A stretch of DNA of 56,084 bases from Phycisphaeraceae bacterium. Its GTDB lineage: Bacteria; Planctomycetota; Phycisphaerae; Phycisphaerales; Zrk34. The position numbers and the translations under genes were made by a program. The notes under the pieces were generated by a model, which ran no database searches, was not told the origin of the DNA, and saw nothing but the letters and a program-made list of their open reading frames with translations. Shown here one piece after another: positions 1 through 56,084 of this stretch. The stretch covers positions 1 through 56,084 of the forward strand of contig JANQHK010000012.1 of assembly GCA_028282685.1 (NCBI GenBank), given 5' to 3'. Each line of letters starts with the position of its first letter. The first letter of the stretch is position 1.

Positions 1-232
1 TGCGCATCACGTTAATGATACGATGCAGCGCGATCACTCGCTGCGTCATATGCGTCCCACGCGGCACGTCCAAGCCGGACCTGAGTCGCACCGCGACGAA
101 GGTCCGGAACGTTTTTTGTTTAGCGGGCGTTCACGAATCGCCGCTCTGAAATGCCGTTGATCCCCTCCGTACGCGGCGCTAAGATAAACCATGCGGTTGG
201 AAACATCCGTTGAACCCCAGTGGAGCCATCCC
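1..232. other. Left-edge non-coding stretch
   Basis: No convincing gene is seen before base 233 apart from the hairpin at 74-118. Open frames that cross the first 170 bases run straight through that hairpin and show no family motif, so I do not call them. Confidence 0.5.
74..118 (+). terminator. Hairpin plus T-run, terminator-like, with tandem G.A mismatch
   Basis: A near-perfect stem joins bases 75-89 to 93-107 (CCGGACCTGAGTCGC against GCGACGAAGGTCCGG) with a 3-base loop, followed by six T bases at 112-117. The only non-Watson-Crick pairs are G83.A99 and A84.G98, in the middle of the stem. It could end transcription of a gene lying left of the window. A related hairpin without a T-run is at 52902-52942. 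Confidence 0.6.
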
Positions 233-653
233 ATGCAGCGGTTCGCTCTTACCGTCGTCGCGGCCGGCCTGATGTCGCTGACCGGCTGCGGCATGTACGT
301 CGATAACTACGTTTACTATCCCCAGCCCGGCGAAATCTCGATCGATATGCCCGACACCCTCACTGGATCGGCTGGAAGGCCCGCTCGATCCGCCCGCACC
401 GATCAAAGTCGGCCCCAGCGAATCGGCCACGGTCGACCTGACCTTCGCCCTGCCGGAAAAGATCAGCCCCTCATCGGACATGATCGACGGCCTGAACGTG
501 CGCGTCTCGCTTTCCCTCGCCGATCGCCCCACCTCGCGCAGCGTCAATTTCCAACGGCACAAGATCGTCAGCGAATACAATCGGCACGATCCCTTCCCGT
601 ATCCGCATTATTACCATCATGCGTACCGATACCACGGTCGATACCGGTATTGA
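233..653 (+). pseudogene. Small lipoprotein gene with an apparent +1 frameshift
   Basis: The start at 233 gives a signal peptide with lipobox (MSLTGCGMYVDN, Cys about residue 19), so the product should be a lipid-anchored envelope protein. In the starting frame sensible sequence stops after GEISIDMPDT (about base 358) and becomes Arg/Pro-rich. The frame one base later carries on sensibly as LDRLEGPLDPPAPIKVGPSE and ends in a Tyr/His-rich tail (PYPHYYHHAYRYHGRYRY) at the TGA at 651-653. Both halves together make about 140 residues. The shift lies near 340-365, close to a short C-run. It may be a true mutation or a base-calling error. I do not recognise the family. Confidence 0.55.
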
Positions 654-717
654 TATCGGATACGACACAAATGCAGTTCACCGCGCCACCCAAGACTTGG
701 GACTCAAGCATCAAGTC

Positions 718-2436
718 TCAGGACTCGACGACTTTCAGATACGCCTGGTCCTCCTTGGAGCCGGTGAGAATGGTGCGGGGGCGACCGTCGGTGTAGAGGC
801 GATCGAAGAAATCACCGAGCGTTTCATCGGGCAGCCGGTCGGCCGCCCATGATTTGAACAGCGGGCTGAGTTTTGCAACGATCTCACTTTGCTTGACCTG
901 CTCGGCATAAAGCACGGCCAGGCGATCTCCGGCCAAACGCCCGCCGACGTACACATCGTAAACTTCCGGCTTGCGGCCGACGAAAGCGATGTCCGCGGTG
1001 TAGGGCCGGGCGCAACCGTTGGGGCAGCCGGTCATGCGCAGCGTGATCGGTTCGTCCTCCAGACCCAGGTCCGCCAGGGCCCGCTCGATTTCGTCCACCA
1101 CGGAGGGAAAGCTGCGCTCCGATTCGGCCAACGCCAGACCGCACGTCGGCAGGGCCGGGCAGGCCATCGAGTAACGGCGCACGCCTTTGATCGTGTCCAA
1201 CGCGCGCACGTTGTGTTCTTTCAGAATGGCTTGCAGCTGCTCAATCTGGTCCGCAGTCATATCGGCAAACAGAATCGACTGACCCGGCGTGAGAATCACC
1301 GTCGGCTTCAACTCCGCGGCAATGCGGCGAAAGGCCGTCTTCGGCCGGGCCTGGGGCGTATCGATCACGCGGCCGTTCTCCACCCACACGCCGTAGAAAA
1401 ACTTCCCATCGCCCTGCTCGTTTCGGCCAAGGTAATCGCGCAACTGCATCGGGCCCGGATCGATCCATTCGCTCAACGCAAATTCGGCGCGATCGACGAA
1501 CTCCGCTTTGAATTTCTCCATGCCCCACTCTTCGATGAGGTATTTCAGGCGCGCGTGGCGGCGGTCGGCCCGGTTGCCGTGATCGCGGAAAATCGAAACG
1601 ACGATCTTCACCGCATCGGCCGCATCCTCCGGCGCCACACTGCCCAGCGGCGAACCGAGACGGGCGAAGGTGTCGGCTTTGCGGTGGGTCATGCCCAGCC
1701 CACCCCCGACGAGCACGTTCACACGCGCGATCTGTCCGTCGCGGATAATCGGAACCAAGCCGCAATCCTGCGTGAACACGTCGACCGAGTTGTCCTCGGG
1801 CAGCGCGACGCCGGTCTTGAACTTGCGCGGCAGGTAGACCTCGCCGTAGAACGGCTCTTCGTTGTCGGTCGGTTGTTCGTGGCGGACCTGTTTCTCGCCG
1901 TCGCTCCAGATTTCATGATAAGCGCCGGTGGCGGGCGCGAGTTTGGCGGCGATCTCATCGGCCAGATGGCGATTCAGCCGGTGGGCGGGACTGTCGATCG
2001 GCGCGGGGCTGGCCATGACGTTGCGCTCCACGTCGCCGCAGGCCGCCAGCGTGGAAACCAGCGCGTCGTTCATCTCCTTGATGGTCTGACGCAGTTCCTT
2101 CTTGATGATGCCGTGGAACTGGAAGGCCTGACGCGTGGTGATGCGCAGCGAATTGTTCCAGGTGTACCGGCGGGCCAGATCGTCCATGGCCAAGTACTGC
2201 TCGGCGGTCATGCGGCCGCCCGGCGTCTTCGTGCGGATCATGAACATGTAGTGTTTGTCGCGGCCGGCTCGCCGGTCGCGGTCGTCCTGCTGGTACACGC
2301 CGTGGAACTTGAGCGCCTGAATGTCATCGTGATCGAAGCAGACGGCATCGGAGACCAGCGTCTGCTCGATCGTGCCGCGCAGTTGATTCGACTGCCGCTT
2401 GGCGGTTTCGACCTTCGATTCTTTTTTATCTGCCAT
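718..2436 (-). CDS. cysI: Assimilatory sulfite reductase hemoprotein (CysI/Sir type)
   Basis: Reduces sulfite to sulfide with six electrons in the cytoplasm, using a siroheme coupled to a 4Fe-4S cluster. The 572-residue protein has the nitrite/sulfite reductase duplicated fold. Seen: RITTRQAFQFHG near residues 98-109, a siroheme/substrate-binding segment, and the cluster ligands as CPALPTC near residue 423 and CPNGC near residue 470 (C-x5-C and C-x3-C). It lies 69 bases downstream of cysH on the same strand, so the two likely form an operon. No CysJ flavoprotein is in the window, so the electron donor (NADPH-CysJ or ferredoxin) cannot be told. Confidence 0.93.
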   Translation of the reverse strand: MADKKESKVETAKRQSNQLRGTIEQTLVSDAVCFDHDDIQALKFHGVYQQDDRDRRAGRDKHYMFMIRTKTPGGRMTAEQYLAMDDLARRYTWNNSLRITTRQAFQFHGIIKKELRQTIKEMNDALVSTLAACGDVERNVMASPAPIDSPAHRLNRHLADEIAAKLAPATGAYHEIWSDGEKQVRHEQPTDNEEPFYGEVYLPRKFKTGVALPEDNSVDVFTQDCGLVPIIRDGQIARVNVLVGGGLGMTHRKADTFARLGSPLGSVAPEDAADAVKIVVSIFRDHGNRADRRHARLKYLIEEWGMEKFKAEFVDRAEFALSEWIDPGPMQLRDYLGRNEQGDGKFFYGVWVENGRVIDTPQARPKTAFRRIAAELKPTVILTPGQSILFADMTADQIEQLQAILKEHNVRALDTIKGVRRYSMACPALPTCGLALAESERSFPSVVDEIERALADLGLEDEPITLRMTGCPNGCARPYTADIAFVGRKPEVYDVYVGGRLAGDRLAVLYAEQVKQSEIVAKLSPLFKSWAADRLPDETLGDFFDRLYTDGRPRTILTGSKEDQAYLKVVES

Positions 2437-2505
2437 GTCGGTATCTCATTGGTGTTGCATTCCGCCCCCTCACCTGGCCTCTCCCCCACCGGGGGAGATG
2501 AACTT
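2437..2505. repeat. Short CTCCCCC/GGGGGAG palindrome between cysI and cysH
   Basis: The spacer contains CTCCCCCACCGGGGGAG at about 2481-2497 in a context (CCCTCACC..GGCCTCTCC) that closely resembles the repeat found inside the TMTC-like gene at 24620-24756. It may act as an intercistronic hairpin. Confidence 0.5.
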
Positions 2506-3294
2506 TTACAGTTGCGAACTATCCAGCGATCGCACGGACTTGCCATCGACATGGATGCCGCATTCGGTCTTGCCCATCCCCGCCCAGCGACCGGCCCGCT
2601 CGTCTTCGCCCTCGGCGACCGGGCGCGTGCAGATCGGCGTGTTGCAGCCGATCGACTTGTAGCCCTGATCGTACAGGGGATTGTAGGGCACATCGTTGGC
2701 CTTGATATAACCCCACAACGTTTCGGTGTCGAACGCGGCGACGGGATTGACCTTCGCCAACCCGTTCGCCCGGTCCCACAGCGCCACCGGAAGCTGCGCG
2801 CGCGTCTGGGCATGGCGGCGGCGCATGCCGGTGATCCAGGCCGAGCGCCCCTTCAGGTAACGTCGCATCGGCTCGACCTTGCGGATGCGGCAACACGCGT
2901 TGATCCCCTCCGGACCGCGCTCATAAAGATGTCCTTCGTACTGGTTCTGCTGACCGGTCCAGGTCAGTTCCGGTTCAACGCGCTCGGCGTCGAAACCGTA
3001 CCGTTGCTGAATGCGGAAGCGCGTCTGGTGGGTTTCGTCGAAGAGCACGCCGGTGTCGAGGTAGAACACCTCCACGTCGCCGAGCAGATCGAGCTTGTGG
3101 AGCATGTCGATCAAAACGACGGACTGCATGCCAAAGCTGCACGCCAGCGCAATGCCCGGCCGATAGCGCTCGACCGCCCAGCGCAGAATGTCCTGCGGCG
3201 CCGCTTCGTCCAGCCGCCGGGCCTCGGCCTCCAGTTCCTGCTCGTGCTGTTCGGCCCGGTCCACGTCCATGGTGCTCGCATCAACGCTCGACAT
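2506..3294 (-). CDS. cysH: Adenylyl-sulfate (APS/PAPS) reductase
   Basis: Reduces APS or PAPS to sulfite, feeding the CysI sulfite reductase encoded just downstream. The 262-residue protein carries the PP-loop CSFGMQS (about residues 51-57), ACCRIRK (about 133), and the C-terminal KTECGIH (catalytic Cys about 242). The paired Cys at 133-134 point to the cluster-bearing, usually APS-preferring type. The second cluster pair reads SIGCNTPICTRP, so C-x4-C instead of the usual C-x2-C. A TACAAT box sits at 3323-3328 on the minus strand, about 30 bases before the ATG. First gene of the cysH-cysI unit. Confidence 0.92.
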   Translation of the reverse strand: MSSVDASTMDVDRAEQHEQELEAEARRLDEAAPQDILRWAVERYRPGIALACSFGMQSVVLIDMLHKLDLLGDVEVFYLDTGVLFDETHQTRFRIQQRYGFDAERVEPELTWTGQQNQYEGHLYERGPEGINACCRIRKVEPMRRYLKGRSAWITGMRRRHAQTRAQLPVALWDRANGLAKVNPVAAFDTETLWGYIKANDVPYNPLYDQGYKSIGCNTPICTRPVAEGEDERAGRWAGMGKTECGIHVDGKSVRSLDSSQL

Positions 3295-3360
3295 CGGATC
3301 ACTCCACGCGATACATGCCCCTCATTGTATGACCCATCGGACCAACAACAAGGACTCATA

Positions 3361-3447
3361 ACCCACATCAGATATACGATAACACAATCATTTTTAATTG
3401 TTTACGGATATTTGATATATCATCGTATCGTGATATGATGGTGTATT
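3361..3447. promoter_or_regulatory. AT-rich cysH/arsR intergenic region with operator-like palindromes
   Basis: This low-GC stretch separates the divergent cysH and arsR-type genes. It has the perfect palindrome TGATATATCA at 3413-3422 and the inverted repeat ATATCA-N8-TGATAT at 3417-3436. A TATGAT box at 3434-3439 lies 8 bases before the regulator's ATG, so a protein bound here would cover its start of transcription. Autoregulation and control of cysH are inferred. Confidence 0.5.
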
Positions 3448-3789
3448 ATGGAGCCGAAAAAGGCCACACGGCGCGGGTTGCCCATGCGGGCTTTCGAACA
3501 GGCCGCCGAGGTGCTCAAGGCCCTGTCGCACCCGGTGCGCCTGAAACTGATCGAGTTACTCAGCCACCACGAGCTGACGGTCAACCAGCTCGCCGATCGG
3601 CTCAAACTGCCCCAGAACCAAGTCTCGACGCACCTGAACCGCATGCGAGCGCAGGGCATTCTTGACCGCCGCCGCGAAGGCCGGGAGGTCTATTACCGCA
3701 TCACCCACCCCCACGCCCAGTCTGTGCTGCGGGCGATCCAGCGCTACGAACAGGTGCACATGACCTTCGAGGGCGGCGAAGCGATATAA
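3448..3789 (+). CDS. ArsR/SmtB-family winged-helix regulator
   Basis: A 113-residue DNA-binding repressor-type protein. The ArsR core is clear: ALSHPVRLKLIELL (about 32-45), a helix-turn-helix LTVNQLADRLKLPQNQVSTHL (about 50-70) and the wing GREVYYRIT. The usual arsenic motif ELCVCDL is missing; the matching helix reads HHELTVNQL, so metal sensing through that site is unlikely. Being divergent from cysH-cysI suggests control of sulfur assimilation, which is inference. It has no ribosome binding site but a TATGAT box 8 bases upstream, consistent with a leaderless mRNA. Confidence 0.85.
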   Translation: MEPKKATRRGLPMRAFEQAAEVLKALSHPVRLKLIELLSHHELTVNQLADRLKLPQNQVSTHLNRMRAQGILDRRREGREVYYRITHPHAQSVLRAIQRYEQVHMTFEGGEAI

Positions 3790-3814
3790 CAGGAATGGGG
3801 CTTCAAGACGGGAA

Positions 3815-3888
3815 TGGGCGATACAGGACTTGAACCTGTGACCTCATGGATGTCGACCATGCGCTCTAGCCAACTGAGCTAATCGCCC
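3815..3888 (-). tRNA. tRNA-Val (GAC), with C33
   Basis: A complete 74-base cloverleaf: acceptor GGGCGAT/ATCGCCC, D arm GCTC/GAGC, anticodon stem CATGG/CCATG, T arm ACAGG/CCTGT, discriminator A, CCA not encoded. The 7-base anticodon loop is TCGACAT, which places anticodon GAC at 34-36 and C at position 33, where U is nearly universal. All stems pair perfectly. Confidence 0.88.
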
Positions 3889-3947
3889 GCAGACCATTCA
3901 GATTAGAACATCGGCCGTTCGGCGTCAAATATTTTGCTCACCCGGTC

Positions 3948-5486
3948 CTACAGCTTCGCCATCGTCTGGAATTGATCCTTCAGGGCGGGGTAGAGCTTGC
4001 GGTACTGGCGATGGGCGCGTTTGTAGTAGCGGGCCATCTTCGCATCGGGTTCGAGCCGCTCAGTTTCTTCGATGACGGCATCGCAGGCCTGGGGGACATC
4101 ATTCCAGACGCCGGTGCCGACGCCGGCGAGAATCGCCACGCCGTACGCTCCGCCCTCGGTGGAATTGATCGTGACGGCGGGTTTGTTGTAGATGTCGGCC
4201 TGGAGCCGGCGCCAGAAATCGCTGCGCGCCCCGCCGCCGGACAACCGCACCGAATCGATCCCGACGCCCATTTTCTCGATGATCTGCAGGGCGTCGTTCA
4301 TGCCGAACGTGACGCCTTCGAGCAGGGATCGGATCATGTCGTTGCGGGTGTGTCGTGCGCTCAACCCGATCCATCCGCCGCGCGCCAGCGGGTCGGCATA
4401 CGGACAGCGCTCGCCGGTCAGGTACGGCAGGAACTGCAAGCCCTCGCAGCCGGGATCGGCCTGTTCGGCCTCGGCGACGAGCAGTTCATAAGGATCGACC
4501 TGCTTCTTCTTCGCTTTCTTGACTTCGGCCTTGCCGAGCATGTTGCGGAACCACTGGAACGAACCGCCCGCGGAGAGCATGCAGCCGAACACGCACCATT
4601 TGCCTTCGACGGCGTGGCACATGGTATGCACGCGGCCGCGCGGGTCGTAGGTCGGTTTGTCGGCATGGGCGAAGACGACGCCGCTGGTGCCCATCGTGGC
4701 GCTGACGATGCCGGCGCGAACGATGCCGTTGCCCACGGCCCCGGCGGGTTGGTCCCCGCTGCCGCCGACGACGGGCGTGCCGGGTTTCAGGCCGAGCCGT
4801 TTGGCCGCTTCGCGCGTGAGTTGGCCGCTGACGACGTGCGATTCAAAGCATTGCGGCAGAAGTTTGCGATCGATGTCGAGTTTGCCGAGCAGTTGGTTGT
4901 TCCACTGGCGTCGTTTGACATTGAGCAGAAGGGTCCCGGAGGCGTCGCCGACTTCCGTGGCGTATTCGCCGGTCATGCGGAAGCGGATGTAATCCTTGGG
5001 CAGCAGAATGTGGCGGGTCCGCTCGTAGATTTCCGGCTCGTTCTGGCGGACCCAGAGAATCTTCGGCGCGGTGAAGCCGGTGAGTGCGGGATTGCCGACC
5101 ATCTCGATGAGCTTGCGCCGGCCGCCGGCTTTGCGTTCGATCTGACGGCACTGCTCGGCGGTGCGCTGGTCGTTCCAGAGCAGCGCAGGGCGCAGGGGCG
5201 TGGCGGATTCCGGACCGTCGTCGCCAAGGAAGACCGAGCCGTGCATCTGGCCGCTGAGGCCGATGCCGGTGATCCTGCTTCCCTTGATCCTGGCCTTCTT
5301 GCAGACCTTGACGGTGGCGGCGACAGTGGCGTCCCACCACTGCAGCGGATCCTGCTCCGACCAGCCGGGGTGGGGGGTGGAGATATCGTGTTCGGCGGTG
5401 GCGGTGGCGCGAACGCGGCCTTTGTGGTCGCAGATCAGCGCCTTGGTGCCGGAGGTGCCGATGTCGATGCCGAGCAGGTATTCCAT
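3948..5486 (-). CDS. xylB: Xylulokinase (FGGY family)
   Basis: Phosphorylates D-xylulose to xylulose 5-phosphate, linking xylose use to the pentose phosphate pathway. The 512-residue protein begins MEYLLGIDIGTSGTKALI, the ATPase phosphate-1 motif, and has GLSGQMHG, GGSGDQPAGAVG and the C-terminal SGGGARSDFWRRLQADI. The start at 5486 is preceded by CAGGAG and fits the family; an in-frame start 63 bases upstream adds a non-conserved stretch. No xylose isomerase or transporter is nearby, and other FGGY sugar kinases cannot be fully excluded. Confidence 0.9.
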   Translation of the reverse strand: MEYLLGIDIGTSGTKALICDHKGRVRATATAEHDISTPHPGWSEQDPLQWWDATVAATVKVCKKARIKGSRITGIGLSGQMHGSVFLGDDGPESATPLRPALLWNDQRTAEQCRQIERKAGGRRKLIEMVGNPALTGFTAPKILWVRQNEPEIYERTRHILLPKDYIRFRMTGEYATEVGDASGTLLLNVKRRQWNNQLLGKLDIDRKLLPQCFESHVVSGQLTREAAKRLGLKPGTPVVGGSGDQPAGAVGNGIVRAGIVSATMGTSGVVFAHADKPTYDPRGRVHTMCHAVEGKWCVFGCMLSAGGSFQWFRNMLGKAEVKKAKKKQVDPYELLVAEAEQADPGCEGLQFLPYLTGERCPYADPLARGGWIGLSARHTRNDMIRSLLEGVTFGMNDALQIIEKMGVGIDSVRLSGGGARSDFWRRLQADIYNKPAVTINSTEGGAYGVAILAGVGTGVWNDVPQACDAVIEETERLEPDAKMARYYKRAHRQYRKLYPALKDQFQTMAKL

Positions 5487-5615
5487 GACGGACTCCTGAG
5501 AGGGACAAAACGTAAATCGTAAATTAACCGGGCGGACGATTTCGGCCAAGTCCCCTGCCGCATGATGTTTACACGTCGGGGAGGGTGACCGCCGGGCCTT
5601 GCCGACAAAATTTTA

Positions 5616-5644
5616 TTGCCGCCCCGGAATATTGCATATACAAT
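5616..5644 (+). promoter_or_regulatory. Sigma-70-like promoter of the PEP-CTERM gene
   Basis: TTGCCG at 5616-5621, a 17-base spacer and TACAAT at 5639-5644. It leaves a leader of about 115 bases before the ATG at 5766. Confidence 0.5.
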
Positions 5645-5765
5645 GAATGCACATTTATTATATGCGGCTCCAAGGGCGGCTGGTGAGAACAAGAGGAACC
5701 GGCGGCATCGGCAACCGTGATGTCAGCGGTTGCGCACCGCCCATTTTCGTATACAGGAGAGACAC

Positions 5766-6338
5766 ATGGGAAGTAGAAAGCGAAGCGCTGTCGCATGGAC
5801 TTGCATCGGCTTTTTGGCACTGGCCGCGGTCCCCGCGACGGCACAAGACGTATCGGAAGATTTCGAGGGATTCATCCCAAACACCACGCCTGGAGATGAT
5901 ATCACGTTGGGCACAACGCCGAAGTCCGCCACACTCGGTGGAGATGCCTTCGCGGGGGTCGTCGGGATCGGGGCCCTGTACCATTCGGGGATTCGCGCCT
6001 GGATGATCGAAGCGGGCGGAACCGGCACGATCACATTCGAGACCAACGCGGCCGAGGTGAGCTTCTGGGCCATTCAGGACAGCGGCGCCGGAGGCGGCCT
6101 CGTGATCACCGCATTCGATGACGATGACAACGAGATCGATTCCTCGACGCACGCTTCGGGCGACCCGTTCGCGCTGGTCAAGTTTACCGGGAGCGTCGAT
6201 CGCATCACGTTTGAGAACCAATCGAGCAGCAGGATGAGTTCCGTGGATGACCTGAGCTTTACCGCGGTACCCGAACCGGCGATGCTGGGATTGCTGGCGA
6301 TGGGACTGCTGGGATGGCGACGCCGCCGCAGCCCCTGA
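5766..6338 (+). CDS. PEP-CTERM sorting-domain protein
   Basis: A 190-residue exported protein. It has an N-terminal signal peptide (basic MGSRKR, then a hydrophobic run ending TAQD), a beta-rich middle (DDDDNEIDSSTHASGD, LVKFTGSVDRITFEN) and the C-terminal sorting signal VPEPAMLGLLAMGLLGWRRRR. In PEP-CTERM/exosortase systems that tail is recognised in the inner membrane and removed. The start follows AGGAGAG. No exosortase is in the window. The middle looks like the FEN-type surface domains common in such proteins; a precise function cannot be given. Confidence 0.85.
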   Translation: MGSRKRSAVAWTCIGFLALAAVPATAQDVSEDFEGFIPNTTPGDDITLGTTPKSATLGGDAFAGVVGIGALYHSGIRAWMIEAGGTGTITFETNAAEVSFWAIQDSGAGGGLVITAFDDDDNEIDSSTHASGDPFALVKFTGSVDRITFENQSSSRMSSVDDLSFTAVPEPAMLGLLAMGLLGWRRRRSP

Positions 6339-6343
6339 CCGAA

Positions 6344-6425
6344 ACCGCCCGCGGAGATGCCGGGCGGTGAATACCTTCTCCCTCACCGGTTGTCGCTTTG
6401 ATCGGCGACGGCCGGTTTTCTTTCA
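6344..6425 (+). terminator. Double hairpin terminator after the PEP-CTERM gene
   Basis: First hairpin ACCGCCCG/CGGGCGGT at 6344-6368, no T-run. The second pairs ACCGG..GTCGC (6385-6395) with GCGAC..CCGGT (6404-6416) and runs into TTTTCTTTC. Confidence 0.7.
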
Positions 6426-6480
6426 TTTCAGGTCGAAAACGCGCACTCGCGGCAAACCGGTTTTGATTACAATGATGGGC

Positions 6481-6942
6481 ATGGCTCGTACAACCCATCA
6501 ACCCGACCGTGACAAATGCGCCGAGGCGGCCGAAGTCTGTGCCTGTTTCCATTTCCGCAAGGCCTCGCGCGCCGTAACGCAGCTTTACGATGAGATGCTC
6601 CAACCGGTCGGTCTGCGCTCGACGCAGTTCGTGATCCTGGTGGCGATTTATCTGCATGAGCCGGTGACGCCCGGGGTGTTGTCGCGCGAGTTGGTGCTGG
6701 ACCGCTCCACCTTATCGCGCAACATCAAGCCGCTGGAGAGCCAGGGACTTGTGCGCGTTCAGAACACGGCCGGTCAGAAACGTCATCGACTCGCCCTCAC
6801 CGCCAAGGGGCGCCAGACCGTGGCCAAGGCGATTCCGTTGTGGGAGAAGGCGCAGGAGCAATTCGTATCCAACATGGGCAAGAACAACTGGTCAACGATG
6901 TTGGCCGGCTTACACAAAGCCGTGGACGCGACGCGCCAGTGA
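6481..6942 (+). CDS. MarR-family transcriptional regulator
   Basis: A 153-residue winged-helix regulator. Seen: the dimerisation helix FHFRKASRAVTQLYDEML, the DNA-binding part with VTPGVLSRELVLDRSTLSRN and PLESQGLVRV, and the wing AGQKRHRLALTAKGRQ. I chose the ATG at 6481 because a TACAAT box lies at 6468-6473, exactly 7 bases before it, as in other apparent leaderless genes here; ATGs at 6472 and 6475 overlap or touch that box. It contains the Cys pair VCAC near the N terminus. The ligand is unknown and it has no obvious operon partner. Confidence 0.85.
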   Translation: MARTTHQPDRDKCAEAAEVCACFHFRKASRAVTQLYDEMLQPVGLRSTQFVILVAIYLHEPVTPGVLSRELVLDRSTLSRNIKPLESQGLVRVQNTAGQKRHRLALTAKGRQTVAKAIPLWEKAQEQFVSNMGKNNWSTMLAGLHKAVDATRQ

Positions 6943-8343
6943 TCAATGCCCGGCGACGGGTTCGCCGAGACGGGCCTTCAATTCACCAATCATCTTGTCG
7001 AGCGTGGCGGAATCGCGGGCTTCGAGGTTCAGCCGAAGCAGAGGTTCGGTGTTGGACTTGCGGATGTTGGCCCACCAGCCGGCATTGGCGAAGGCGTCGA
7101 CGGTGATGCCGTCCAGGTCGTCCATCTTCGCGCCGTCGGCGTAGGCGGAACGAATCTCGGCGATCATGCCGTCCTTGTCTTCAACTTCAAAATTGATCTC
7201 GCCGGATTGAGGGTACTTGCGGTACGGGGTGAGCAACCGGCTCATCGGCGTCTCGTTTTCACTGAGAATGGCGGCCACCGCGGCGAAGGTGATCAGGCCG
7301 CTGTCGGTGTACCAGTTATCACGGAAGTACATGTGTCCGGACAGTTCGGCGCCGAAGACGCCGTCGTTGTCTTTCATGACCTTTTTCATGAAGACGTGGC
7401 CGACCTTGCTGCGGCAGGGCGTTCCTCCGGCGGCTTCGATGACCTCCGCCAGCGCCTTGGTCGAGCGCAGGTCGAAGGCGATGGCTGAACCGGGATGGCG
7501 AGCGAGGAAGTAGTCGGCCAGGAGCGCGCCGAGATGATCGCAGCCGACGATGGCGCCGGTTTCATCGACGACCATGCAACGATCGGCATCGCCATCGAAG
7601 CAGACGCCGAAGTCGGCTCCGTGTTCTTTCACGCCTTCCTGCGTCTGGCGCATGTTCTCAGCGATGAGGGGGTTGGGGTCGTGGGCGAATTTGCCGTTGA
7701 TGCCGCCGACCTCAAAGTTGACGGGAATGACTTCGAGATTGCCTGCGCCATCGAACACCCTGGGGACACTGAGACCGGCCATGCCGTTCGACGCATCGAT
7801 CACCACCTTGAGCGGGCGTTTGAGATCGAGGAACCGGCGGACGTGTCGTCGGTAGTCGGCCCAGAGATCGCGCTGGTCACACTGTCCCGTCGGCTCCATC
7901 GCATCGGGGTTGACCGTGGCGGCGATGCGTTGGATGTCGACCAGGCCGGTGTCTTTACCGACGGGCTTGGCCTGGAGACCGGAGATTTTGAAGCCGTTGT
8001 AATGCGGCGGGTTGTGGCTGGCGGTGTTCATCACGCCCCCGCAACAGCCCAGGTGATTGACCGCGAAGTAGATGAACGAGGTGTCGCACAGGCCGACATC
8101 GATGACATTGACCCCGGCCATGCGGATGCCCTCGATCAGCGCCGCCGAGAGCGACGGGCTGCTGGTGCGCATGTCGCGCCCGACGACGATATGGTTCATC
8201 ATCGGATCGGAGGCATCGCGGCCGGTCACCTGGTTTTTCAGGTACTGGGCCGTGGCGATGCCGATGCGCCGGGTGATGTCTTCGTTGAGCGGATCGGGGT
8301 AGGTGCTGCGGATGTCGTAGGCCTTGAAAACCTTGCTGAGCAT
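6943..8343 (-). CDS. manB: Phosphomannomutase/phosphoglucomutase (AlgC/ManB type)
   Basis: Interconverts hexose 1- and 6-phosphates (mannose and/or glucose), supplying precursors for surface polysaccharide. The 466-residue protein matches the usual length. Seen in order: the phosphoserine loop NTASHNPPHYNGFK, the metal-binding loop DGDADRC, the sugar-binding GAELSGHMYF and the phosphate-binding NTEPLLRLNLEA. The start at 8343 (MLSKVFKAYDIR) is preceded by GAGG; longer upstream frames run through a repeat. A bifunctional enzyme is likely from the family, but specificity cannot be read from sequence. Confidence 0.92.
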   Translation of the reverse strand: MLSKVFKAYDIRSTYPDPLNEDITRRIGIATAQYLKNQVTGRDASDPMMNHIVVGRDMRTSSPSLSAALIEGIRMAGVNVIDVGLCDTSFIYFAVNHLGCCGGVMNTASHNPPHYNGFKISGLQAKPVGKDTGLVDIQRIAATVNPDAMEPTGQCDQRDLWADYRRHVRRFLDLKRPLKVVIDASNGMAGLSVPRVFDGAGNLEVIPVNFEVGGINGKFAHDPNPLIAENMRQTQEGVKEHGADFGVCFDGDADRCMVVDETGAIVGCDHLGALLADYFLARHPGSAIAFDLRSTKALAEVIEAAGGTPCRSKVGHVFMKKVMKDNDGVFGAELSGHMYFRDNWYTDSGLITFAAVAAILSENETPMSRLLTPYRKYPQSGEINFEVEDKDGMIAEIRSAYADGAKMDDLDGITVDAFANAGWWANIRKSNTEPLLRLNLEARDSATLDKMIGELKARLGEPVAGH

Positions 8344-8426
8344 GGTATTAACCTCGTGTTCACACGGTGGGTGGCGGTATCGAGCCCGGTAGGATACACG
8401 ATGAGCGAGTCGATTGACAAAAATGA

Positions 8427-8545
8427 GGGGCGCCACGTTTTGACCCGGAGGCGTAGCCGGAGGGCAAAGCGTGCTGCGCCATTGGAGACGGGGGCCATAG
8501 CACACTTTGCGGCGTCGAAGACGCTGCCGCCAAAGTATGGCGCCC
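8427..8545. repeat. GGCGCC-bounded double-hairpin element (copy 1)
   Basis: Outer ends GGGGCGCC (8427-8434) and GGCGCCC (8539-8545) are complementary. Inside are two hairpins: CACGTTTTG with CAAAGCGTG, and ACTTTG..GGC with GCC..CAAAGT. It fills the gap between the dinG-like and manB genes. Other copies: 16211-16310, 17735-17823 and 25163-25272. Confidence 0.7.
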
Positions 8546-8557
8546 AACAAGCGGTGC

Positions 8558-10626
8558 TTAACAAAACTCATCGCCGCCGCTTCGGACCACGGGCATCTCC
8601 GGCAACGCGCGGATGAACAGTCGGCCGTAGGGCTTGGTGCGGATGCGGCGGTCGAGGATGACCACCCGGCCACGGTCGCTGCGAGAGCGGATCAGCCGGC
8701 CGAAGCCCTGCTTGAGTTTGATGATCGCTTCGGGCAGCTGGTACTCGGCGAAGGGATTGCCGCCGCGCTCGCGGATGCGTTCGATCCGCGCTTCGACCAG
8801 CGGCCGATCGGGTACGGCGAAGGGCAGCTTGGTGATGATGACGTTGCGCAGGTGTTCACCCGGCACGTCCACGCCCTGCCAGAAACTGTCGGTTCCCAGC
8901 AACACGGCCGAACCATCGTCACGAAAGCGTCGCAGCAACATGGTGCGCGGCCCGTCGCGTCCCTGCGCCAGCACGGTATGGCCGAGGTCGGCGAGTCGCG
9001 GCGTGATCCACGCGGCCACACGATCCAGCAACTGGTAGCTGGTGAACAAGACGAATGCCCCGCCGCGCGTCCGGTTCACGTGTTCCAGAACGCAAGGCCC
9101 CAGCGCTTCGGCGAAACGTTTGTCGGCCGGGTCGGGCAGATCGGCATCGAGGATCAACTGCACCGCGCTGCTGTAATCGAACGGCGAGCCGAGTTGCAGG
9201 GTGTCGGCATCGTCGCAGCCCAGACGCGTCATCAGATGCGCGAAGGGATCGTGCTTGCGTTCCTCGGGGGGCTCGGGCGATTGGTGATGCTCCACGGGTT
9301 GCGGTTGGCCGGCGGTGGAGAGCGTGGCGCTGGTGAGGACCACGCCGACCGGTCGGCCGTCGCTGTTTTCCATGTTGAATAACTTATCGTGCAGCAACGG
9401 GCCCACGTCGATCGGCGCGCAGGCCAGCGTTATCTTCCGATACGACCGCCGACCGATCTGCATCCAGTAGACGGCTTGTTCGATCTTCTGGGCGCACCAG
9501 GTCTCAAACGCCGCGGCGTAGACCTCGGCCCGCTGAATGTATCCGCTCAGTTCGTACTGGTCGGCTTCGCTTTTCACCTTGGGGATGAGAATCCGCAGCG
9601 CGATGATCAATTCCTTCAGGGCATCGGTCAGCGTGTTCTCGACAATGCCCGGCTCGTCGACGCGTCCGTTGGATCGGCCGTGCCGGTCCTGCCACTTCTC
9701 CAGCGCATCGAAGAAGCGATCGCACGTATTCTGCGTGGCGATGATCTGTTCGACGGCCCTGTCCACCGCGGGCTGTTCGCGCAGGTCTTTCAGTTTGACC
9801 GAAGTGAGAAAGCCCTTGTGGCTGCGCGTGGAATAGAGCATGCCGAGCAGGTGGCCGACGGCGGTGTTGGCGATGGTGATGCCGAAGTGTTCGCCGGCGA
9901 CGTCCTCGATGTTGTGGGCTTCATCAAGGATGACGTGATCGTACGGCGGCAACAGCCCTGCCCCGCCGGCTCGCAGAACCAGATCGGCGAAGAACAGCGC
10001 GTGGTTGACCACGAGCAGATCGCCGTTTTCCATGCGACGCCGGGCCGCCTGGTAGAAACACTTGTTGTAGGTGGCGCACTTGCGGCCCATGCAGTTGCCC
10101 GAATCGCTCTGCACGCGATCCCACACGCCCATCCGCTGAATCACCGGCAGCGTGCTGAGCGAGCCGTCGTCGGTTTCCAGCGCCCAATCCTCGATCATGT
10201 GGAGCGAGCGCAGTTCCTGCTCGTTGTGGAACAACGAGCCCTGTCGGCTCGAAGTCATCGCCAGGCGGCGCAGCGAGACGTAATTGCCCCGCCCCTTGAC
10301 CAGCACCGCACTGAATTCCTCGTCGATGACCGCGTTAAGCAGCGGAATGTCCTTCTCGATGAGCTGTTCCTGCAGGGAGATCGTGTGCGTGGAGATGACG
10401 ACGCGCTCGTTGTGCTCGACGATGCGACGGATCGCCGGGACCAGGTAAGCGAAGGATTTGCCCACGCCCGTCCCCGCCTCGACGATCAGGGATCGGCCGT
10501 GATGCAGCGCGCGCTCGCAGGCCCGGGCCATATCGAACTGCTGCGGGCGTTCCTCGAAGCGTTCGCCGAGTCGCGCCGCGATGGGGCCGGCGGGACCGAG
10601 AATGTGTTCCACGTCAACGGGCATCC
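8558..10626 (-). CDS. dinG: DinG/XPD-like ATP-dependent DNA helicase
   Basis: A superfamily 2 helicase, usually 5'-3' and tied to repair of R-loops or stalled replication. About 688 residues. Seen: Walker A EAGTGVGKSF (about 50-60), a Cys-rich NCMGRKCATYNKCFYQAARR (likely three of the four iron-sulfur cluster ligands), NHALFFADLVL, DEAH box LDEAHNIED, and C-terminal motifs FVLFTSYQLL, SFWQGVDVPGE and QGFGRLIRSRSDRGRV. An in-frame GTG at 10639 is an alternative start; neither has a clear binding site. No exonuclease domain is present, unlike Firmicutes DinG. Related helicases such as YoaA cannot be excluded. Confidence 0.88.
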
Positions 10627-10698
10627 GCACATGATACACGCGAGACCGGTCTCATGACCGATCTGTATCCGAATGGGCGCCACACACCGCCCGTGCGG

Positions 10699-10704
10699 TA
10701 TAAT
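10699..10704 (+). promoter_or_regulatory. -10 box TATAAT of the HicB-like gene
   Basis: A perfect TATAAT lies 27 bases before the ATG at 10732. No good -35 is visible at the matching distance. Confidence 0.45.
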
Positions 10705-10731
10705 GTGTATACCTCCAGAGGAACCCCAGCC

Positions 10732-10935
10732 ATGCGCGAGTTCAATGTCATCGTCGAAAAAGATCCGGACGGTTATTACGTCGGAACGGTCCCCAACCTC
10801 AAGGGCTGCCACACCCAGGCGAAGTCGCTCGATGAATTAATGGAGCGCATCAAGGAAGCCATCGCGCTGTGTCTGGAGGTGGAACAGCCAACCTTCAGCG
10901 AATTCATCGGCGTTCAACGCGTGGCGGTAGCGTGA
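10732..10935 (+). CDS. Solitary HicB-like protein
   Basis: A 67-residue protein with the small HicB/UPF0150 fold: REFNVIVEKDPDGYYVGTVP, the turn NLKGCHTQAKSLDELMERIKEA, then a short C-terminal strand. HicB proteins usually neutralise the HicA mRNA interferase, but no HicA-like ORF lies on either side, and this copy is too short to carry a DNA-binding domain. It may be an orphan antitoxin or a family member with another role. The start is preceded by AGAGG at about 13 bases. Confidence 0.8.
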   Translation: MREFNVIVEKDPDGYYVGTVPNLKGCHTQAKSLDELMERIKEAIALCLEVEQPTFSEFIGVQRVAVA

Positions 10936-10998
10936 TGGGTGATTTTCCATCCGATACTAAACGGCCTGAAAGCTGACAACTGATGGCTTAAAGCTATC

Positions 10999-11709
10999 TC
11001 ACAGCGGTTCCTGTTTGGGGATGCCGGGGCGGCGGGGGTATTGCTTCGGTGTGGCCGATGCCTTGGTGACAATGACGACGACCGCATCTTCCTCCAAGCC
11101 GGGCAGGGATTCGTAGAGACCCACTTCACCGGCGCCAAGTTTCATCAGGGCATCGCCGCAATCCTGCAATTCTTCCTCCACGCGTCGGCCCTTCATCGCC
11201 AACACGCGTCCGTCGACTTTTACCAGCGGCAGCAGCAATTCCAACAGCACGTTCATCGGGCCGATCGCGCGCGCCACGGCCAGATCGTACCGCGCGCGGT
11301 GCTGGGGATTCTGGCCGATCGTTTCAGCGCGATCGTGCATGGCGGCCACGTTTTGCAATCCCAGCTCGCGCGCAGCGGTTTCAATGAATCTCACTTTTTT
11401 CCCCGTGGCGTCGAGGCAGGTGACGGCAATATCAGGTCGTGCAATGGCCAGCGGGATGCCCGGAAGTCCCCCGCCGCTGCCGACATCGATGACCGTTTTC
11501 GCTTCGTCGATAAACGGCAGGATCGACAGCGAATCCAGGCCGTGCCGCATCCACGCTTGGTCCGGATCCCTGATGGCCGTGAGGTTGAACTGCTTGTTGG
11601 TCTGGAGCAGCAGATCGAGAAATTGACCGAGTAGCGCGACGACATCATCGGACAGTTCCAGGCCGAGTGCTCGTGCAGCGACATGAAAAGATTCGGGAGG
11701 TTTCAGCAT
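10999..11709 (-). CDS. rsmG: 16S rRNA (guanine527-N7)-methyltransferase
   Basis: Adds a methyl group from S-adenosylmethionine to N7 of G527 of 16S rRNA; its loss gives low-level streptomycin resistance in other bacteria. The 236-residue protein has the SAM-binding motif VIDVGSGGGLPGIPLAIA (about 70-87), the acidic loop end TCLDATGKKVRFIE, and ARAIGPMNVLLE. The start MLKPPESFHV at 11709 fits the family; the longer frame adds a stretch translated from an intergenic repeat. It stands alone, not with the parAB/gidA cluster common elsewhere. Confidence 0.93.
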   Translation of the reverse strand: MLKPPESFHVAARALGLELSDDVVALLGQFLDLLLQTNKQFNLTAIRDPDQAWMRHGLDSLSILPFIDEAKTVIDVGSGGGLPGIPLAIARPDIAVTCLDATGKKVRFIETAARELGLQNVAAMHDRAETIGQNPQHRARYDLAVARAIGPMNVLLELLLPLVKVDGRVLAMKGRRVEEELQDCGDALMKLGAGEVGLYESLPGLEEDAVVVIVTKASATPKQYPRRPGIPKQEPL

Positions 11710-11715
11710 GGGATT

Positions 11716-11801
11716 AACCACAAAGGCACAAAGACACAAAAGCAATTCATTTCAACACGGAGGACCACTAAAAATGCTCTTTGACAGGATCAACAGGATA
11801 G
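11716..11801. repeat. Half copy of the CAGAGGCACAGAG / GACAGGAT repeat
   Basis: AACCACAAAGGCACAAAGAC at 11716-11735 followed by TTTGACAGGATCAACAGGAT at 11780-11799. The same two blocks in reverse order and strand are at 16434-16498, and a full inverted pair is at 44210-44365. Confidence 0.6.
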
Positions 11802-11832
11802 AGCGTCTTGCATGGTTTGTGTCCGGTCCGAA

Positions 11833-11969
11833 TGAGCCGCGACGGTGAGGGAGCGGTCGTCGGGCCGTTGATCCGCGTCCGACTTTCCGCTCTCCCGCCA
11901 GGTAAATGACCGCACCTGCCCCGCCGGGTTCGGGCGTTGTGCGGACCGCTTCCTCACAGGCGCGGCTCG
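11833..11969. repeat. Dispersed repeat with GAGCCGCG inverted ends (copy A)
   Basis: Ends GAGCCGCG and CGCGGCTCG are inverted. Read on the minus strand it matches 16137-16356 along both flanks (for example GAAGCGGTCCGCACA and GCGGATCAACGGCCCGACGA). In the centre it has only about 25 bases where the other copy holds a 100-bp GGCGCC-bounded element. Lies between rsmG and clpC, where there is no gene. Confidence 0.7.
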
Positions 11970-12051
11970 TCAATGCCCGCTGCGGTTGGATTGAAAATGC
12001 TCTAACGCGGTTTTTCACGATCCGCCATGGGTGACGGCGACGTCATTATTT

Positions 12052-14598
<2,547 letters not shown>

Positions 14599-14955
14599 AT
14601 CGGACTCCAAATTAAACGTAAGCCAACGGCCGGTCATCCCTGATATCGGCCCGTTACGTGGGGCATTATAGCACTACGAGGATGGTAATTCGGCTCCGTT
14701 TCATCATCGGCACAAAGCGTGAGGATTCCTTTGCAAATCCCGTACCGGCAATAACCTAACACCCCGGCGCAATCCGGCCGCTCCACTGCCAGATCGGCGC
14801 AACCCCGCCCGAACGCATGTGGGGATGGCAGATGCACCGATTCAACAGGCCTTTTTTTGACAAGGCGAGCGTCCATTCAGCGTCTGTATAATACCCGGCC
14901 ACAAAATCCCGCCGTTGGATTTTCCGGAGTTACGCGAAATTGGAGCCCCATCACA
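14599..14955. other. Divergent intergenic region, clpC / lipoprotein
   Basis: No gene seen. It holds -10-like boxes for both directions: TATAAT on the minus strand at about 14665 for clpC, and TATAAT at 14887-14892 on the plus strand for the lipoprotein gene. A TTGACA at 14857-14862 is 24 bases from the latter, too far for a standard pair. Confidence 0.45.
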
Positions 14956-16110
14956 ATGCAAAACCGCCTCGCCCCTATCGCTCTCGCCGTTTTCATTCTG
15001 AGCTTAGCCGCATGCGCGCAGAACACCGCATACCGCATCGAGCCCATCGACCGCGCGTTTGCCGAAAAGTACGGCCTGGATCGCGCGTTCTACAAAAAAC
15101 ACACCTCGGTGCAGGGGATCGAAATTATCTCCTCCGAGCGGGTTTCGGACATAGCCCACCGGGAAGCGGGATTCCTGATTGAAAAGCAGATGGCGAACCT
15201 GAGGCCGGACGTCGCCCGGCGCATCCGCGAGGCCGACGTTCTTTACTTCATCATCGGCAACAACGAGCTGTCCAGTCAGGTCCCGGAAATGCGCACCGAC
15301 GCCACCGGGGACCAGCTGGATTACTACAACTGGCGCGCACGCGGAATGAAGACGCAATGGCGCGGCCGCACCGTCGTGATCAGCGCCGAGGAAGACCTGC
15401 TCGAATACGAAGGCGGCATGCGGAATGAAAGCATCTTCATTCACGAATTCGCCCACCTGATCCACGGAGAGGGATTCGACAAAAAACTCAATGAGCGACT
15501 GAACCAAACCTACCGCGTGGCGCTGGACCGCCATCTCTGGCAGGATGCGCGACCGGCGCAACGGTTTCGCCGGATCACCGGTCCGCAGCCCGTCGCCCTG
15601 CTCGATGCGCTCGACCGGTCGTTCGAGGATTGCTCACGCGCGTTTTTCCGCCGGTGTTTCGCCGACGGCCGCATCCTCGTCAACGGCTCCCCCGCGGAGG
15701 AAACGGTCAAGGTCACCGCCGAGGACAAGGTTCTGATCCTTTACGACGGGCCGAAGACGGCCTACGCCGGGAAAAACCGCGCCGAATACTGGGCGGAGAT
15801 CGCCCAGGCCTGGTACGACACCAATCGGGTCCACGATCACGATCACAACCACGTCGACACGCGCGAGGAATTGCTGCTCTACGATCCGATCGGCGCCGCG
15901 CTGTGCGCGGAGGTGCTCGGCCACGATGCCTGGCGATTCGTCTCGCCGCGCCAACGTGCCGGCAAAGGACACCTGAAAGGTTACGATCCGAACACCGCGC
16001 CCAAGCACATCCAATCCGATGCGATCAAGGATGCGGCAAACGACTACTACGACAAATACTGGAAGCCCTACCGCGATCGTCTCAAACAGCGTTACGCGGA
16101 TGACGGCTGA
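14956..16110 (+). CDS. Lipoprotein with HExxH metalloprotease motif
   Basis: A 384-residue exported protein. Seen: an N-terminal signal with lipobox LSLAACAQ (Cys about residue 19), and a zinc-binding motif IFIHEFAHLIHGEGFD at about 160-175, where HEFAH is HExxH. A possible third ligand lies further on, in the acidic/aromatic region RAEYWAEIAQAWYDTN. A His-rich stretch HDHDHNHVD follows at about 295. The ATG at 14956 is preceded by GGAG. A zinc peptidase facing the periplasm is the likely role; it vaguely recalls lethal-factor-like (ATLF) proteases, which I cannot confirm. No partner gene is evident. Confidence 0.7.
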   Translation: MQNRLAPIALAVFILSLAACAQNTAYRIEPIDRAFAEKYGLDRAFYKKHTSVQGIEIISSERVSDIAHREAGFLIEKQMANLRPDVARRIREADVLYFIIGNNELSSQVPEMRTDATGDQLDYYNWRARGMKTQWRGRTVVISAEEDLLEYEGGMRNESIFIHEFAHLIHGEGFDKKLNERLNQTYRVALDRHLWQDARPAQRFRRITGPQPVALLDALDRSFEDCSRAFFRRCFADGRILVNGSPAEETVKVTAEDKVLILYDGPKTAYAGKNRAEYWAEIAQAWYDTNRVHDHDHNHVDTREELLLYDPIGAALCAEVLGHDAWRFVSPRQRAGKGHLKGYDPNTAPKHIQSDAIKDAANDYYDKYWKPYRDRLKQRYADDG

Positions 16111-16136
16111 GAAAGCGTGTGAGAAGAGTTCTTGTA

Positions 16137-16356
16137 CGAGCCGCGCCCGTCAGGAAGCGGTCCGCACAGCGCTCGAACCCGGCGGGGCATGCGCGGTCAT
16201 GCGCCCGCGAGGCGCCCCATCTTCGCCCGAAGGGCAAGGTGGGTGGGTAGAAGAGATGCGACGCAGTCCACTTTGCCCTTCGACTTGGCTCAGGGCGAAA
16301 GTGGGGCGCCCGGCGGATCAACGGCCCGACGACCACTCCCTCACCGTCGCGGCTCG
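16137..16356. repeat. Dispersed repeat with CGAGCCGCG inverted ends (copy B), interrupted
   Basis: Ends CGAGCCGCG (16137-16145) and CGCGGCTCG (16348-16356) are a 9-bp perfect inverted repeat. Its flanks match copy A at 11833-11969 on the other strand. Its centre is occupied by the double-hairpin element 16211-16310, which suggests insertion of one element in another. Confidence 0.7.
16211..16310. repeat. GGCGCC-bounded double-hairpin element (copy 2)
   Basis: Outer ends GGCGCCCC and GGGGCGCC are perfectly complementary. Hairpin 1 pairs CCATCTT..GCCC with GGGC..AAGGTGG. Hairpin 2 pairs CCACTTTGCCC with GGGCGAAAGTGG. It lies inside repeat copy B. Confidence 0.7.
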
Positions 16357-16433
16357 CTTTTTTCACTTCTCACACACACTCTTAGACCGGACAGACAAGA
16401 TGATTAGGGTTTCTTCCTGATAACAATCCATAC

Positions 16434-16498
16434 AATCCTGTTCATCTTGTCAAAAACAATGGCTTCTTTTTGACTCTGTGCCTCTGTGTCTCTGTGGT
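16434..16498. repeat. Half copy of the GACAGGAT / CAGAGGCACAGAG repeat, reversed
   Basis: ATCCTGTTCATCTTGTCAAAA then CTGTGCCTCTGTGTCTCTGTGG; the reverse complement of the arrangement at 11716-11801. Confidence 0.6.
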
Positions 16499-16506
16499 AT
16501 TTCTTT

Positions 16507-17559
16507 TCAATTCGCTTCGGAAATCGGATAGGTATCGGGCAGGTCGATGGCCTGACCGGAGGCGGCGGAATCGTGAATCGCCTGCACCTTGCGCATGTAG
16601 CGCAGGCCTTCGGTGAAATCGGGACTCACGCCCCACGTTTCGCCGCGCAACGCGCTGCGCACCGCATCGAGGAACTGCGTCTCCACGTCCCACCGCCATT
16701 GCTGGTCAACCGGAATGTCCAGCGGCCGGAGCGGTTCGTTCTCCCGGCCGAACTGGATCTGTTTCATCGCATCGATGCGTAACGTGCCGCGCGAGCCGAA
16801 GATCGTCGCGCGGTTGATCGCTTCGTGCTGACACACGCCGCTGTGATGCTCGACGAGCACCGCGCCGCCGGCCAGCGTGCCCGAGACGGCGATGATCTGC
16901 GGAATGCGGATCGCGTAGGGCTTGCCGTCGTCGTCGGGCTTGGTTTGGATGGGGATGGCGACGGCCGCGGCCAGGGCTTCGCATTCGCCGACCCACGCGT
17001 TCAGCGTTTCCGCCCAGATGCCCACCTGCATCGCCTGCAATCCGCTGTACTCGGCGCGCTGGCGCCAGTTCAGCCCGTTGGCGCAACTGTCATCCAGACA
17101 GAGCACCTGAACGGCATAGATTTCACCGAGCCGGCCGTCGTCGATCATCCGTTTGATGGCCGGCTCCCACGGCATGCGGTGCGGGGGTGGGCAAAGCATG
17201 GCGACTTGCTCCGGATGGCGACGGGCCGCTTCGGCCATGGCATTCGCCTCTTCCCAGTTCATGCACATGCGCGCCTGACAGAACACATGCTTGCCCGCCT
17301 CCAGCGCCGCTATGGACATCTCGCAGTGACGGTACGGCCAGGTGCCGATCATCACCGCGTCGACATCATCGCGTTCAATCAGTTCCCGCCAATCGGCGCC
17401 GACCTGCTCGATCCCCCACGCCTCAGCGACGGCACGGCCGCTGGCTTCGGTGCGATTGCACACCGCCCGCAGAATCGCATCGTCGTGTTGACGCAATCCC
17501 GGCAGATGACGCTGGCGGAAAATACCGCCCGCCCCGATGATGGCAATCCGGATACCCAT
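16507..17559 (-). CDS. Gfo/Idh/MocA-family NAD(P)-dependent oxidoreductase
   Basis: About 350 residues. The N-terminal Rossmann fold is clear: IRIAIIGAGGIFRQRHLPGL (GxGxxx variant), then DDVDAVMIGTWPYRH and ALEAGKHVFCQARMCMNWEEA, where the usual EKP is replaced by CQARM, so the conserved Lys of this family is missing. The C-terminal alpha/beta domain follows (FGSRGTLRIDAMKQIQFG). Substrate is likely a sugar or cyclitol derivative; unassigned. The ATG at 17559 gives the usual MGIRIAIIG start; an in-frame ATG at 17571 is possible. It stands alone between two repeat-rich gaps. Confidence 0.85.
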   Translation of the reverse strand: MGIRIAIIGAGGIFRQRHLPGLRQHDDAILRAVCNRTEASGRAVAEAWGIEQVGADWRELIERDDVDAVMIGTWPYRHCEMSIAALEAGKHVFCQARMCMNWEEANAMAEAARRHPEQVAMLCPPPHRMPWEPAIKRMIDDGRLGEIYAVQVLCLDDSCANGLNWRQRAEYSGLQAMQVGIWAETLNAWVGECEALAAAVAIPIQTKPDDDGKPYAIRIPQIIAVSGTLAGGAVLVEHHSGVCQHEAINRATIFGSRGTLRIDAMKQIQFGRENEPLRPLDIPVDQQWRWDVETQFLDAVRSALRGETWGVSPDFTEGLRYMRKVQAIHDSAASGQAIDLPDTYPISEAN

Positions 17560-17571
17560 CCTTCCTCGCAT

Positions 17572-17975
17572 ACCGCTGCTTCAAGACAGAACAAACCGGA
17601 TGTGAACGCAAGAGCAATAATATAACAACAAAGAAAGTCCAATAAAATCAAAAATCCGCACATGCACCCGCTTGCACAACGACAACTTACAACTTCGGTT
17701 CAGGTTTGGTGAGTGAACGGATTTGTGGCTATTCGGGCGCCCCGCTTTCACGGCTTGCCGCAAAGTGGTCATGCCAACTTCTGCACTCACCCACCTTGCC
17801 CTTCGGGCGAAGGTGGGGCGCCCGGCTTGTTCCCACATCACCACATCACACATCACCGAATATCCCCGCGCTCCCCTTCGGGTCGCGGCTAAACAAAACT
17901 GGCGTTTACTGGATTCACGTCTGCGCGAGAATGACGAGTTCTGCCCCCGCCTGTGGGAGAATGACGAGACCTGCC
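17572..17975. other. Repeat-rich intergenic stretch
   Basis: No gene seen. Besides the element at 17735-17823 it contains CGCTCCCCTTCGGGTCGCGG at about 17870-17889, whose reverse complement recurs near 33315-33341, and two GAGAATGACGAG phrases at about 17929 and 17959. Confidence 0.5.
17735..17823. repeat. GGCGCC-bounded double-hairpin element (copy 3)
   Basis: Outer ends GGGCGCCCC and GGGGCGCCC pair perfectly. Hairpin 1 is CCGCTTT/AAAGTGG with an inner GGC/GCC; hairpin 2 is CCACCTTGCCC/GGGCGAAGGTGG with loop TTC. Confidence 0.7.
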
Positions 17976-19769
17976 TTACTCCTCCGGCTCGAGCACGGCC
18001 ATGAAGGCCGACTGGGGGATGTCGACCGAGCCGACGCGTTTCATGCGTTTCTTGCCTTCCTTCTGTTTTTCCAGCAGCTTGCGTTTTCGAGAGACGTCGC
18101 CGCCGTAGCACTTGGCCGTGACGTTCTTGCGCATGGCCTTGATCGATTCGCGTGCAACGATCTTGCCGCCGATGGCCGCCTGGAGCGGAATCTCGAACTG
18201 GTGGCGGTCGATGTGTTTCTTCAGTTTCACCAGCAGCGTTCGGCCGCGCTTCTCGGCCGTCTCGCGGTGGCAGATGAAACTGAGCGCATCGACGGGCTTG
18301 CCGTTGACCAGCACATCGACCTTGGCCAAACGCTCGGCCCGGTAGCCCTGCAATTCGTAGTCCATGGTGCCGTAGCCGCGCGTCAGCGACTTCAGCTTGT
18401 CGTAGAAGTCGTAGATGATCTCGGCCAGGGGCAACTCGTAGTCGATGATCTGGCGGGTGTCGGAGAGAAACTGCTGCTTGAGATACTTACCGCGCCGGGA
18501 ATCGCACAGTTTCATCAGGTCGCCGATCGATTCGTTGGGCGTGATGATCTCCAGGCGCACGATCGGCTCGCGCAGTTCCTTGACCAGTGAGGGATCGGGC
18601 AACTCGGCGGGATTGTGAATCTGCGTGACCTTGCCATCGGTCTGCATCACTTCGTAGGTGACGGTGGGCGCGGTCTGGACCAGCTCCAGGCCGTGCTCGC
18701 GCTCCAGGCGTTCCTGGATGATTTCCATGTGGAGCAGGCCGAGGAACCCGCAGCGGAACCCGAAGCCCAGCGCCTCGTTGTGTTCCGGGGCAAACTCGAA
18801 GCTGACATCGTTGAGGTGGAGCTTTTCGATGGCCTTGCGCAGATCGTCGTAATCGCATTCGCCGGTGGGATAGAAATCGCAGAAGACCATGCGCTGCGGT
18901 TCACGGTAACCTTCCAGCGGGGTGTCGGCGGGATGTTTTTCCTGCGTGACGGTGTCGCCGATGTTCACTTCGTCCAGCGTCTTGATCGAAGCGTAGAGCA
19001 GACCGACCTCCCCGGCTTCGAGTTGATCGACCTTCTGTTCCTTGGGCATGAGTTTGGCCAGGCCGGTGACGGGGTAGGTGCGCTCGGCCTGCATCATGCG
19101 GACCTGATCGCCGACTTTCAGCCGCCCCTCGAAGACGCGCACGAAGACCACCACGCCGCGGTAGTCGTCGTAGATCGAATCGAAGATCAGGGCGCGCGTG
19201 GGTTTATCGACTTCCTGCCCGGGCGCGGGCAGACGCGTGCAGATGGCGGCCAGCAGTTCATCGACGCCCTGGCCGGACTTGGCCGAGCAGGCGATGCACG
19301 ATTCGGCATCGTACCCGAAGACCGACTCGACCTCCATGGCGATTTCCTCGGGCCGGGCCGAGGGCAGATCGACCTTGTTGAGCACGGGGATGATTTCCAG
19401 ATCGTGCTCGACGGCGAGATAGCAGTTGGCGACGGTCTGGGCTTCGATGCCCTGCGACGCATCGACCACCAGCAGCGCGCCTTCGCAGGCGGTCAGCGCC
19501 CGACTGACCTCGTAGGCGAAGTCCACGTGGCCGGGCGTGTCGATGAAGTTGAGCATGTATTCTTCGCCGTCGTGGGTGTGGTGGATGGTGACGGCAGAGG
19601 CCTTGATGGTGATGCCGCGCTCGCGCTCCAGGTCCATGTCGTCGAGGAGCTGGGCCTTCATCTCGCGTTCGGAGATGGCGCCGACGCGCTCGAGCATCCG
19701 GTCGGCGAGCGTGCTCTTGCCGTGGTCGATGTGGGCGATGATACAGAAGTTACGAATGTTCCGTGTCAT
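17976..19769 (-). CDS. lepA: Elongation factor 4 (back-translocating GTPase LepA)
   Basis: Ribosome-binding GTPase that acts in initiation/back-translocation under stress. 597 residues, the family's usual length. Seen: G1 AHIDHGKST (about 11-19), GITIKASAVT, G3 DTPGHVDF, G4 NKVDLP, and the LepA-specific C-terminal region (GTMDYELQGYRAERLAKVDVLVNG, KCYGGDVSRKRKLLEKQKEGKKRMK). The start at 19769 (MTRNIRNFCIIAHID) fits; it has no ribosome binding site, and a TACAAT box ends 12 bases upstream. Downstream of cmk-plsC on the same strand with a 108-base gap. Confidence 0.96.
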   Translation of the reverse strand: MTRNIRNFCIIAHIDHGKSTLADRMLERVGAISEREMKAQLLDDMDLERERGITIKASAVTIHHTHDGEEYMLNFIDTPGHVDFAYEVSRALTACEGALLVVDASQGIEAQTVANCYLAVEHDLEIIPVLNKVDLPSARPEEIAMEVESVFGYDAESCIACSAKSGQGVDELLAAICTRLPAPGQEVDKPTRALIFDSIYDDYRGVVVFVRVFEGRLKVGDQVRMMQAERTYPVTGLAKLMPKEQKVDQLEAGEVGLLYASIKTLDEVNIGDTVTQEKHPADTPLEGYREPQRMVFCDFYPTGECDYDDLRKAIEKLHLNDVSFEFAPEHNEALGFGFRCGFLGLLHMEIIQERLEREHGLELVQTAPTVTYEVMQTDGKVTQIHNPAELPDPSLVKELREPIVRLEIITPNESIGDLMKLCDSRRGKYLKQQFLSDTRQIIDYELPLAEIIYDFYDKLKSLTRGYGTMDYELQGYRAERLAKVDVLVNGKPVDALSFICHRETAEKRGRTLLVKLKKHIDRHQFEIPLQAAIGGKIVARESIKAMRKNVTAKCYGGDVSRKRKLLEKQKEGKKRMKRVGSVDIPQSAFMAVLEPEE

Positions 19770-19877
19770 GGTAAGCGGGGTATTGTAGCAGGAAAGACGG
19801 CTAAGGCACGAAGGCAATAAGGCACACAGGGACGCAGGTTTAATAACACGTTTAGCGGTCGATCAACGATCGACGCT

Positions 19878-20609
19878 TCACACCGCCGATTGATCCCCGG
19901 CGGTGTCGGCGGGGTAGCGGCCGTTGGAGTTACAGCGGAGCTTGCGGCGCAGGTCGATGCGCAGCCGCTCGACGGCGGTCCGCAGATGTTCGGCGGCATC
20001 CCGCGGCGGCATGGCGATCAACGCGTCGGCGGCAATGGGCGTGCCGTACTGCACCCCGACGCGTCCGGTCAGACGCGGGCGCTTGACGTGGATCGGCCAG
20101 ACGTCGTAGCAGCCGTCCACCGCCAACGGCAGAACGGTCGCTTTGGCGCGGCGGATCAGCGTCATGATGCCCGGGCTGAACGGCTGGATCGTTCCATCCG
20201 CGGTGCGCGAACCTTCCGGAAACACGAGCACACAATGGCCCTGGCGCAGCAGTTCGATGGCGTTGCGTATGGACTTGATATCGCCTCGGTTCTGGTCGAC
20301 GGGGAAGGCGTTGAGGCGGCTGATGAGTCTGCCGAAAAATGGATTATCGAACAAGGTCGATCGCGCCATGGAATAAAAATGGCGTCGGGCAATACCGGCT
20401 CCCAGCGTACTGAGATCGAGGTAGGACTGGTGGTTGGCCACCAGCAGCAACGGGCCGGAGGCGGGGATGTTTCCCGCGCCCCACGCGCGGTGCCGCCAGA
20501 GAAGAAAACAGACCAGCCAGCTCAGTCCCCGGCCCAACAAATCCCAGAGGAGGATGCGCCCCAGCGAAGCGCCGGGATTGTGTCGCCGCAACCAGGCCAG
20601 CGAGATCAT
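19878..20609 (-). CDS. plsC: 1-acyl-sn-glycerol-3-phosphate acyltransferase
   Basis: Adds the second acyl chain to lysophosphatidic acid at the inner membrane, giving phosphatidic acid. 243 residues. Seen: an N-terminal hydrophobic segment (LLWDLLGRGLSWLVCFLLW), the catalytic NHQSYLD (HxxxxD motif, about 59-65) and the phosphate-binding FPEGSRT. Its ATG overlaps the cmk stop codon (ATGA), so translation is probably coupled. This cmk-plsC order is common in several phyla. Confidence 0.9.
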   Translation of the reverse strand: MISLAWLRRHNPGASLGRILLWDLLGRGLSWLVCFLLWRHRAWGAGNIPASGPLLLVANHQSYLDLSTLGAGIARRHFYSMARSTLFDNPFFGRLISRLNAFPVDQNRGDIKSIRNAIELLRQGHCVLVFPEGSRTADGTIQPFSPGIMTLIRRAKATVLPLAVDGCYDVWPIHVKRPRLTGRVGVQYGTPIAADALIAMPPRDAAEHLRTAVERLRIDLRRKLRCNSNGRYPADTAGDQSAV

Positions 20610-21301
20610 GCCGACCGCTCTCCCTCAGCGCGGACGTGAGCGATCACCGCTTCGATCACCTGGTCGAGCGTCATGTCGCTGGTGTCGATGCACGTGGCGT
20701 TTTCAGGACAGACCAGCGGCCCATCGGCGCGCGTGCGGTCGCGCTCGTCACGGTAGAGAATCTGCTGAAGGATTTTCGTTTCGTCGGCGGGTTTGCCGGC
20801 TTCCCGTAACTGCAAGGCGCGGCGGCGGGCGCGGATCGGCGGCGCCGCATCCAGGTACAGCTTCACCTGCGCTTCGCAAAAGACGACCGAGCCCTGGTCG
20901 CGCCCCTCGGTGACCAGTCGGCCCTTGTCCTGACCAATCAAACGCTGCGCGCGCACCAGCATCCGGCGCACGCACGCATTGGCGGCGATATCGCTGACGG
21001 CCCGGGTCACATCCGCATCGCGCAGGCGGTGGGTCAGGTCCACGCCGTTCACCGTCAGATGCGGCGGGTCTTCGTTGCCGAATCGCAGATCCAGATCGGC
21101 GGCAAACTCGGCCACGGCATCGTGATCGGCCGGGTCCATGCCCGCTTCGAGAACGGCCGCCGCCACACCGCGGTACATCGCGCCGGTATCGAGAAAATAC
21201 AGACCCAATTGGCGGGCGACCTGCCGGGCGACGGTGGATTTACCGGAGCCGGCCGGGCCGTCGATGGTCACAATCAGCGTTGACGAAGATGGCTCAGTCA
21301 T
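20606..21301 (-). CDS. cmk: Cytidylate kinase
   Basis: Phosphorylates CMP and dCMP with ATP, recycling pyrimidines for nucleic acid and phospholipid synthesis. 231 residues. Seen: P-loop [17 protein letters not shown] (about 11-27), [17 protein letters not shown], the [12 protein letters not shown] segment, the [12 protein letters not shown] active site and the lid [14 protein letters not shown]. The start at 21301 ([15 protein letters not shown]) places the P-loop correctly; the longer frame is not conserved. First gene of cmk-plsC(-lepA). Confidence 0.95.
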
Positions 21302-21426
21302 GCAGCGGACAAGGATAGCGACTGCGCGGCGGGCCGTACAGAGTTGCCGGATGCGGCGCGGCGGTTTACGCATCCGCCGACCGTTCGTATGATGCACCGG
21401 TCCAACCCATGCAGCAGGAGTCCTTC

Positions 21427-21810
21427 ATGCCATCCCCTTCCGATTGTCGATTCGCCGAGAGCCACGAATGGCACCAACCGCAGGGCGACCTGGTGGCCCT
21501 GGGTCTCAGCCGCTTTGCCGTGGACGAACTGACAGACGTGACGTTTGTCGATCTGCCCGAGGCGGGCGCCACGTTCAACGCCGGAGACAGTATCGGTGAA
21601 GTCGAATCCGTGAAAACCACCAGCGATATCTACACGGGCATTGGTGGTGAGATCGCCGAGGTCAACGACAAGGCCGTCGGCGACCCGTCCCTGCTCAACA
21701 GCGATCCCTTCGGCGACGGCTGGCTGGTCAAGATCAAACCGACCGACGCCGCCCAACTCGAGGCGCTGATGAGCGCCGAAGAGTACGACGCGAAATACCC
21801 GACGGCCTGA
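21427..21810 (+). CDS. gcvH: Glycine cleavage system H protein
   Basis: Lipoyl carrier that shuttles the aminomethyl group between the P, T and L proteins of glycine cleavage. 127 residues. Seen: ESHEWHQPQGDLVALGLSRF, FVDLPEAGATF and the lipoyl-lysine loop GEVESVKTTSDIYTG, with Lys at about 60. The ATG at 21427 follows CAGGAG. P, T and L genes are not in the window. It is divergent from cmk. Confidence 0.94.
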   Translation: MPSPSDCRFAESHEWHQPQGDLVALGLSRFAVDELTDVTFVDLPEAGATFNAGDSIGEVESVKTTSDIYTGIGGEIAEVNDKAVGDPSLLNSDPFGDGWLVKIKPTDAAQLEALMSAEEYDAKYPTA

Positions 21811-21822
21811 ACGGCGGTGGGT

Positions 21823-21897
21823 CAACCGGGGTTGAGGGCGAGTAAAGCCCAAGGTTGAGGGCGAGTCACGCCGGTGACGAGACCGAAACCTGGGGTT
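21823..21897. repeat. Left flanking repeat of the RAYT-like gene
   Basis: One partial and one full 23-bp unit (AAGCCCAAGGTTGAGGGCGA.. at 21845-21867), then a terminal block to about 21894. Within it CGAGTCAC (21862-21869) pairs with GTGACGAG (21874-21881) in a stem holding a tandem G.A/A.G mismatch. Bases 21842-21897 recur at 22621-22676 in the same orientation with about one mismatch. Confidence 0.75.
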
Positions 21898-21915
21898 CCT
21901 GTGTCACAACACGGC

Positions 21916-22452
21916 TTACCCGACAGAATCTCCCTGCCGGAAATCCCACACCCAATCCCCGTGCCGGGTATGTTCCAAGATGTAGCGGTAGACGCGCAGT
22001 TGATGCGCACGGTCACGAACCGCAATCGGCTTGCCGCCACGTGCCCAGATGTTGCCCGGCATGCGACCGCGAATCGCATGGGAAGAGGCGACCTTCAGCC
22101 GTCGGGTATATTCCTTTGCCCATTCGTAATCATTCCGTAATTCAACAAGAACATGTGCATGCGTCGCGCCGACACTCACGGCCAATACCGGCGTATCGCT
22201 TTTCCCGCATTTCTTGACTACAGCCATGCCCACAATCTCAAACAAGCTCTCGGGGATGACGATTGCCTGCTTCAGTTGGTCTCGTTGATAACAATGAAGG
22301 CCGTGATGCTCTCCTTCCGGCGGCGGATCACGATAATCACCGGACGAGTGAATACGGTGATCGCGCGTGCGAAAACCGCGCGGATCGCCATGCAGCCATG
22401 ACCCTTTGGTGTGTAAGACCAAATGCCACCAACAGCATCCCCAGCGCGGCAT
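21916..22452 (-). CDS. RAYT-like HUH (Y1/IS200-type) transposase
   Basis: A 178-residue relative of REP-associated tyrosine transposases, which nick single-stranded DNA hairpins. Seen: N-terminal WHLVLHTKGSWLHGDPRGF and HRIHSSGDYRDPP, a central HUH-type motif GATHAHVLVEL (H-A-H, about 95-97), the helix AKEYTRRLKVASSHAIRG, and PIAVRDRAHQLRVYRYILEH followed by GDWVWDFR. The catalytic Tyr is probably in VYRYILEH, which is inference. It has flanking repeats on both sides, the arrangement expected for RAYT genes. Start at 22452 fits the start of the conserved region. It may be domesticated, as no second copy is in the window. Confidence 0.75.
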   Translation of the reverse strand: MPRWGCCWWHLVLHTKGSWLHGDPRGFRTRDHRIHSSGDYRDPPPEGEHHGLHCYQRDQLKQAIVIPESLFEIVGMAVVKKCGKSDTPVLAVSVGATHAHVLVELRNDYEWAKEYTRRLKVASSHAIRGRMPGNIWARGGKPIAVRDRAHQLRVYRYILEHTRHGDWVWDFRQGDSVG

Positions 22453-22484
22453 GAAGCCCCCATGGTTTGAGAAAGCCAGATGAT

Positions 22485-22676
22485 CCCGGGTTTCGGCCTC
22501 GCGGACTCGGCCTCAACCTCGGGCTTGATTGTATGAGAACCCACAATGAATCCCAAGCCCGGGGTCGAGGGCGAGTCAAGCCCGAGGTCGAGGACGAGTA
22601 AAGCCCAAGGTCGAGGACGAGTAAAGCCCAAGGTTGAGGGCGAGTCACGCCGGTGACGAGACCGAAACCTGGGATT
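22485..22676. repeat. Right flanking repeat array of the RAYT-like gene
   Basis: An inverted copy of the repeat at 22485-22531, then four tandem 23-bp units beginning AAGCCC at 22555, 22578, 22601 and 22624 (consensus AAGCCCRRGGTYGAGGRCGA), then the terminal block 22647-22673. CGAGTCAC/GTGACGAG at 22641-22660 forms the tandem G.A stem. The last bases abut the stop codon of the next gene. Confidence 0.75.
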
Positions 22677-25123
22677 CAACCGCGATCCAGAATCCGATCG
22701 ATCATCAACCGGTAGTGCGCGCGGCTCGGATCGTCCGGGGAGGTGCGGCGGATCGCCTGCTCGTAGGCCCGCACGGCCTGCTCGTTTTCGCCCTTGATGT
22801 AATGCCACTGCGCCAGGCCCGCCCAAGGCTGCGACGAGCCAGGGCTGAGCTGCCGCGCCCGCTCCAGCCATTGCCGCGCCTTGTCGAGATCGACCTCGCG
22901 TGCAAGGGCGACCATGGCCGCGTCGAACAGCACCGTCCAACGATCGGGGGCCGCGGCGATCCAGTTTTCGTAGACCTGCTGCGCCTTGCTCAGTTCGCCC
23001 CGTGACAGCAGCGCATCGAGGTAACGATCCAGCAGACCGGCTTCGGTGGTCGTCGGCGTGACAATCTTCTCGTACAGTTCGATCGCTTTCTCGTATTCCT
23101 TCAGATCGGTCCAGGCAAAAGCCAGTTCGCGCTGGGCGGCGGCGTCATCGGGATGCCATTGCAGATGCTCCTCCAATTCCTCGGCGCGCTTGCGGACTTC
23201 AGGCAGCTTCCGCAAATCCCCGAGCAGAAGCATGCCGTAATCGCCCAGGCCCATATCGGATTCGGCCCAGCGCGCTTTGCGGAACATCGCGCGGGCCCGG
23301 CTTTCATCGCCCCGGTGACGCGCCACCAGCCCCAGCACGGCATAGACCTCGCCCTGCCTCGGCCAAAGCTCCAGCGCAAGCCGCGCATGATGCTCGGCCT
23401 GGGCGAACAGTTCATCCTGCGCCTGCGGATGGTTCAAAGCCCGACGGACCAGCGCCGAGGCCAGGAACCCCTGGAAGCGGCCGCTTTGGGGCTGGGTGGT
23501 CGCCGCGGTGATGGTGACGTGGGTGTCGGGGTCGGACCACGTGGGACTGTAAAGACAGGTCGCAGCGCCGTATCCCAGCCCCATGAGTGTGATCAGGACA
23601 ATCGCTGCGCCCTGTTTGGTTGCCAGGTGGGCCCACCAGCCCCAAACGATTATCGCCGCCGCCATCACGATCAACGGGATGATGACCCGAGCCACCGGAT
23701 CGACCCCCAACCCGACCTCGCCCAACTGCGACCAGATCGGCCACCAGTACGCATCCTGAAAGTAGAGATAGACCGCCATCGCCGCCGCGGCAATCGCCAC
23801 GGCCATCCATCCGGCGCGGCCCCGCAGCTTGTCCCACGGCGCCATCATCGCGATGACAATCGGCACGAAAATGCTCAGCGTGGTCAACAGGCGCTCGCCG
23901 AAGATCGTTCCGATCAGAATGACGGTGTTGGATGGAATCAACCACGCGAAGGGCATCATCATCAACGGCCCGGCGATGACCCGCCGCCGCCGCCAGGCAC
24001 GGACCGTCAGCCAGCACCACAGTCCCGCCACCGCCAGGCCGAGCAGAACGAGCGGTCGATCCAGCCGCCGCGTGGGCATCAGCATGCGCGGCGAATAATC
24101 GGGCGACTGATCGTACGGTACGGCCAGCAGCTTTGCGGCCTGCCCGATGAGCATGAACGGCGTGACGATCCGTTCGGCCGGCGAGGTGTATTGCAGGGGG
24201 TTGTCGAGTTGGGAGACGGCAGCGCGTTCGTCGATTTCCGCCAGTTCGCGCATCACCATGCGCTGGCCGAACGCCAGACCGCCCACCGCGATCAAGACCA
24301 ACGCCGCACGCCACGGCGCCGGATAAAAAAGCGAGCGGCGTTCGCGTCGCCGCTCGACGATTTCCAACACCAGATACATGAACGCAAGGAAATAGCCCTG
24401 CTCCTTGGACGCGATGGCCAGGTAAGTGACCAATCCCAGGACCATGGCGCGCGGCCAGGTGAAATCCGCCCGCCAGCGCAACCAGAGGTTCAGCCCGATG
24501 GCGATGAACAGGGCCGCGGCGATTTCCGCACGCCCCACCACGTTCGCCGCCACCTCCACGTGGATCGGATGGACGGCGAAAAGCATCCCCACCGCCCAGG
24601 CCGCGATCCCGGCTCGATTCCCCTCGCCCTTCAAGGCAGAGGGTTGGGGAGAGGGCGAGTTACGGGAGTGAGTCGTTTTCCCGGAATCATCCCCCTCACC
24701 CGCCCGCCTTAGCTGCGCTTCGGCGGTCGCCCTCTCCCCCACCTGGGGGAGAGGTGAGTGTGCCAGCCATCGCCAGGCCAGGCGCGACACCGCGGCACAA
24801 CACAATGCGTAGAGAAGTACATTGACGGCATGGAACCATGCCGGCTCACGCCCGTGCAACTGGTTCTGAAGCCAGAAGCTGAAGGTGATTAGCGGACGCG
24901 TGGCCGGGGCCGCCGATCCCTTGGGCCACCACGGCGCGACCCAGGCCTCCAGTCCGAAGCCCGGTTCATCAAGGCGGGTGTCGGCGACGATGATGCCGTT
25001 GTCATCGTAGACAAATCCGTAGCCGACGCTGGAGGCGTACACGGCGGCGCCGATGATCGCCGCGGCCAGCGCCGCCGACCACGGATGTATCAGACCCTCA
25101 CGGACTCGCCGGGGAATCGGCAT
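22676..25123 (-). CDS. TMTC-like membrane protein with C-terminal TPRs
   Basis: An 815-residue membrane protein resembling the TMTC/GT-C type protein O-mannosyltransferases. Seen: a first membrane segment, the lumenal motif YGFVYDDNGIIVADTR (about 34-49), RPLITFSFWLQNQLHG, NVLLYALCCAAVSRL, AVHPIHVEVAANVVGRAEI and several more membrane helices to about residue 510; then at least four TPR-like repeats (AERHARLALELWPRQGEVYAVLG type, EKAIELYEKIV, DKARQWLERARQL, EQAVRAYEQAI). Residues about 118-168 are low-complexity and come from an in-frame intergenic-type repeat. Transferase activity is inferred from the family; the substrate is unknown. Confidence 0.8.
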   Translation of the reverse strand: MPIPRRVREGLIHPWSAALAAAIIGAAVYASSVGYGFVYDDNGIIVADTRLDEPGFGLEAWVAPWWPKGSAAPATRPLITFSFWLQNQLHGREPAWFHAVNVLLYALCCAAVSRLAWRWLAHSPLPQVGERATAEAQLRRAGEGDDSGKTTHSRNSPSPQPSALKGEGNRAGIAAWAVGMLFAVHPIHVEVAANVVGRAEIAAALFIAIGLNLWLRWRADFTWPRAMVLGLVTYLAIASKEQGYFLAFMYLVLEIVERRRERRSLFYPAPWRAALVLIAVGGLAFGQRMVMRELAEIDERAAVSQLDNPLQYTSPAERIVTPFMLIGQAAKLLAVPYDQSPDYSPRMLMPTRRLDRPLVLLGLAVAGLWCWLTVRAWRRRRVIAGPLMMMPFAWLIPSNTVILIGTIFGERLLTTLSIFVPIVIAMMAPWDKLRGRAGWMAVAIAAAAMAVYLYFQDAYWWPIWSQLGEVGLGVDPVARVIIPLIVMAAAIIVWGWWAHLATKQGAAIVLITLMGLGYGAATCLYSPTWSDPDTHVTITAATTQPQSGRFQGFLASALVRRALNHPQAQDELFAQAEHHARLALELWPRQGEVYAVLGLVARHRGDESRARAMFRKARWAESDMGLGDYGMLLLGDLRKLPEVRKRAEELEEHLQWHPDDAAAQRELAFAWTDLKEYEKAIELYEKIVTPTTTEAGLLDRYLDALLSRGELSKAQQVYENWIAAAPDRWTVLFDAAMVALAREVDLDKARQWLERARQLSPGSSQPWAGLAQWHYIKGENEQAVRAYEQAIRRTSPDDPSRAHYRLMIDRILDRG
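24620..24756. repeat. Intergenic-type repeat inside the TMTC-like gene
   Basis: Contains CTCGCCCT/AGGGCGAG (about 24623-24659) and CCTCTCCCCC/GGGGGAGAGG (24731-24754). The same CTCCCCC/GGGGGAG type sits between cysI and cysH. Its total length keeps the reading frame open. Confidence 0.65.
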
Positions 25124-25162
25124 GGCGGCATTTTAGAGCCATCAGCCCTCCGCTGTCAGGTT

Positions 25163-25272
25163 GGGCGCCCCACTTTGCCGGTTGGGTCTTCGAAACCGCA
25201 AAGTGTGCTGTGATGATCTCCAATAAAGATGTACTCCGCACATGTTGCCCTGCGGGTCAACATGTGGCGCCC
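25163..25272. repeat. GGCGCC-bounded double-hairpin element (copy 4)
   Basis: Outer ends GGGCGCC and GGCGCCC. Hairpin 1 pairs CACTTTGC..GGTT with AA.CCGCAAAGTG; hairpin 2 pairs CACATGTTG with CAACATGTG, nine perfect pairs. The hairpin 2 sequence is unlike that of the other three copies but keeps the fold. Confidence 0.7.
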
Positions 25273-25292
25273 CCCTATCAGCAGGGCGCCAA

Positions 25293-25322
25293 CAAAAAAA
25301 CGGCCGCCCGAAGGCGGCCGTC
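25293..25322 (-). terminator. Terminator of the first prepilin-like gene
   Basis: On the minus strand ACGGCCGCC, loop TTCG, GGCGGCCGT and then seven T bases. A classic intrinsic terminator. Confidence 0.9.
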
Positions 25323-25351
25323 GAAAGTTCACTGGAAAAACGATGAGTGGA

Positions 25352-26299
25352 TCATCTCGTCGAATCGCTGATGTTTGTCCCGTCGTTGCCTTCCAGCGGG
25401 AGCAACATGCAGTCGCGATCCCTTTGGTACAACTGAGCGCTGGTGGCCGCGTTTTCAAGTTCGGGCGGAGCGGACGATTCGGTTCCGCCACTGGACGATG
25501 TCGTATCCAACGTATACACGTTGTCGTTGCTCGGTCCTACGAACGGATCGTTCTCAAACTCCACGTGCCCGTCGCCGAACAGGAAGTTTTGCCCTTCTCC
25601 GTCGTGATTGTGCGAGTTCTCGTTATTTTCGATGTCCGAACGCGAGGGCGTGCTTGCCGCCTCATGCGTATGCAAGGTCGGGGCATCGTCGGTTTGATAT
25701 CCACGGTTGTTATCGTCGCCCATGATGATCCAGCCGCCCTTGACGTTGGCCGACCAGTTTCTTCCACGTTCGGCATGGAACATATTGATCGTGGTGTAGC
25801 TGAGCGGCTTGGCTGCGGTCACTCTGTCCGAGGGCGCTTTGCCCCAGAAAAAGTCCCAAGTCGCTTCGAGGGGCATCGTGCCGGCGCCGGTGTCCTGGTT
25901 CAGGTCATCCTTCTTGTCGTCCGTCGAAGGATTGACGAAGCTCTTGGGATTAACCGAACCGTCGCGCACCAGCATCCACAGGCAGGCCGTCGCATTGGCC
26001 AGCAGGCCAGCATCTCCGGTGGTGACGGAGGTGTTTTGGGTGTTGTTGCGGGTGTGATATTCAAAACCAACCACTTCGTTTTCGTTACTGACACTGGCGG
26101 CCTTGGGGAACTCATCGTCGTTGGTCACCGAGTAGGTGTACATCGACTTGTAGATACCCGCAAGGTTCGACGCCGAGACCGACCGGTTGGCGATCTCGCG
26201 GGCGCGGCCGAGCGCCGGCAGCAGAATGCCCAGCAGCAGCGCGATAATCGCGACCACCACCAGCAGTTCCACCAGTGTGAAACCTGTACGTTTTGTCAT
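25352..26299 (-). CDS. Prepilin-like protein with N-terminal methylation motif (1)
   Basis: A 315-residue protein with a type IV pilin/pseudopilin N terminus, MTKRTGFTLVELLVVVAIIALLLG; prepilin peptidase should cut after Gly6 and methylate Phe. The long C-terminal part has the planctomycete motif FLFGDGHVEFEN (about 236-247) and ends near RDCMLLPLEGNDGTN. A paralog is at 39198-40130. Such proteins are abundant in planctomycetes and mostly uncharacterised; they are likely exported through a pseudopilus-type machine. AGGAG precedes the ATG. A strong terminator follows. Confidence 0.88.
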   Translation of the reverse strand: MTKRTGFTLVELLVVVAIIALLLGILLPALGRAREIANRSVSASNLAGIYKSMYTYSVTNDDEFPKAASVSNENEVVGFEYHTRNNTQNTSVTTGDAGLLANATACLWMLVRDGSVNPKSFVNPSTDDKKDDLNQDTGAGTMPLEATWDFFWGKAPSDRVTAAKPLSYTTINMFHAERGRNWSANVKGGWIIMGDDNNRGYQTDDAPTLHTHEAASTPSRSDIENNENSHNHDGEGQNFLFGDGHVEFENDPFVGPSNDNVYTLDTTSSSGGTESSAPPELENAATSAQLYQRDRDCMLLPLEGNDGTNISDSTR

Positions 26300-26725
26300 G
26301 GCTTGCTCCTGTAATGCATGGGGGTGTTATTTCGATACCGTAACCGCTGCGGCGCGTTGTCAACTCGGTGATTGCATACCGTGAACACGGTGACCAGCGT
26401 TATGCCGTGTGGACCGACCGAGAGACTACTCCGACCTGATCTCCGTGTTCAGACAACACGTTGTCCCCGGGGTTCGCTGACGCGCATACCCGAAGACCCT
26501 ACCACGGTGTAGTATCGGTTAGACAGGTGGGCTGGAAAAAAATGCCTGCAAATGATTGATAGATAATAGCGTTACCGCGATACCTGCCTGCCAGTACTAC
26601 ACATCTCATCATAACTTATGGCAAATCGGTGTCAAATTTGAATGCCTCGTCGGCCGCCCGATCTCGCCAAAGTGAAGGCAAGACCCATCTTCATTCAGGA
26701 CAACGACATACAGCCGTTTTGTCCA
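26300..26725. other. Intergenic region upstream of the prepilin-like gene
   Basis: No gene seen. It probably carries the prepilin-like gene's promoter and leader on the minus strand. It has GTGTAGTA at 26507-26514 and its complement TACTACAC at 26595-26602, about 80 bases apart; too short to call a site. Confidence 0.4.
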
Positions 26726-29341
26726 CTACGGCGTTTGCGATTGGGACGACGGAGCGACTGGAGATTCTTCCGCATTCATTAAATTTTCTTTCTGATCCGC
26801 GACATCCGGAGGCCCCCCGGACTCCGTATCCAACGGATCAACGGGCTCCTGGTCCTGCACGGCCTGACGGATCGCTTTCTGCCGAATCGCAAATTCTCGC
26901 ACACTAGGGTTATCACTGCGCATCGCTGCATTCATCAGCGATGAGTCCGGCTCGGTGATCAGTCGTGAGATCAACAACATCTGCACGAGTTCGGAACCAT
27001 CCGCCACGGCCTTGTTCAGAAATGACATGTATCGCTGGTGGGTGTTCTCACTTGACGGCAGTTGGGCGATCAACCACGCTCGCCTCATTTGCGGCATGAT
27101 TCGGAATTGTTGAACCACCGCACTGACAATGGCTTGCGATTTCTCGATCTGTTCATCGGGTACGACGGCCGAAAAATGCAACAGGAACGACATGACCCCC
27201 AGGTGCTCCAAGGAATCCGGACCGGCGAAGGCCGCCAGTCTGGCGTCGATCTCCTCGACGTCAACCCGCAGTGGATCGCGCACGATCCCGCGCAGCGAAC
27301 GTCGCATACCCAGCACCCCCGGCGTAAAGCCGCCGGTTGGCCCCAGCGCCGGATTGAGCATGAACAAGGCGCTGATGCGCAGGGTGCGCGTCGACTGCAT
27401 ATCCAGCAGCACGCCGAGATAACCACCGTCCAACCGCATGGGAACACGGAGCGATTCATTGGGTTCCAGCCGAAGTCGACGGTGCAGATCCACCACGATC
27501 GGAGCGATACCCGGCAAGGGCTGCGAATCCAGCGCTGTCGCGGAGGCGAACACCATCAGTCGGGCCGGCAGGGTGGAGTTCGGCCCGACACCGAGCGGCA
27601 CCCGGCTGACGTTGCGCAGTTCCAGTTCCACGTCGATCGGTTGAAGGTAACCGTATTGGCGCCGGGCCGGCATCGTGACATTCAGCAGGACATAAGAGAA
27701 CGGTTCCTCAGCAATCCGCCGCAGGGTCTCGGGGATTTGCTCAAACAGTCCCGCCACGCGCCGGTAATCCTTCCGCCATGTGGGCTGGTTCTGCAAAGTG
27801 CGCAGACGATCCAGCGCGATGAGGCCGACAAGCGTCGCCGGGGTATCGTTGACGACCGCATTCAGCAGTCGCACGCGCTGTTCGGGTTCCATCGCATCGT
27901 CTTCAATCAGGCACAAGCCCAGCCGACTGAACGGATCGTCTTCGGCCAGCTCGGCTAAATGTTCGCGGGCGGCGTCGCTTTCGCCGCGCCGCAACTTCAA
28001 CCATCCCACCAGCGACCGCACGACGGGGTCTTCCTTCCCGCCGGGCTCGGCAAGCAGATCCTCCACGGTTTGTCCGGCGATATCCAGGTGGCGATTCAGC
28101 AGCAGGCAGGTCCAGGCCAGGTTGATTTGCCAGGTGGTCTTGTCGTCGCCGTCTTCAATCGCCTGCCGCAGTTGATCGACAAGTTTCCCGGCCGCGCGCT
28201 CGGCCCGCTCGGCCTGGGCGGCATGATCGAGCAGGACGGTATGAATGGCCTGCAACTCGAAGGGGATCAACGCCGGTTCAACATCCTCCGCCGCTTGCAT
28301 CGACCCGTTGCCTTCGGTTTGATCACCGCCGCGCGTCGCCTCGATCCGGGGTCCGGACAGTTGATCTTCGTCGGAGGCGTCGGTCGGCTCGGCGGACGGT
28401 CCTTCCGGGGTGACGCCGGTCATGTATTCCAGGAAAGACAGGGCGCGATCGGTTTGGCCGGCGCCCCACATGGCCAGAATCATGCTCTGGGCGACTTGCG
28501 GAGACAGACCGGTTCGGTTGGCTTCGGCAATTTTCCCGGCGCTTTCGTACCAGTCCAGCGCGGCCTGGTATTGTCCGCAACCCAGAAGCATGTCGCCGAG
28601 CATGGCATGGGTGTAGGGATCGGCCGGATCGGCGTTGAACAACGTGAACAGCGCCGCGGCAATCTGCTGTATCGAACCGCCTCGATCCACCAGTTCGCTG
28701 TAGGCCTGGTAAGCAGCGGCCTTGTTGGTCGAGTCCAGTGACAGTGCCTGCTTTAACCGTTTGCGATACGCCTCGAATCCGCCCTGCTCCTGGTGCATCA
28801 GGGCCAGACGGAAGGCCAAGCGACTTCGCAGAGCGTCACTGAAGCGATCCGATCCGGGCGAATCGAGCAGACGCGCCAGCATCGCCATCCGTTTGTCCAG
28901 TGTCTGCTGATCCGTCACCAGTTGCTCGATCAACTTGAGTTGTGCGACGTCGTCGTCCGGCCGCAGCTTCACGTATTGTTTCAGGGCCGACCGGACCGCC
29001 GCCGAATCGCCCGCCAATTCCGCCGCTTCGATCAGCAAACGGCAGGTTTCGGCGTTTTCCGGATCGAGCCGATGGGCATGCTGCAACAGCACCATTCCCT
29101 GGACGGCCTGCTCGGGGATGGGGTCCTGCATTTGATCCAGGACCATCTGGGCCTGGCGGATACATCGCTGCGAAAGTTCGAGGCGGATCACCGAGGGGCT
29201 CGATTCCTCCTGCTGCGCCAGGGCCGGGCAAACGCCGCAGATCAGAACGATCCCCCAGAAGACGGCGCCGCGAAAGACCGTACCGGGCAGCCCCGCCCCC
29301 GGTCGATGCAAGGCCCGGTATGCGTTGGCCGGGTGATTCAT
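26726..29341 (-). CDS. Large secreted TPR-repeat protein
   Basis: An 871-residue protein with a signal peptide (hydrophobic GTVFRGAVFWGIVLICGVCPALAQ, cleavage about residue 43). The N-terminal half is helical and TPR-like: AVQGMVLLQHAHRLDPENAE, AVRSALKQYVKLRPDDDVA, ALDWYESAGKIAEANRT, DRALSFLEYMTG. The second half contains beta-rich parts (YLQPIDVELELRNVSRVPLG) and a helical C terminus ending in an acidic/Ser-Gln tail. The ATG at 29341 lies after AGGA at about 10 bases; an upstream in-frame start (29398) would break the signal peptide. I do not recognise the family beyond TPR; a periplasmic scaffold is a guess. Confidence 0.7.
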   Translation of the reverse strand: MNHPANAYRALHRPGAGLPGTVFRGAVFWGIVLICGVCPALAQQEESSPSVIRLELSQRCIRQAQMVLDQMQDPIPEQAVQGMVLLQHAHRLDPENAETCRLLIEAAELAGDSAAVRSALKQYVKLRPDDDVAQLKLIEQLVTDQQTLDKRMAMLARLLDSPGSDRFSDALRSRLAFRLALMHQEQGGFEAYRKRLKQALSLDSTNKAAAYQAYSELVDRGGSIQQIAAALFTLFNADPADPYTHAMLGDMLLGCGQYQAALDWYESAGKIAEANRTGLSPQVAQSMILAMWGAGQTDRALSFLEYMTGVTPEGPSAEPTDASDEDQLSGPRIEATRGGDQTEGNGSMQAAEDVEPALIPFELQAIHTVLLDHAAQAERAERAAGKLVDQLRQAIEDGDDKTTWQINLAWTCLLLNRHLDIAGQTVEDLLAEPGGKEDPVVRSLVGWLKLRRGESDAAREHLAELAEDDPFSRLGLCLIEDDAMEPEQRVRLLNAVVNDTPATLVGLIALDRLRTLQNQPTWRKDYRRVAGLFEQIPETLRRIAEEPFSYVLLNVTMPARRQYGYLQPIDVELELRNVSRVPLGVGPNSTLPARLMVFASATALDSQPLPGIAPIVVDLHRRLRLEPNESLRVPMRLDGGYLGVLLDMQSTRTLRISALFMLNPALGPTGGFTPGVLGMRRSLRGIVRDPLRVDVEEIDARLAAFAGPDSLEHLGVMSFLLHFSAVVPDEQIEKSQAIVSAVVQQFRIMPQMRRAWLIAQLPSSENTHQRYMSFLNKAVADGSELVQMLLISRLITEPDSSLMNAAMRSDNPSVREFAIRQKAIRQAVQDQEPVDPLDTESGGPPDVADQKENLMNAEESPVAPSSQSQTP

Positions 29342-29595
29342 GTGTTGTTGTCCTGAGGCCCGAATGTCGCGCCACGGGTGAGAGGCAGTCGGCATCATGC
29401 GAAGCTCACGGAGGTTAGTGAGTTTTTTCCGATCTTATGCTACGAGATGCTTCTATCATCGGCAATCCGCGCGGTCCGCTTCGACCGCATTGACCTGCCC
29501 GCTACGGCTGTTTAGGATATGCCGCCTTCAATGAGTCGGCGACTGCCCGATAGCCCCGCGGCGGGGGCGTCATGCGAGCCCAGTGGGAGACCTCC

Positions 29596-30234
29596 GTGGC
29601 CAAGAAAACCACCAAAAAGCAAACCAAGAAGACCACCAAGCGATCCAAGGCGACCGGTAGCGCCAAGTCCGCAGCCCGATCGACTTCAAAGACCACGAAG
29701 AAAACCACCAGAAAATCCACAGCCAAAACAGCGAAAAAAACCACAAAGAAAAAGACCGCCAGGAAAGCCCTCTCCGCGGGGAACCCCCCCGCCAAGGCCG
29801 TCGATTCACTGATCCCCGATAAGCCCCTGCCCAAGAGCAAGCTCAAAACGCCTTTCAGCCGTAAGGAACTGGAGCACTACCTCAAGCTCCTGCTGGAGAA
29901 ACGGGTCGATATCGTCGGCGACATGGATTCGATGAGCACCGAGGCGCTGCGGTTGAACGATTCCAATCTCTCCACTATGCCCCTGCACATGGCCGACATC
30001 GGCTCGGATAACTTCGAGCAGGAGTTGACCCTGGGGCTGGTCGAATCGGAGCGCCGGCTGCTGGGCGAAATCGACGAGGCGCTGGAGCGCATCGTCGATC
30101 GCACGTACGGCATGTGCCAGGCCACCGGCAAACCGATCCCCCAGGAGCGTCTGGAGATCAAGCCGTGGGCGAAGTACACCGTCGAAGCGGCGCGCGAGAT
30201 CGAACGCCGCGGCAACAACCATAACCATTACTGA
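29596..30234 (+). CDS. DksA/TraR-like protein with lysine-rich H1-like N terminus
   Basis: 212 residues from a GTG preceded by GGGAG. Residues 1-65 are almost only Lys, Thr, Ala, Ser and Arg (AKKTTKKQTKKTTKRSK..), like histone H1-type tails. The rest is a DksA-like coiled coil (KELEHYLKLLLEKRVDIVGD..EALRL) and C-terminal domain DRTYGMCQATGKPIPQERLEIKPWAKYTVEAAREIE. That domain keeps the fold signature (YGxC..GxxIPxxRLxxxPxAxY) but only one of the four zinc Cys. It likely binds RNA polymerase; the tail probably binds DNA or RNA. lspA starts 42 bases downstream. Confidence 0.82.
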   Translation: MAKKTTKKQTKKTTKRSKATGSAKSAARSTSKTTKKTTRKSTAKTAKKTTKKKTARKALSAGNPPAKAVDSLIPDKPLPKSKLKTPFSRKELEHYLKLLLEKRVDIVGDMDSMSTEALRLNDSNLSTMPLHMADIGSDNFEQELTLGLVESERRLLGEIDEALERIVDRTYGMCQATGKPIPQERLEIKPWAKYTVEAAREIERRGNNHNHY

Positions 30235-30276
30235 TCCCCGCTGCCGCCCCGTCGCATCTGCGATACAATCTGGCCC

Positions 30277-30900
30277 ATGACCACCGCAAGTTCCACCTCG
30301 CGCCCGGCCGGTCGGCGCCCCAAACTCATCGCCATCGCCCTGTTGGCCGCCGCCGTGTTGCTCGCGGCCGATCTCGGTTTAAAATCCTGGGCCTTCACCT
30401 CCTGGCCGGATGAACCGATCGACATCGCCGCCGTGCGCGCCGGCAAAGCGCCGTTGCCCGATCATGACACCACCGTGATCCCCTCCGTGCTGGCGATCCG
30501 GCTCACGCTCAACGAAGGCGCGGTCTTCGGCATCGGCCAGGGCCAACGCGGGTTCTTCATCGTCATCTCGGTGGTGGCGGTGGGAGTGATCGGCACTTTA
30601 TTCGCCCGCAGCCGTGCCGATCAGCGCGTGCTTCAAACGGTGATGGTGATGATTCTCGCCGGCGCGCTGGGAAACCTGTACGACCGCATGGTCCACCTGG
30701 CCGTCCGCGACATGCTCTGGTTGTTTCCCCGCGTGGAATTGCCGTTCGACTTGACCTGGCCGTCGTTCCTGGGCGGCGCCCCAGACCTGTACCCCTGGCT
30801 GTTCAACCTGGCCGATGTGTACTTGGTCGTCGGCATCGCCGTCATGCTGCTGCGGTCGTTCTTCGTCTCCCCGCTCGACCGGAAAACCTCAACGCCGTGA
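30277..30900 (+). CDS. lspA: Lipoprotein signal peptidase (signal peptidase II)
   Basis: Inner-membrane aspartyl protease that removes signal peptides from prolipoproteins, such as those in this window. 207 residues, longer than the usual 160-170. Seen: membrane helix LIAIALLAAAVLLAADLGLK with the conserved D/K, NEGAVFGIG, the first catalytic Asp in GALGNLYDRM and the second in FNLADVYLVVG. The extra length is an N-terminal extension plus a loop between the catalytic motifs. A TACAAT box ends 7 bases before the ATG and no ribosome binding site is seen. Confidence 0.93.
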   Translation: MTTASSTSRPAGRRPKLIAIALLAAAVLLAADLGLKSWAFTSWPDEPIDIAAVRAGKAPLPDHDTTVIPSVLAIRLTLNEGAVFGIGQGQRGFFIVISVVAVGVIGTLFARSRADQRVLQTVMVMILAGALGNLYDRMVHLAVRDMLWLFPRVELPFDLTWPSFLGGAPDLYPWLFNLADVYLVVGIAVMLLRSFFVSPLDRKTSTP

Positions 30901-30910
30901 CGCGAACCGG

Positions 30911-31720
30911 TCAGTCCAGCAGACGCCGCTCGATCTCCCCGCCGCAGTGCGGACATTGCCAATTCGTCTTGCGGTGGCGCTGCATCTCCTCGACAAACCC
31001 CGCCCCGATGATGCCCGTCGGCAACGCGAACATCCCGATCCCCGTCAATTGGATCACCGCCGCGAGGAACTTGCCCATCGGCGTGATCGGCGTCACGTCC
31101 CCGTAACCCACCGTCGTCAGCGTCGCCACGCCCCACCACATCGCCTCCGGAATACTGCCGAAGCCGTTGGGCTGATGCTGATGCTCAGCGAAATAGATCA
31201 GCGAAGAGGAAAACAGCAACACCAGCGCCACGATACCCACCGTCACCATCAGTTCCTCGCGACGCCGCCGGAACACTTCCCCCAACACGCGCATCGCGCT
31301 GGAGTACCGCGCCAGCTTGAGCATACGAAAGATCCGGAACAGCCGCGCCGCTCGCATGAACCGCAGGTCCAGACCGATCATCGGAAGGAAGAACGGCAGA
31401 ATCGCCATCAAATCGATCACCGCCATCGGCGTCCGCATGTAACGCAGCCGGCCGCGGATCGGTTCGGCGTAACGTGGATTCTCCACCGCCGTCAACACAC
31501 GCAAAATGTATTCCACGCTGAAAATCGCCAACGACACCAGATCGAACAGGTGAAACAGCCGTGCGTAGTAAAGGTTGACCGAAGGCACCGTCTCCAGCAC
31601 CATCACCACCACGTTCATCAGAATCAACGCGATGATGAAAAGGTCCACCGCCTTACTGAGCACATGCCCCTCGCGAGCCGGCTCCAGCACCGCGTACAGA
31701 TGATTCCGTGCCAATTGCAT
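30911..31720 (-). CDS. Voltage-gated potassium-channel-like protein
   Basis: A 269-residue ion channel subunit with six membrane helices: S1 FIIALILMNVVVMVLETV, an S4-like positively charged RFMRAARLFRIFRMLKLAR, and the pore with selectivity filter TTVGYGDVTP (about 192-201). The C terminus ends with a CPHCGGEIERRLLD tail, a possible half zinc ribbon. It should conduct K+ across the inner membrane as a tetramer. Start chosen at the ATG 31720, as the longer frame overlaps the uvrC promoter. Divergent from uvrC and convergent with lspA. Confidence 0.88.
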   Translation of the reverse strand: MQLARNHLYAVLEPAREGHVLSKAVDLFIIALILMNVVVMVLETVPSVNLYYARLFHLFDLVSLAIFSVEYILRVLTAVENPRYAEPIRGRLRYMRTPMAVIDLMAILPFFLPMIGLDLRFMRAARLFRIFRMLKLARYSSAMRVLGEVFRRRREELMVTVGIVALVLLFSSSLIYFAEHQHQPNGFGSIPEAMWWGVATLTTVGYGDVTPITPMGKFLAAVIQLTGIGMFALPTGIIGAGFVEEMQRHRKTNWQCPHCGGEIERRLLD

Positions 31721-31796
31721 GACCCTGGTTCCTTCGACTATTGACCGCGGGGCGAATCCGAGAATACCCCTCTCCTCCATCGGCCATCCGCTTCCC

Positions 31797-31802
31797 TATA
31801 AT
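31797..31802 (+). promoter_or_regulatory. -10 box TATAAT of uvrC, 7 bases from ATG
   Basis: Perfect TATAAT; the expected start of transcription coincides with the A of the ATG at 31810, which suggests a leaderless mRNA. Confidence 0.55.
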
Positions 31803-31809
31803 TACCGGC

Positions 31810-33144
31810 ATGAACGGCCCAAACGACAAATTGGCACGACTCGCCGCCAAAGCTCGCGCCCTGCCCAAAACGCCCGGCGTCTACCTCTTGAAAGACCAGC
31901 GCGGCCTCGTCCTCTATGTCGGCAAGGCCCGCGTCCTGCCCAACCGCGTCGCCTCCTACTTCCAGCCCTCCGCCGATCTCGGTCCCAAAAAACAGCCGCT
32001 CCTCGAACTCATCGACGATTTCGACATCATCGAATGCGAGGGCGAATGGGAAGCCCTGCTCACCGAAAACCGCCTCATCAAGGACCTGCACCCCCGCTTC
32101 AACGCCCGCCTGACCGACGGCAAATCCTACCCCTACCTCGTCATCACTCTGCGCAACGATTTTCCGGGGGTCTTCATCACGCGCGAGCCCGCCGGCAATG
32201 AATACCGCGGGGCGCGCGTCCTCGGCCCCTTCACCTCGGTCTATGCACTGCGGGAATCGATCAAGCTGCTGCAGCGCATCTTCCAGTTTCGCACCTGCAC
32301 GCTGGACATCCGCGAAGACGACGACACCCGCCGCCGCTTCCGCCCCTGCCTGCTCCACCCGATCAAGCAATGCACCGCGCCCTGCGCCGCGAAGATCAGC
32401 AAACAACAATACCGCGAAGATATCGATCGCTTCCTGCGCTTCCTGCAATCCAAGCGCTCGGTCATGCTGCGCGAGTTGAAGCAGCAAATGACCCGGGCCG
32501 CCGAAAACAAGAATTACGAAAAAGCCGCGATCCTCCGCGATCAGGCCCGGGCCATCGAAAAACTCGACGAGCGCGGCAAGCGCTCCGCCGGCTGGCAGCC
32601 CGAAACCGAATCGCTCTACGTCGATCCGCGCAAAGGGCTCGCCTCCCTGCAACGCACGCTCGCCGGCAAAGGCGACATCCGCATGATCGAAGGATTCGAC
32701 ATCGCCCACCTACAGGGCAACCAGACCGTCGCCTCCAAGGTCTGCTTCGTGGACGGCCGACCGCTGAAAAACGAATACCGACGCTACAAAATCGAGACCG
32801 TCGGCAACGACGACTACATGGCCATGCGCGAAGTCATCGGCCGCGCCTACCGCGAGGCCGGCGCCGGCGAAACCATCTACCCCGACCTGATCCTCATCGA
32901 CGGCGGGCAGGGCCAGCTCAACGCCGCCATGGAATCGTTCAGCCAGTTCGACGTGCTTCCCCCGCGCGTCATCGCCCTGGCCAAAAAAGAGGAACTGATC
33001 TACACACACCGCAACACCGAACCGCTGCGCCTCTCGCGCAACCACCTCGGCCTGAAGCTCTGCCAGTCCGTCCGCGACGAAGCCCACCGCTTCGCCCAGC
33101 ACTACCACCACCTCCTGCGCAAAAAGAAAACACTCGACCAGTAA
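31810..33144 (+). CDS. uvrC: UvrC excinuclease subunit without C-terminal HhH domain
   Basis: Makes the two incisions in UvrABC nucleotide excision repair. 444 residues against about 600 in most bacteria. Seen: GIY-YIG domain PKTPGVYLLKDQRGLVLYVGKARVL (about 17-41, including the GVY and YVG halves), a Cys-rich region CLLHPIKQCTAPC, UVR motif ENKNYEKAAILRDQ, and the RNase H-like nuclease domain (DIAHLQGNQTV, DLILIDGGQGQL). The protein stops right after RDEAHRFAQHYHHLLRKKK, where others continue with a helix-hairpin-helix domain. The stop is followed by terminators, so the shortening seems real. Confidence 0.92.
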   Translation: MNGPNDKLARLAAKARALPKTPGVYLLKDQRGLVLYVGKARVLPNRVASYFQPSADLGPKKQPLLELIDDFDIIECEGEWEALLTENRLIKDLHPRFNARLTDGKSYPYLVITLRNDFPGVFITREPAGNEYRGARVLGPFTSVYALRESIKLLQRIFQFRTCTLDIREDDDTRRRFRPCLLHPIKQCTAPCAAKISKQQYREDIDRFLRFLQSKRSVMLRELKQQMTRAAENKNYEKAAILRDQARAIEKLDERGKRSAGWQPETESLYVDPRKGLASLQRTLAGKGDIRMIEGFDIAHLQGNQTVASKVCFVDGRPLKNEYRRYKIETVGNDDYMAMREVIGRAYREAGAGETIYPDLILIDGGQGQLNAAMESFSQFDVLPPRVIALAKKEELIYTHRNTEPLRLSRNHLGLKLCQSVRDEAHRFAQHYHHLLRKKKTLDQ

Positions 33145-33537
33145 CCACCCCAGCGGCCGGCATACTTTTCCACGCCCCGCCGTTCACGGCGGGGTTACGG
33201 TACAGCGGGGTTATCCGGCACCGCACCCACCAAACAATCCCACGCCCCGCCGTTTACGGCGGGGTTTTATTGCAGAAGGGATGAAGGGACGAAGGAGTGG
33301 AAAGATTTTATGTTTAGCCGCGACCCGCAGGGGAGCGCGTTGAGCCGGCGATCACGAATCGTCGCGGGCATTGCGTCACACGCGGGGCGTGCGAACCCAG
33401 AAAAACTGAACATCGCCATGCAATACGTATCCGCTTTTCACGTTGTACTGGCAAGACGGTTGGAGCGGCCGCACAACCGTACGACGTACATCCGAGCCGC
33501 AATCCCCAGTTCCATTGACCAATGAAGGAGCTCAGCC
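33145..33537. other. Intergenic stretch after uvrC
   Basis: No gene seen. After the terminators it carries TTTAGCCGCGACCCGCAGG at about 33314, which is the reverse complement of a phrase near 17872-17890, so another dispersed repeat. Confidence 0.45.
33175..33272 (+). terminator. Tandem terminators after uvrC
   Basis: Two almost identical hairpins, CCCCGCCG/CGGCGGGG at 33175-33194 and 33245-33264, 70 bases apart. Only the second has a T-run (TTTTATT). Confidence 0.75.
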
Positions 33538-33996
33538 ATGTATCATGCCAAGGTATCCCTGTGTGCTTGTTTCGCCCTCGTCGCCTGGATGGGAGCCGCG
33601 AACGCGTTGGCCCAGGAGGCGGACCCCGAGGCGAATCCCGGTGCGATCGCCAAACGCTGCATCGCGCACATCACCGATCTCGCCGATCGTTGCGTCCATG
33701 GCAACCGCACGACCGCCTCCAACGCGGCACGCAAAATCAACGTCCTCCAGAGTCAGGAACACGACGGACGCGCCAAGGCCGTGGCACACGAAGCCATCGA
33801 GAAGATCAAACGCCACTCGAACGCCTGCGTGGAGAAGATACGGACGAAAAGCCAACGGTGCATCGAGGAACTCAAGCAACTCGGCGCCGACCGGTGGGCC
33901 AATGCGGTCGCCAAATCACGCAAGAAACAAGTTGACCGGGTTCGCCGTAGCGAGGTCGCGGCCATCGCCCGCATCCGAAAAGCCCTGAACAACTAA
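33538..33996 (+). CDS. Small secreted Cys-containing helical protein
   Basis: 152 residues with a signal peptide (LCACFALVAWMGAANALAQ, cleavage about 26). The mature part is strongly basic and helical with regularly spaced single Cys: AKRCIAHITDLADRCVHG, KRHSNACVEKIRTKSQRCIEEL. Two approximate repeats (ARKINVLQ.., ..AIEKIKRHS) suggest a duplicated helical unit. AAGGAG precedes the ATG. No family recognised; possibly a periplasmic metal- or heme-binding or structural protein, which is a guess. Confidence 0.7.
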   Translation: MYHAKVSLCACFALVAWMGAANALAQEADPEANPGAIAKRCIAHITDLADRCVHGNRTTASNAARKINVLQSQEHDGRAKAVAHEAIEKIKRHSNACVEKIRTKSQRCIEELKQLGADRWANAVAKSRKKQVDRVRRSEVAAIARIRKALNN

Positions 33997-34057
33997 AACC
34001 GCAGACGCCGGACAAACACCACTTTCCCCAACGCTGCATGCCTGCTGTATGCAACGC

Positions 34058-34080
34058 TCCCGCCCCGGGCGGGGGTTTTC
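34058..34080 (+). terminator. Terminator after the small secreted protein gene
   Basis: CCCGCC/GGCGGG with a 3-base loop at 34059-34073, followed by GGTTTTCTCTTT. Confidence 0.7.
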
Positions 34081-34173
34081 TCTTTCCGTACAACCGCAGC
34101 AACCGCACGTCTCGGCTGATCCCAACGCAACCTAACGGAGAACCCTCTCACCGTGCGCGTTACACTGGAGCCC

Positions 34174-34473
34174 ATGCCCCAGGCGTTGCACATCGAAACC
34201 ACCGCAACCGGTATCGTGCTTGCGGTGAAAGTCGTTCCCGGCAGCTCGCGCGACGCCATTGCCGGACAACTTGGCGGCACGCTGAAGATCAAGGTCAGCG
34301 CCCCGCCCGAAGGCGGCAAAGCCAACCGGGCCGTCTGCAATCTTCTGGCGAAAACACTGGGCGCGGCCATCGGCGACGTGCAGGTCATATCCGGCCGAAC
34401 CCAGCCGAATAAACGCATTGCCGTGGCCGGCGTCGACAGCCGGGCGGCGATGGATCGCTTGAAAAATCTGTAG
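34174..34473 (+). CDS. DUF167 (YggU-type) protein
   Basis: A 99-residue conserved protein of unknown role. Family signature seen: KVVPGSSRDAIAGQLGG, LKIKVSAPPEGGKANRAVCN and VISGRTQPNKRIAV. The ATG at 34174 lies exactly 7 bases after a TACACT box (34161-34166); an upstream in-frame GTG at 34153 overlaps the presumed promoter. Confidence 0.88.
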   Translation: MPQALHIETTATGIVLAVKVVPGSSRDAIAGQLGGTLKIKVSAPPEGGKANRAVCNLLAKTLGAAIGDVQVISGRTQPNKRIAVAGVDSRAAMDRLKNL

Positions 34474-34588
34474 CGCGCGGGAAATATTCATCCGCCCGGC
34501 AGACACTTCATTTCGAATCGCCAACGATGCAACGGGTGCATCGGAAAACTCCAACCGTCGAAACACCGACGACCGGAAGGACAACACC

Positions 34589-34990
34589 ATGCGCATCCTG
34601 GACTGGGCACTGAGAATCATCGTCGCGGTAATCCTGCTGCAAACGCTGTTCTTCAAGTTCACCGGCACCGAGGAAGCGCGGCAACTTTTTCAGACGCTGG
34701 GCGTCGAGCCGTGGGGACGCTACGCCACGGGCGTGATGGAACTGATCGCCGGGACATGCATCCTGGCGCCGCGGACCGTCTGGCTGGGCGCGCTGCTGGG
34801 CGTCGGCCTGATGATCGGCGCCATCTTCAGCCACCTGACCAAACTCGGCATCGAGGTCAACGGCGATGGTGGGATGCTGTTCATCATGGCGCTGGTCGTG
34901 CTGGCGGCAAGCGGCGCCACGCTCTACCTGCACCGCAAAAAGATTCCGCTTTGGAAACTGAAACTGGCGCGCAGGGTCGCCGGTGTCTAA
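34589..34990 (+). CDS. DoxX-family membrane protein
   Basis: 133 residues with four predicted membrane helices: ALRIIVAVILLQTLFFKF, YATGVMELIAGTCILAP, LGALLGVGLMIGAIFSHL, GMLFIMALVVLAASGATLYL. The LQTLFFKFTG..ELIAG pattern is typical of DoxX-like proteins. Members affect thiosulfate/quinone or thiol redox processes in some species; the role here is unknown. GGAAGG lies about 10 bases before the ATG. Confidence 0.8.
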   Translation: MRILDWALRIIVAVILLQTLFFKFTGTEEARQLFQTLGVEPWGRYATGVMELIAGTCILAPRTVWLGALLGVGLMIGAIFSHLTKLGIEVNGDGGMLFIMALVVLAASGATLYLHRKKIPLWKLKLARRVAGV

Positions 34991-35019
34991 AGCCAAAGTG
35001 CCGCACCCAATCCCGCGTG

Positions 35020-36105
35020 CTAACCGCCATGGCTGACGATCAATTCGACCGCGCGTTGCTGGGCGCGTGGAAGAGGCAGATCGTCCAGATCATCCAGCTT
35101 GCGCCAGGTTCCTGCTCCGCGCTTGGTGCGACCGCCGCGGACGTCGGCCGTGTAAACATCAAACGCCAAACGACGATGACTCGTCAGGTGCGTATAACTT
35201 TCCCGGCGTTGCGTTGAATCAATTTGCAATCCCAAATGTTCCCAACACCAGTGCGGCCAATCGGGTCTCGCCGGGGCATCCTCGATCGTGACGAGTTGGA
35301 ACATCCCCGCCCAAAGACCGTCGCCGTTGCGCTGCCGGAACAGGTACCGACCGTTTCGTTTCAGCCCCAGCACCGCCCAGCGCACCGCCTGCACGCGCTG
35401 CCGGTTGGCCTTGACGGGCCAACGTTCGGGGCGCGGGGATTGGCCGGCATCGCAATACCAACGCACCGGGCACGCGGCGCAGCGCGGGGCGCGCGGCTTG
35501 CAAACCATCGCGCCCAGTTCCATCAGGGCCTGGTTGAAATCGCCGGGCGTGTACGTGCGACTGCGCACCGGCAGTAATGCTTCCGCCAGGTCCCACAGTC
35601 GCCGTTGCACCTCCGCGCGGTCGATCGGTTCGTCGATGACATACCAGCGCGCCAGCACGCGCGCCACGTTGCCGTCCACCACCGCGGCACGTTGTCCGAA
35701 GGCGATCGAGGCCACCGCCCCGGCGGTATACCGCCCCACCCCCGGAAGTTGCCGTAATGCATCCGGGTCGCGCGGCAGTTTGCCGTTGTGTTCTTCGACG
35801 ACCACGCATGCCAAGCGATGCAGATTCTGCGCGCGGCGGTAATAGCCCAACCCCTGCCACAGGTTCAGCACCTGCTGGGGTGTTGCCGCGGCCAGAGATT
35901 GAAAATCGGGGAACTGCCGAATGAATCGCCGGTAGTATTCGATCACCGTGGCGACCTGCGTCTGCTGGAGCATCGCCTCGCTGAGAACCACGGTGTAGGG
36001 ATCGGCCCGCCGGCCCGGCGGCCGCCGCCAGGGCAGACGGCGATGGTGGCGTAAATACCACCGCATCAGGGCTCGACGGAGAGCGGGATTTTGTGAGTCC
36101 TTCAT
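35020..36105 (-). CDS. mutY: A/G-specific adenine glycosylase
   Basis: Removes adenine mispaired with 8-oxoguanine. 361 residues. Seen: LPWRRPPGRRADPYTVVLSEAMLQQTQV (catalytic Glu in SEAMLQQTQV, about 42), the helix-hairpin-helix LPGVGRYTAGAVASIAFG with the catalytic Asp in VVDGNVARVL, cluster ligands CKPRAPRCAACPVRWYC (C-x6-C-x2-C-x5-C), and a C-terminal NUDIX-like domain (VLGLKRNGRYLFRQRNGDGLWAGMFQL). Start at 36105; a TATAAT box lies 9 bases upstream with no ribosome binding site. Its 3' end is convergent with the DoxX gene. Confidence 0.94.
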   Translation of the reverse strand: MKDSQNPALRRALMRWYLRHHRRLPWRRPPGRRADPYTVVLSEAMLQQTQVATVIEYYRRFIRQFPDFQSLAAATPQQVLNLWQGLGYYRRAQNLHRLACVVVEEHNGKLPRDPDALRQLPGVGRYTAGAVASIAFGQRAAVVDGNVARVLARWYVIDEPIDRAEVQRRLWDLAEALLPVRSRTYTPGDFNQALMELGAMVCKPRAPRCAACPVRWYCDAGQSPRPERWPVKANRQRVQAVRWAVLGLKRNGRYLFRQRNGDGLWAGMFQLVTIEDAPARPDWPHWCWEHLGLQIDSTQRRESYTHLTSHRRLAFDVYTADVRGGRTKRGAGTWRKLDDLDDLPLPRAQQRAVELIVSHGG

Positions 36106-36420
36106 GCGATTTTGATTATACCCCATGAACGATAATTTTCTATGCATATAAAAACAAATGACTTACGATAAATGGAAAATATTTATACACACAAGTATTG
36201 CAAACAAAATTCAGAAAAGTCTTGTATTAAACAGAAAAAATGATAAGTTGTATCAGCGTGGAAGAATTGAGGGATCGGGATAGAGAACAGAGAGAACACC
36301 CATCTCATCACATCTCCTCCACCGCAGCATGATGGCTATTCATGTCGAATGGTTCGGCATGGGAAAGAGTGAGAGGCAGGCGGGGCATCGCGGCTCAATC
36401 GAGCCAAAGGAGAGATCGTT
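36106..36420. other. AT-rich upstream region, mutY / PEP-CTERM
   Basis: Bases 36110-36260 are strikingly AT-rich against the surroundings. They probably hold the divergent promoters of mutY and of the PEP-CTERM gene at 36421. No ORF with coding character is present. Confidence 0.5.
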
Positions 36421-37149
36421 ATGAACCGAGCAATGAGTTGGATGGTGGTCGCCGTGCTTGCGGCGGCGGCGTCCTCGGCCTGGGCGCAAACCGTACCCAT
36501 GCACACGTCCGGCCACAACGCAAACGCCCCGACCATCGACATCCCGGTGCCTTTCGACTTCAGCAGCCAACATTGGCATTACCGGGCGCAGCTGAAGTTC
36601 GACCCCCAAGCGGGCCACATGCTCAAACAGTTCGAGACTCCGAATATCGTCACCGGCCCGGCCATGTTCCCCGTCTGGGAAGAATTCGAACTGAAGCCCG
36701 ACAGCGCGTGGGTTTATGACTGGCACGAGGAAATCCTGTCGCCGGGTTGGACATGGGTCTACACGCCTCACGATCAAACCGGCGGGGAGTCGCTGATCAC
36801 CAAGAACGGTCTGCCCTGGCCGTGGGAACCGATCCCGATGCCCGGCGGTGACGATCCGACCAAGATCTGGGCCAAGTTCGATCCGATCAAGCCGTTCGAC
36901 ACCGTCGAGCAGCAGCAAAGGGGCGAACCGAACGTGCTGGACGTTCACAAGTACCTGCAGTGGAATCCGACTCCTGAAAATCAGGCCTGGGGCGATGAAG
37001 ACGGCGAGCAGTTTATCCTCGTCCGCGAGTACCCCACCCCCGAGCCGGCCTCGCTGACGCTGCTGGGCCTCGGCGGCCTGGCGTTGCTCAAGCGGCGCCG
37101 CAAGGCCGGAGCGCAGTCGAAAAACCGCAAGGCCGCAGCTACCGGTTAA
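36421..37149 (+). CDS. PEP-CTERM sorting-domain protein (2)
   Basis: 242 residues, exported. Signal peptide MNRAMSWMVVAVLAAAASSAWAQ (cleavage about 23); a middle rich in Trp and Pro (FSSQHWHYRAQLKFDPQ, ELKPDSAWVYDWHEE, WEPIPMPGGDDPTKIWAKF); C-terminal sorting signal TPEPASLTLLGLGGLALLKRRRKA. AAAGGAGAG precedes the ATG. Function unknown; unrelated in its middle to the PEP-CTERM protein at 5766. Confidence 0.88.
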   Translation: MNRAMSWMVVAVLAAAASSAWAQTVPMHTSGHNANAPTIDIPVPFDFSSQHWHYRAQLKFDPQAGHMLKQFETPNIVTGPAMFPVWEEFELKPDSAWVYDWHEEILSPGWTWVYTPHDQTGGESLITKNGLPWPWEPIPMPGGDDPTKIWAKFDPIKPFDTVEQQQRGEPNVLDVHKYLQWNPTPENQAWGDEDGEQFILVREYPTPEPASLTLLGLGGLALLKRRRKAGAQSKNRKAAATG

Positions 37150-37180
37150 CGACACACATGCATGAATACCTCACCCCCGC

Positions 37181-37206
37181 ACCCCCGCTCACGCGGGGGT
37201 TTTTTC
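37181..37206 (+). terminator. Terminator of the second PEP-CTERM gene
   Basis: ACCCCCGC, loop TCAC, GCGGGGGT followed by TTTTT. Confidence 0.9.
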
Positions 37207-37256
37207 ATGGATTGACCATTGGATTTCAAGTCGCATCGCAGGGCAATGCCTGTTCG

Positions 37257-38726
37257 CTATTTGACTGAAGCCCTGGATAACGCCCACTTCTTGGTGATCA
37301 GATCGTTGAAGTGCGCCAGGTGATGCACGCCGGCAAAGTGTTCGCTGTACGGTCCGTATGCGCTGACCAACACGTTGTCGGAGGTATGGCTGACACCGTT
37401 CCACTGCACTGCGGTGTGATTGCCGAGCACCTGCCCGAGCAGGCCGACCCACCTGCGGTGTTGATCGTTGTGATCGGCCACGGGCTCGCCTTCGCGCACG
37501 GCCAGGTCGACCTGCCGCGTTTCGGTTTCATCCAGTTCGATGCCGGTGTAGCGTTGGATCACTTTCGCGGTACTCTCCGGCGAACTTCTCTGTTTGATAT
37601 CGCGCGCGATGGCGGTGAATGAACCGGTGAACGCGCCCAGTCGCTTGAAGCGTTCGGTCGAATCGTTGTATTTATTGCCCCATCCGCACAGGCCGGGATT
37701 GGCATTGCCGTGATCGGTGGTGAGAATGACAAGCGTGTCATCGCGATCCAGCGCATACTCCACGGCCCGTCGGGCCGCATCGTCAAACGCCAGTTGATCC
37801 CAGAGACAGGCGGCGGCATCGTTGGCATGAGCGGCATGATCGATCCGCGAGCCCTCGATCATCATAAAAAAGCCCTCTTCGGCGCTTTCCAGGCAACGCA
37901 GGGCGTAGTCGGTCATCTCGCGCAGCGACGGGATGCGCCGCTTGAGCTCCGCGTCGTTCAGATGATCGATGGTATAGGGCAGCGTGCCCTCGTTGAACAA
38001 ACCCAGAACCTTATCCTGCGGTTTGGCCGACATCAATGCCGAACGCTGATCGAAGAATGCGTAGCCATCTTCACGGAATTGTCCGATCAGGTTTTTGCCG
38101 TCCTTTCGGCCGAGCGGATCGAAGTGTTCGCGTCCCCCTCCGAGCAACAGATCCACGCGTCCGAGGTATTGCCTGGCGATTGACGGGTAGTCGTGACGTG
38201 AGACGACCGCAGCGCCGAAGCCGCCCGGCGTCGCGCCGCAGATGTTGTCGGTGGTCACCAGCCCCACGCGCTTGCCGATCGCCCCGACGCCCACCGCAAG
38301 CGGGGCGTATGTCGCGCCGTCGGGCGTGACATTCAATGTGCCGTTGGCGACGGATTGGCCGGTGCTCCAGGCGGAGCTGGCCGCGGCGGAATCAGTCACC
38401 ATGGAACTGGCGGAAGCGGTGCGCATCAGGCCGCAGGTCACGCCGGGCCGCAGCATGAACGCGGGCCAGAACGTGGGTCGGCCGCACACCAGCAGAGAGA
38501 AGTCATCCGCCATGCTCGGCACGCCCATGCTCATGCCGTCCGAGACGCAGAGGATGACGTTGCGCAGTTTCGATTTTGAAGCAACGGCAGCGGGAACGCT
38601 GTTGCGTTTCGTTGCGGAACTGAAATCGTCGCATCCGGCGGCCAGGGCGGCGACGGCGGTGGTCGAGCCGACTTTGAGCAGATGGCGACGGGACATCGGT
38701 TCACGTGACGTGGGCTGAGTCTTCAT
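37257..38726 (-). CDS. phoA: Alkaline phosphatase (PhoA family), Tat-exported
   Basis: Hydrolyses phosphate monoesters in the periplasm. 489 residues. Seen: a twin-arginine signal SRRHLLKVGSTTAVAALAAGC, which also ends in a lipobox-like LAAGC; ILCVSDGMSMG (metal Asp); the nucleophile Ser in TDSAAASSAWSTG; EGSRIDHAAHANDA; and TTDHGNANPG (metal ligands). GAGG lies about 7 bases before the ATG at 38726. It may serve phosphate scavenging; no pho box was recognised. Confidence 0.92.
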   Translation of the reverse strand: MKTQPTSREPMSRRHLLKVGSTTAVAALAAGCDDFSSATKRNSVPAAVASKSKLRNVILCVSDGMSMGVPSMADDFSLLVCGRPTFWPAFMLRPGVTCGLMRTASASSMVTDSAAASSAWSTGQSVANGTLNVTPDGATYAPLAVGVGAIGKRVGLVTTDNICGATPGGFGAAVVSRHDYPSIARQYLGRVDLLLGGGREHFDPLGRKDGKNLIGQFREDGYAFFDQRSALMSAKPQDKVLGLFNEGTLPYTIDHLNDAELKRRIPSLREMTDYALRCLESAEEGFFMMIEGSRIDHAAHANDAAACLWDQLAFDDAARRAVEYALDRDDTLVILTTDHGNANPGLCGWGNKYNDSTERFKRLGAFTGSFTAIARDIKQRSSPESTAKVIQRYTGIELDETETRQVDLAVREGEPVADHNDQHRRWVGLLGQVLGNHTAVQWNGVSHTSDNVLVSAYGPYSEHFAGVHHLAHFNDLITKKWALSRASVK

Positions 38727-39197
38727 TGCATACCTCGCAATAAACCGGAGCGGGATCAATCGCGACATTGTAACGGCTGGCGCGGTGCGGTCGATGCTGC
38801 GCCGGTTCCAATTCGATGAGGGTGCCGAGCCCGACAAAAATTTGAGATATGCAAGGTGAATTTCGTGGTTTTCGAGTCGTGCCGCCGATACAATGAAGGT
38901 GTGAGGTTTAGGCCGAGCGAGAAGGTCCGCCTCAACAGGCCATACCGCTTTCATCCATTGTTTATACCTTCCTTCCCGTAAACGCCCACCTCACGACAAC
39001 CGGACTTCGCGACACACCTCTGTGTTGTGGTGCGCCGCGATGACGCCGGGCGAGTACCACGCGGCGGAACCGGGGCGAATCGTCTCCACCCCGGTCAGTC
39101 CACACCAGCCCGTTCGGGCAGCCGCGCCCCGCCTTCTCGCCGGGTGGCGCTGTGAGTGCGTCTTGAAACCGCAACGCCAAACAAAAGGAGACATGCC
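38727..39197. other. Long intergenic / possible structured leader
   Basis: No gene. A GATACAAT box at about 38887-38894 could start a transcript of about 300 bases before the prepilin-like gene at 39198. That leader has strong potential hairpins, for example ACCGGGG (about 39069) with CCCCGGT (about 39091). It fits no riboswitch class I recognise. Confidence 0.4.
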
Positions 39198-40130
39198 ATG
39201 TTACGGACCCACTGCGGAAAACCGTCGGGACGACGGGCGTTTTCACTGGTCGAATTGCTGGTGGTGGTCGCGATCATCGCGCTGCTGATCGGGATTCTGA
39301 TCCCGGCACTGGCTTACGCACAAATCATTGTAAGAAGAGCCAACTCGGGAGCGAACCTGCGCGGGATCGGCCAGTCCCTGGTCAACTACACCACGGTGAA
39401 TGACGATCGCTATCCCCTGGCCGGATCGACGGATCCGACGAAGCCGGCCTCGGGATTCAACAGCGCCCAGCGCGGCCAGCGCGAATTGAAACCGGACCAC
39501 CCGGACCTGGTAAATAACATCACCGCTTCGCTCTGGGTGCTGGTGCGCGAAGGCCACGTGACGCCGGAGATTTTCATCAACCCCAATACGTCGGATCGCG
39601 CCGATGAAATGCTCGATGACTCGGGGCGGGTGGTTGCATTGAATGCAACGCGGGACTTCCGCTGGACCGACACCGGCGACAAGCCGCTGAGCTACACCAC
39701 GGGCAACTGGCACCACGCCCAGCGCCGGAAGAACTTCTCGGCGAATGCCCGGAGCGGTTGGGTTCTCATGTCGGATGACAGTAACGCCGACGGACCCGGC
39801 GTGCACACCCATGCGTTCAACGATGATGTCGACCGGGAGACCATCGAGCGAAAGGAAAACTCGCTCAACGAGCGCGGCGATGGACAAAACGTGCTGTTCG
39901 CCGACGGTCACGTTTCGTTCGAGAACACCCCGTTCGCCGGGCCGAGCAAAGACAGCATCTTCGTCCGCGATGAACAGACCGATCCGTTCGGCGATGAACA
40001 GCCGGCCCCGCCGACCATGAGTTGCGATCCGAACGCCGAGCCGCAACTTCGGCCCGAGCGGGATGTCATGCTGCTGCCGCTGGAGGGCAACAACGGCACC
40101 AACCTGCGCGCCAACGGCGGTAAGCACTGA
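39198..40130 (+). CDS. Prepilin-like protein with N-terminal methylation motif (2)
   Basis: 310 residues, paralog of the protein at 25352-26299. N terminus MLRTHCGKPSGRRAFSLVELLVVVAIIALLIG, where the prepilin peptidase site has Ala in place of the usual Gly before Phe. The C-terminal part has LFADGHVSFENTPFAGPSKD and ends with RDVMLLPLEGNNGTNL, very like its paralog (CMLLPLEGNDGTN). The ATG at 39198 follows AAAGGAGA. Likely a pseudopilin-type exported or surface protein. Confidence 0.88.
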   Translation: MLRTHCGKPSGRRAFSLVELLVVVAIIALLIGILIPALAYAQIIVRRANSGANLRGIGQSLVNYTTVNDDRYPLAGSTDPTKPASGFNSAQRGQRELKPDHPDLVNNITASLWVLVREGHVTPEIFINPNTSDRADEMLDDSGRVVALNATRDFRWTDTGDKPLSYTTGNWHHAQRRKNFSANARSGWVLMSDDSNADGPGVHTHAFNDDVDRETIERKENSLNERGDGQNVLFADGHVSFENTPFAGPSKDSIFVRDEQTDPFGDEQPAPPTMSCDPNAEPQLRPERDVMLLPLEGNNGTNLRANGGKH

Positions 40131-40169
40131 GCGTTTTGCCATGCTGAGATGAGTTGTATTGTTCCCCAA

Positions 40170-40194
40170 GCCCCGTCGAAAGGCGGGGGTTTTC
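40170..40194 (+). terminator. Terminator of the second prepilin-like gene
   Basis: CCCCGTC, loop GAAA, GGCGGGG (one G-T pair) then GTTTTCTC. Confidence 0.8.
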
Positions 40195-40243
40195 TCATAG
40201 AAAAATTAGGCGGGGCGCCGGGTTTACAGGGTGCCGTGCCCGT

Positions 40244-41842
40244 TCAGTCGTCGGCGTTGACGCTCAACTCCCTGACCTTCTTGTTGAGAGTGTTGCGGTT
40301 GATGCCCAGGTAATCAGCGGCGCGCAGTTTCACTCCGCCGGTCTGTCGCAGCGCCTGGCCGATGAGCTGGCGCTCGATCTCACCGATCACCAGGTCGTAG
40401 ATTTCCCCTTCGCGTCCGGCGTACTCTCCCACGGCTTGCTCGGCCAGCTTGATCGCCAACGATTCGATCGACTCGGCCCGACCGCGATTCCGTCCCTGGT
40501 GGGCAAACATGCGAATCTGGATCGGCAGCAGGTCTTCGGTCAACTCGGCGCCGGTGCTCATCACCACAGCGCGCTCGACGGCATTTTCCAGTTCACGCAC
40601 GTTGCCGGGCCAGGGATAGCGCAGCAACGTGTTCATCAGCTCGCGGCTGATTGTTTTGAGGTTGCGATCGTTTTCGCGGTTGTAACGGTCGAGAAAGAAA
40701 TCGATGAGGCGGGGGATATCTTCGCGGCGGTTGCGCAAGGGCGGCAGATGCACCGCCACCACGTTCAGCCGGTAATAGAGGTCTTCGCGGAACCGGCCGC
40801 GCGTCACTTCCTGGTGGAGATCGAGATTCGTGGCGGCGATGACGCGCGTATCGACCTTGAATGTTCGGTGGTCACCGACGCGCTCGAATTCCCGCTCCTG
40901 CAGCACGCGCAACAGCTTGACCTGCAATTGCGGATCGAGCGTGCCGATCTCATCGAGAAAGATGGAGCCGGTGTCGGCGGCCTCAAAGCGACCGACCTTA
41001 TCGCGCACCGCCCCGGTAAACGAACCCTTGATGTGCCCGAACAGTTCGCTTTCGAGCAGGTGCTCGCTGAGCGCACCGCAGTTGACCCGGACGAACGGCT
41101 TGTCCCGGCGCGGCGAATTGAAATGGATGGCCTTGGCGATCAGTTCCTTGCCGGTGCCCGTTTCGCCCAGCAGCAGGACGGTGGCGCGGCTCGGGGCCAC
41201 CTGGGCGACGGTCGCCAGCACGTCCATCATCGCCGGGCTCGTACCAATGATGTTGTCGAAGGTGTACTTGGTGCGCAGGTTGGCGCGCAGTTCATCGGCT
41301 TCGGCGCGCAGGTCGGCGATGCGCACGTCCACCAATTCGTGCGTCAGGTACGCCTGAGCGATGTTGCCGGAGACCACCTCCAGCAGACGCGCATCTGCGG
41401 TCAGCGTCGCCTCGTCGCTGTAGGGCTTGTGCACGCTGAGCGCGCCGACCACGCGCTCGCCGGCACGAATCGGAATGCACATGAAACTCGTCGGATCGTT
41501 GGCGCCGGCCGAAGCCACCACGCCGATGCGGTTGAGATACTGATCGTCCCGGTGGACATCGGCGATGATGCGCGCCTCGCCGCTCTGCACCACCTGCCCG
41601 GTCACGCCCTCACCGATTTCGTACAGCCCCCGGTCCATTTCCTCCCGGCTGAGACCCACCGCCGAAGCGATTCTCAAACGATCGATCGATTCGTCCTTGA
41701 GGACCAGCCAGGCCTGAGTGATTCCCAGCCGATCTCGAAGCAGGGCCATGGCCTTGCCGAAGAGCGACTCCATATCCATACCCCCGCCAAGAATCTGGCT
41801 GACGCGACGCAGCGTATCCAGTTCTAACTCATACCTGCACAT
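40244..41842 (-). CDS. NifA-type sigma-54-dependent activator with GAF domain
   Basis: 532 residues. Domains: GAF sensor (about 10-165, [37 protein letters not shown]), AAA+ activator domain (Walker [17 protein letters not shown] about 207, sigma-54 contact loop [39 protein letters not shown]) and a Fis-type helix-turn-helix ([21 protein letters not shown]). It should activate promoters read by sigma-54 RNA polymerase in response to a small molecule. The GAFTGA loop reads GSFTGA, a known conservative variant. Start at ATG 41842; an in-frame GTG is 21 bases upstream. Targets are unknown. Confidence 0.92.
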
Positions 41843-42088
41843 ACCTGCATGGTATTTCAACACAAGAAAAAGTCAATGGCTAAATATTGAACACTTTGAC
41901 AATGTCAGTTTGATTTATATGCGATATTCATAGATTTGCATTATTGGACTCTTGTGCGTTGAGGGGCACCAGGGCTTTGGCATGGACAACGAAAGGCCGG
42001 GTGTTGCTTATGCGGCCAAGCGTAGAATTTGAAACTGTGACGGGAAACGCTATATTTGTCAGATTACCCCGACCGGAGAGTTGCATCC

Positions 42089-42319
42089 ATGATCGAAGCA
42101 CTGAAGAACGATGCCATCGTGGACAAGCTGGGCGGCCGATTCAAGCTCACCTCGCTGGTGCAACAGCGCTGGAAGGAATTGATGGAAGGTGCCCGGCCGC
42201 TGATCGAGCGCGAAGGCCGTAGCGACTTGGAGCTGGCCATCGCCGAGGTGCTGGCAGAGAAGATCGCGGTCGATTTCGACGCCTCGGACCTGACGCCGCC
42301 GAGCGATGCACTGCACTAG
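42089..42319 (+). CDS. rpoZ: RNA polymerase omega subunit-like protein
   Basis: 76 residues resembling RpoZ: MIEALKNDAIVDKLGGRFKLTSLVQQRWKELMEGARPLI, then DLELAIAEVLAEKIAVD. Omega helps assemble the beta' subunit. GGAGAG precedes the ATG by about 10 bases. It is followed 107 bases later by coaC; the rpoZ-dfp neighbourhood is common in bacteria and supports the call. Confidence 0.85.
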   Translation: MIEALKNDAIVDKLGGRFKLTSLVQQRWKELMEGARPLIEREGRSDLELAIAEVLAEKIAVDFDASDLTPPSDALH

Positions 42320-42426
42320 ATCGTATTGTGGCGCTTTGAAGTGAAAGACACCAAAGCGTCCATGGCAAGTCGCTATAAAACGGCGCGGCAAGCCGCGTCG
42401 TTAAATACCACAAACATGGACAAACC

Positions 42427-43005
42427 ATGGCCAACACACCGGGCCAGGGCGCGGAACTGACCGATCGCCGCATCATCGTGGCGGTGACCGGAGGTATCGC
42501 TGCGTACAAGACCTGCACGCTGGTCAGCCGGCTGGCGCAGCAGGGCGCGCAGGTCACGGTGATGATGAGCGAGGCGGCGACACGCTTTGTCGGACCGACC
42601 ACGTTTCAGTCGCTGTCCGGCCGACCGGTGTTCACATCACTTTGGCAGGCGGAAGACCGCCCCGATGCCCAGCACATCGGCCTGGCGCAATCGACGGAAC
42701 TGGTCATCATCGCCCCGGCCACGGCGAACATTCTCGCAAAAATCGCACACGGCATTTGCGACGATCTTATCAGCACGGTGATCAGCGCGTTGCCGCGCGA
42801 CACACCGGTTCTGCTGGCGCCGGCAATGAACGCGGAGATGTGGGCCAATCCGATCACGCAGGACAACCTGGCGAAGATCAAAGACATTCTCGGCTATCAT
42901 ACGGTCGGCCCGGAATCGGGCTGGCAGGCCTGCCGAACCGCCGGGGAGGGCCGGATGAGCGAGCCGGATCAGATATATCAGGCCGCGGCCGAGTTGCTGG
43001 CATAG
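42427..43005 (+). CDS. coaC: Phosphopantothenoylcysteine decarboxylase (CoaC domain only)
   Basis: Flavoprotein that decarboxylates 4'-phosphopantothenoylcysteine in coenzyme A synthesis. 192 residues, so only the N-terminal half of the usual CoaBC fusion. Seen: VAVTGGIAAYKTCTLVSRL (flavin binding), AQHIGLAQSTELVIIAPATANILAKIAHGI, LAPAMNAEMW, and the substrate clamp GPESGWQACRTAGEGRM. The synthetase CoaB is not adjacent. A long inverted repeat (CCCGACACCGC/GCGGTGCCGGG) right after the stop may be its terminator. Confidence 0.92.
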   Translation: MANTPGQGAELTDRRIIVAVTGGIAAYKTCTLVSRLAQQGAQVTVMMSEAATRFVGPTTFQSLSGRPVFTSLWQAEDRPDAQHIGLAQSTELVIIAPATANILAKIAHGICDDLISTVISALPRDTPVLLAPAMNAEMWANPITQDNLAKIKDILGYHTVGPESGWQACRTAGEGRMSEPDQIYQAAAELLA

Positions 43006-43009
43006 AAAA

Positions 43010-43047
43010 ACCCGACACCGCGAAGGACGGGACAGCGGTGCCGGGCT
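43010..43047 (+). terminator. Hairpin after coaC
   Basis: CCCGACACCGC and GCGGTGCCGGG form an 11-bp stem with one mismatch; no T-run follows, so it may be a processing signal instead. Confidence 0.4.
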
Positions 43048-43253
43048 CACGGGAAGGAGAACGCACATCCGGTTCAGCAAACCACGCGGGGTCGGACGTA
43101 GGCGCCAAAGCAGGTGCGATTTTCATACGTAAAGACGTGCCCCAAGGTTCGCGGTTTGTTTGGCAAGGGAAATTGCGGAGAAAAACAGCTTTTAAGAACG
43201 TTAAACGCGACTGAAGGATCCAAGCGATCCGCAAAATTTGCAGGGATTTTTAC

Positions 43254-43640
43254 TTGAAATTCGTTACAGCAATCAATTGCATGGACGGGCGGACGCAACT
43301 GCCTGTCAATCTCTATCTGGCCGAGCATTTCCAGGCCGATTATGTGGATACGATCACCGAACCGGGCCCGGTGCGAGCCCTGGCTGAGGGTGATGCGGGG
43401 CCGGAAACCGCTTCGGTCCTCCGCCGGGTTGACATCTCCGTCGAGAAGCACGGCTCGCGGCTGGTAGCGGTGGTCGCCCATTACGATTGTGCGGGCAACC
43501 CCCTGCCGCGCGAAGAGCAGGAGCGGCAACTCGCCGCGGCGGTCGATTTCCTGCGACAGCATTACCCCGGCGTGACGATCCTGGGACTGTGGGTGAACGA
43601 GTTATGGGAGGTGGAGGAACTGATCGGCGGAGAGGATTGA
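43254..43640 (+). CDS. Beta-carbonic-anhydrase-like protein
   Basis: 128 residues from a TTG start (AGGGA about 9 bases upstream). It has INCMDGR, a C-x-D-x-R motif, at about 8-14 and HYDCAGN (HxxC) at about 77-83, the zinc site pattern of beta carbonic anhydrases, plus DYVDTITEPGPVRAL. It is shorter than true enzymes of about 200 residues, so it may be a carbonic-anhydrase-like protein with another activity. No CO2-related neighbours. Confidence 0.8.
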   Translation: MKFVTAINCMDGRTQLPVNLYLAEHFQADYVDTITEPGPVRALAEGDAGPETASVLRRVDISVEKHGSRLVAVVAHYDCAGNPLPREEQERQLAAAVDFLRQHYPGVTILGLWVNELWEVEELIGGED

Positions 43641-43739
43641 TCGGGCGCGGGGCATCGCACCGGGCGCCGTAAACCGGACACGGGGCCGGGGGCGGGGGTT
43701 TATTCATCCGGACCTTCGGCCTCGCCCGTCGGCTCGAAC

Positions 43740-44201
43740 TCAGGTCCGGCTTGGCGGCCAATCCGTTTCCAACTTGAATCCGAATCGCACCGAGTTATCG
43801 ATCAGGCGAAGCCAGGTCGGCGTGATGCAATAAAACGACTGGCGGCGAGCCAACTGCCGAAACGGAATCGCATACGGGAACTTGCCGCAGAACCGTTCCC
43901 AGTGCTCGCCCCATTGCACTTGCGGACATTGCTTACACTCGCCCCGCAACTGAAAACCCTTGATGCTCTTCAGCAGTCGAAACGTGGGATAACCGCACGC
44001 GGCGATGCGCGGCCGTCGGACGATGTGCAGCGAATGCGCCGAATCGGCGTCGCTTAGAAAATAGAAGTTCAGATCGTCGTCGGCGACGAAGTTGACGTTG
44101 GCGGCATACGGTCGGCCCTCGTCATCGGTGGTCGCCAAGGCGAGCGTCGGGACGCGCCGCATGAGCTTGCGCAGACGATCTGGAAGGTCGCGTTGATCCA
44201 T
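43740..44201 (-). CDS. Pyridoxamine 5'-phosphate oxidase-like FMN-binding protein
   Basis: 153 residues with the split-barrel flavin-binding fold: VPTLALATTDDEGRPYAANVNFVADDDLNFYFLSDADSAHS, then RRPRIAACGYPTFRLLKSIKGFQLRGE. A Cys pair (GECKQCPQ) follows. Members of this family reduce or bind various small molecules; it is probably not PdxH itself, being shorter and lacking its C-terminal region. Downstream of alaS across a repeat. Confidence 0.8.
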   Translation of the reverse strand: MDQRDLPDRLRKLMRRVPTLALATTDDEGRPYAANVNFVADDDLNFYFLSDADSAHSLHIVRRPRIAACGYPTFRLLKSIKGFQLRGECKQCPQVQWGEHWERFCGKFPYAIPFRQLARRQSFYCITPTWLRLIDNSVRFGFKLETDWPPSRT

Positions 44202-44209
44202 GAAGCATG

Positions 44210-44363
44210 AACCGCAGAGGCACAGAGTCGCAGAGAAAATTTTGACAGGATGAACAGGATATACCGGATACTGATACTGACTTTTTGTAGATCAAGTCGA
44301 TCCAGTTAATCCTGTCAAAAATAAATTACTTCAATCTGCCTCTGCGTCTCTGCGCCTCTGTGG

Positions 44364-44365
<2 letters not shown>
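44210..44365. repeat. Large imperfect palindrome (CAGAGGCACAGAG / GACAGGAT repeat, full)
   Basis: Outer arms 44210-44235 and 44340-44365 pair with about three mismatches; inner arms ATTTTGACAGGAT (44239-44251) and ATCCTGTCAAAA (44309-44320) also pair. The right arm reaches the alaS stop codon. Half copies are at 11716-11801 and 16434-16498. Confidence 0.7.
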
Positions 44366-47165
<2,800 letters not shown>

Positions 47166-47250
47166 GGTGCGTATCCGCCGTGGGCTGTTTTGAGCCGGGT
47201 ATTGTAGTGGTTGGGGCGGAAGGGACCAAACCCGCTTACCGAGGAACGGA

Positions 47251-47256
47251 TATAAT
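47251..47256 (+). promoter_or_regulatory. -10 box TATAAT, 7 bases from ATG
   Basis: Precedes the small ORF at 47264 at the spacing expected for a leaderless transcript. Confidence 0.5.
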
Positions 47257-47263
47257 GGTTGTC

Positions 47264-47467
47264 ATGGACCGAAGTCACTGGCCAACGCGAAAACTTCGCC
47301 GGACCGCCCGACCCGGCCCCGACCCGGATATCCAGTCGATGAGCCCGGCCGAGCGGCTTGGACTGATGTATGAATTGTGCAACAATCCTTGGACGGACCA
47401 TGACCAAACCGATCCTTCAGCCCGACTTCAAAGACATGTTGTGCGCGTTATCCGACGTAGCGGTTGA
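47264..47467 (+). CDS. Small ORF paired with a nucleotidyltransferase
   Basis: 67 residues, MDRSHWPTRKLRRTARPG.., with a conserved-looking helix SPAERLGLMYELCNNPW. Small proteins with such a SPAER(L)xxMxxL helix often precede MNT-type nucleotidyltransferases, as a possible toxin-antitoxin pair. It overlaps the next gene by 68 bases, so the last 22 residues may not be constrained. Evidence is the promoter spacing, the motif and the overlap. Confidence 0.5.
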   Translation: MDRSHWPTRKLRRTARPGPDPDIQSMSPAERLGLMYELCNNPWTDHDQTDPSARLQRHVVRVIRRSG

Positions 47468-47861
47468 GTATCTGCTGGTCGGGGGACATGCCATGGCCGT
47501 GCATGGGCACCCGAGGTACACCCATGATTTCGACCTGTGGGTGCGTCCCAGCGCGGAGAACGCCCGCCGACTGATGCAGGCGTTACGAGAATTCGGTGCA
47601 CCGTTGCATGAGGTCGAAGAATCCGATTTCACCCAGGCGAATTTGATTTTCCAGATCGGCGTTCCCCCCCACCGTATCGATTTCATGACCAGTATCGCCG
47701 GTGTTGAGTTTGGGCAGGCATGGCCCAACCGCAAAGACATCGAAATCGAGGGCATTACCGTGCCGGTCATTGGCAAGTCCGAATTGATCGCAAACAAGCG
47801 GGCGACCGGTCGTACACGCGATCTTGCGGATTGCGAGGAACTGGAGCGGGGTGACGTCTGA
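47400..47861 (+). CDS. MNT/DUF6036-like nucleotidyltransferase
   Basis: 153 residues with a minimal nucleotidyltransferase fold: VAVEYLLVGGHAMAVHGHPRYTHDFDLWV, giving the hG-GhA signature and the DxD metal motif (DFD), then VPPHRIDFMTSIAGVEF with a third acidic residue. Related proteins act in toxin-antitoxin or phage-defence modules by AMPylation or tRNA modification. Its upstream partner overlaps it. The target is unknown. Confidence 0.75.
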   Translation: MTKPILQPDFKDMLCALSDVAVEYLLVGGHAMAVHGHPRYTHDFDLWVRPSAENARRLMQALREFGAPLHEVEESDFTQANLIFQIGVPPHRIDFMTSIAGVEFGQAWPNRKDIEIEGITVPVIGKSELIANKRATGRTRDLADCEELERGDV

Positions 47862-47953
47862 TACGGGCCATACCGATTCCATATCCCAAGCGTTCTTCCT
47901 ATGTTCAGTCCATTTCAGGTAGCGGCCGGACTGGCCTGCGGTCTGTAATTCGC

Positions 47954-47959
47954 TATACT
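47954..47959 (+). promoter_or_regulatory. -10 box TATACT upstream of tpiA
   Basis: Lies 48 bases before the tpiA ATG; probable promoter of the tpiA-secG-yicC unit. No clear -35. Confidence 0.4.
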
Positions 47960-48007
47960 GGTCGGCTTTACCCCCCACCCCTGACGGGTTACCGGAGATG
48001 ACAGGCC

Positions 48008-48772
48008 ATGGCTGACCGCAAGCCGTTCGTCGGCGGCAACTGGAAGATGAACCTCAACGCCACGGAAGCCGAGCAACTGGTGTCGGCACTGACGACCACG
48101 CTGGGCGATGTTTCAGCGGAAGTGGCGATCTGCCCGCCGTTTCCCTACCTGGCGTCGCTCGGTCGGCAGTTGTCGGCCGCCGGTTCGGCGATCAAACTGG
48201 GCGCGCAGGATGTGTACTACCAATCCAACGGCGCATTCACCGGCGAGGTGAGCGTGGCGCAGTTGAAAGACGTGGGCGTGCAGGTGGTGCTGACCGGTCA
48301 CAGCGAGCGCCGGCACGTGATCGGCGAATCGGATGTGCTGATCAACGCCAAGACGCGCGCGGTTCTCGATGCCGGGCTGGAAGTGATTCTCTGCATCGGC
48401 GAGAAGATCGAACAGCGTGAAGCGGGCCAGACCGATGCGATCAACGCCGGACAGCTCGGCTACGGCCTTGCGGGCGTGACGGCGGCGCAGATGGAACGGG
48501 TGACGATCGCGTACGAGCCGGTCTGGGCGATCGGCACGGGCAAGACGGCCACGCCGGCCGATGCGCAGGCGGCCCATGCGGCGATCCGCAAAACGCTGGC
48601 GTTCCTGTATGATGAGAAGGTGGCCGCGGCGACACGCATTCAGTACGGCGGGTCGGTCAAGGCCAACAACGCCGCCGAACTGTTCGCCCAGCCGGATATC
48701 GACGGCGGGTTGATCGGCGGGGCCTCGTTGAAAACGGACGATTTCACGGCAATCGTGCAGGCGGCCGGGTAA
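48008..48772 (+). CDS. tpiA: Triosephosphate isomerase
   Basis: Interconverts dihydroxyacetone phosphate and glyceraldehyde 3-phosphate. 254 residues, usual length. Seen: GGNWKMN (catalytic Lys about 13), LTGHSERRH (catalytic His about 97), the active-site YEPVWAIGTGKTA (catalytic Glu about 170 and the mobile loop) and IQYGGSVKANNA / DGGLIGGASL phosphate binding. First gene before secG (46 bases apart), a pairing common in bacteria. Confidence 0.97.
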   Translation: MADRKPFVGGNWKMNLNATEAEQLVSALTTTLGDVSAEVAICPPFPYLASLGRQLSAAGSAIKLGAQDVYYQSNGAFTGEVSVAQLKDVGVQVVLTGHSERRHVIGESDVLINAKTRAVLDAGLEVILCIGEKIEQREAGQTDAINAGQLGYGLAGVTAAQMERVTIAYEPVWAIGTGKTATPADAQAAHAAIRKTLAFLYDEKVAAATRIQYGGSVKANNAAELFAQPDIDGGLIGGASLKTDDFTAIVQAAG

Positions 48773-48818
48773 CGCCCCATCACCGCAGTGGTTTTTCGGT
48801 AATAGAAAGGCAAAGCTC

Positions 48819-49241
48819 ATGTGGATGCTCGCGGCCTGGTACACCACGTTTCTGGCAGTGCTCTTCGTACTGCTGTCGGTGGTGCTGATCCTGGCGATCC
48901 TGATTCAGAAACCCAAGGGCGGCGGTCTGTCGGGCGCGTTCGGCGGCGCCGGCGGCGGACAGCAGGCCGTGTTCGGCTCGCGCGTCGGGGATGTGCTGAC
49001 GTGGGCGACGGTGATCATCTTCGCGCTGGTGCTGTTGCTGGCGATCTCGCTGGTCTACCTGACGCGGGCGGAGGGCCGGATCGATCCGGGCCCGGGCATC
49101 GGCGCCCCCGCATCGACCGGAGCCGGAGAAACCGCACCGCCCGACAGCGGGGAAAGCCAACCCCCCGCGGAGCCCGATGAAAGTACGGAGCCGGCATCGA
49201 CCCCGGCCGAAACCGACGCATCGTCGGAACCGTCTCAATAG
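48819..49241 (+). CDS. secG: Protein translocase subunit SecG
   Basis: 140 residues. Two membrane helices, TTFLAVLFVLLSVVLILAILIQ and VLTWATVIIFALVLLLAISLVYL, flank the conserved cytoplasmic loop KPKGGGLSGAFGGAGGGQQAVFGSR. It assists the SecYEG pore. The C-terminal 55 residues are an unusual Pro/Ser/Glu/Thr-rich tail (APASTGAGETAPPDSGESQP). Confidence 0.93.
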   Translation: MWMLAAWYTTFLAVLFVLLSVVLILAILIQKPKGGGLSGAFGGAGGGQQAVFGSRVGDVLTWATVIIFALVLLLAISLVYLTRAEGRIDPGPGIGAPASTGAGETAPPDSGESQPPAEPDESTEPASTPAETDASSEPSQ

Positions 49242-49306
49242 CCGCAGCCCCGGCCCCCGGCCCCCCGGCCCTCGGCCGCATGCGGAAGGAATGGAAGGAA
49301 TCGTCG

Positions 49307-50188
49307 TTGATCAGTTCGATGACCGGTTATGGCGACGCCTCATGTGAAGTGGACGGCATCCACTACGCCGTCGAACTGCGATCGGTCAACAGCCGTTACT
49401 ACAAAGCCATCATTCGCCTTCCCGATGAATTGATCGGCCTGGAAGCGGAGATCGATTCGCGGTTGCGCAAGCTGATCGCGCGCGGGTCGGTGTTGCTGAA
49501 CATCTCGGTGCGTCACGAGCAGACGGCCGAGGGCTATGAAATCAACCGCGCCATGCTGGCGATGTACCTGCGGGAGATGGGCGGCATCGAGGCCCCGGGC
49601 CAACCGACGGTGGACCTGGCCGCCCTGTTGGCCTTGCCGGGCGTGATTCAACCGCCCTCGAGCACGCAACTGATCGAAACGGCGCGCCCGGTGCTGGGCA
49701 AGCTGATCGACCAGGCGGCGGACAAGCTGCTGGACATGCGCCGCAAGGAAGGCCAAACGCTGGAAGCGGACCTGCTTTCACACCACGCCTACATCGCCCA
49801 ACGTCTGGACCAGATCGTCGCTCACGCGCCCAAGGTCGTGGACGTTTACCACCAGCGTCTCAAATCGCGGGTGGAAGAGCTGCTGGCCCGGGCGGAGTTG
49901 AACGTGCCGGAGATCGACCTGCTGCGCGAGGTGGCCGTCTTCGCCGAGCGCAGCGACATCGCCGAGGAAACCCAGCGCATGGGCGCGCACCTGGAACAGT
50001 TGAAGCAGGTGATCGCCACGGACGACGGCGAGCTGGCCGGTCGCACGCTCGACTTCATCGCCCAGGAATTGCTGCGTGAAGCCAACACGGTCGCCAGCAA
50101 ATCCAACGACGCTTCGATCAGCCGGACCATCGTCGAGATCAAGGGCGCCATCGACCGGATCAAAGAGCAGGTGCAGAACGTCGCGTGA
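49307..50188 (+). CDS. yicC: YicC-family endoribonuclease
   Basis: 293 residues, as in the family. Seen: N-terminal ISSMTGYGDASCEVDG, ELRSVNSRYYKAIIRLP, LRKLIARGSVLLNISV, and C-terminal AVFAERSDIAEETQRMGAHLEQ, LDFIAQELLREANTVASKSND. Escherichia coli YicC is reported to be an endoribonuclease. I chose TTG at 49307 since it gives the canonical M-ISSMTGYG start with GGAAGGAA ahead; an ATG at 49280 would add nine residues. Confidence 0.9.
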   Translation: MISSMTGYGDASCEVDGIHYAVELRSVNSRYYKAIIRLPDELIGLEAEIDSRLRKLIARGSVLLNISVRHEQTAEGYEINRAMLAMYLREMGGIEAPGQPTVDLAALLALPGVIQPPSSTQLIETARPVLGKLIDQAADKLLDMRRKEGQTLEADLLSHHAYIAQRLDQIVAHAPKVVDVYHQRLKSRVEELLARAELNVPEIDLLREVAVFAERSDIAEETQRMGAHLEQLKQVIATDDGELAGRTLDFIAQELLREANTVASKSNDASISRTIVEIKGAIDRIKEQVQNVA

Positions 50189-50224
50189 GGCAAACCCGCG
50201 CCGGGACACCGGGAATATTCGACT

Positions 50225-51334
50225 GTGAGCAAATCCAACCCATCCAGTTCCAGCCCGACAACGAGCGGACAGTCCGTCGTGGGACGTGACGGCTCGGGCG
50301 ATCGCGATCAATTCGCCGCCGACGAACTGGCGATCGTACTCAGCCATTTCGATCTGGGCACAATCGAGGCGATCCAGGAATTTCCGCGCGGCAGCCGGCG
50401 CGCGCCCAAGCTGATTCTCCGGTCCGACAAAGGCCTGTACCTGCTCAAACGTCGCGCCAAGGGCAAGGACGATCCGTTCAAGGTCGCCTTTTGTCATTCG
50501 CTGCAACTATACCTGGCTTCAAAGCAGTTCCCGCTACCCCACCTGATCGGCACCAAGGCCGAGAACAACTCGATGCTGCAATGGAAAGGCGGCATTTACG
50601 AGATATTCGAGTACATCAAGGGCACCGGTTACGATAACTCGCTGGAAGCAACGCAGGACTCGGGCAAGACGCTGGCGCTGTTTCACAAGCTGATCCGCGA
50701 GTACCAGCCGGAGTACGAACCGCCGCGCGGCACGTACCACGCTTCCAAGGCCATCCGCACCTCCATGGAACAGATCCCGCGCACGCTGGCGAAGGTCGAT
50801 CCGGGCTCGTCCGGGCAGGCCAACCGCATGAACGACGTCGTCAGCTTCCTCTACGACAGTTACAACGAAGCGGCGCAGAAAGCCAACGAAATCGGCCTGT
50901 CCGAATGGCCCATGCAGATCATCCACAGCGACTGGCACCCGGGCAACATGCTCTTCCGGGGCAATCGCGTGGTGGCCGTCATCGATTACGATGCCGCCCG
51001 GCTCCAGCAGCGCATCATCGACGCCGCCAACGGCGCCCTGCAATTTTCCATCATCGGCGGAGGCGAAGACGCGGCGCAATGGCCGGAGTATCTCGACGTT
51101 TCGCGCTACAAGCGATTCCTCCGCGGCTACGATGCGACAAACGTGCTGTCCAAAAGCGAACTGCGCACCATTCCCTGGCTGATGGTCGAGGTGCTTATCG
51201 CCGAAAGCGCCATACCCATCGCCGCCACCGGTTCGTTTGCGCGCATGGACGGGTTGAAGTTTCTCGAGATGGTCGAACGCAAGGTCCGCTGGCTCCACGC
51301 CCATACCGATGAACTGGCGCATGTACTGGACTAA
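50225..51334 (+). CDS. APH/choline-kinase-type phosphotransferase
   Basis: 369 residues from a GTG start. A kinase-like fold: GSRRAPKLILRSDKGLYLLKRRAKG (nucleotide region, Lys in YLLKRRA), EIFEYIKGTGYD (hinge), catalytic loop IIHSDWHPGNMLF, metal-binding VIDYDAARL. It resembles CotS/homoserine-kinase type II enzymes. The N-terminal 30 residues are Ser/Thr-rich and disordered. Substrate unknown. Lies 36 bases after yicC. Confidence 0.8.
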   Translation: MSKSNPSSSSPTTSGQSVVGRDGSGDRDQFAADELAIVLSHFDLGTIEAIQEFPRGSRRAPKLILRSDKGLYLLKRRAKGKDDPFKVAFCHSLQLYLASKQFPLPHLIGTKAENNSMLQWKGGIYEIFEYIKGTGYDNSLEATQDSGKTLALFHKLIREYQPEYEPPRGTYHASKAIRTSMEQIPRTLAKVDPGSSGQANRMNDVVSFLYDSYNEAAQKANEIGLSEWPMQIIHSDWHPGNMLFRGNRVVAVIDYDAARLQQRIIDAANGALQFSIIGGGEDAAQWPEYLDVSRYKRFLRGYDATNVLSKSELRTIPWLMVEVLIAESAIPIAATGSFARMDGLKFLEMVERKVRWLHAHTDELAHVLD

Positions 51335-51346
51335 TCCGGGCGCGAA

Positions 51347-51376
51347 GTCCTGAGCGAGCGCAGCGAGTCGAAGGAC
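51347..51376. repeat. CTGAGCG..GTCGAAGG hairpin repeat
   Basis: GTCCTGAG (51347-51354) pairs with the 3' arm ending CGAAGGAC (51376), again with a G.A/A.G tandem mismatch. The phrase is widespread in bacterial genomes. Confidence 0.5.
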
Positions 51377-51389
51377 GAAGCCCCGTATG

Positions 51390-51473
51390 AATCGTTGGTC
51401 CGTTGATCGGTGAATCGGTTGATCAGACCCGGAATTGTGTGTTTCCGATTAACGGATCAACTGACCAACGATT
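51390..51473. repeat. 19-bp inverted repeat
   Basis: AATCGTTGGTCCGTTGATC (51390-51408) and GATCAACTGACCAACGATT (51455-51473), one mismatch, 46 bases apart. In the gap between the phosphotransferase and DUF1015 genes. Confidence 0.6.
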
Positions 51474-51534
51474 GCCTTGTTTTCTCCGTCCAATCCGACT
51501 ACCCTCCGCGTTTTTAACACACGGAGTGTGATCC

Positions 51535-52821
51535 ATGCCCGTCCTGTTTCCCATCCAGGCCTTGCGCTTCGCCGGCGGAAACGGCGACATCACCACGAAA
51601 ATCGCCCCGCCATATGACGTGCTCGATGAAGGACCGAAGCAGACGCTTCTCGGTCGTGATGAGAACAACATCGTCGCGGTTGATCTGCCGGTCACGCCCC
51701 CGAAGACCGTCGGCCCCGATTCCGCTTACGAACAAGCCGGTGAACAATTCCGTCAATGGATCGAAACCGGGGTGCTCCAGCGTGATGCGCAGCCGGCCGT
51801 TTATGCCTACGAGCAGCAATACGACGCGGACGGGCAGACCTTTCGCCGGCGCGGGCTCTTTGCCGCGTTGCAGGTCCAGCCGTTCAACCAGCCCCACGGC
51901 ATCTGGGCCCACGAAAAAACCTTCCGCAGCGGCACCGACGATCGCTTCAAACTCATGACCGCCACACAGGCCCAGCTCTCCCCGATCTTCGGCATTTACG
52001 ACGATGCGCAGGGAAAGGTGCTCGACACGCTGGGCGACAGCTTCGACCGCGAACCCGACTTCTTCGGCATCACCGAAAACGACAGCGTCACCCACCGATG
52101 CTGGATCGTGAACGATGCGGCAAAGGTCGAAGCATTGCAGAGCTTCTTCGCGGCATCCGATGTGTTCATCGCCGACGGCCACCACCGCTACACCACCGCG
52201 CTGAACTACGCCACCGCCCACCCGGATCAACCCGCGGCGCAGGGCTGTTTGTTTGTGCTCGTGGCCATGCAGGACCCGGGCATGATCGTCCTGCCCTACC
52301 ATCGCGTGTTGTGCGGCCTGAAAGATTTCTCCGTCGCTCGACTGGCCGAGAAGGAAGCCGGGCAAGGACGAATCCAACTGGTGCGCTGCGATGGTTCTTT
52401 GGAACAGGCAGCACAAACACTTCCGGGGGCGGGGCATCATGCAGTAGCGCTGGTGGATCCTTCGGACGACTCGATCTGGCTGTGCACCACGTGCGATGCC
52501 GATCCGCTGGCGGCGGCGATGAACGACCGGGCCGAATGCTGGCGGACGCTCGATGCGGCGGTGTTGCAGCATTTTTTGGTCGAGCAGGTGCTTCAGCCGG
52601 ATTTCGCCGACGACCCGATCAGTTACAAGTACACAGCCAAGGTGGATGAGGTGCGAACGTTGTCGCAGGCCGAACCGGGCCGACTGGGCGTGCTGGTCCA
52701 GGCCACACCGCTGGAGTCGGTGATGGCGGTCAGCCGGGCCGACGAAGTGATGCCCGCCAAGAGCACCTACTTCCATCCCAAGCTGGCGACGGGAATGGTT
52801 GTGAACCAGTTAACCGGTTAA
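51535..52821 (+). CDS. DUF1015 family protein
   Basis: 428 residues. Family marks: FPIQALRFA, the APPYDVL motif near residue 24, WAHEKTF and the signature IADGHHRYTTALNYA at about 214-228. The fold and role are not settled; these proteins often sit with serine/phosphoserine genes in other genomes, but not here. The stop codon is inside the palindrome at 52805-52834. Confidence 0.88.
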   Translation: MPVLFPIQALRFAGGNGDITTKIAPPYDVLDEGPKQTLLGRDENNIVAVDLPVTPPKTVGPDSAYEQAGEQFRQWIETGVLQRDAQPAVYAYEQQYDADGQTFRRRGLFAALQVQPFNQPHGIWAHEKTFRSGTDDRFKLMTATQAQLSPIFGIYDDAQGKVLDTLGDSFDREPDFFGITENDSVTHRCWIVNDAAKVEALQSFFAASDVFIADGHHRYTTALNYATAHPDQPAAQGCLFVLVAMQDPGMIVLPYHRVLCGLKDFSVARLAEKEAGQGRIQLVRCDGSLEQAAQTLPGAGHHAVALVDPSDDSIWLCTTCDADPLAAAMNDRAECWRTLDAAVLQHFLVEQVLQPDFADDPISYKYTAKVDEVRTLSQAEPGRLGVLVQATPLESVMAVSRADEVMPAKSTYFHPKLATGMVVNQLTG

Positions 52822-52834
52822 CCGGTTAACTGGT
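52805..52834. repeat. 30-bp perfect palindrome over the DUF1015 stop codon
   Basis: Built of TTAACCGG steps (CAGTTAACCGGTTAACC is its left part). The arms are perfectly complementary; the last Gln-Leu-Thr-Gly codons and TAA at 52819-52821 lie inside it. Confidence 0.8.
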
Positions 52835-52851
52835 GGATTCGTTAATTCGTT

Positions 52852-52943
52852 CAAGCCGGACCTGAGGAGCTGGTCAAGCCGGACCTGAGGAGTGGGACAA
52901 GCCGGACCTGAGTCGGAGGCGAAGCCGACGACGAAGGTCCGGA
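52852..52943. repeat. CAAGCCGGACCTGAG repeats, 23-bp period
   Basis: CAAGCCGGACCTGAG begins at 52852, 52875 and 52898, a 23-base period. The last copy forms a hairpin with CGACGAAGGTCCGG (52929-52942), like that at 75-107. Confidence 0.7.
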
Positions 52944-53052
52944 TGATTCACGTTCTCCCCTCATTTCCTTATCCCCTGCACCCTTTACTGAATCTTCATT
53001 TGCCCGGTCGGGATGACGATGTCATAATGGCTCTCAGCCCTCGATAACCGTC

Positions 53053-53126
53053 GCCGACGTAGCTCAGTTGGTTAGAGCGAGGGATTCATAAGCCCTAGGT
53101 CGGTGGTTCGAATCCACCCGTCGGCA
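53053..53126 (+). tRNA. tRNA-Met (CAT)
   Basis: 74-base cloverleaf: acceptor GCCGACG/CGTCGGC, D arm GCTC/GAGC, anticodon stem AGGGA/GCCCT (A31-G39 mismatch), loop TTCATAA with CAT, T arm GGTGG/CCACC, discriminator A, no encoded CCA. CAT could also be the tRNA-Ile type modified to lysidine; elongator Met is preferred on overall sequence. Confidence 0.85.
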
Positions 53127-53130
53127 TTTT

Positions 53131-53155
53131 GGCCGCCCCACCGGGCGGCTTTTTC
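53131..53155 (+). terminator. Terminator after tRNA-Met
   Basis: GCCGCCC, loop CACC, GGGCGGC followed by TTTTT. Confidence 0.85.
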
Positions 53156-53253
53156 ATGGCCTGCACCCGTGCCTCCACCGGCCAACGCTAAAGCCAACAA
53201 GGGAAATTCCCGACAAAAAATTTAACGTCTCAGATATGTTTGGGGGCAATTTG

Positions 53254-53619
53254 ATGGATACCGAATCATTTCAATCGTCGTCCTATCCTTTCGACGCTGC
53301 CGATAACCGGCCGGTGCAATTCGATCGCCGCCAATGCCAGCGCCACGCCATCGACGGCCAAGTCACGATCCAACGCTGTGCAATCAATCCCACCGTCCAG
53401 CAGCAACCGCGCTGCTCGCTGAATCTGTGCGACATGTCGGACGAGGGCATCCAGGCCATCAGCGATCTGGCACTGCATCCCAACGAAATGGTGACGATCC
53501 ACTTCCCTCCGCGCGGCCTGGAGGGCGGCTTCGACCTGCCCGGCCACGTGGTGCGCTGCGAATCCGACAAGCACGGCTACCGAATTGCCATCCGGTTCGA
53601 CTGCCGCCGCGCCGCATGA
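53254..53619 (+). CDS. PilZ-domain protein
   Basis: 121 residues. The c-di-GMP binding signature is visible: RRQCQR (RxxxR, about 24-30) and DMSDEGI ([DN]xSxxG, about 58-64), then a beta barrel (VTIHFPPRGLEGGFDLPGHVVRCESDKHGYRIAIRF). It may link c-di-GMP to motility or surface traits. The ATG at 53254 has GGGGG about 8 bases ahead; an in-frame ATG at 53236 is possible. Confidence 0.8.
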   Translation: MDTESFQSSSYPFDAADNRPVQFDRRQCQRHAIDGQVTIQRCAINPTVQQQPRCSLNLCDMSDEGIQAISDLALHPNEMVTIHFPPRGLEGGFDLPGHVVRCESDKHGYRIAIRFDCRRAA

Positions 53620-53661
53620 TCCGCGATCGTTCCGTTCCATTACACCACGCGCATGAAATAA

Positions 53662-53681
53662 CCCGGATCGCGATGATCCGG
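53662..53681 (-). terminator. Terminator-like hairpin after tRNA-Cys
   Basis: On the minus strand CCCGGATC, loop ATCGC (approx.), GATCCGGG then TTATTTC. Confidence 0.6.
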
Positions 53682-53692
53682 GCTTCGGTCAA

Positions 53693-53766
53693 AGGCCCGG
53701 GTGGGATTCGAACCCACGAATAACGGATTTGCAATCCGTCGCCTTAGTCCACTTGGCCACCGGGCC
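53693..53766 (-). tRNA. tRNA-Cys (GCA)
   Basis: 74 bases: acceptor GGCCCGG/CCGGGCC, anticodon stem ACGGA/TCCGT, loop TTGCAAA with GCA, T arm GTGGG/CCCAC, discriminator T, the U73 typical of tRNA-Cys. CCA not encoded. Confidence 0.93.
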
Positions 53767-53823
53767 GGGTGTGCGGCATTGTATCGGCGCCGATGCGTTA
53801 CGGACAACCGACAACCGTTGCGT

Positions 53824-54315
53824 TCAGGATGCGGGCTTATCCGTGGCCGGTCCCTGCGCGTTGCGGGCCCGTTCGGTGAACTGCGGGCCGTACGGAAACT
53901 CGCAGAGCGGTTCCAGCGTATCCTCGCTGCCGAGCAGGTCGAGCACGGGAGTATCCCCGAAGGTTTTTTCGACCATTGCAATGGCTTCGTCCAGTCGCTT
54001 GTGCAACGGGCACAGGCCATCGGTGTGCGCGCCGAGCTTCAGCGGGCAACTGTTGATGCGGCGGATGGGTTCCACGGCGTTGACCACCTCGAGCACGGTC
54101 AGCTTGGCCGGATCCTGCGTGAGCTGGAATCCGCCATGACGGCCGCGTTGCGAGGCGATCAGGCCGGACCGGCTCAATCCCTGCAACACCTTGGACAAAT
54201 ACCCGGCTGGCACCTGCGTCGCGGCGGCAATCTGGCGCGTCGTCCAGGATTCGTGGGGGTGCTGAGCCAGGTAAACGACCGCTCGTAACGCGTACTCTGT
54301 GGTTTGTGAGATCAT
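53824..54315 (-). CDS. Rrf2-family transcriptional regulator
   Basis: 163 residues. The Rrf2 helix-turn-helix is clear: MISQTTEYALRAVVYLAQHP, RQIAAATQVPAGYLSKVLQGLSRSGLI, RGRHGGFQL. Cys in SCPL and GLCPLHK, with a third in LEPLC, could bind an iron-sulfur cluster as in IscR or NsrR. Start at 54315 is the family's usual start (MISQTTEYALRA). It may sense redox state or NO; targets are unknown. Confidence 0.88.
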   Translation of the reverse strand: MISQTTEYALRAVVYLAQHPHESWTTRQIAAATQVPAGYLSKVLQGLSRSGLIASQRGRHGGFQLTQDPAKLTVLEVVNAVEPIRRINSCPLKLGAHTDGLCPLHKRLDEAIAMVEKTFGDTPVLDLLGSEDTLEPLCEFPYGPQFTERARNAQGPATDKPAS

Positions 54316-54633
54316 GTCGTGTACATCCTGAAAAGAAGACAACCCACTCGTTTTTTCATGAGACAACCATCACGGACCCGCCGCATCCAGCCAGCCCTGC
54401 AACAACAGGAAAGACCTGCATCATTTCCTGACCGTTGACCATCGGCCATTCACCACCCGCCGAACCGACGGCAGGACGAAACCAGTATACGACAGGATAC
54501 GACACGAAAACAAGCGGTGATTATATATTTATCCACAAACACCTTTTCGCTGCCCGGCATTGCTAAACGGTTTGATAACGACGTATTATGCCTGTTTCAC
54601 TGAAGCCATCCTTTCACCCGGTGCAGGTCAGCC
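54316..54633. other. Intergenic region, Rrf2 / obg
   Basis: No gene seen. It probably holds the divergent promoters. AT-rich at about 54505-54545. Confidence 0.45.
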
Positions 54634-55632
54634 ATGCTCGTCGACCAGGCCATCATTTTCGTTCAGGCCGGAAACGGCGGCGATGGCGCGGCCAGTTTGC
54701 GGCGTGAGGCCTACGTGCCCAAGGGCGGGCCGGATGGGGGCAACGGCGGCAACGGCGGCAATGTCATCCTCAAGGCGACGGCGGGCGTGGACACCCTGCT
54801 GGATATGGCCGGCCGGCATCACTGGCGGGCCGAGCCGGGCCAGCCCGGCCGAAGCAAAAGCCGCACCGGGGCCGCGGGAGCCGACCTGGTGATCCCCGTC
54901 CCCCCCGGAACGCTGGTTTACGACGATGACACCGGCCTGCTGCTCGACGATCTGGATCAACCGGAAAAAACCCTTCTGGCGGCGCGCGGCGGACGCGGCG
55001 GGTTCGGCAACGAACATTTCAAGAGCGCCACCAACCAGACGCCCCGCCAATGCACGCCCGGCGAGTCGGGTGAAAAGCGACAACTCCGACTCGAACTGAA
55101 ACTGATCGCCGATGTGGGACTGATCGGCCTGCCCAACGCCGGCAAATCGACGTTGCTCTCACGGCTTTCGGCGGCGAGGCCGAAGGTCGCCGATTACCCG
55201 TTCACCACGCTCGAACCGCAACTGGGCATCGCGGAACTGTCGGACCTGCGGCGGATCGTGCTCGCGGACATCCCCGGCCTGATCGCCGGTGCGCACAGCG
55301 GCGCGGGGCTCGGACACGCCTTCCTTCGCCACATCGAAAGAACGCGCATCCTCGTGCACCTGTTGGAACTGGAGCCGACCGACGGCTCGGATCCGATCGC
55401 CAATTTTCATACAATCAATCGTGAGTTGTCGGAATACTCGACGGTGCTTTCGGAGAAAAAGCAGATCGTGGCGATCAACAAGATCGACCTGCTGGGCCAC
55501 GAAGAAGACTGGCGGACCGCAACGCGCATGATGCACGATGAGTTGGGCGTGGAGGTGCTGGCCGTCAGCGCCGCGACCGGCGTGGGAACCGATCAACTGC
55601 TGGAAATCTGTTGGAAGACGTTGGAGAAATAA
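54634..55632 (+). CDS. obg: GTPase Obg/CgtA
   Basis: Ribosome-assembly GTPase. 332 residues. Seen: glycine-rich Obg fold (FVQAGNGGDGAASLRREAYVPKGGPDGGNGGNGGNV, about 9-44), G1 GLPNAGKST, DYPFTTLEPQLG, G3 DIPGLIAGAHSG, G4 NKIDLL and SAATGVG. It ends right after the GTPase domain without the C-terminal OCT domain, normal outside Firmicutes-type Obg. Start has AGGTCAGCC only. Confidence 0.95.
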   Translation: MLVDQAIIFVQAGNGGDGAASLRREAYVPKGGPDGGNGGNGGNVILKATAGVDTLLDMAGRHHWRAEPGQPGRSKSRTGAAGADLVIPVPPGTLVYDDDTGLLLDDLDQPEKTLLAARGGRGGFGNEHFKSATNQTPRQCTPGESGEKRQLRLELKLIADVGLIGLPNAGKSTLLSRLSAARPKVADYPFTTLEPQLGIAELSDLRRIVLADIPGLIAGAHSGAGLGHAFLRHIERTRILVHLLELEPTDGSDPIANFHTINRELSEYSTVLSEKKQIVAINKIDLLGHEEDWRTATRMMHDELGVEVLAVSAATGVGTDQLLEICWKTLEK

Positions 55633-55661
55633 CGCGTCGCATTACGGCGCCGCTGAACAAA

Positions 55662-56084
55662 ATGGCTAATACACAAATCAATCTTCTGGCAATCAACCTC
55701 GGCAACACGCGCTGCCACATCGGCGCGTACGTGGCCGGTGAACTGGAAACCGACGCGCAGCTCGATCCGGGAAATGCGACGGAACTGGAGCAGGCGCTCA
55801 ATCGCCTGTTCGATCCGCTCAGCGATGCGGATGATGCGGTGGTCTACATCGGTTCGGTGAATCCGCAGGCAGCCGAGTGCGTCGCCGAGGCCGTGCGCAA
55901 GGTGCTCGGTATGGAAGCGGTGCGCGTGGAGCGCGATGTGAACGTGGCGATCGGCCGGCAACTGGACCGCGAGACGATCATCGGGGAGGACCGACTGCTC
56001 AATGCCGCAGCGGCGTACGACCGGTTCGGCCAGGCGTGTGTTGTGGTCGACGCCGCTGCGGCATTGAGCAGTCGGTCCTCCCCG
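55662..56084 (+). CDS. coaX: Type III pantothenate kinase, 5' part (truncated)
   Basis: At least 129 residues seen before the artefact. N-terminal LLAINLGNTRCHIGAYVAG resembles the phosphate-binding loop D-x-GN-T/S, with Asn in place of the usual Asp. EDRLLNAAAAYDRFGQACVVVDA matches the family's core; the next residues should read as DAGTA but become AAALSSRSSP, because bases 56050-56084 are the inverted copy of 55982-56016. Makes 4'-phosphopantothenate, first step of CoA synthesis. Only the part up to about 56049 is trusted. Confidence 0.8.
   Translation, partial: MANTQINLLAINLGNTRCHIGAYVAGELETDAQLDPGNATELEQALNRLFDPLSDADDAVVYIGSVNPQAAECVAEAVRKVLGMEAVRVERDVNVAIGRQLDRETIIGEDRLLNAAAAYDRFGQACVVVDAAAALSSRSSP
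55982..56084. repeat. Terminal 35-bp perfect inverted repeat
   Basis: 55982-56016 and 56050-56084 are perfectly complementary around a 33-base loop. The right arm sits at the window end and replaces expected coaX sequence; probably a fold-back artefact of sequencing or assembly. Confidence 0.9.

Follow-up and report, generated by a model that had tools for sequence, protein, structure and literature searches.

How does one small repeat come to lie inside another? Two elements in the 56,084-nucleotide stretch of Phycisphaeraceae DNA analysed here (the window) raise this question. They share two inverted matches, one of 65 bp (91%, E 9e-19) and one of 43 bp (98%, E 2e-13), and the second element carries at its centre a GGCGCC-bounded element of exactly 100 bp (16211-16310). 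A sequence-only reading had already claimed an inverted match of 11833-11969 along both flanks, the 100-bp central element and 9-bp inverted ends for the second copy, and all three claims held, the ends being CGAGCCGCG (16137-16145) and CGCGGCTCG (16348-16356). In the first copy, T occupies the outermost position, 11833 (TGAGCCGCG), which leaves one mismatch in its 9-bp inverted ends. In both copies the homology extends beyond these ends into outer stems, to 11799-12004 in the first and to about 16110-16382 in the second. An RsmG-like methyltransferase gene and a Clp ATPase gene border the first copy. The second follows an open reading frame without a Pfam match; its low end (16110) is the last base of the stop codon of the open reading frame 14857-16110. 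With REP1 for the repeat near the ends of both copies and REP2 for the inner one, the features are as follows.

11799-12004, + strand: complete short element; outer stem of type A on the left and type C on the right
11834-11858, + strand: left REP1 (GAGCCGCGACGGTGAGGGAGCGGTC)
11877-11905, + strand: short centre between the two matching arms, 29 nt
11944-11968, - strand: right REP1 variant (GAGCCGCGCCTGTGAGGAAGCGGTC)
16110-16382, - strand: complete long element; type B outer stem on both sides
16138-16162, + strand: REP1 variant (GAGCCGCGCCCGTCAGGAAGCGGTC)
16211-16310, no strand assigned: nested REP2 pair, 100 bp, GGCGCC-bounded, with one hairpin tip of the CGCCCTGAGC..GAAGGGC kind
16331-16355, - strand: REP1 with one mismatch
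17734-17824, + strand: solo REP2 pair, outside any REP1 element

Other repeats are also present in the window. A different dispersed repeat, with tgtgcctctgtgtctctgtgg, lies at 16435-16498, 44215-44260 and 44300-44364; a direct pair of 69 bp (96%) at 21830-21898 and 22609-22677; and inverted pairs at 25522-25624 and 39852-39954 and at 26211-26277 and 39244-39310. There is a perfect 30-bp palindrome at 52805-52834, and another palindrome forms the contig end (55982-56084).

We searched the whole 2.94-Mb genome with the 20-mer of the left end, allowing up to 3 mismatches, and obtained 82 matches compared to 3 for a reversed-pattern control, a count of halves to which one complete copy can contribute two matches and in which contig ends truncate many copies. 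Searching for both ends and then reading the loci gave 20 complete copies of 123-218 bp: 14 of 123-137 bp, one of 151 bp and five of 205-218 bp. Their centres were short in 14 copies, held the GGCGCC hairpin in the five long copies and held half of the hairpin in one. The nested reading required that the central hairpin not be a fixed part of every copy, and it survived this check since 14 of the 20 complete copies are without it. Copies sit at many unrelated sites in both orientations, with and without the inner module, and some are near-identical. A second pattern gave 33 readable left halves after one match inside a gene had been removed, of which 26 had a short centre, six a long one and one half of the hairpin; beyond its centre, one of the 26 (L030, on contig C150) gives way to foreign sequence. 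The pattern missed two type C copies (L022 and L031), both with the short centre. There are also very short forms in which a single REP1 hairpin closes the outer stem (C150:9305 and C57).

REP1 (GAGCCGCGACGGTGAGGGAGCGGTC) sits at the left end of the element, and reading inwards from the right end gives the variant GAGCCGCGCCCGTGAGGAAGCGGTC. These are enclosed by outer stems, of which we distinguish type A (TAGAGCGTCTTGC...), type B (AGAGTGTGTGTGAGAAG...) and type C (TAGAGCATTCC...); each type has its partner on the opposite side. By reading, the 20 complete copies comprised nine A/A, five B/B (one of them, L020, scored from only 6 bases on its left), three C/C and three mixed pairs, namely L006 (A/C), L011 (A/B) and L032 (C/A); the first window copy (A/C) is among the mixed ones. 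When folded as single-stranded DNA, the long window copy was far more stable than its shuffles (z -5.6, 0/200 as good), and the short one was little better than shuffles (z -2.1, 9/200 as good).

The inner module turned out to have a life of its own. The right arm of REP2 matched 18 places in the genome (control, 1), of which, by reading, seven are nested in REP1 elements (in one of them, C68, the left REP1 arm is missing) and 11 are solo, including the pair at 17734-17824. Two solo copies flank a RAYT gene, C150:5514-6059, one on each side, and the product of this gene passes the NCBIfam REP_Tyr_transpos cut-off (100.4 vs 80 bits). REP2 is thus linked to a REP-flanked RAYT in the same genome, as in REPIN systems. 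Two alternative hairpin tips exist, and each was found in both nested and solo REP2; the tips are a third layer of exchange. The GGCGCC module is a second, independent REP family. The suggestion that one repeat is nested in another was therefore borne out, with the inner family standing alone at 11 places and flanking a RAYT gene.

A REPIN consists of two inverted REPs and a spacer and is thought to be moved by a Y1 transposase, the RAYT (Bertels and Rainey 2011, PMC3116915, as far as its text was available); excision of REPIN doublets, seen in population sequencing, is also reported there. Two inverted REPs with a spacer are what the 20 complete copies have, and inverted pairs also occur in the related genomes G060, G025 and G029. 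Small dispersed repeats of the REP/REPIN kind are known, and the present repeat is one of them, with unusual layering and exchangeability of its parts. Like the REPINs of the available parts of PMC3116915, the elements have two inverted REPs with a spacer, could form a single hairpin and are dispersed between genes. Unlike them, they have an extra outer stem in three types, the spacer can hold a second REP pair, and modules have apparently been swapped. The BIMEs of enterobacteria also are mosaic combinations of REPs, which alternate in a row. Mosaic REPs are thus common to both, but here one pair lies inside another rather than alternating with it.

We consider it likely that these composite REPINs spread through Y1 transposases acting on single-stranded hairpins, and that their modules are swapped by recombination or template switching and lost by slippage. 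In this mechanism two inverted REP1 would make up the core of a long palindrome, enclosed by one of the three outer stem types, and in some copies the second inverted pair, REP2, would sit at the apex. Y1 transposases would cut and join the single-stranded hairpins and so spread the palindromes, with REP1 probably handled by a class-3-like Y1 protein (see below) and REP2 by the RAYT at C150:5514-6059. Recombination or template switching between copies would exchange outer stems, centre and hairpin tip, and slippage would delete arms. The sequences directly show the copy number, the potential for pairing, the nesting, the solo REP2, the REP2-RAYT linkage in this genome and the REP1-Y1 linkage in relatives; from these we infer the cutting, the movement and the swapping of modules.

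The difference between the two window copies had been taken as the pattern left by insertion or exchange of a mobile cassette. The exchangeable cassette stands; insertion is not supported in the form stated. A check for empty sites and target duplications found a cleanly empty centre in none of the 33 readable left halves, and reading the flanks by eye, without statistics, revealed no target duplications beyond TA. To our knowledge REP systems do not leave target duplications, so their absence is no argument against the REPIN mechanism. When the 20 complete copies were placed in a tree by their arms (about 105 columns), long copies were interleaved with short ones and formed no clade, each being 95-98% identical to its nearest short copy. 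These identities in the absence of a long clade, together with the mixed stems of three of the 20 copies, point to exchange between copies. Three copies whose left stem is of type C (L022, L031 and L032) differ by 13-18% from the nearest other copy and have the short centre. Together with the arm tree, this argues that the short centre is probably old, and that the long module may have reached several arms by exchange or been lost repeatedly. Module exchange between copies, with deletions in addition, explains the pattern no worse than a single simple insertion would.

The centre of the first window copy had been described as about 25 unrelated bases. Its length is 29 nt, and it is not clearly unrelated: with segments picked by eye, the short-centre consensus aligned to the left arm of the nested module so well that only 7 of 2000 shuffles were as good (9 of 2000 for the type C centre). 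An older deletion is possible because of this resemblance. The long form would then be ancestral and the short centre its deletion remnant, nothing having been inserted, a reading that we hold for somewhat doubtful. It would explain the want of clean empty centres among the 33 left halves, and the copy of 151 bp (C103) looks like a partial deletion. Against it, the short centre is found in the three diverged copies whose left stem is type C, REP2 stands alone at 11 sites, and similarity to the arm of a solo REP2 is weak (matched by 98 of 2000 shuffles, and by 239 of 2000 for the type C centre, segments again chosen by eye).

Module exchange in a REPIN leaves the outer ends to be accounted for. 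A search for type A ends gave 49 matches (control, 0). Paired, these ends give an inverted repeat of 13 bp with a single mismatch (TAGAGCRTCTTGC), and type C ends also start with TAGAGCAT. By eye, the A and C ends (TAGAGC...GCTCTA) fit terminal inverted repeats at a possible TA duplication, which, as far as we know, is not a REPIN feature. The whole unit might then be a MITE whose outer TAGAG ends are recognised by a DDE transposase that duplicates TA, with the REPs as passengers; the presence of copies at unrelated sites would agree with this. We consider it unlikely, since type B ends do not start with TA and by eye show no consistent duplication, and DDE_3 (PF13358, IS630/Tc1-like), the one DDE family searched, had no match in this genome. 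Moreover, among the 46 distinct readable type A ends, 44 adjoin REP1 and the other two are the ends of a single 66-bp element (C146). Relatives share the REP, and the 134-base core, searched there apart from the outer stems, gave only partial matches. Correia and RUP elements and the TA-duplicating MITEs likewise have inverted ends and exist in short and long forms through internal change. The present elements share both properties, but differ in that no DDE_3 transposase was found here and the REP core is common across genera.

The C146 element, an outer stem without core, was at first read as an empty site. We dropped this reading when it was found to keep CGAGCC of the core, with AGCC at both deletion ends. 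It looks like the product of a deletion between two AGCC repeats, with CGAGCC left over, and it could conceivably be an insertion with duplication of AGCC instead.

Retention of the palindromes as RNA structures, terminators or mRNA stabilisers, with little spread, seems very unlikely to us. Both window copies are intergenic and one begins at a stop codon, as such structures might, but near-identical copies at unrelated sites and in both orientations indicate spread. Rfam gave no match at gathering score in 8000-24000, and a simple promoter and terminator scan of 11700-16600 placed nothing inside either element. That copies were wrongly joined in assembly is barely credible: many contigs end within the repeat (e.g. 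C3, C9, C45, C60, C132 and C138) and C22 and C35 appear to end in false palindromes, but both window copies lie inside a 56-kb contig with differing flanks, and long, short and mixed forms recur at interior places on several contigs.

We return to the composite REPIN and the enzyme that REP1 would require. REP1 with up to 1 mismatch was present in 21 of 61 genomes of the order (control 0 in each), a set that includes the present genome as the only one of its genus; the copies often form inverted pairs, as in G060. In G035, contig C1 has rows of same-orientation REP1, mostly 43 to 84 bp apart (e.g. 44508-44952 and 2892967-2893160). Nine REP1-bearing genomes gave 38 Y1 transposase matches, and 30 of these loci were read. 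REP1 lay on both sides within about 250 bp at four of the 30 (G008, G035, G005 and G034:C170), and on one side at one (G024), beside a Y1 protein of another type. By rough arithmetic, with two search patterns that differ slightly, about 1 REP1 would be expected across all 30 loci (385 REP1 in about 35 Mb), compared to 12 seen with up to 1 mismatch.

The four REP1-flanked proteins have HuH motifs (NHVH twice, DHVH and THLH), W[TAS]RHGSTR and Y----Q. Checked in the relatives by motif rather than by a class 3 profile, the class 3 pattern (NHVH, W[TA], YV[VI][AENY]EQ) appeared as NHVH, NHIH, DHVH or THLH, then WT, WA or WS, and as YVLHEQ, YVLEEQ, YVLDAQ, YVLERQ, YVHDRQ or YTLESQ. The REP1-linked Y1 proteins thus seem to be near class 3 of PMC6006769, not letter for letter. 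They resemble class 3 TnpAY1, in the available text of that paper, in their HuH and W[TA] motifs, in REP structures on either side of the gene and in a high copy number. The foot of the class 3 REP is given there as CnGA; in this genome it is ACGA in 25 of 28 distinct REP1 copies. Besides the foot, the motifs that are not letter-identical and the in-frame location in valyl-tRNA synthetase of several relatives (see below) set the present proteins apart from class 3 in PMC6006769. Among named genomes, the exact 25-mer matched only a MAG labelled Bryobacteraceae (JASHSD010000274.1; L075, 480-620), in which the same REP1 core has the feet CCGA and CTGA, a likeness to class 3.

The own genome yielded no REP1-linked class-3-like gene. 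The protein there that best matches a class-3-like one (C72, 33% identical, E 1e-9) has THAH and other motifs and was not taken as the cognate enzyme. Three of the four PF01797 genes had no REP1. The fourth, C150:12914-13504, has a REP1 element 23 bases beyond its end; we dropped this RAYT as the REP1 enzyme because its subfamily, with 37 matches, had REP1 nearby at only one of the 30 loci read, C150 itself. At this locus (L106, C150:4500-13781), two RAYT-like genes that belong to one subfamily, C150:10887-11576 (- strand) and 12914-13504 (+ strand), flank recA.

In relatives, a Y1 domain was found inside valyl-tRNA synthetase, in frame and without stop codons, in a single loop where it has SDQWYVKVTDDRL on one side and the RYAKTF..WHENIRDWCISRQLWWGH motif on the other. 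This was the case in 11 of 15 genes read, a non-random sample chosen for long frames or matches; the carriers (L283-L293) are G035, G042, G005, G016, G034, G024, G060, G012, G008, G007 and G020. Four fusions scanned with Pfam had the order synthetase, Y1, synthetase, with Y1_Tnp scores (cut-off 23 bits) of 24.9 for G035, 32.7 for G042, 24.3 for G016 and, just below, 22.5 for G012. With NCBIfam models, only G012 of four fusions was over the cut-off (REP_Tyr_transpos, 87.4 vs 80); G035 and G042 were below, and G005 had no match at E 1e-6. By motif, seven are class-3-like (G035, G042, G005, G016, G008, G007 and G020), and all of these except G016 have REP1 or its right-end variant in the loop. 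The other four (G034, G024, G060 and G012) are of another RAYT class and have no REP1 in the loop. In G020 (L293), the right-end variant occurs five times in tandem, 39 bp apart, and is translated in frame (TSRAREEAG...) before the Y1 domain.

The loop varies between close relatives. In genus g2, G008 has the Y1 domain and G001 is without it; in genus g12, G016 and G020 have one class, G012 has the other, and G028 has no Y1 domain but a REP-like remnant. These differences suggest that the domain may have been gained and lost in this loop. The G028 loop (L299) is uninterrupted, and its REP1-like remnant (GAGCCGCGACTGT...GTGAGGAAGCGG) is possibly the scar of a lost insert. In the parts of PMC6006769 available, unusually long proteins were left out. 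Single REPs inside tRNA synthetase genes of other bacteria are described in accessible text of PMC3733652, and the portion of PMC2817692 open to a word search has no mention of planctomycetes, Solibacter or fusions. Among open PMC papers, titles and the starts of abstracts yielded no RAYT inside valyl-tRNA synthetase.

The own valyl-tRNA synthetase did not appear over the cut-off among the matches listed (E up to about 1e-56) in a genome that is 98.5% complete. There were nine matches to the synthetase model, and among those listed only a stretch of C157 covers model positions 246-747; it is below the cut-off and probably another synthetase. Nor did tblastn over 155 loci of the genome (330 kb) detect the gene, which may lie in an assembly gap. 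We tentatively propose, as a possibility that we would not favour at present, that REP1 of this genome is served in trans by a Y1 domain in frame in valyl-tRNA synthetase, the essential gene protecting the transposase from loss and two RAYT classes sharing the loop, with the own gene hidden in a gap made by the REPs themselves.

REPs are common and how they diversify is poorly known. In this genome three layers of interchangeable modules, drawn from two REP families, make such exchange traceable. In the relatives, a transposase embedded in frame within an essential enzyme, which some genomes of one genus have and others lack, would offer a testable case of how a repeat and its enzyme persist.
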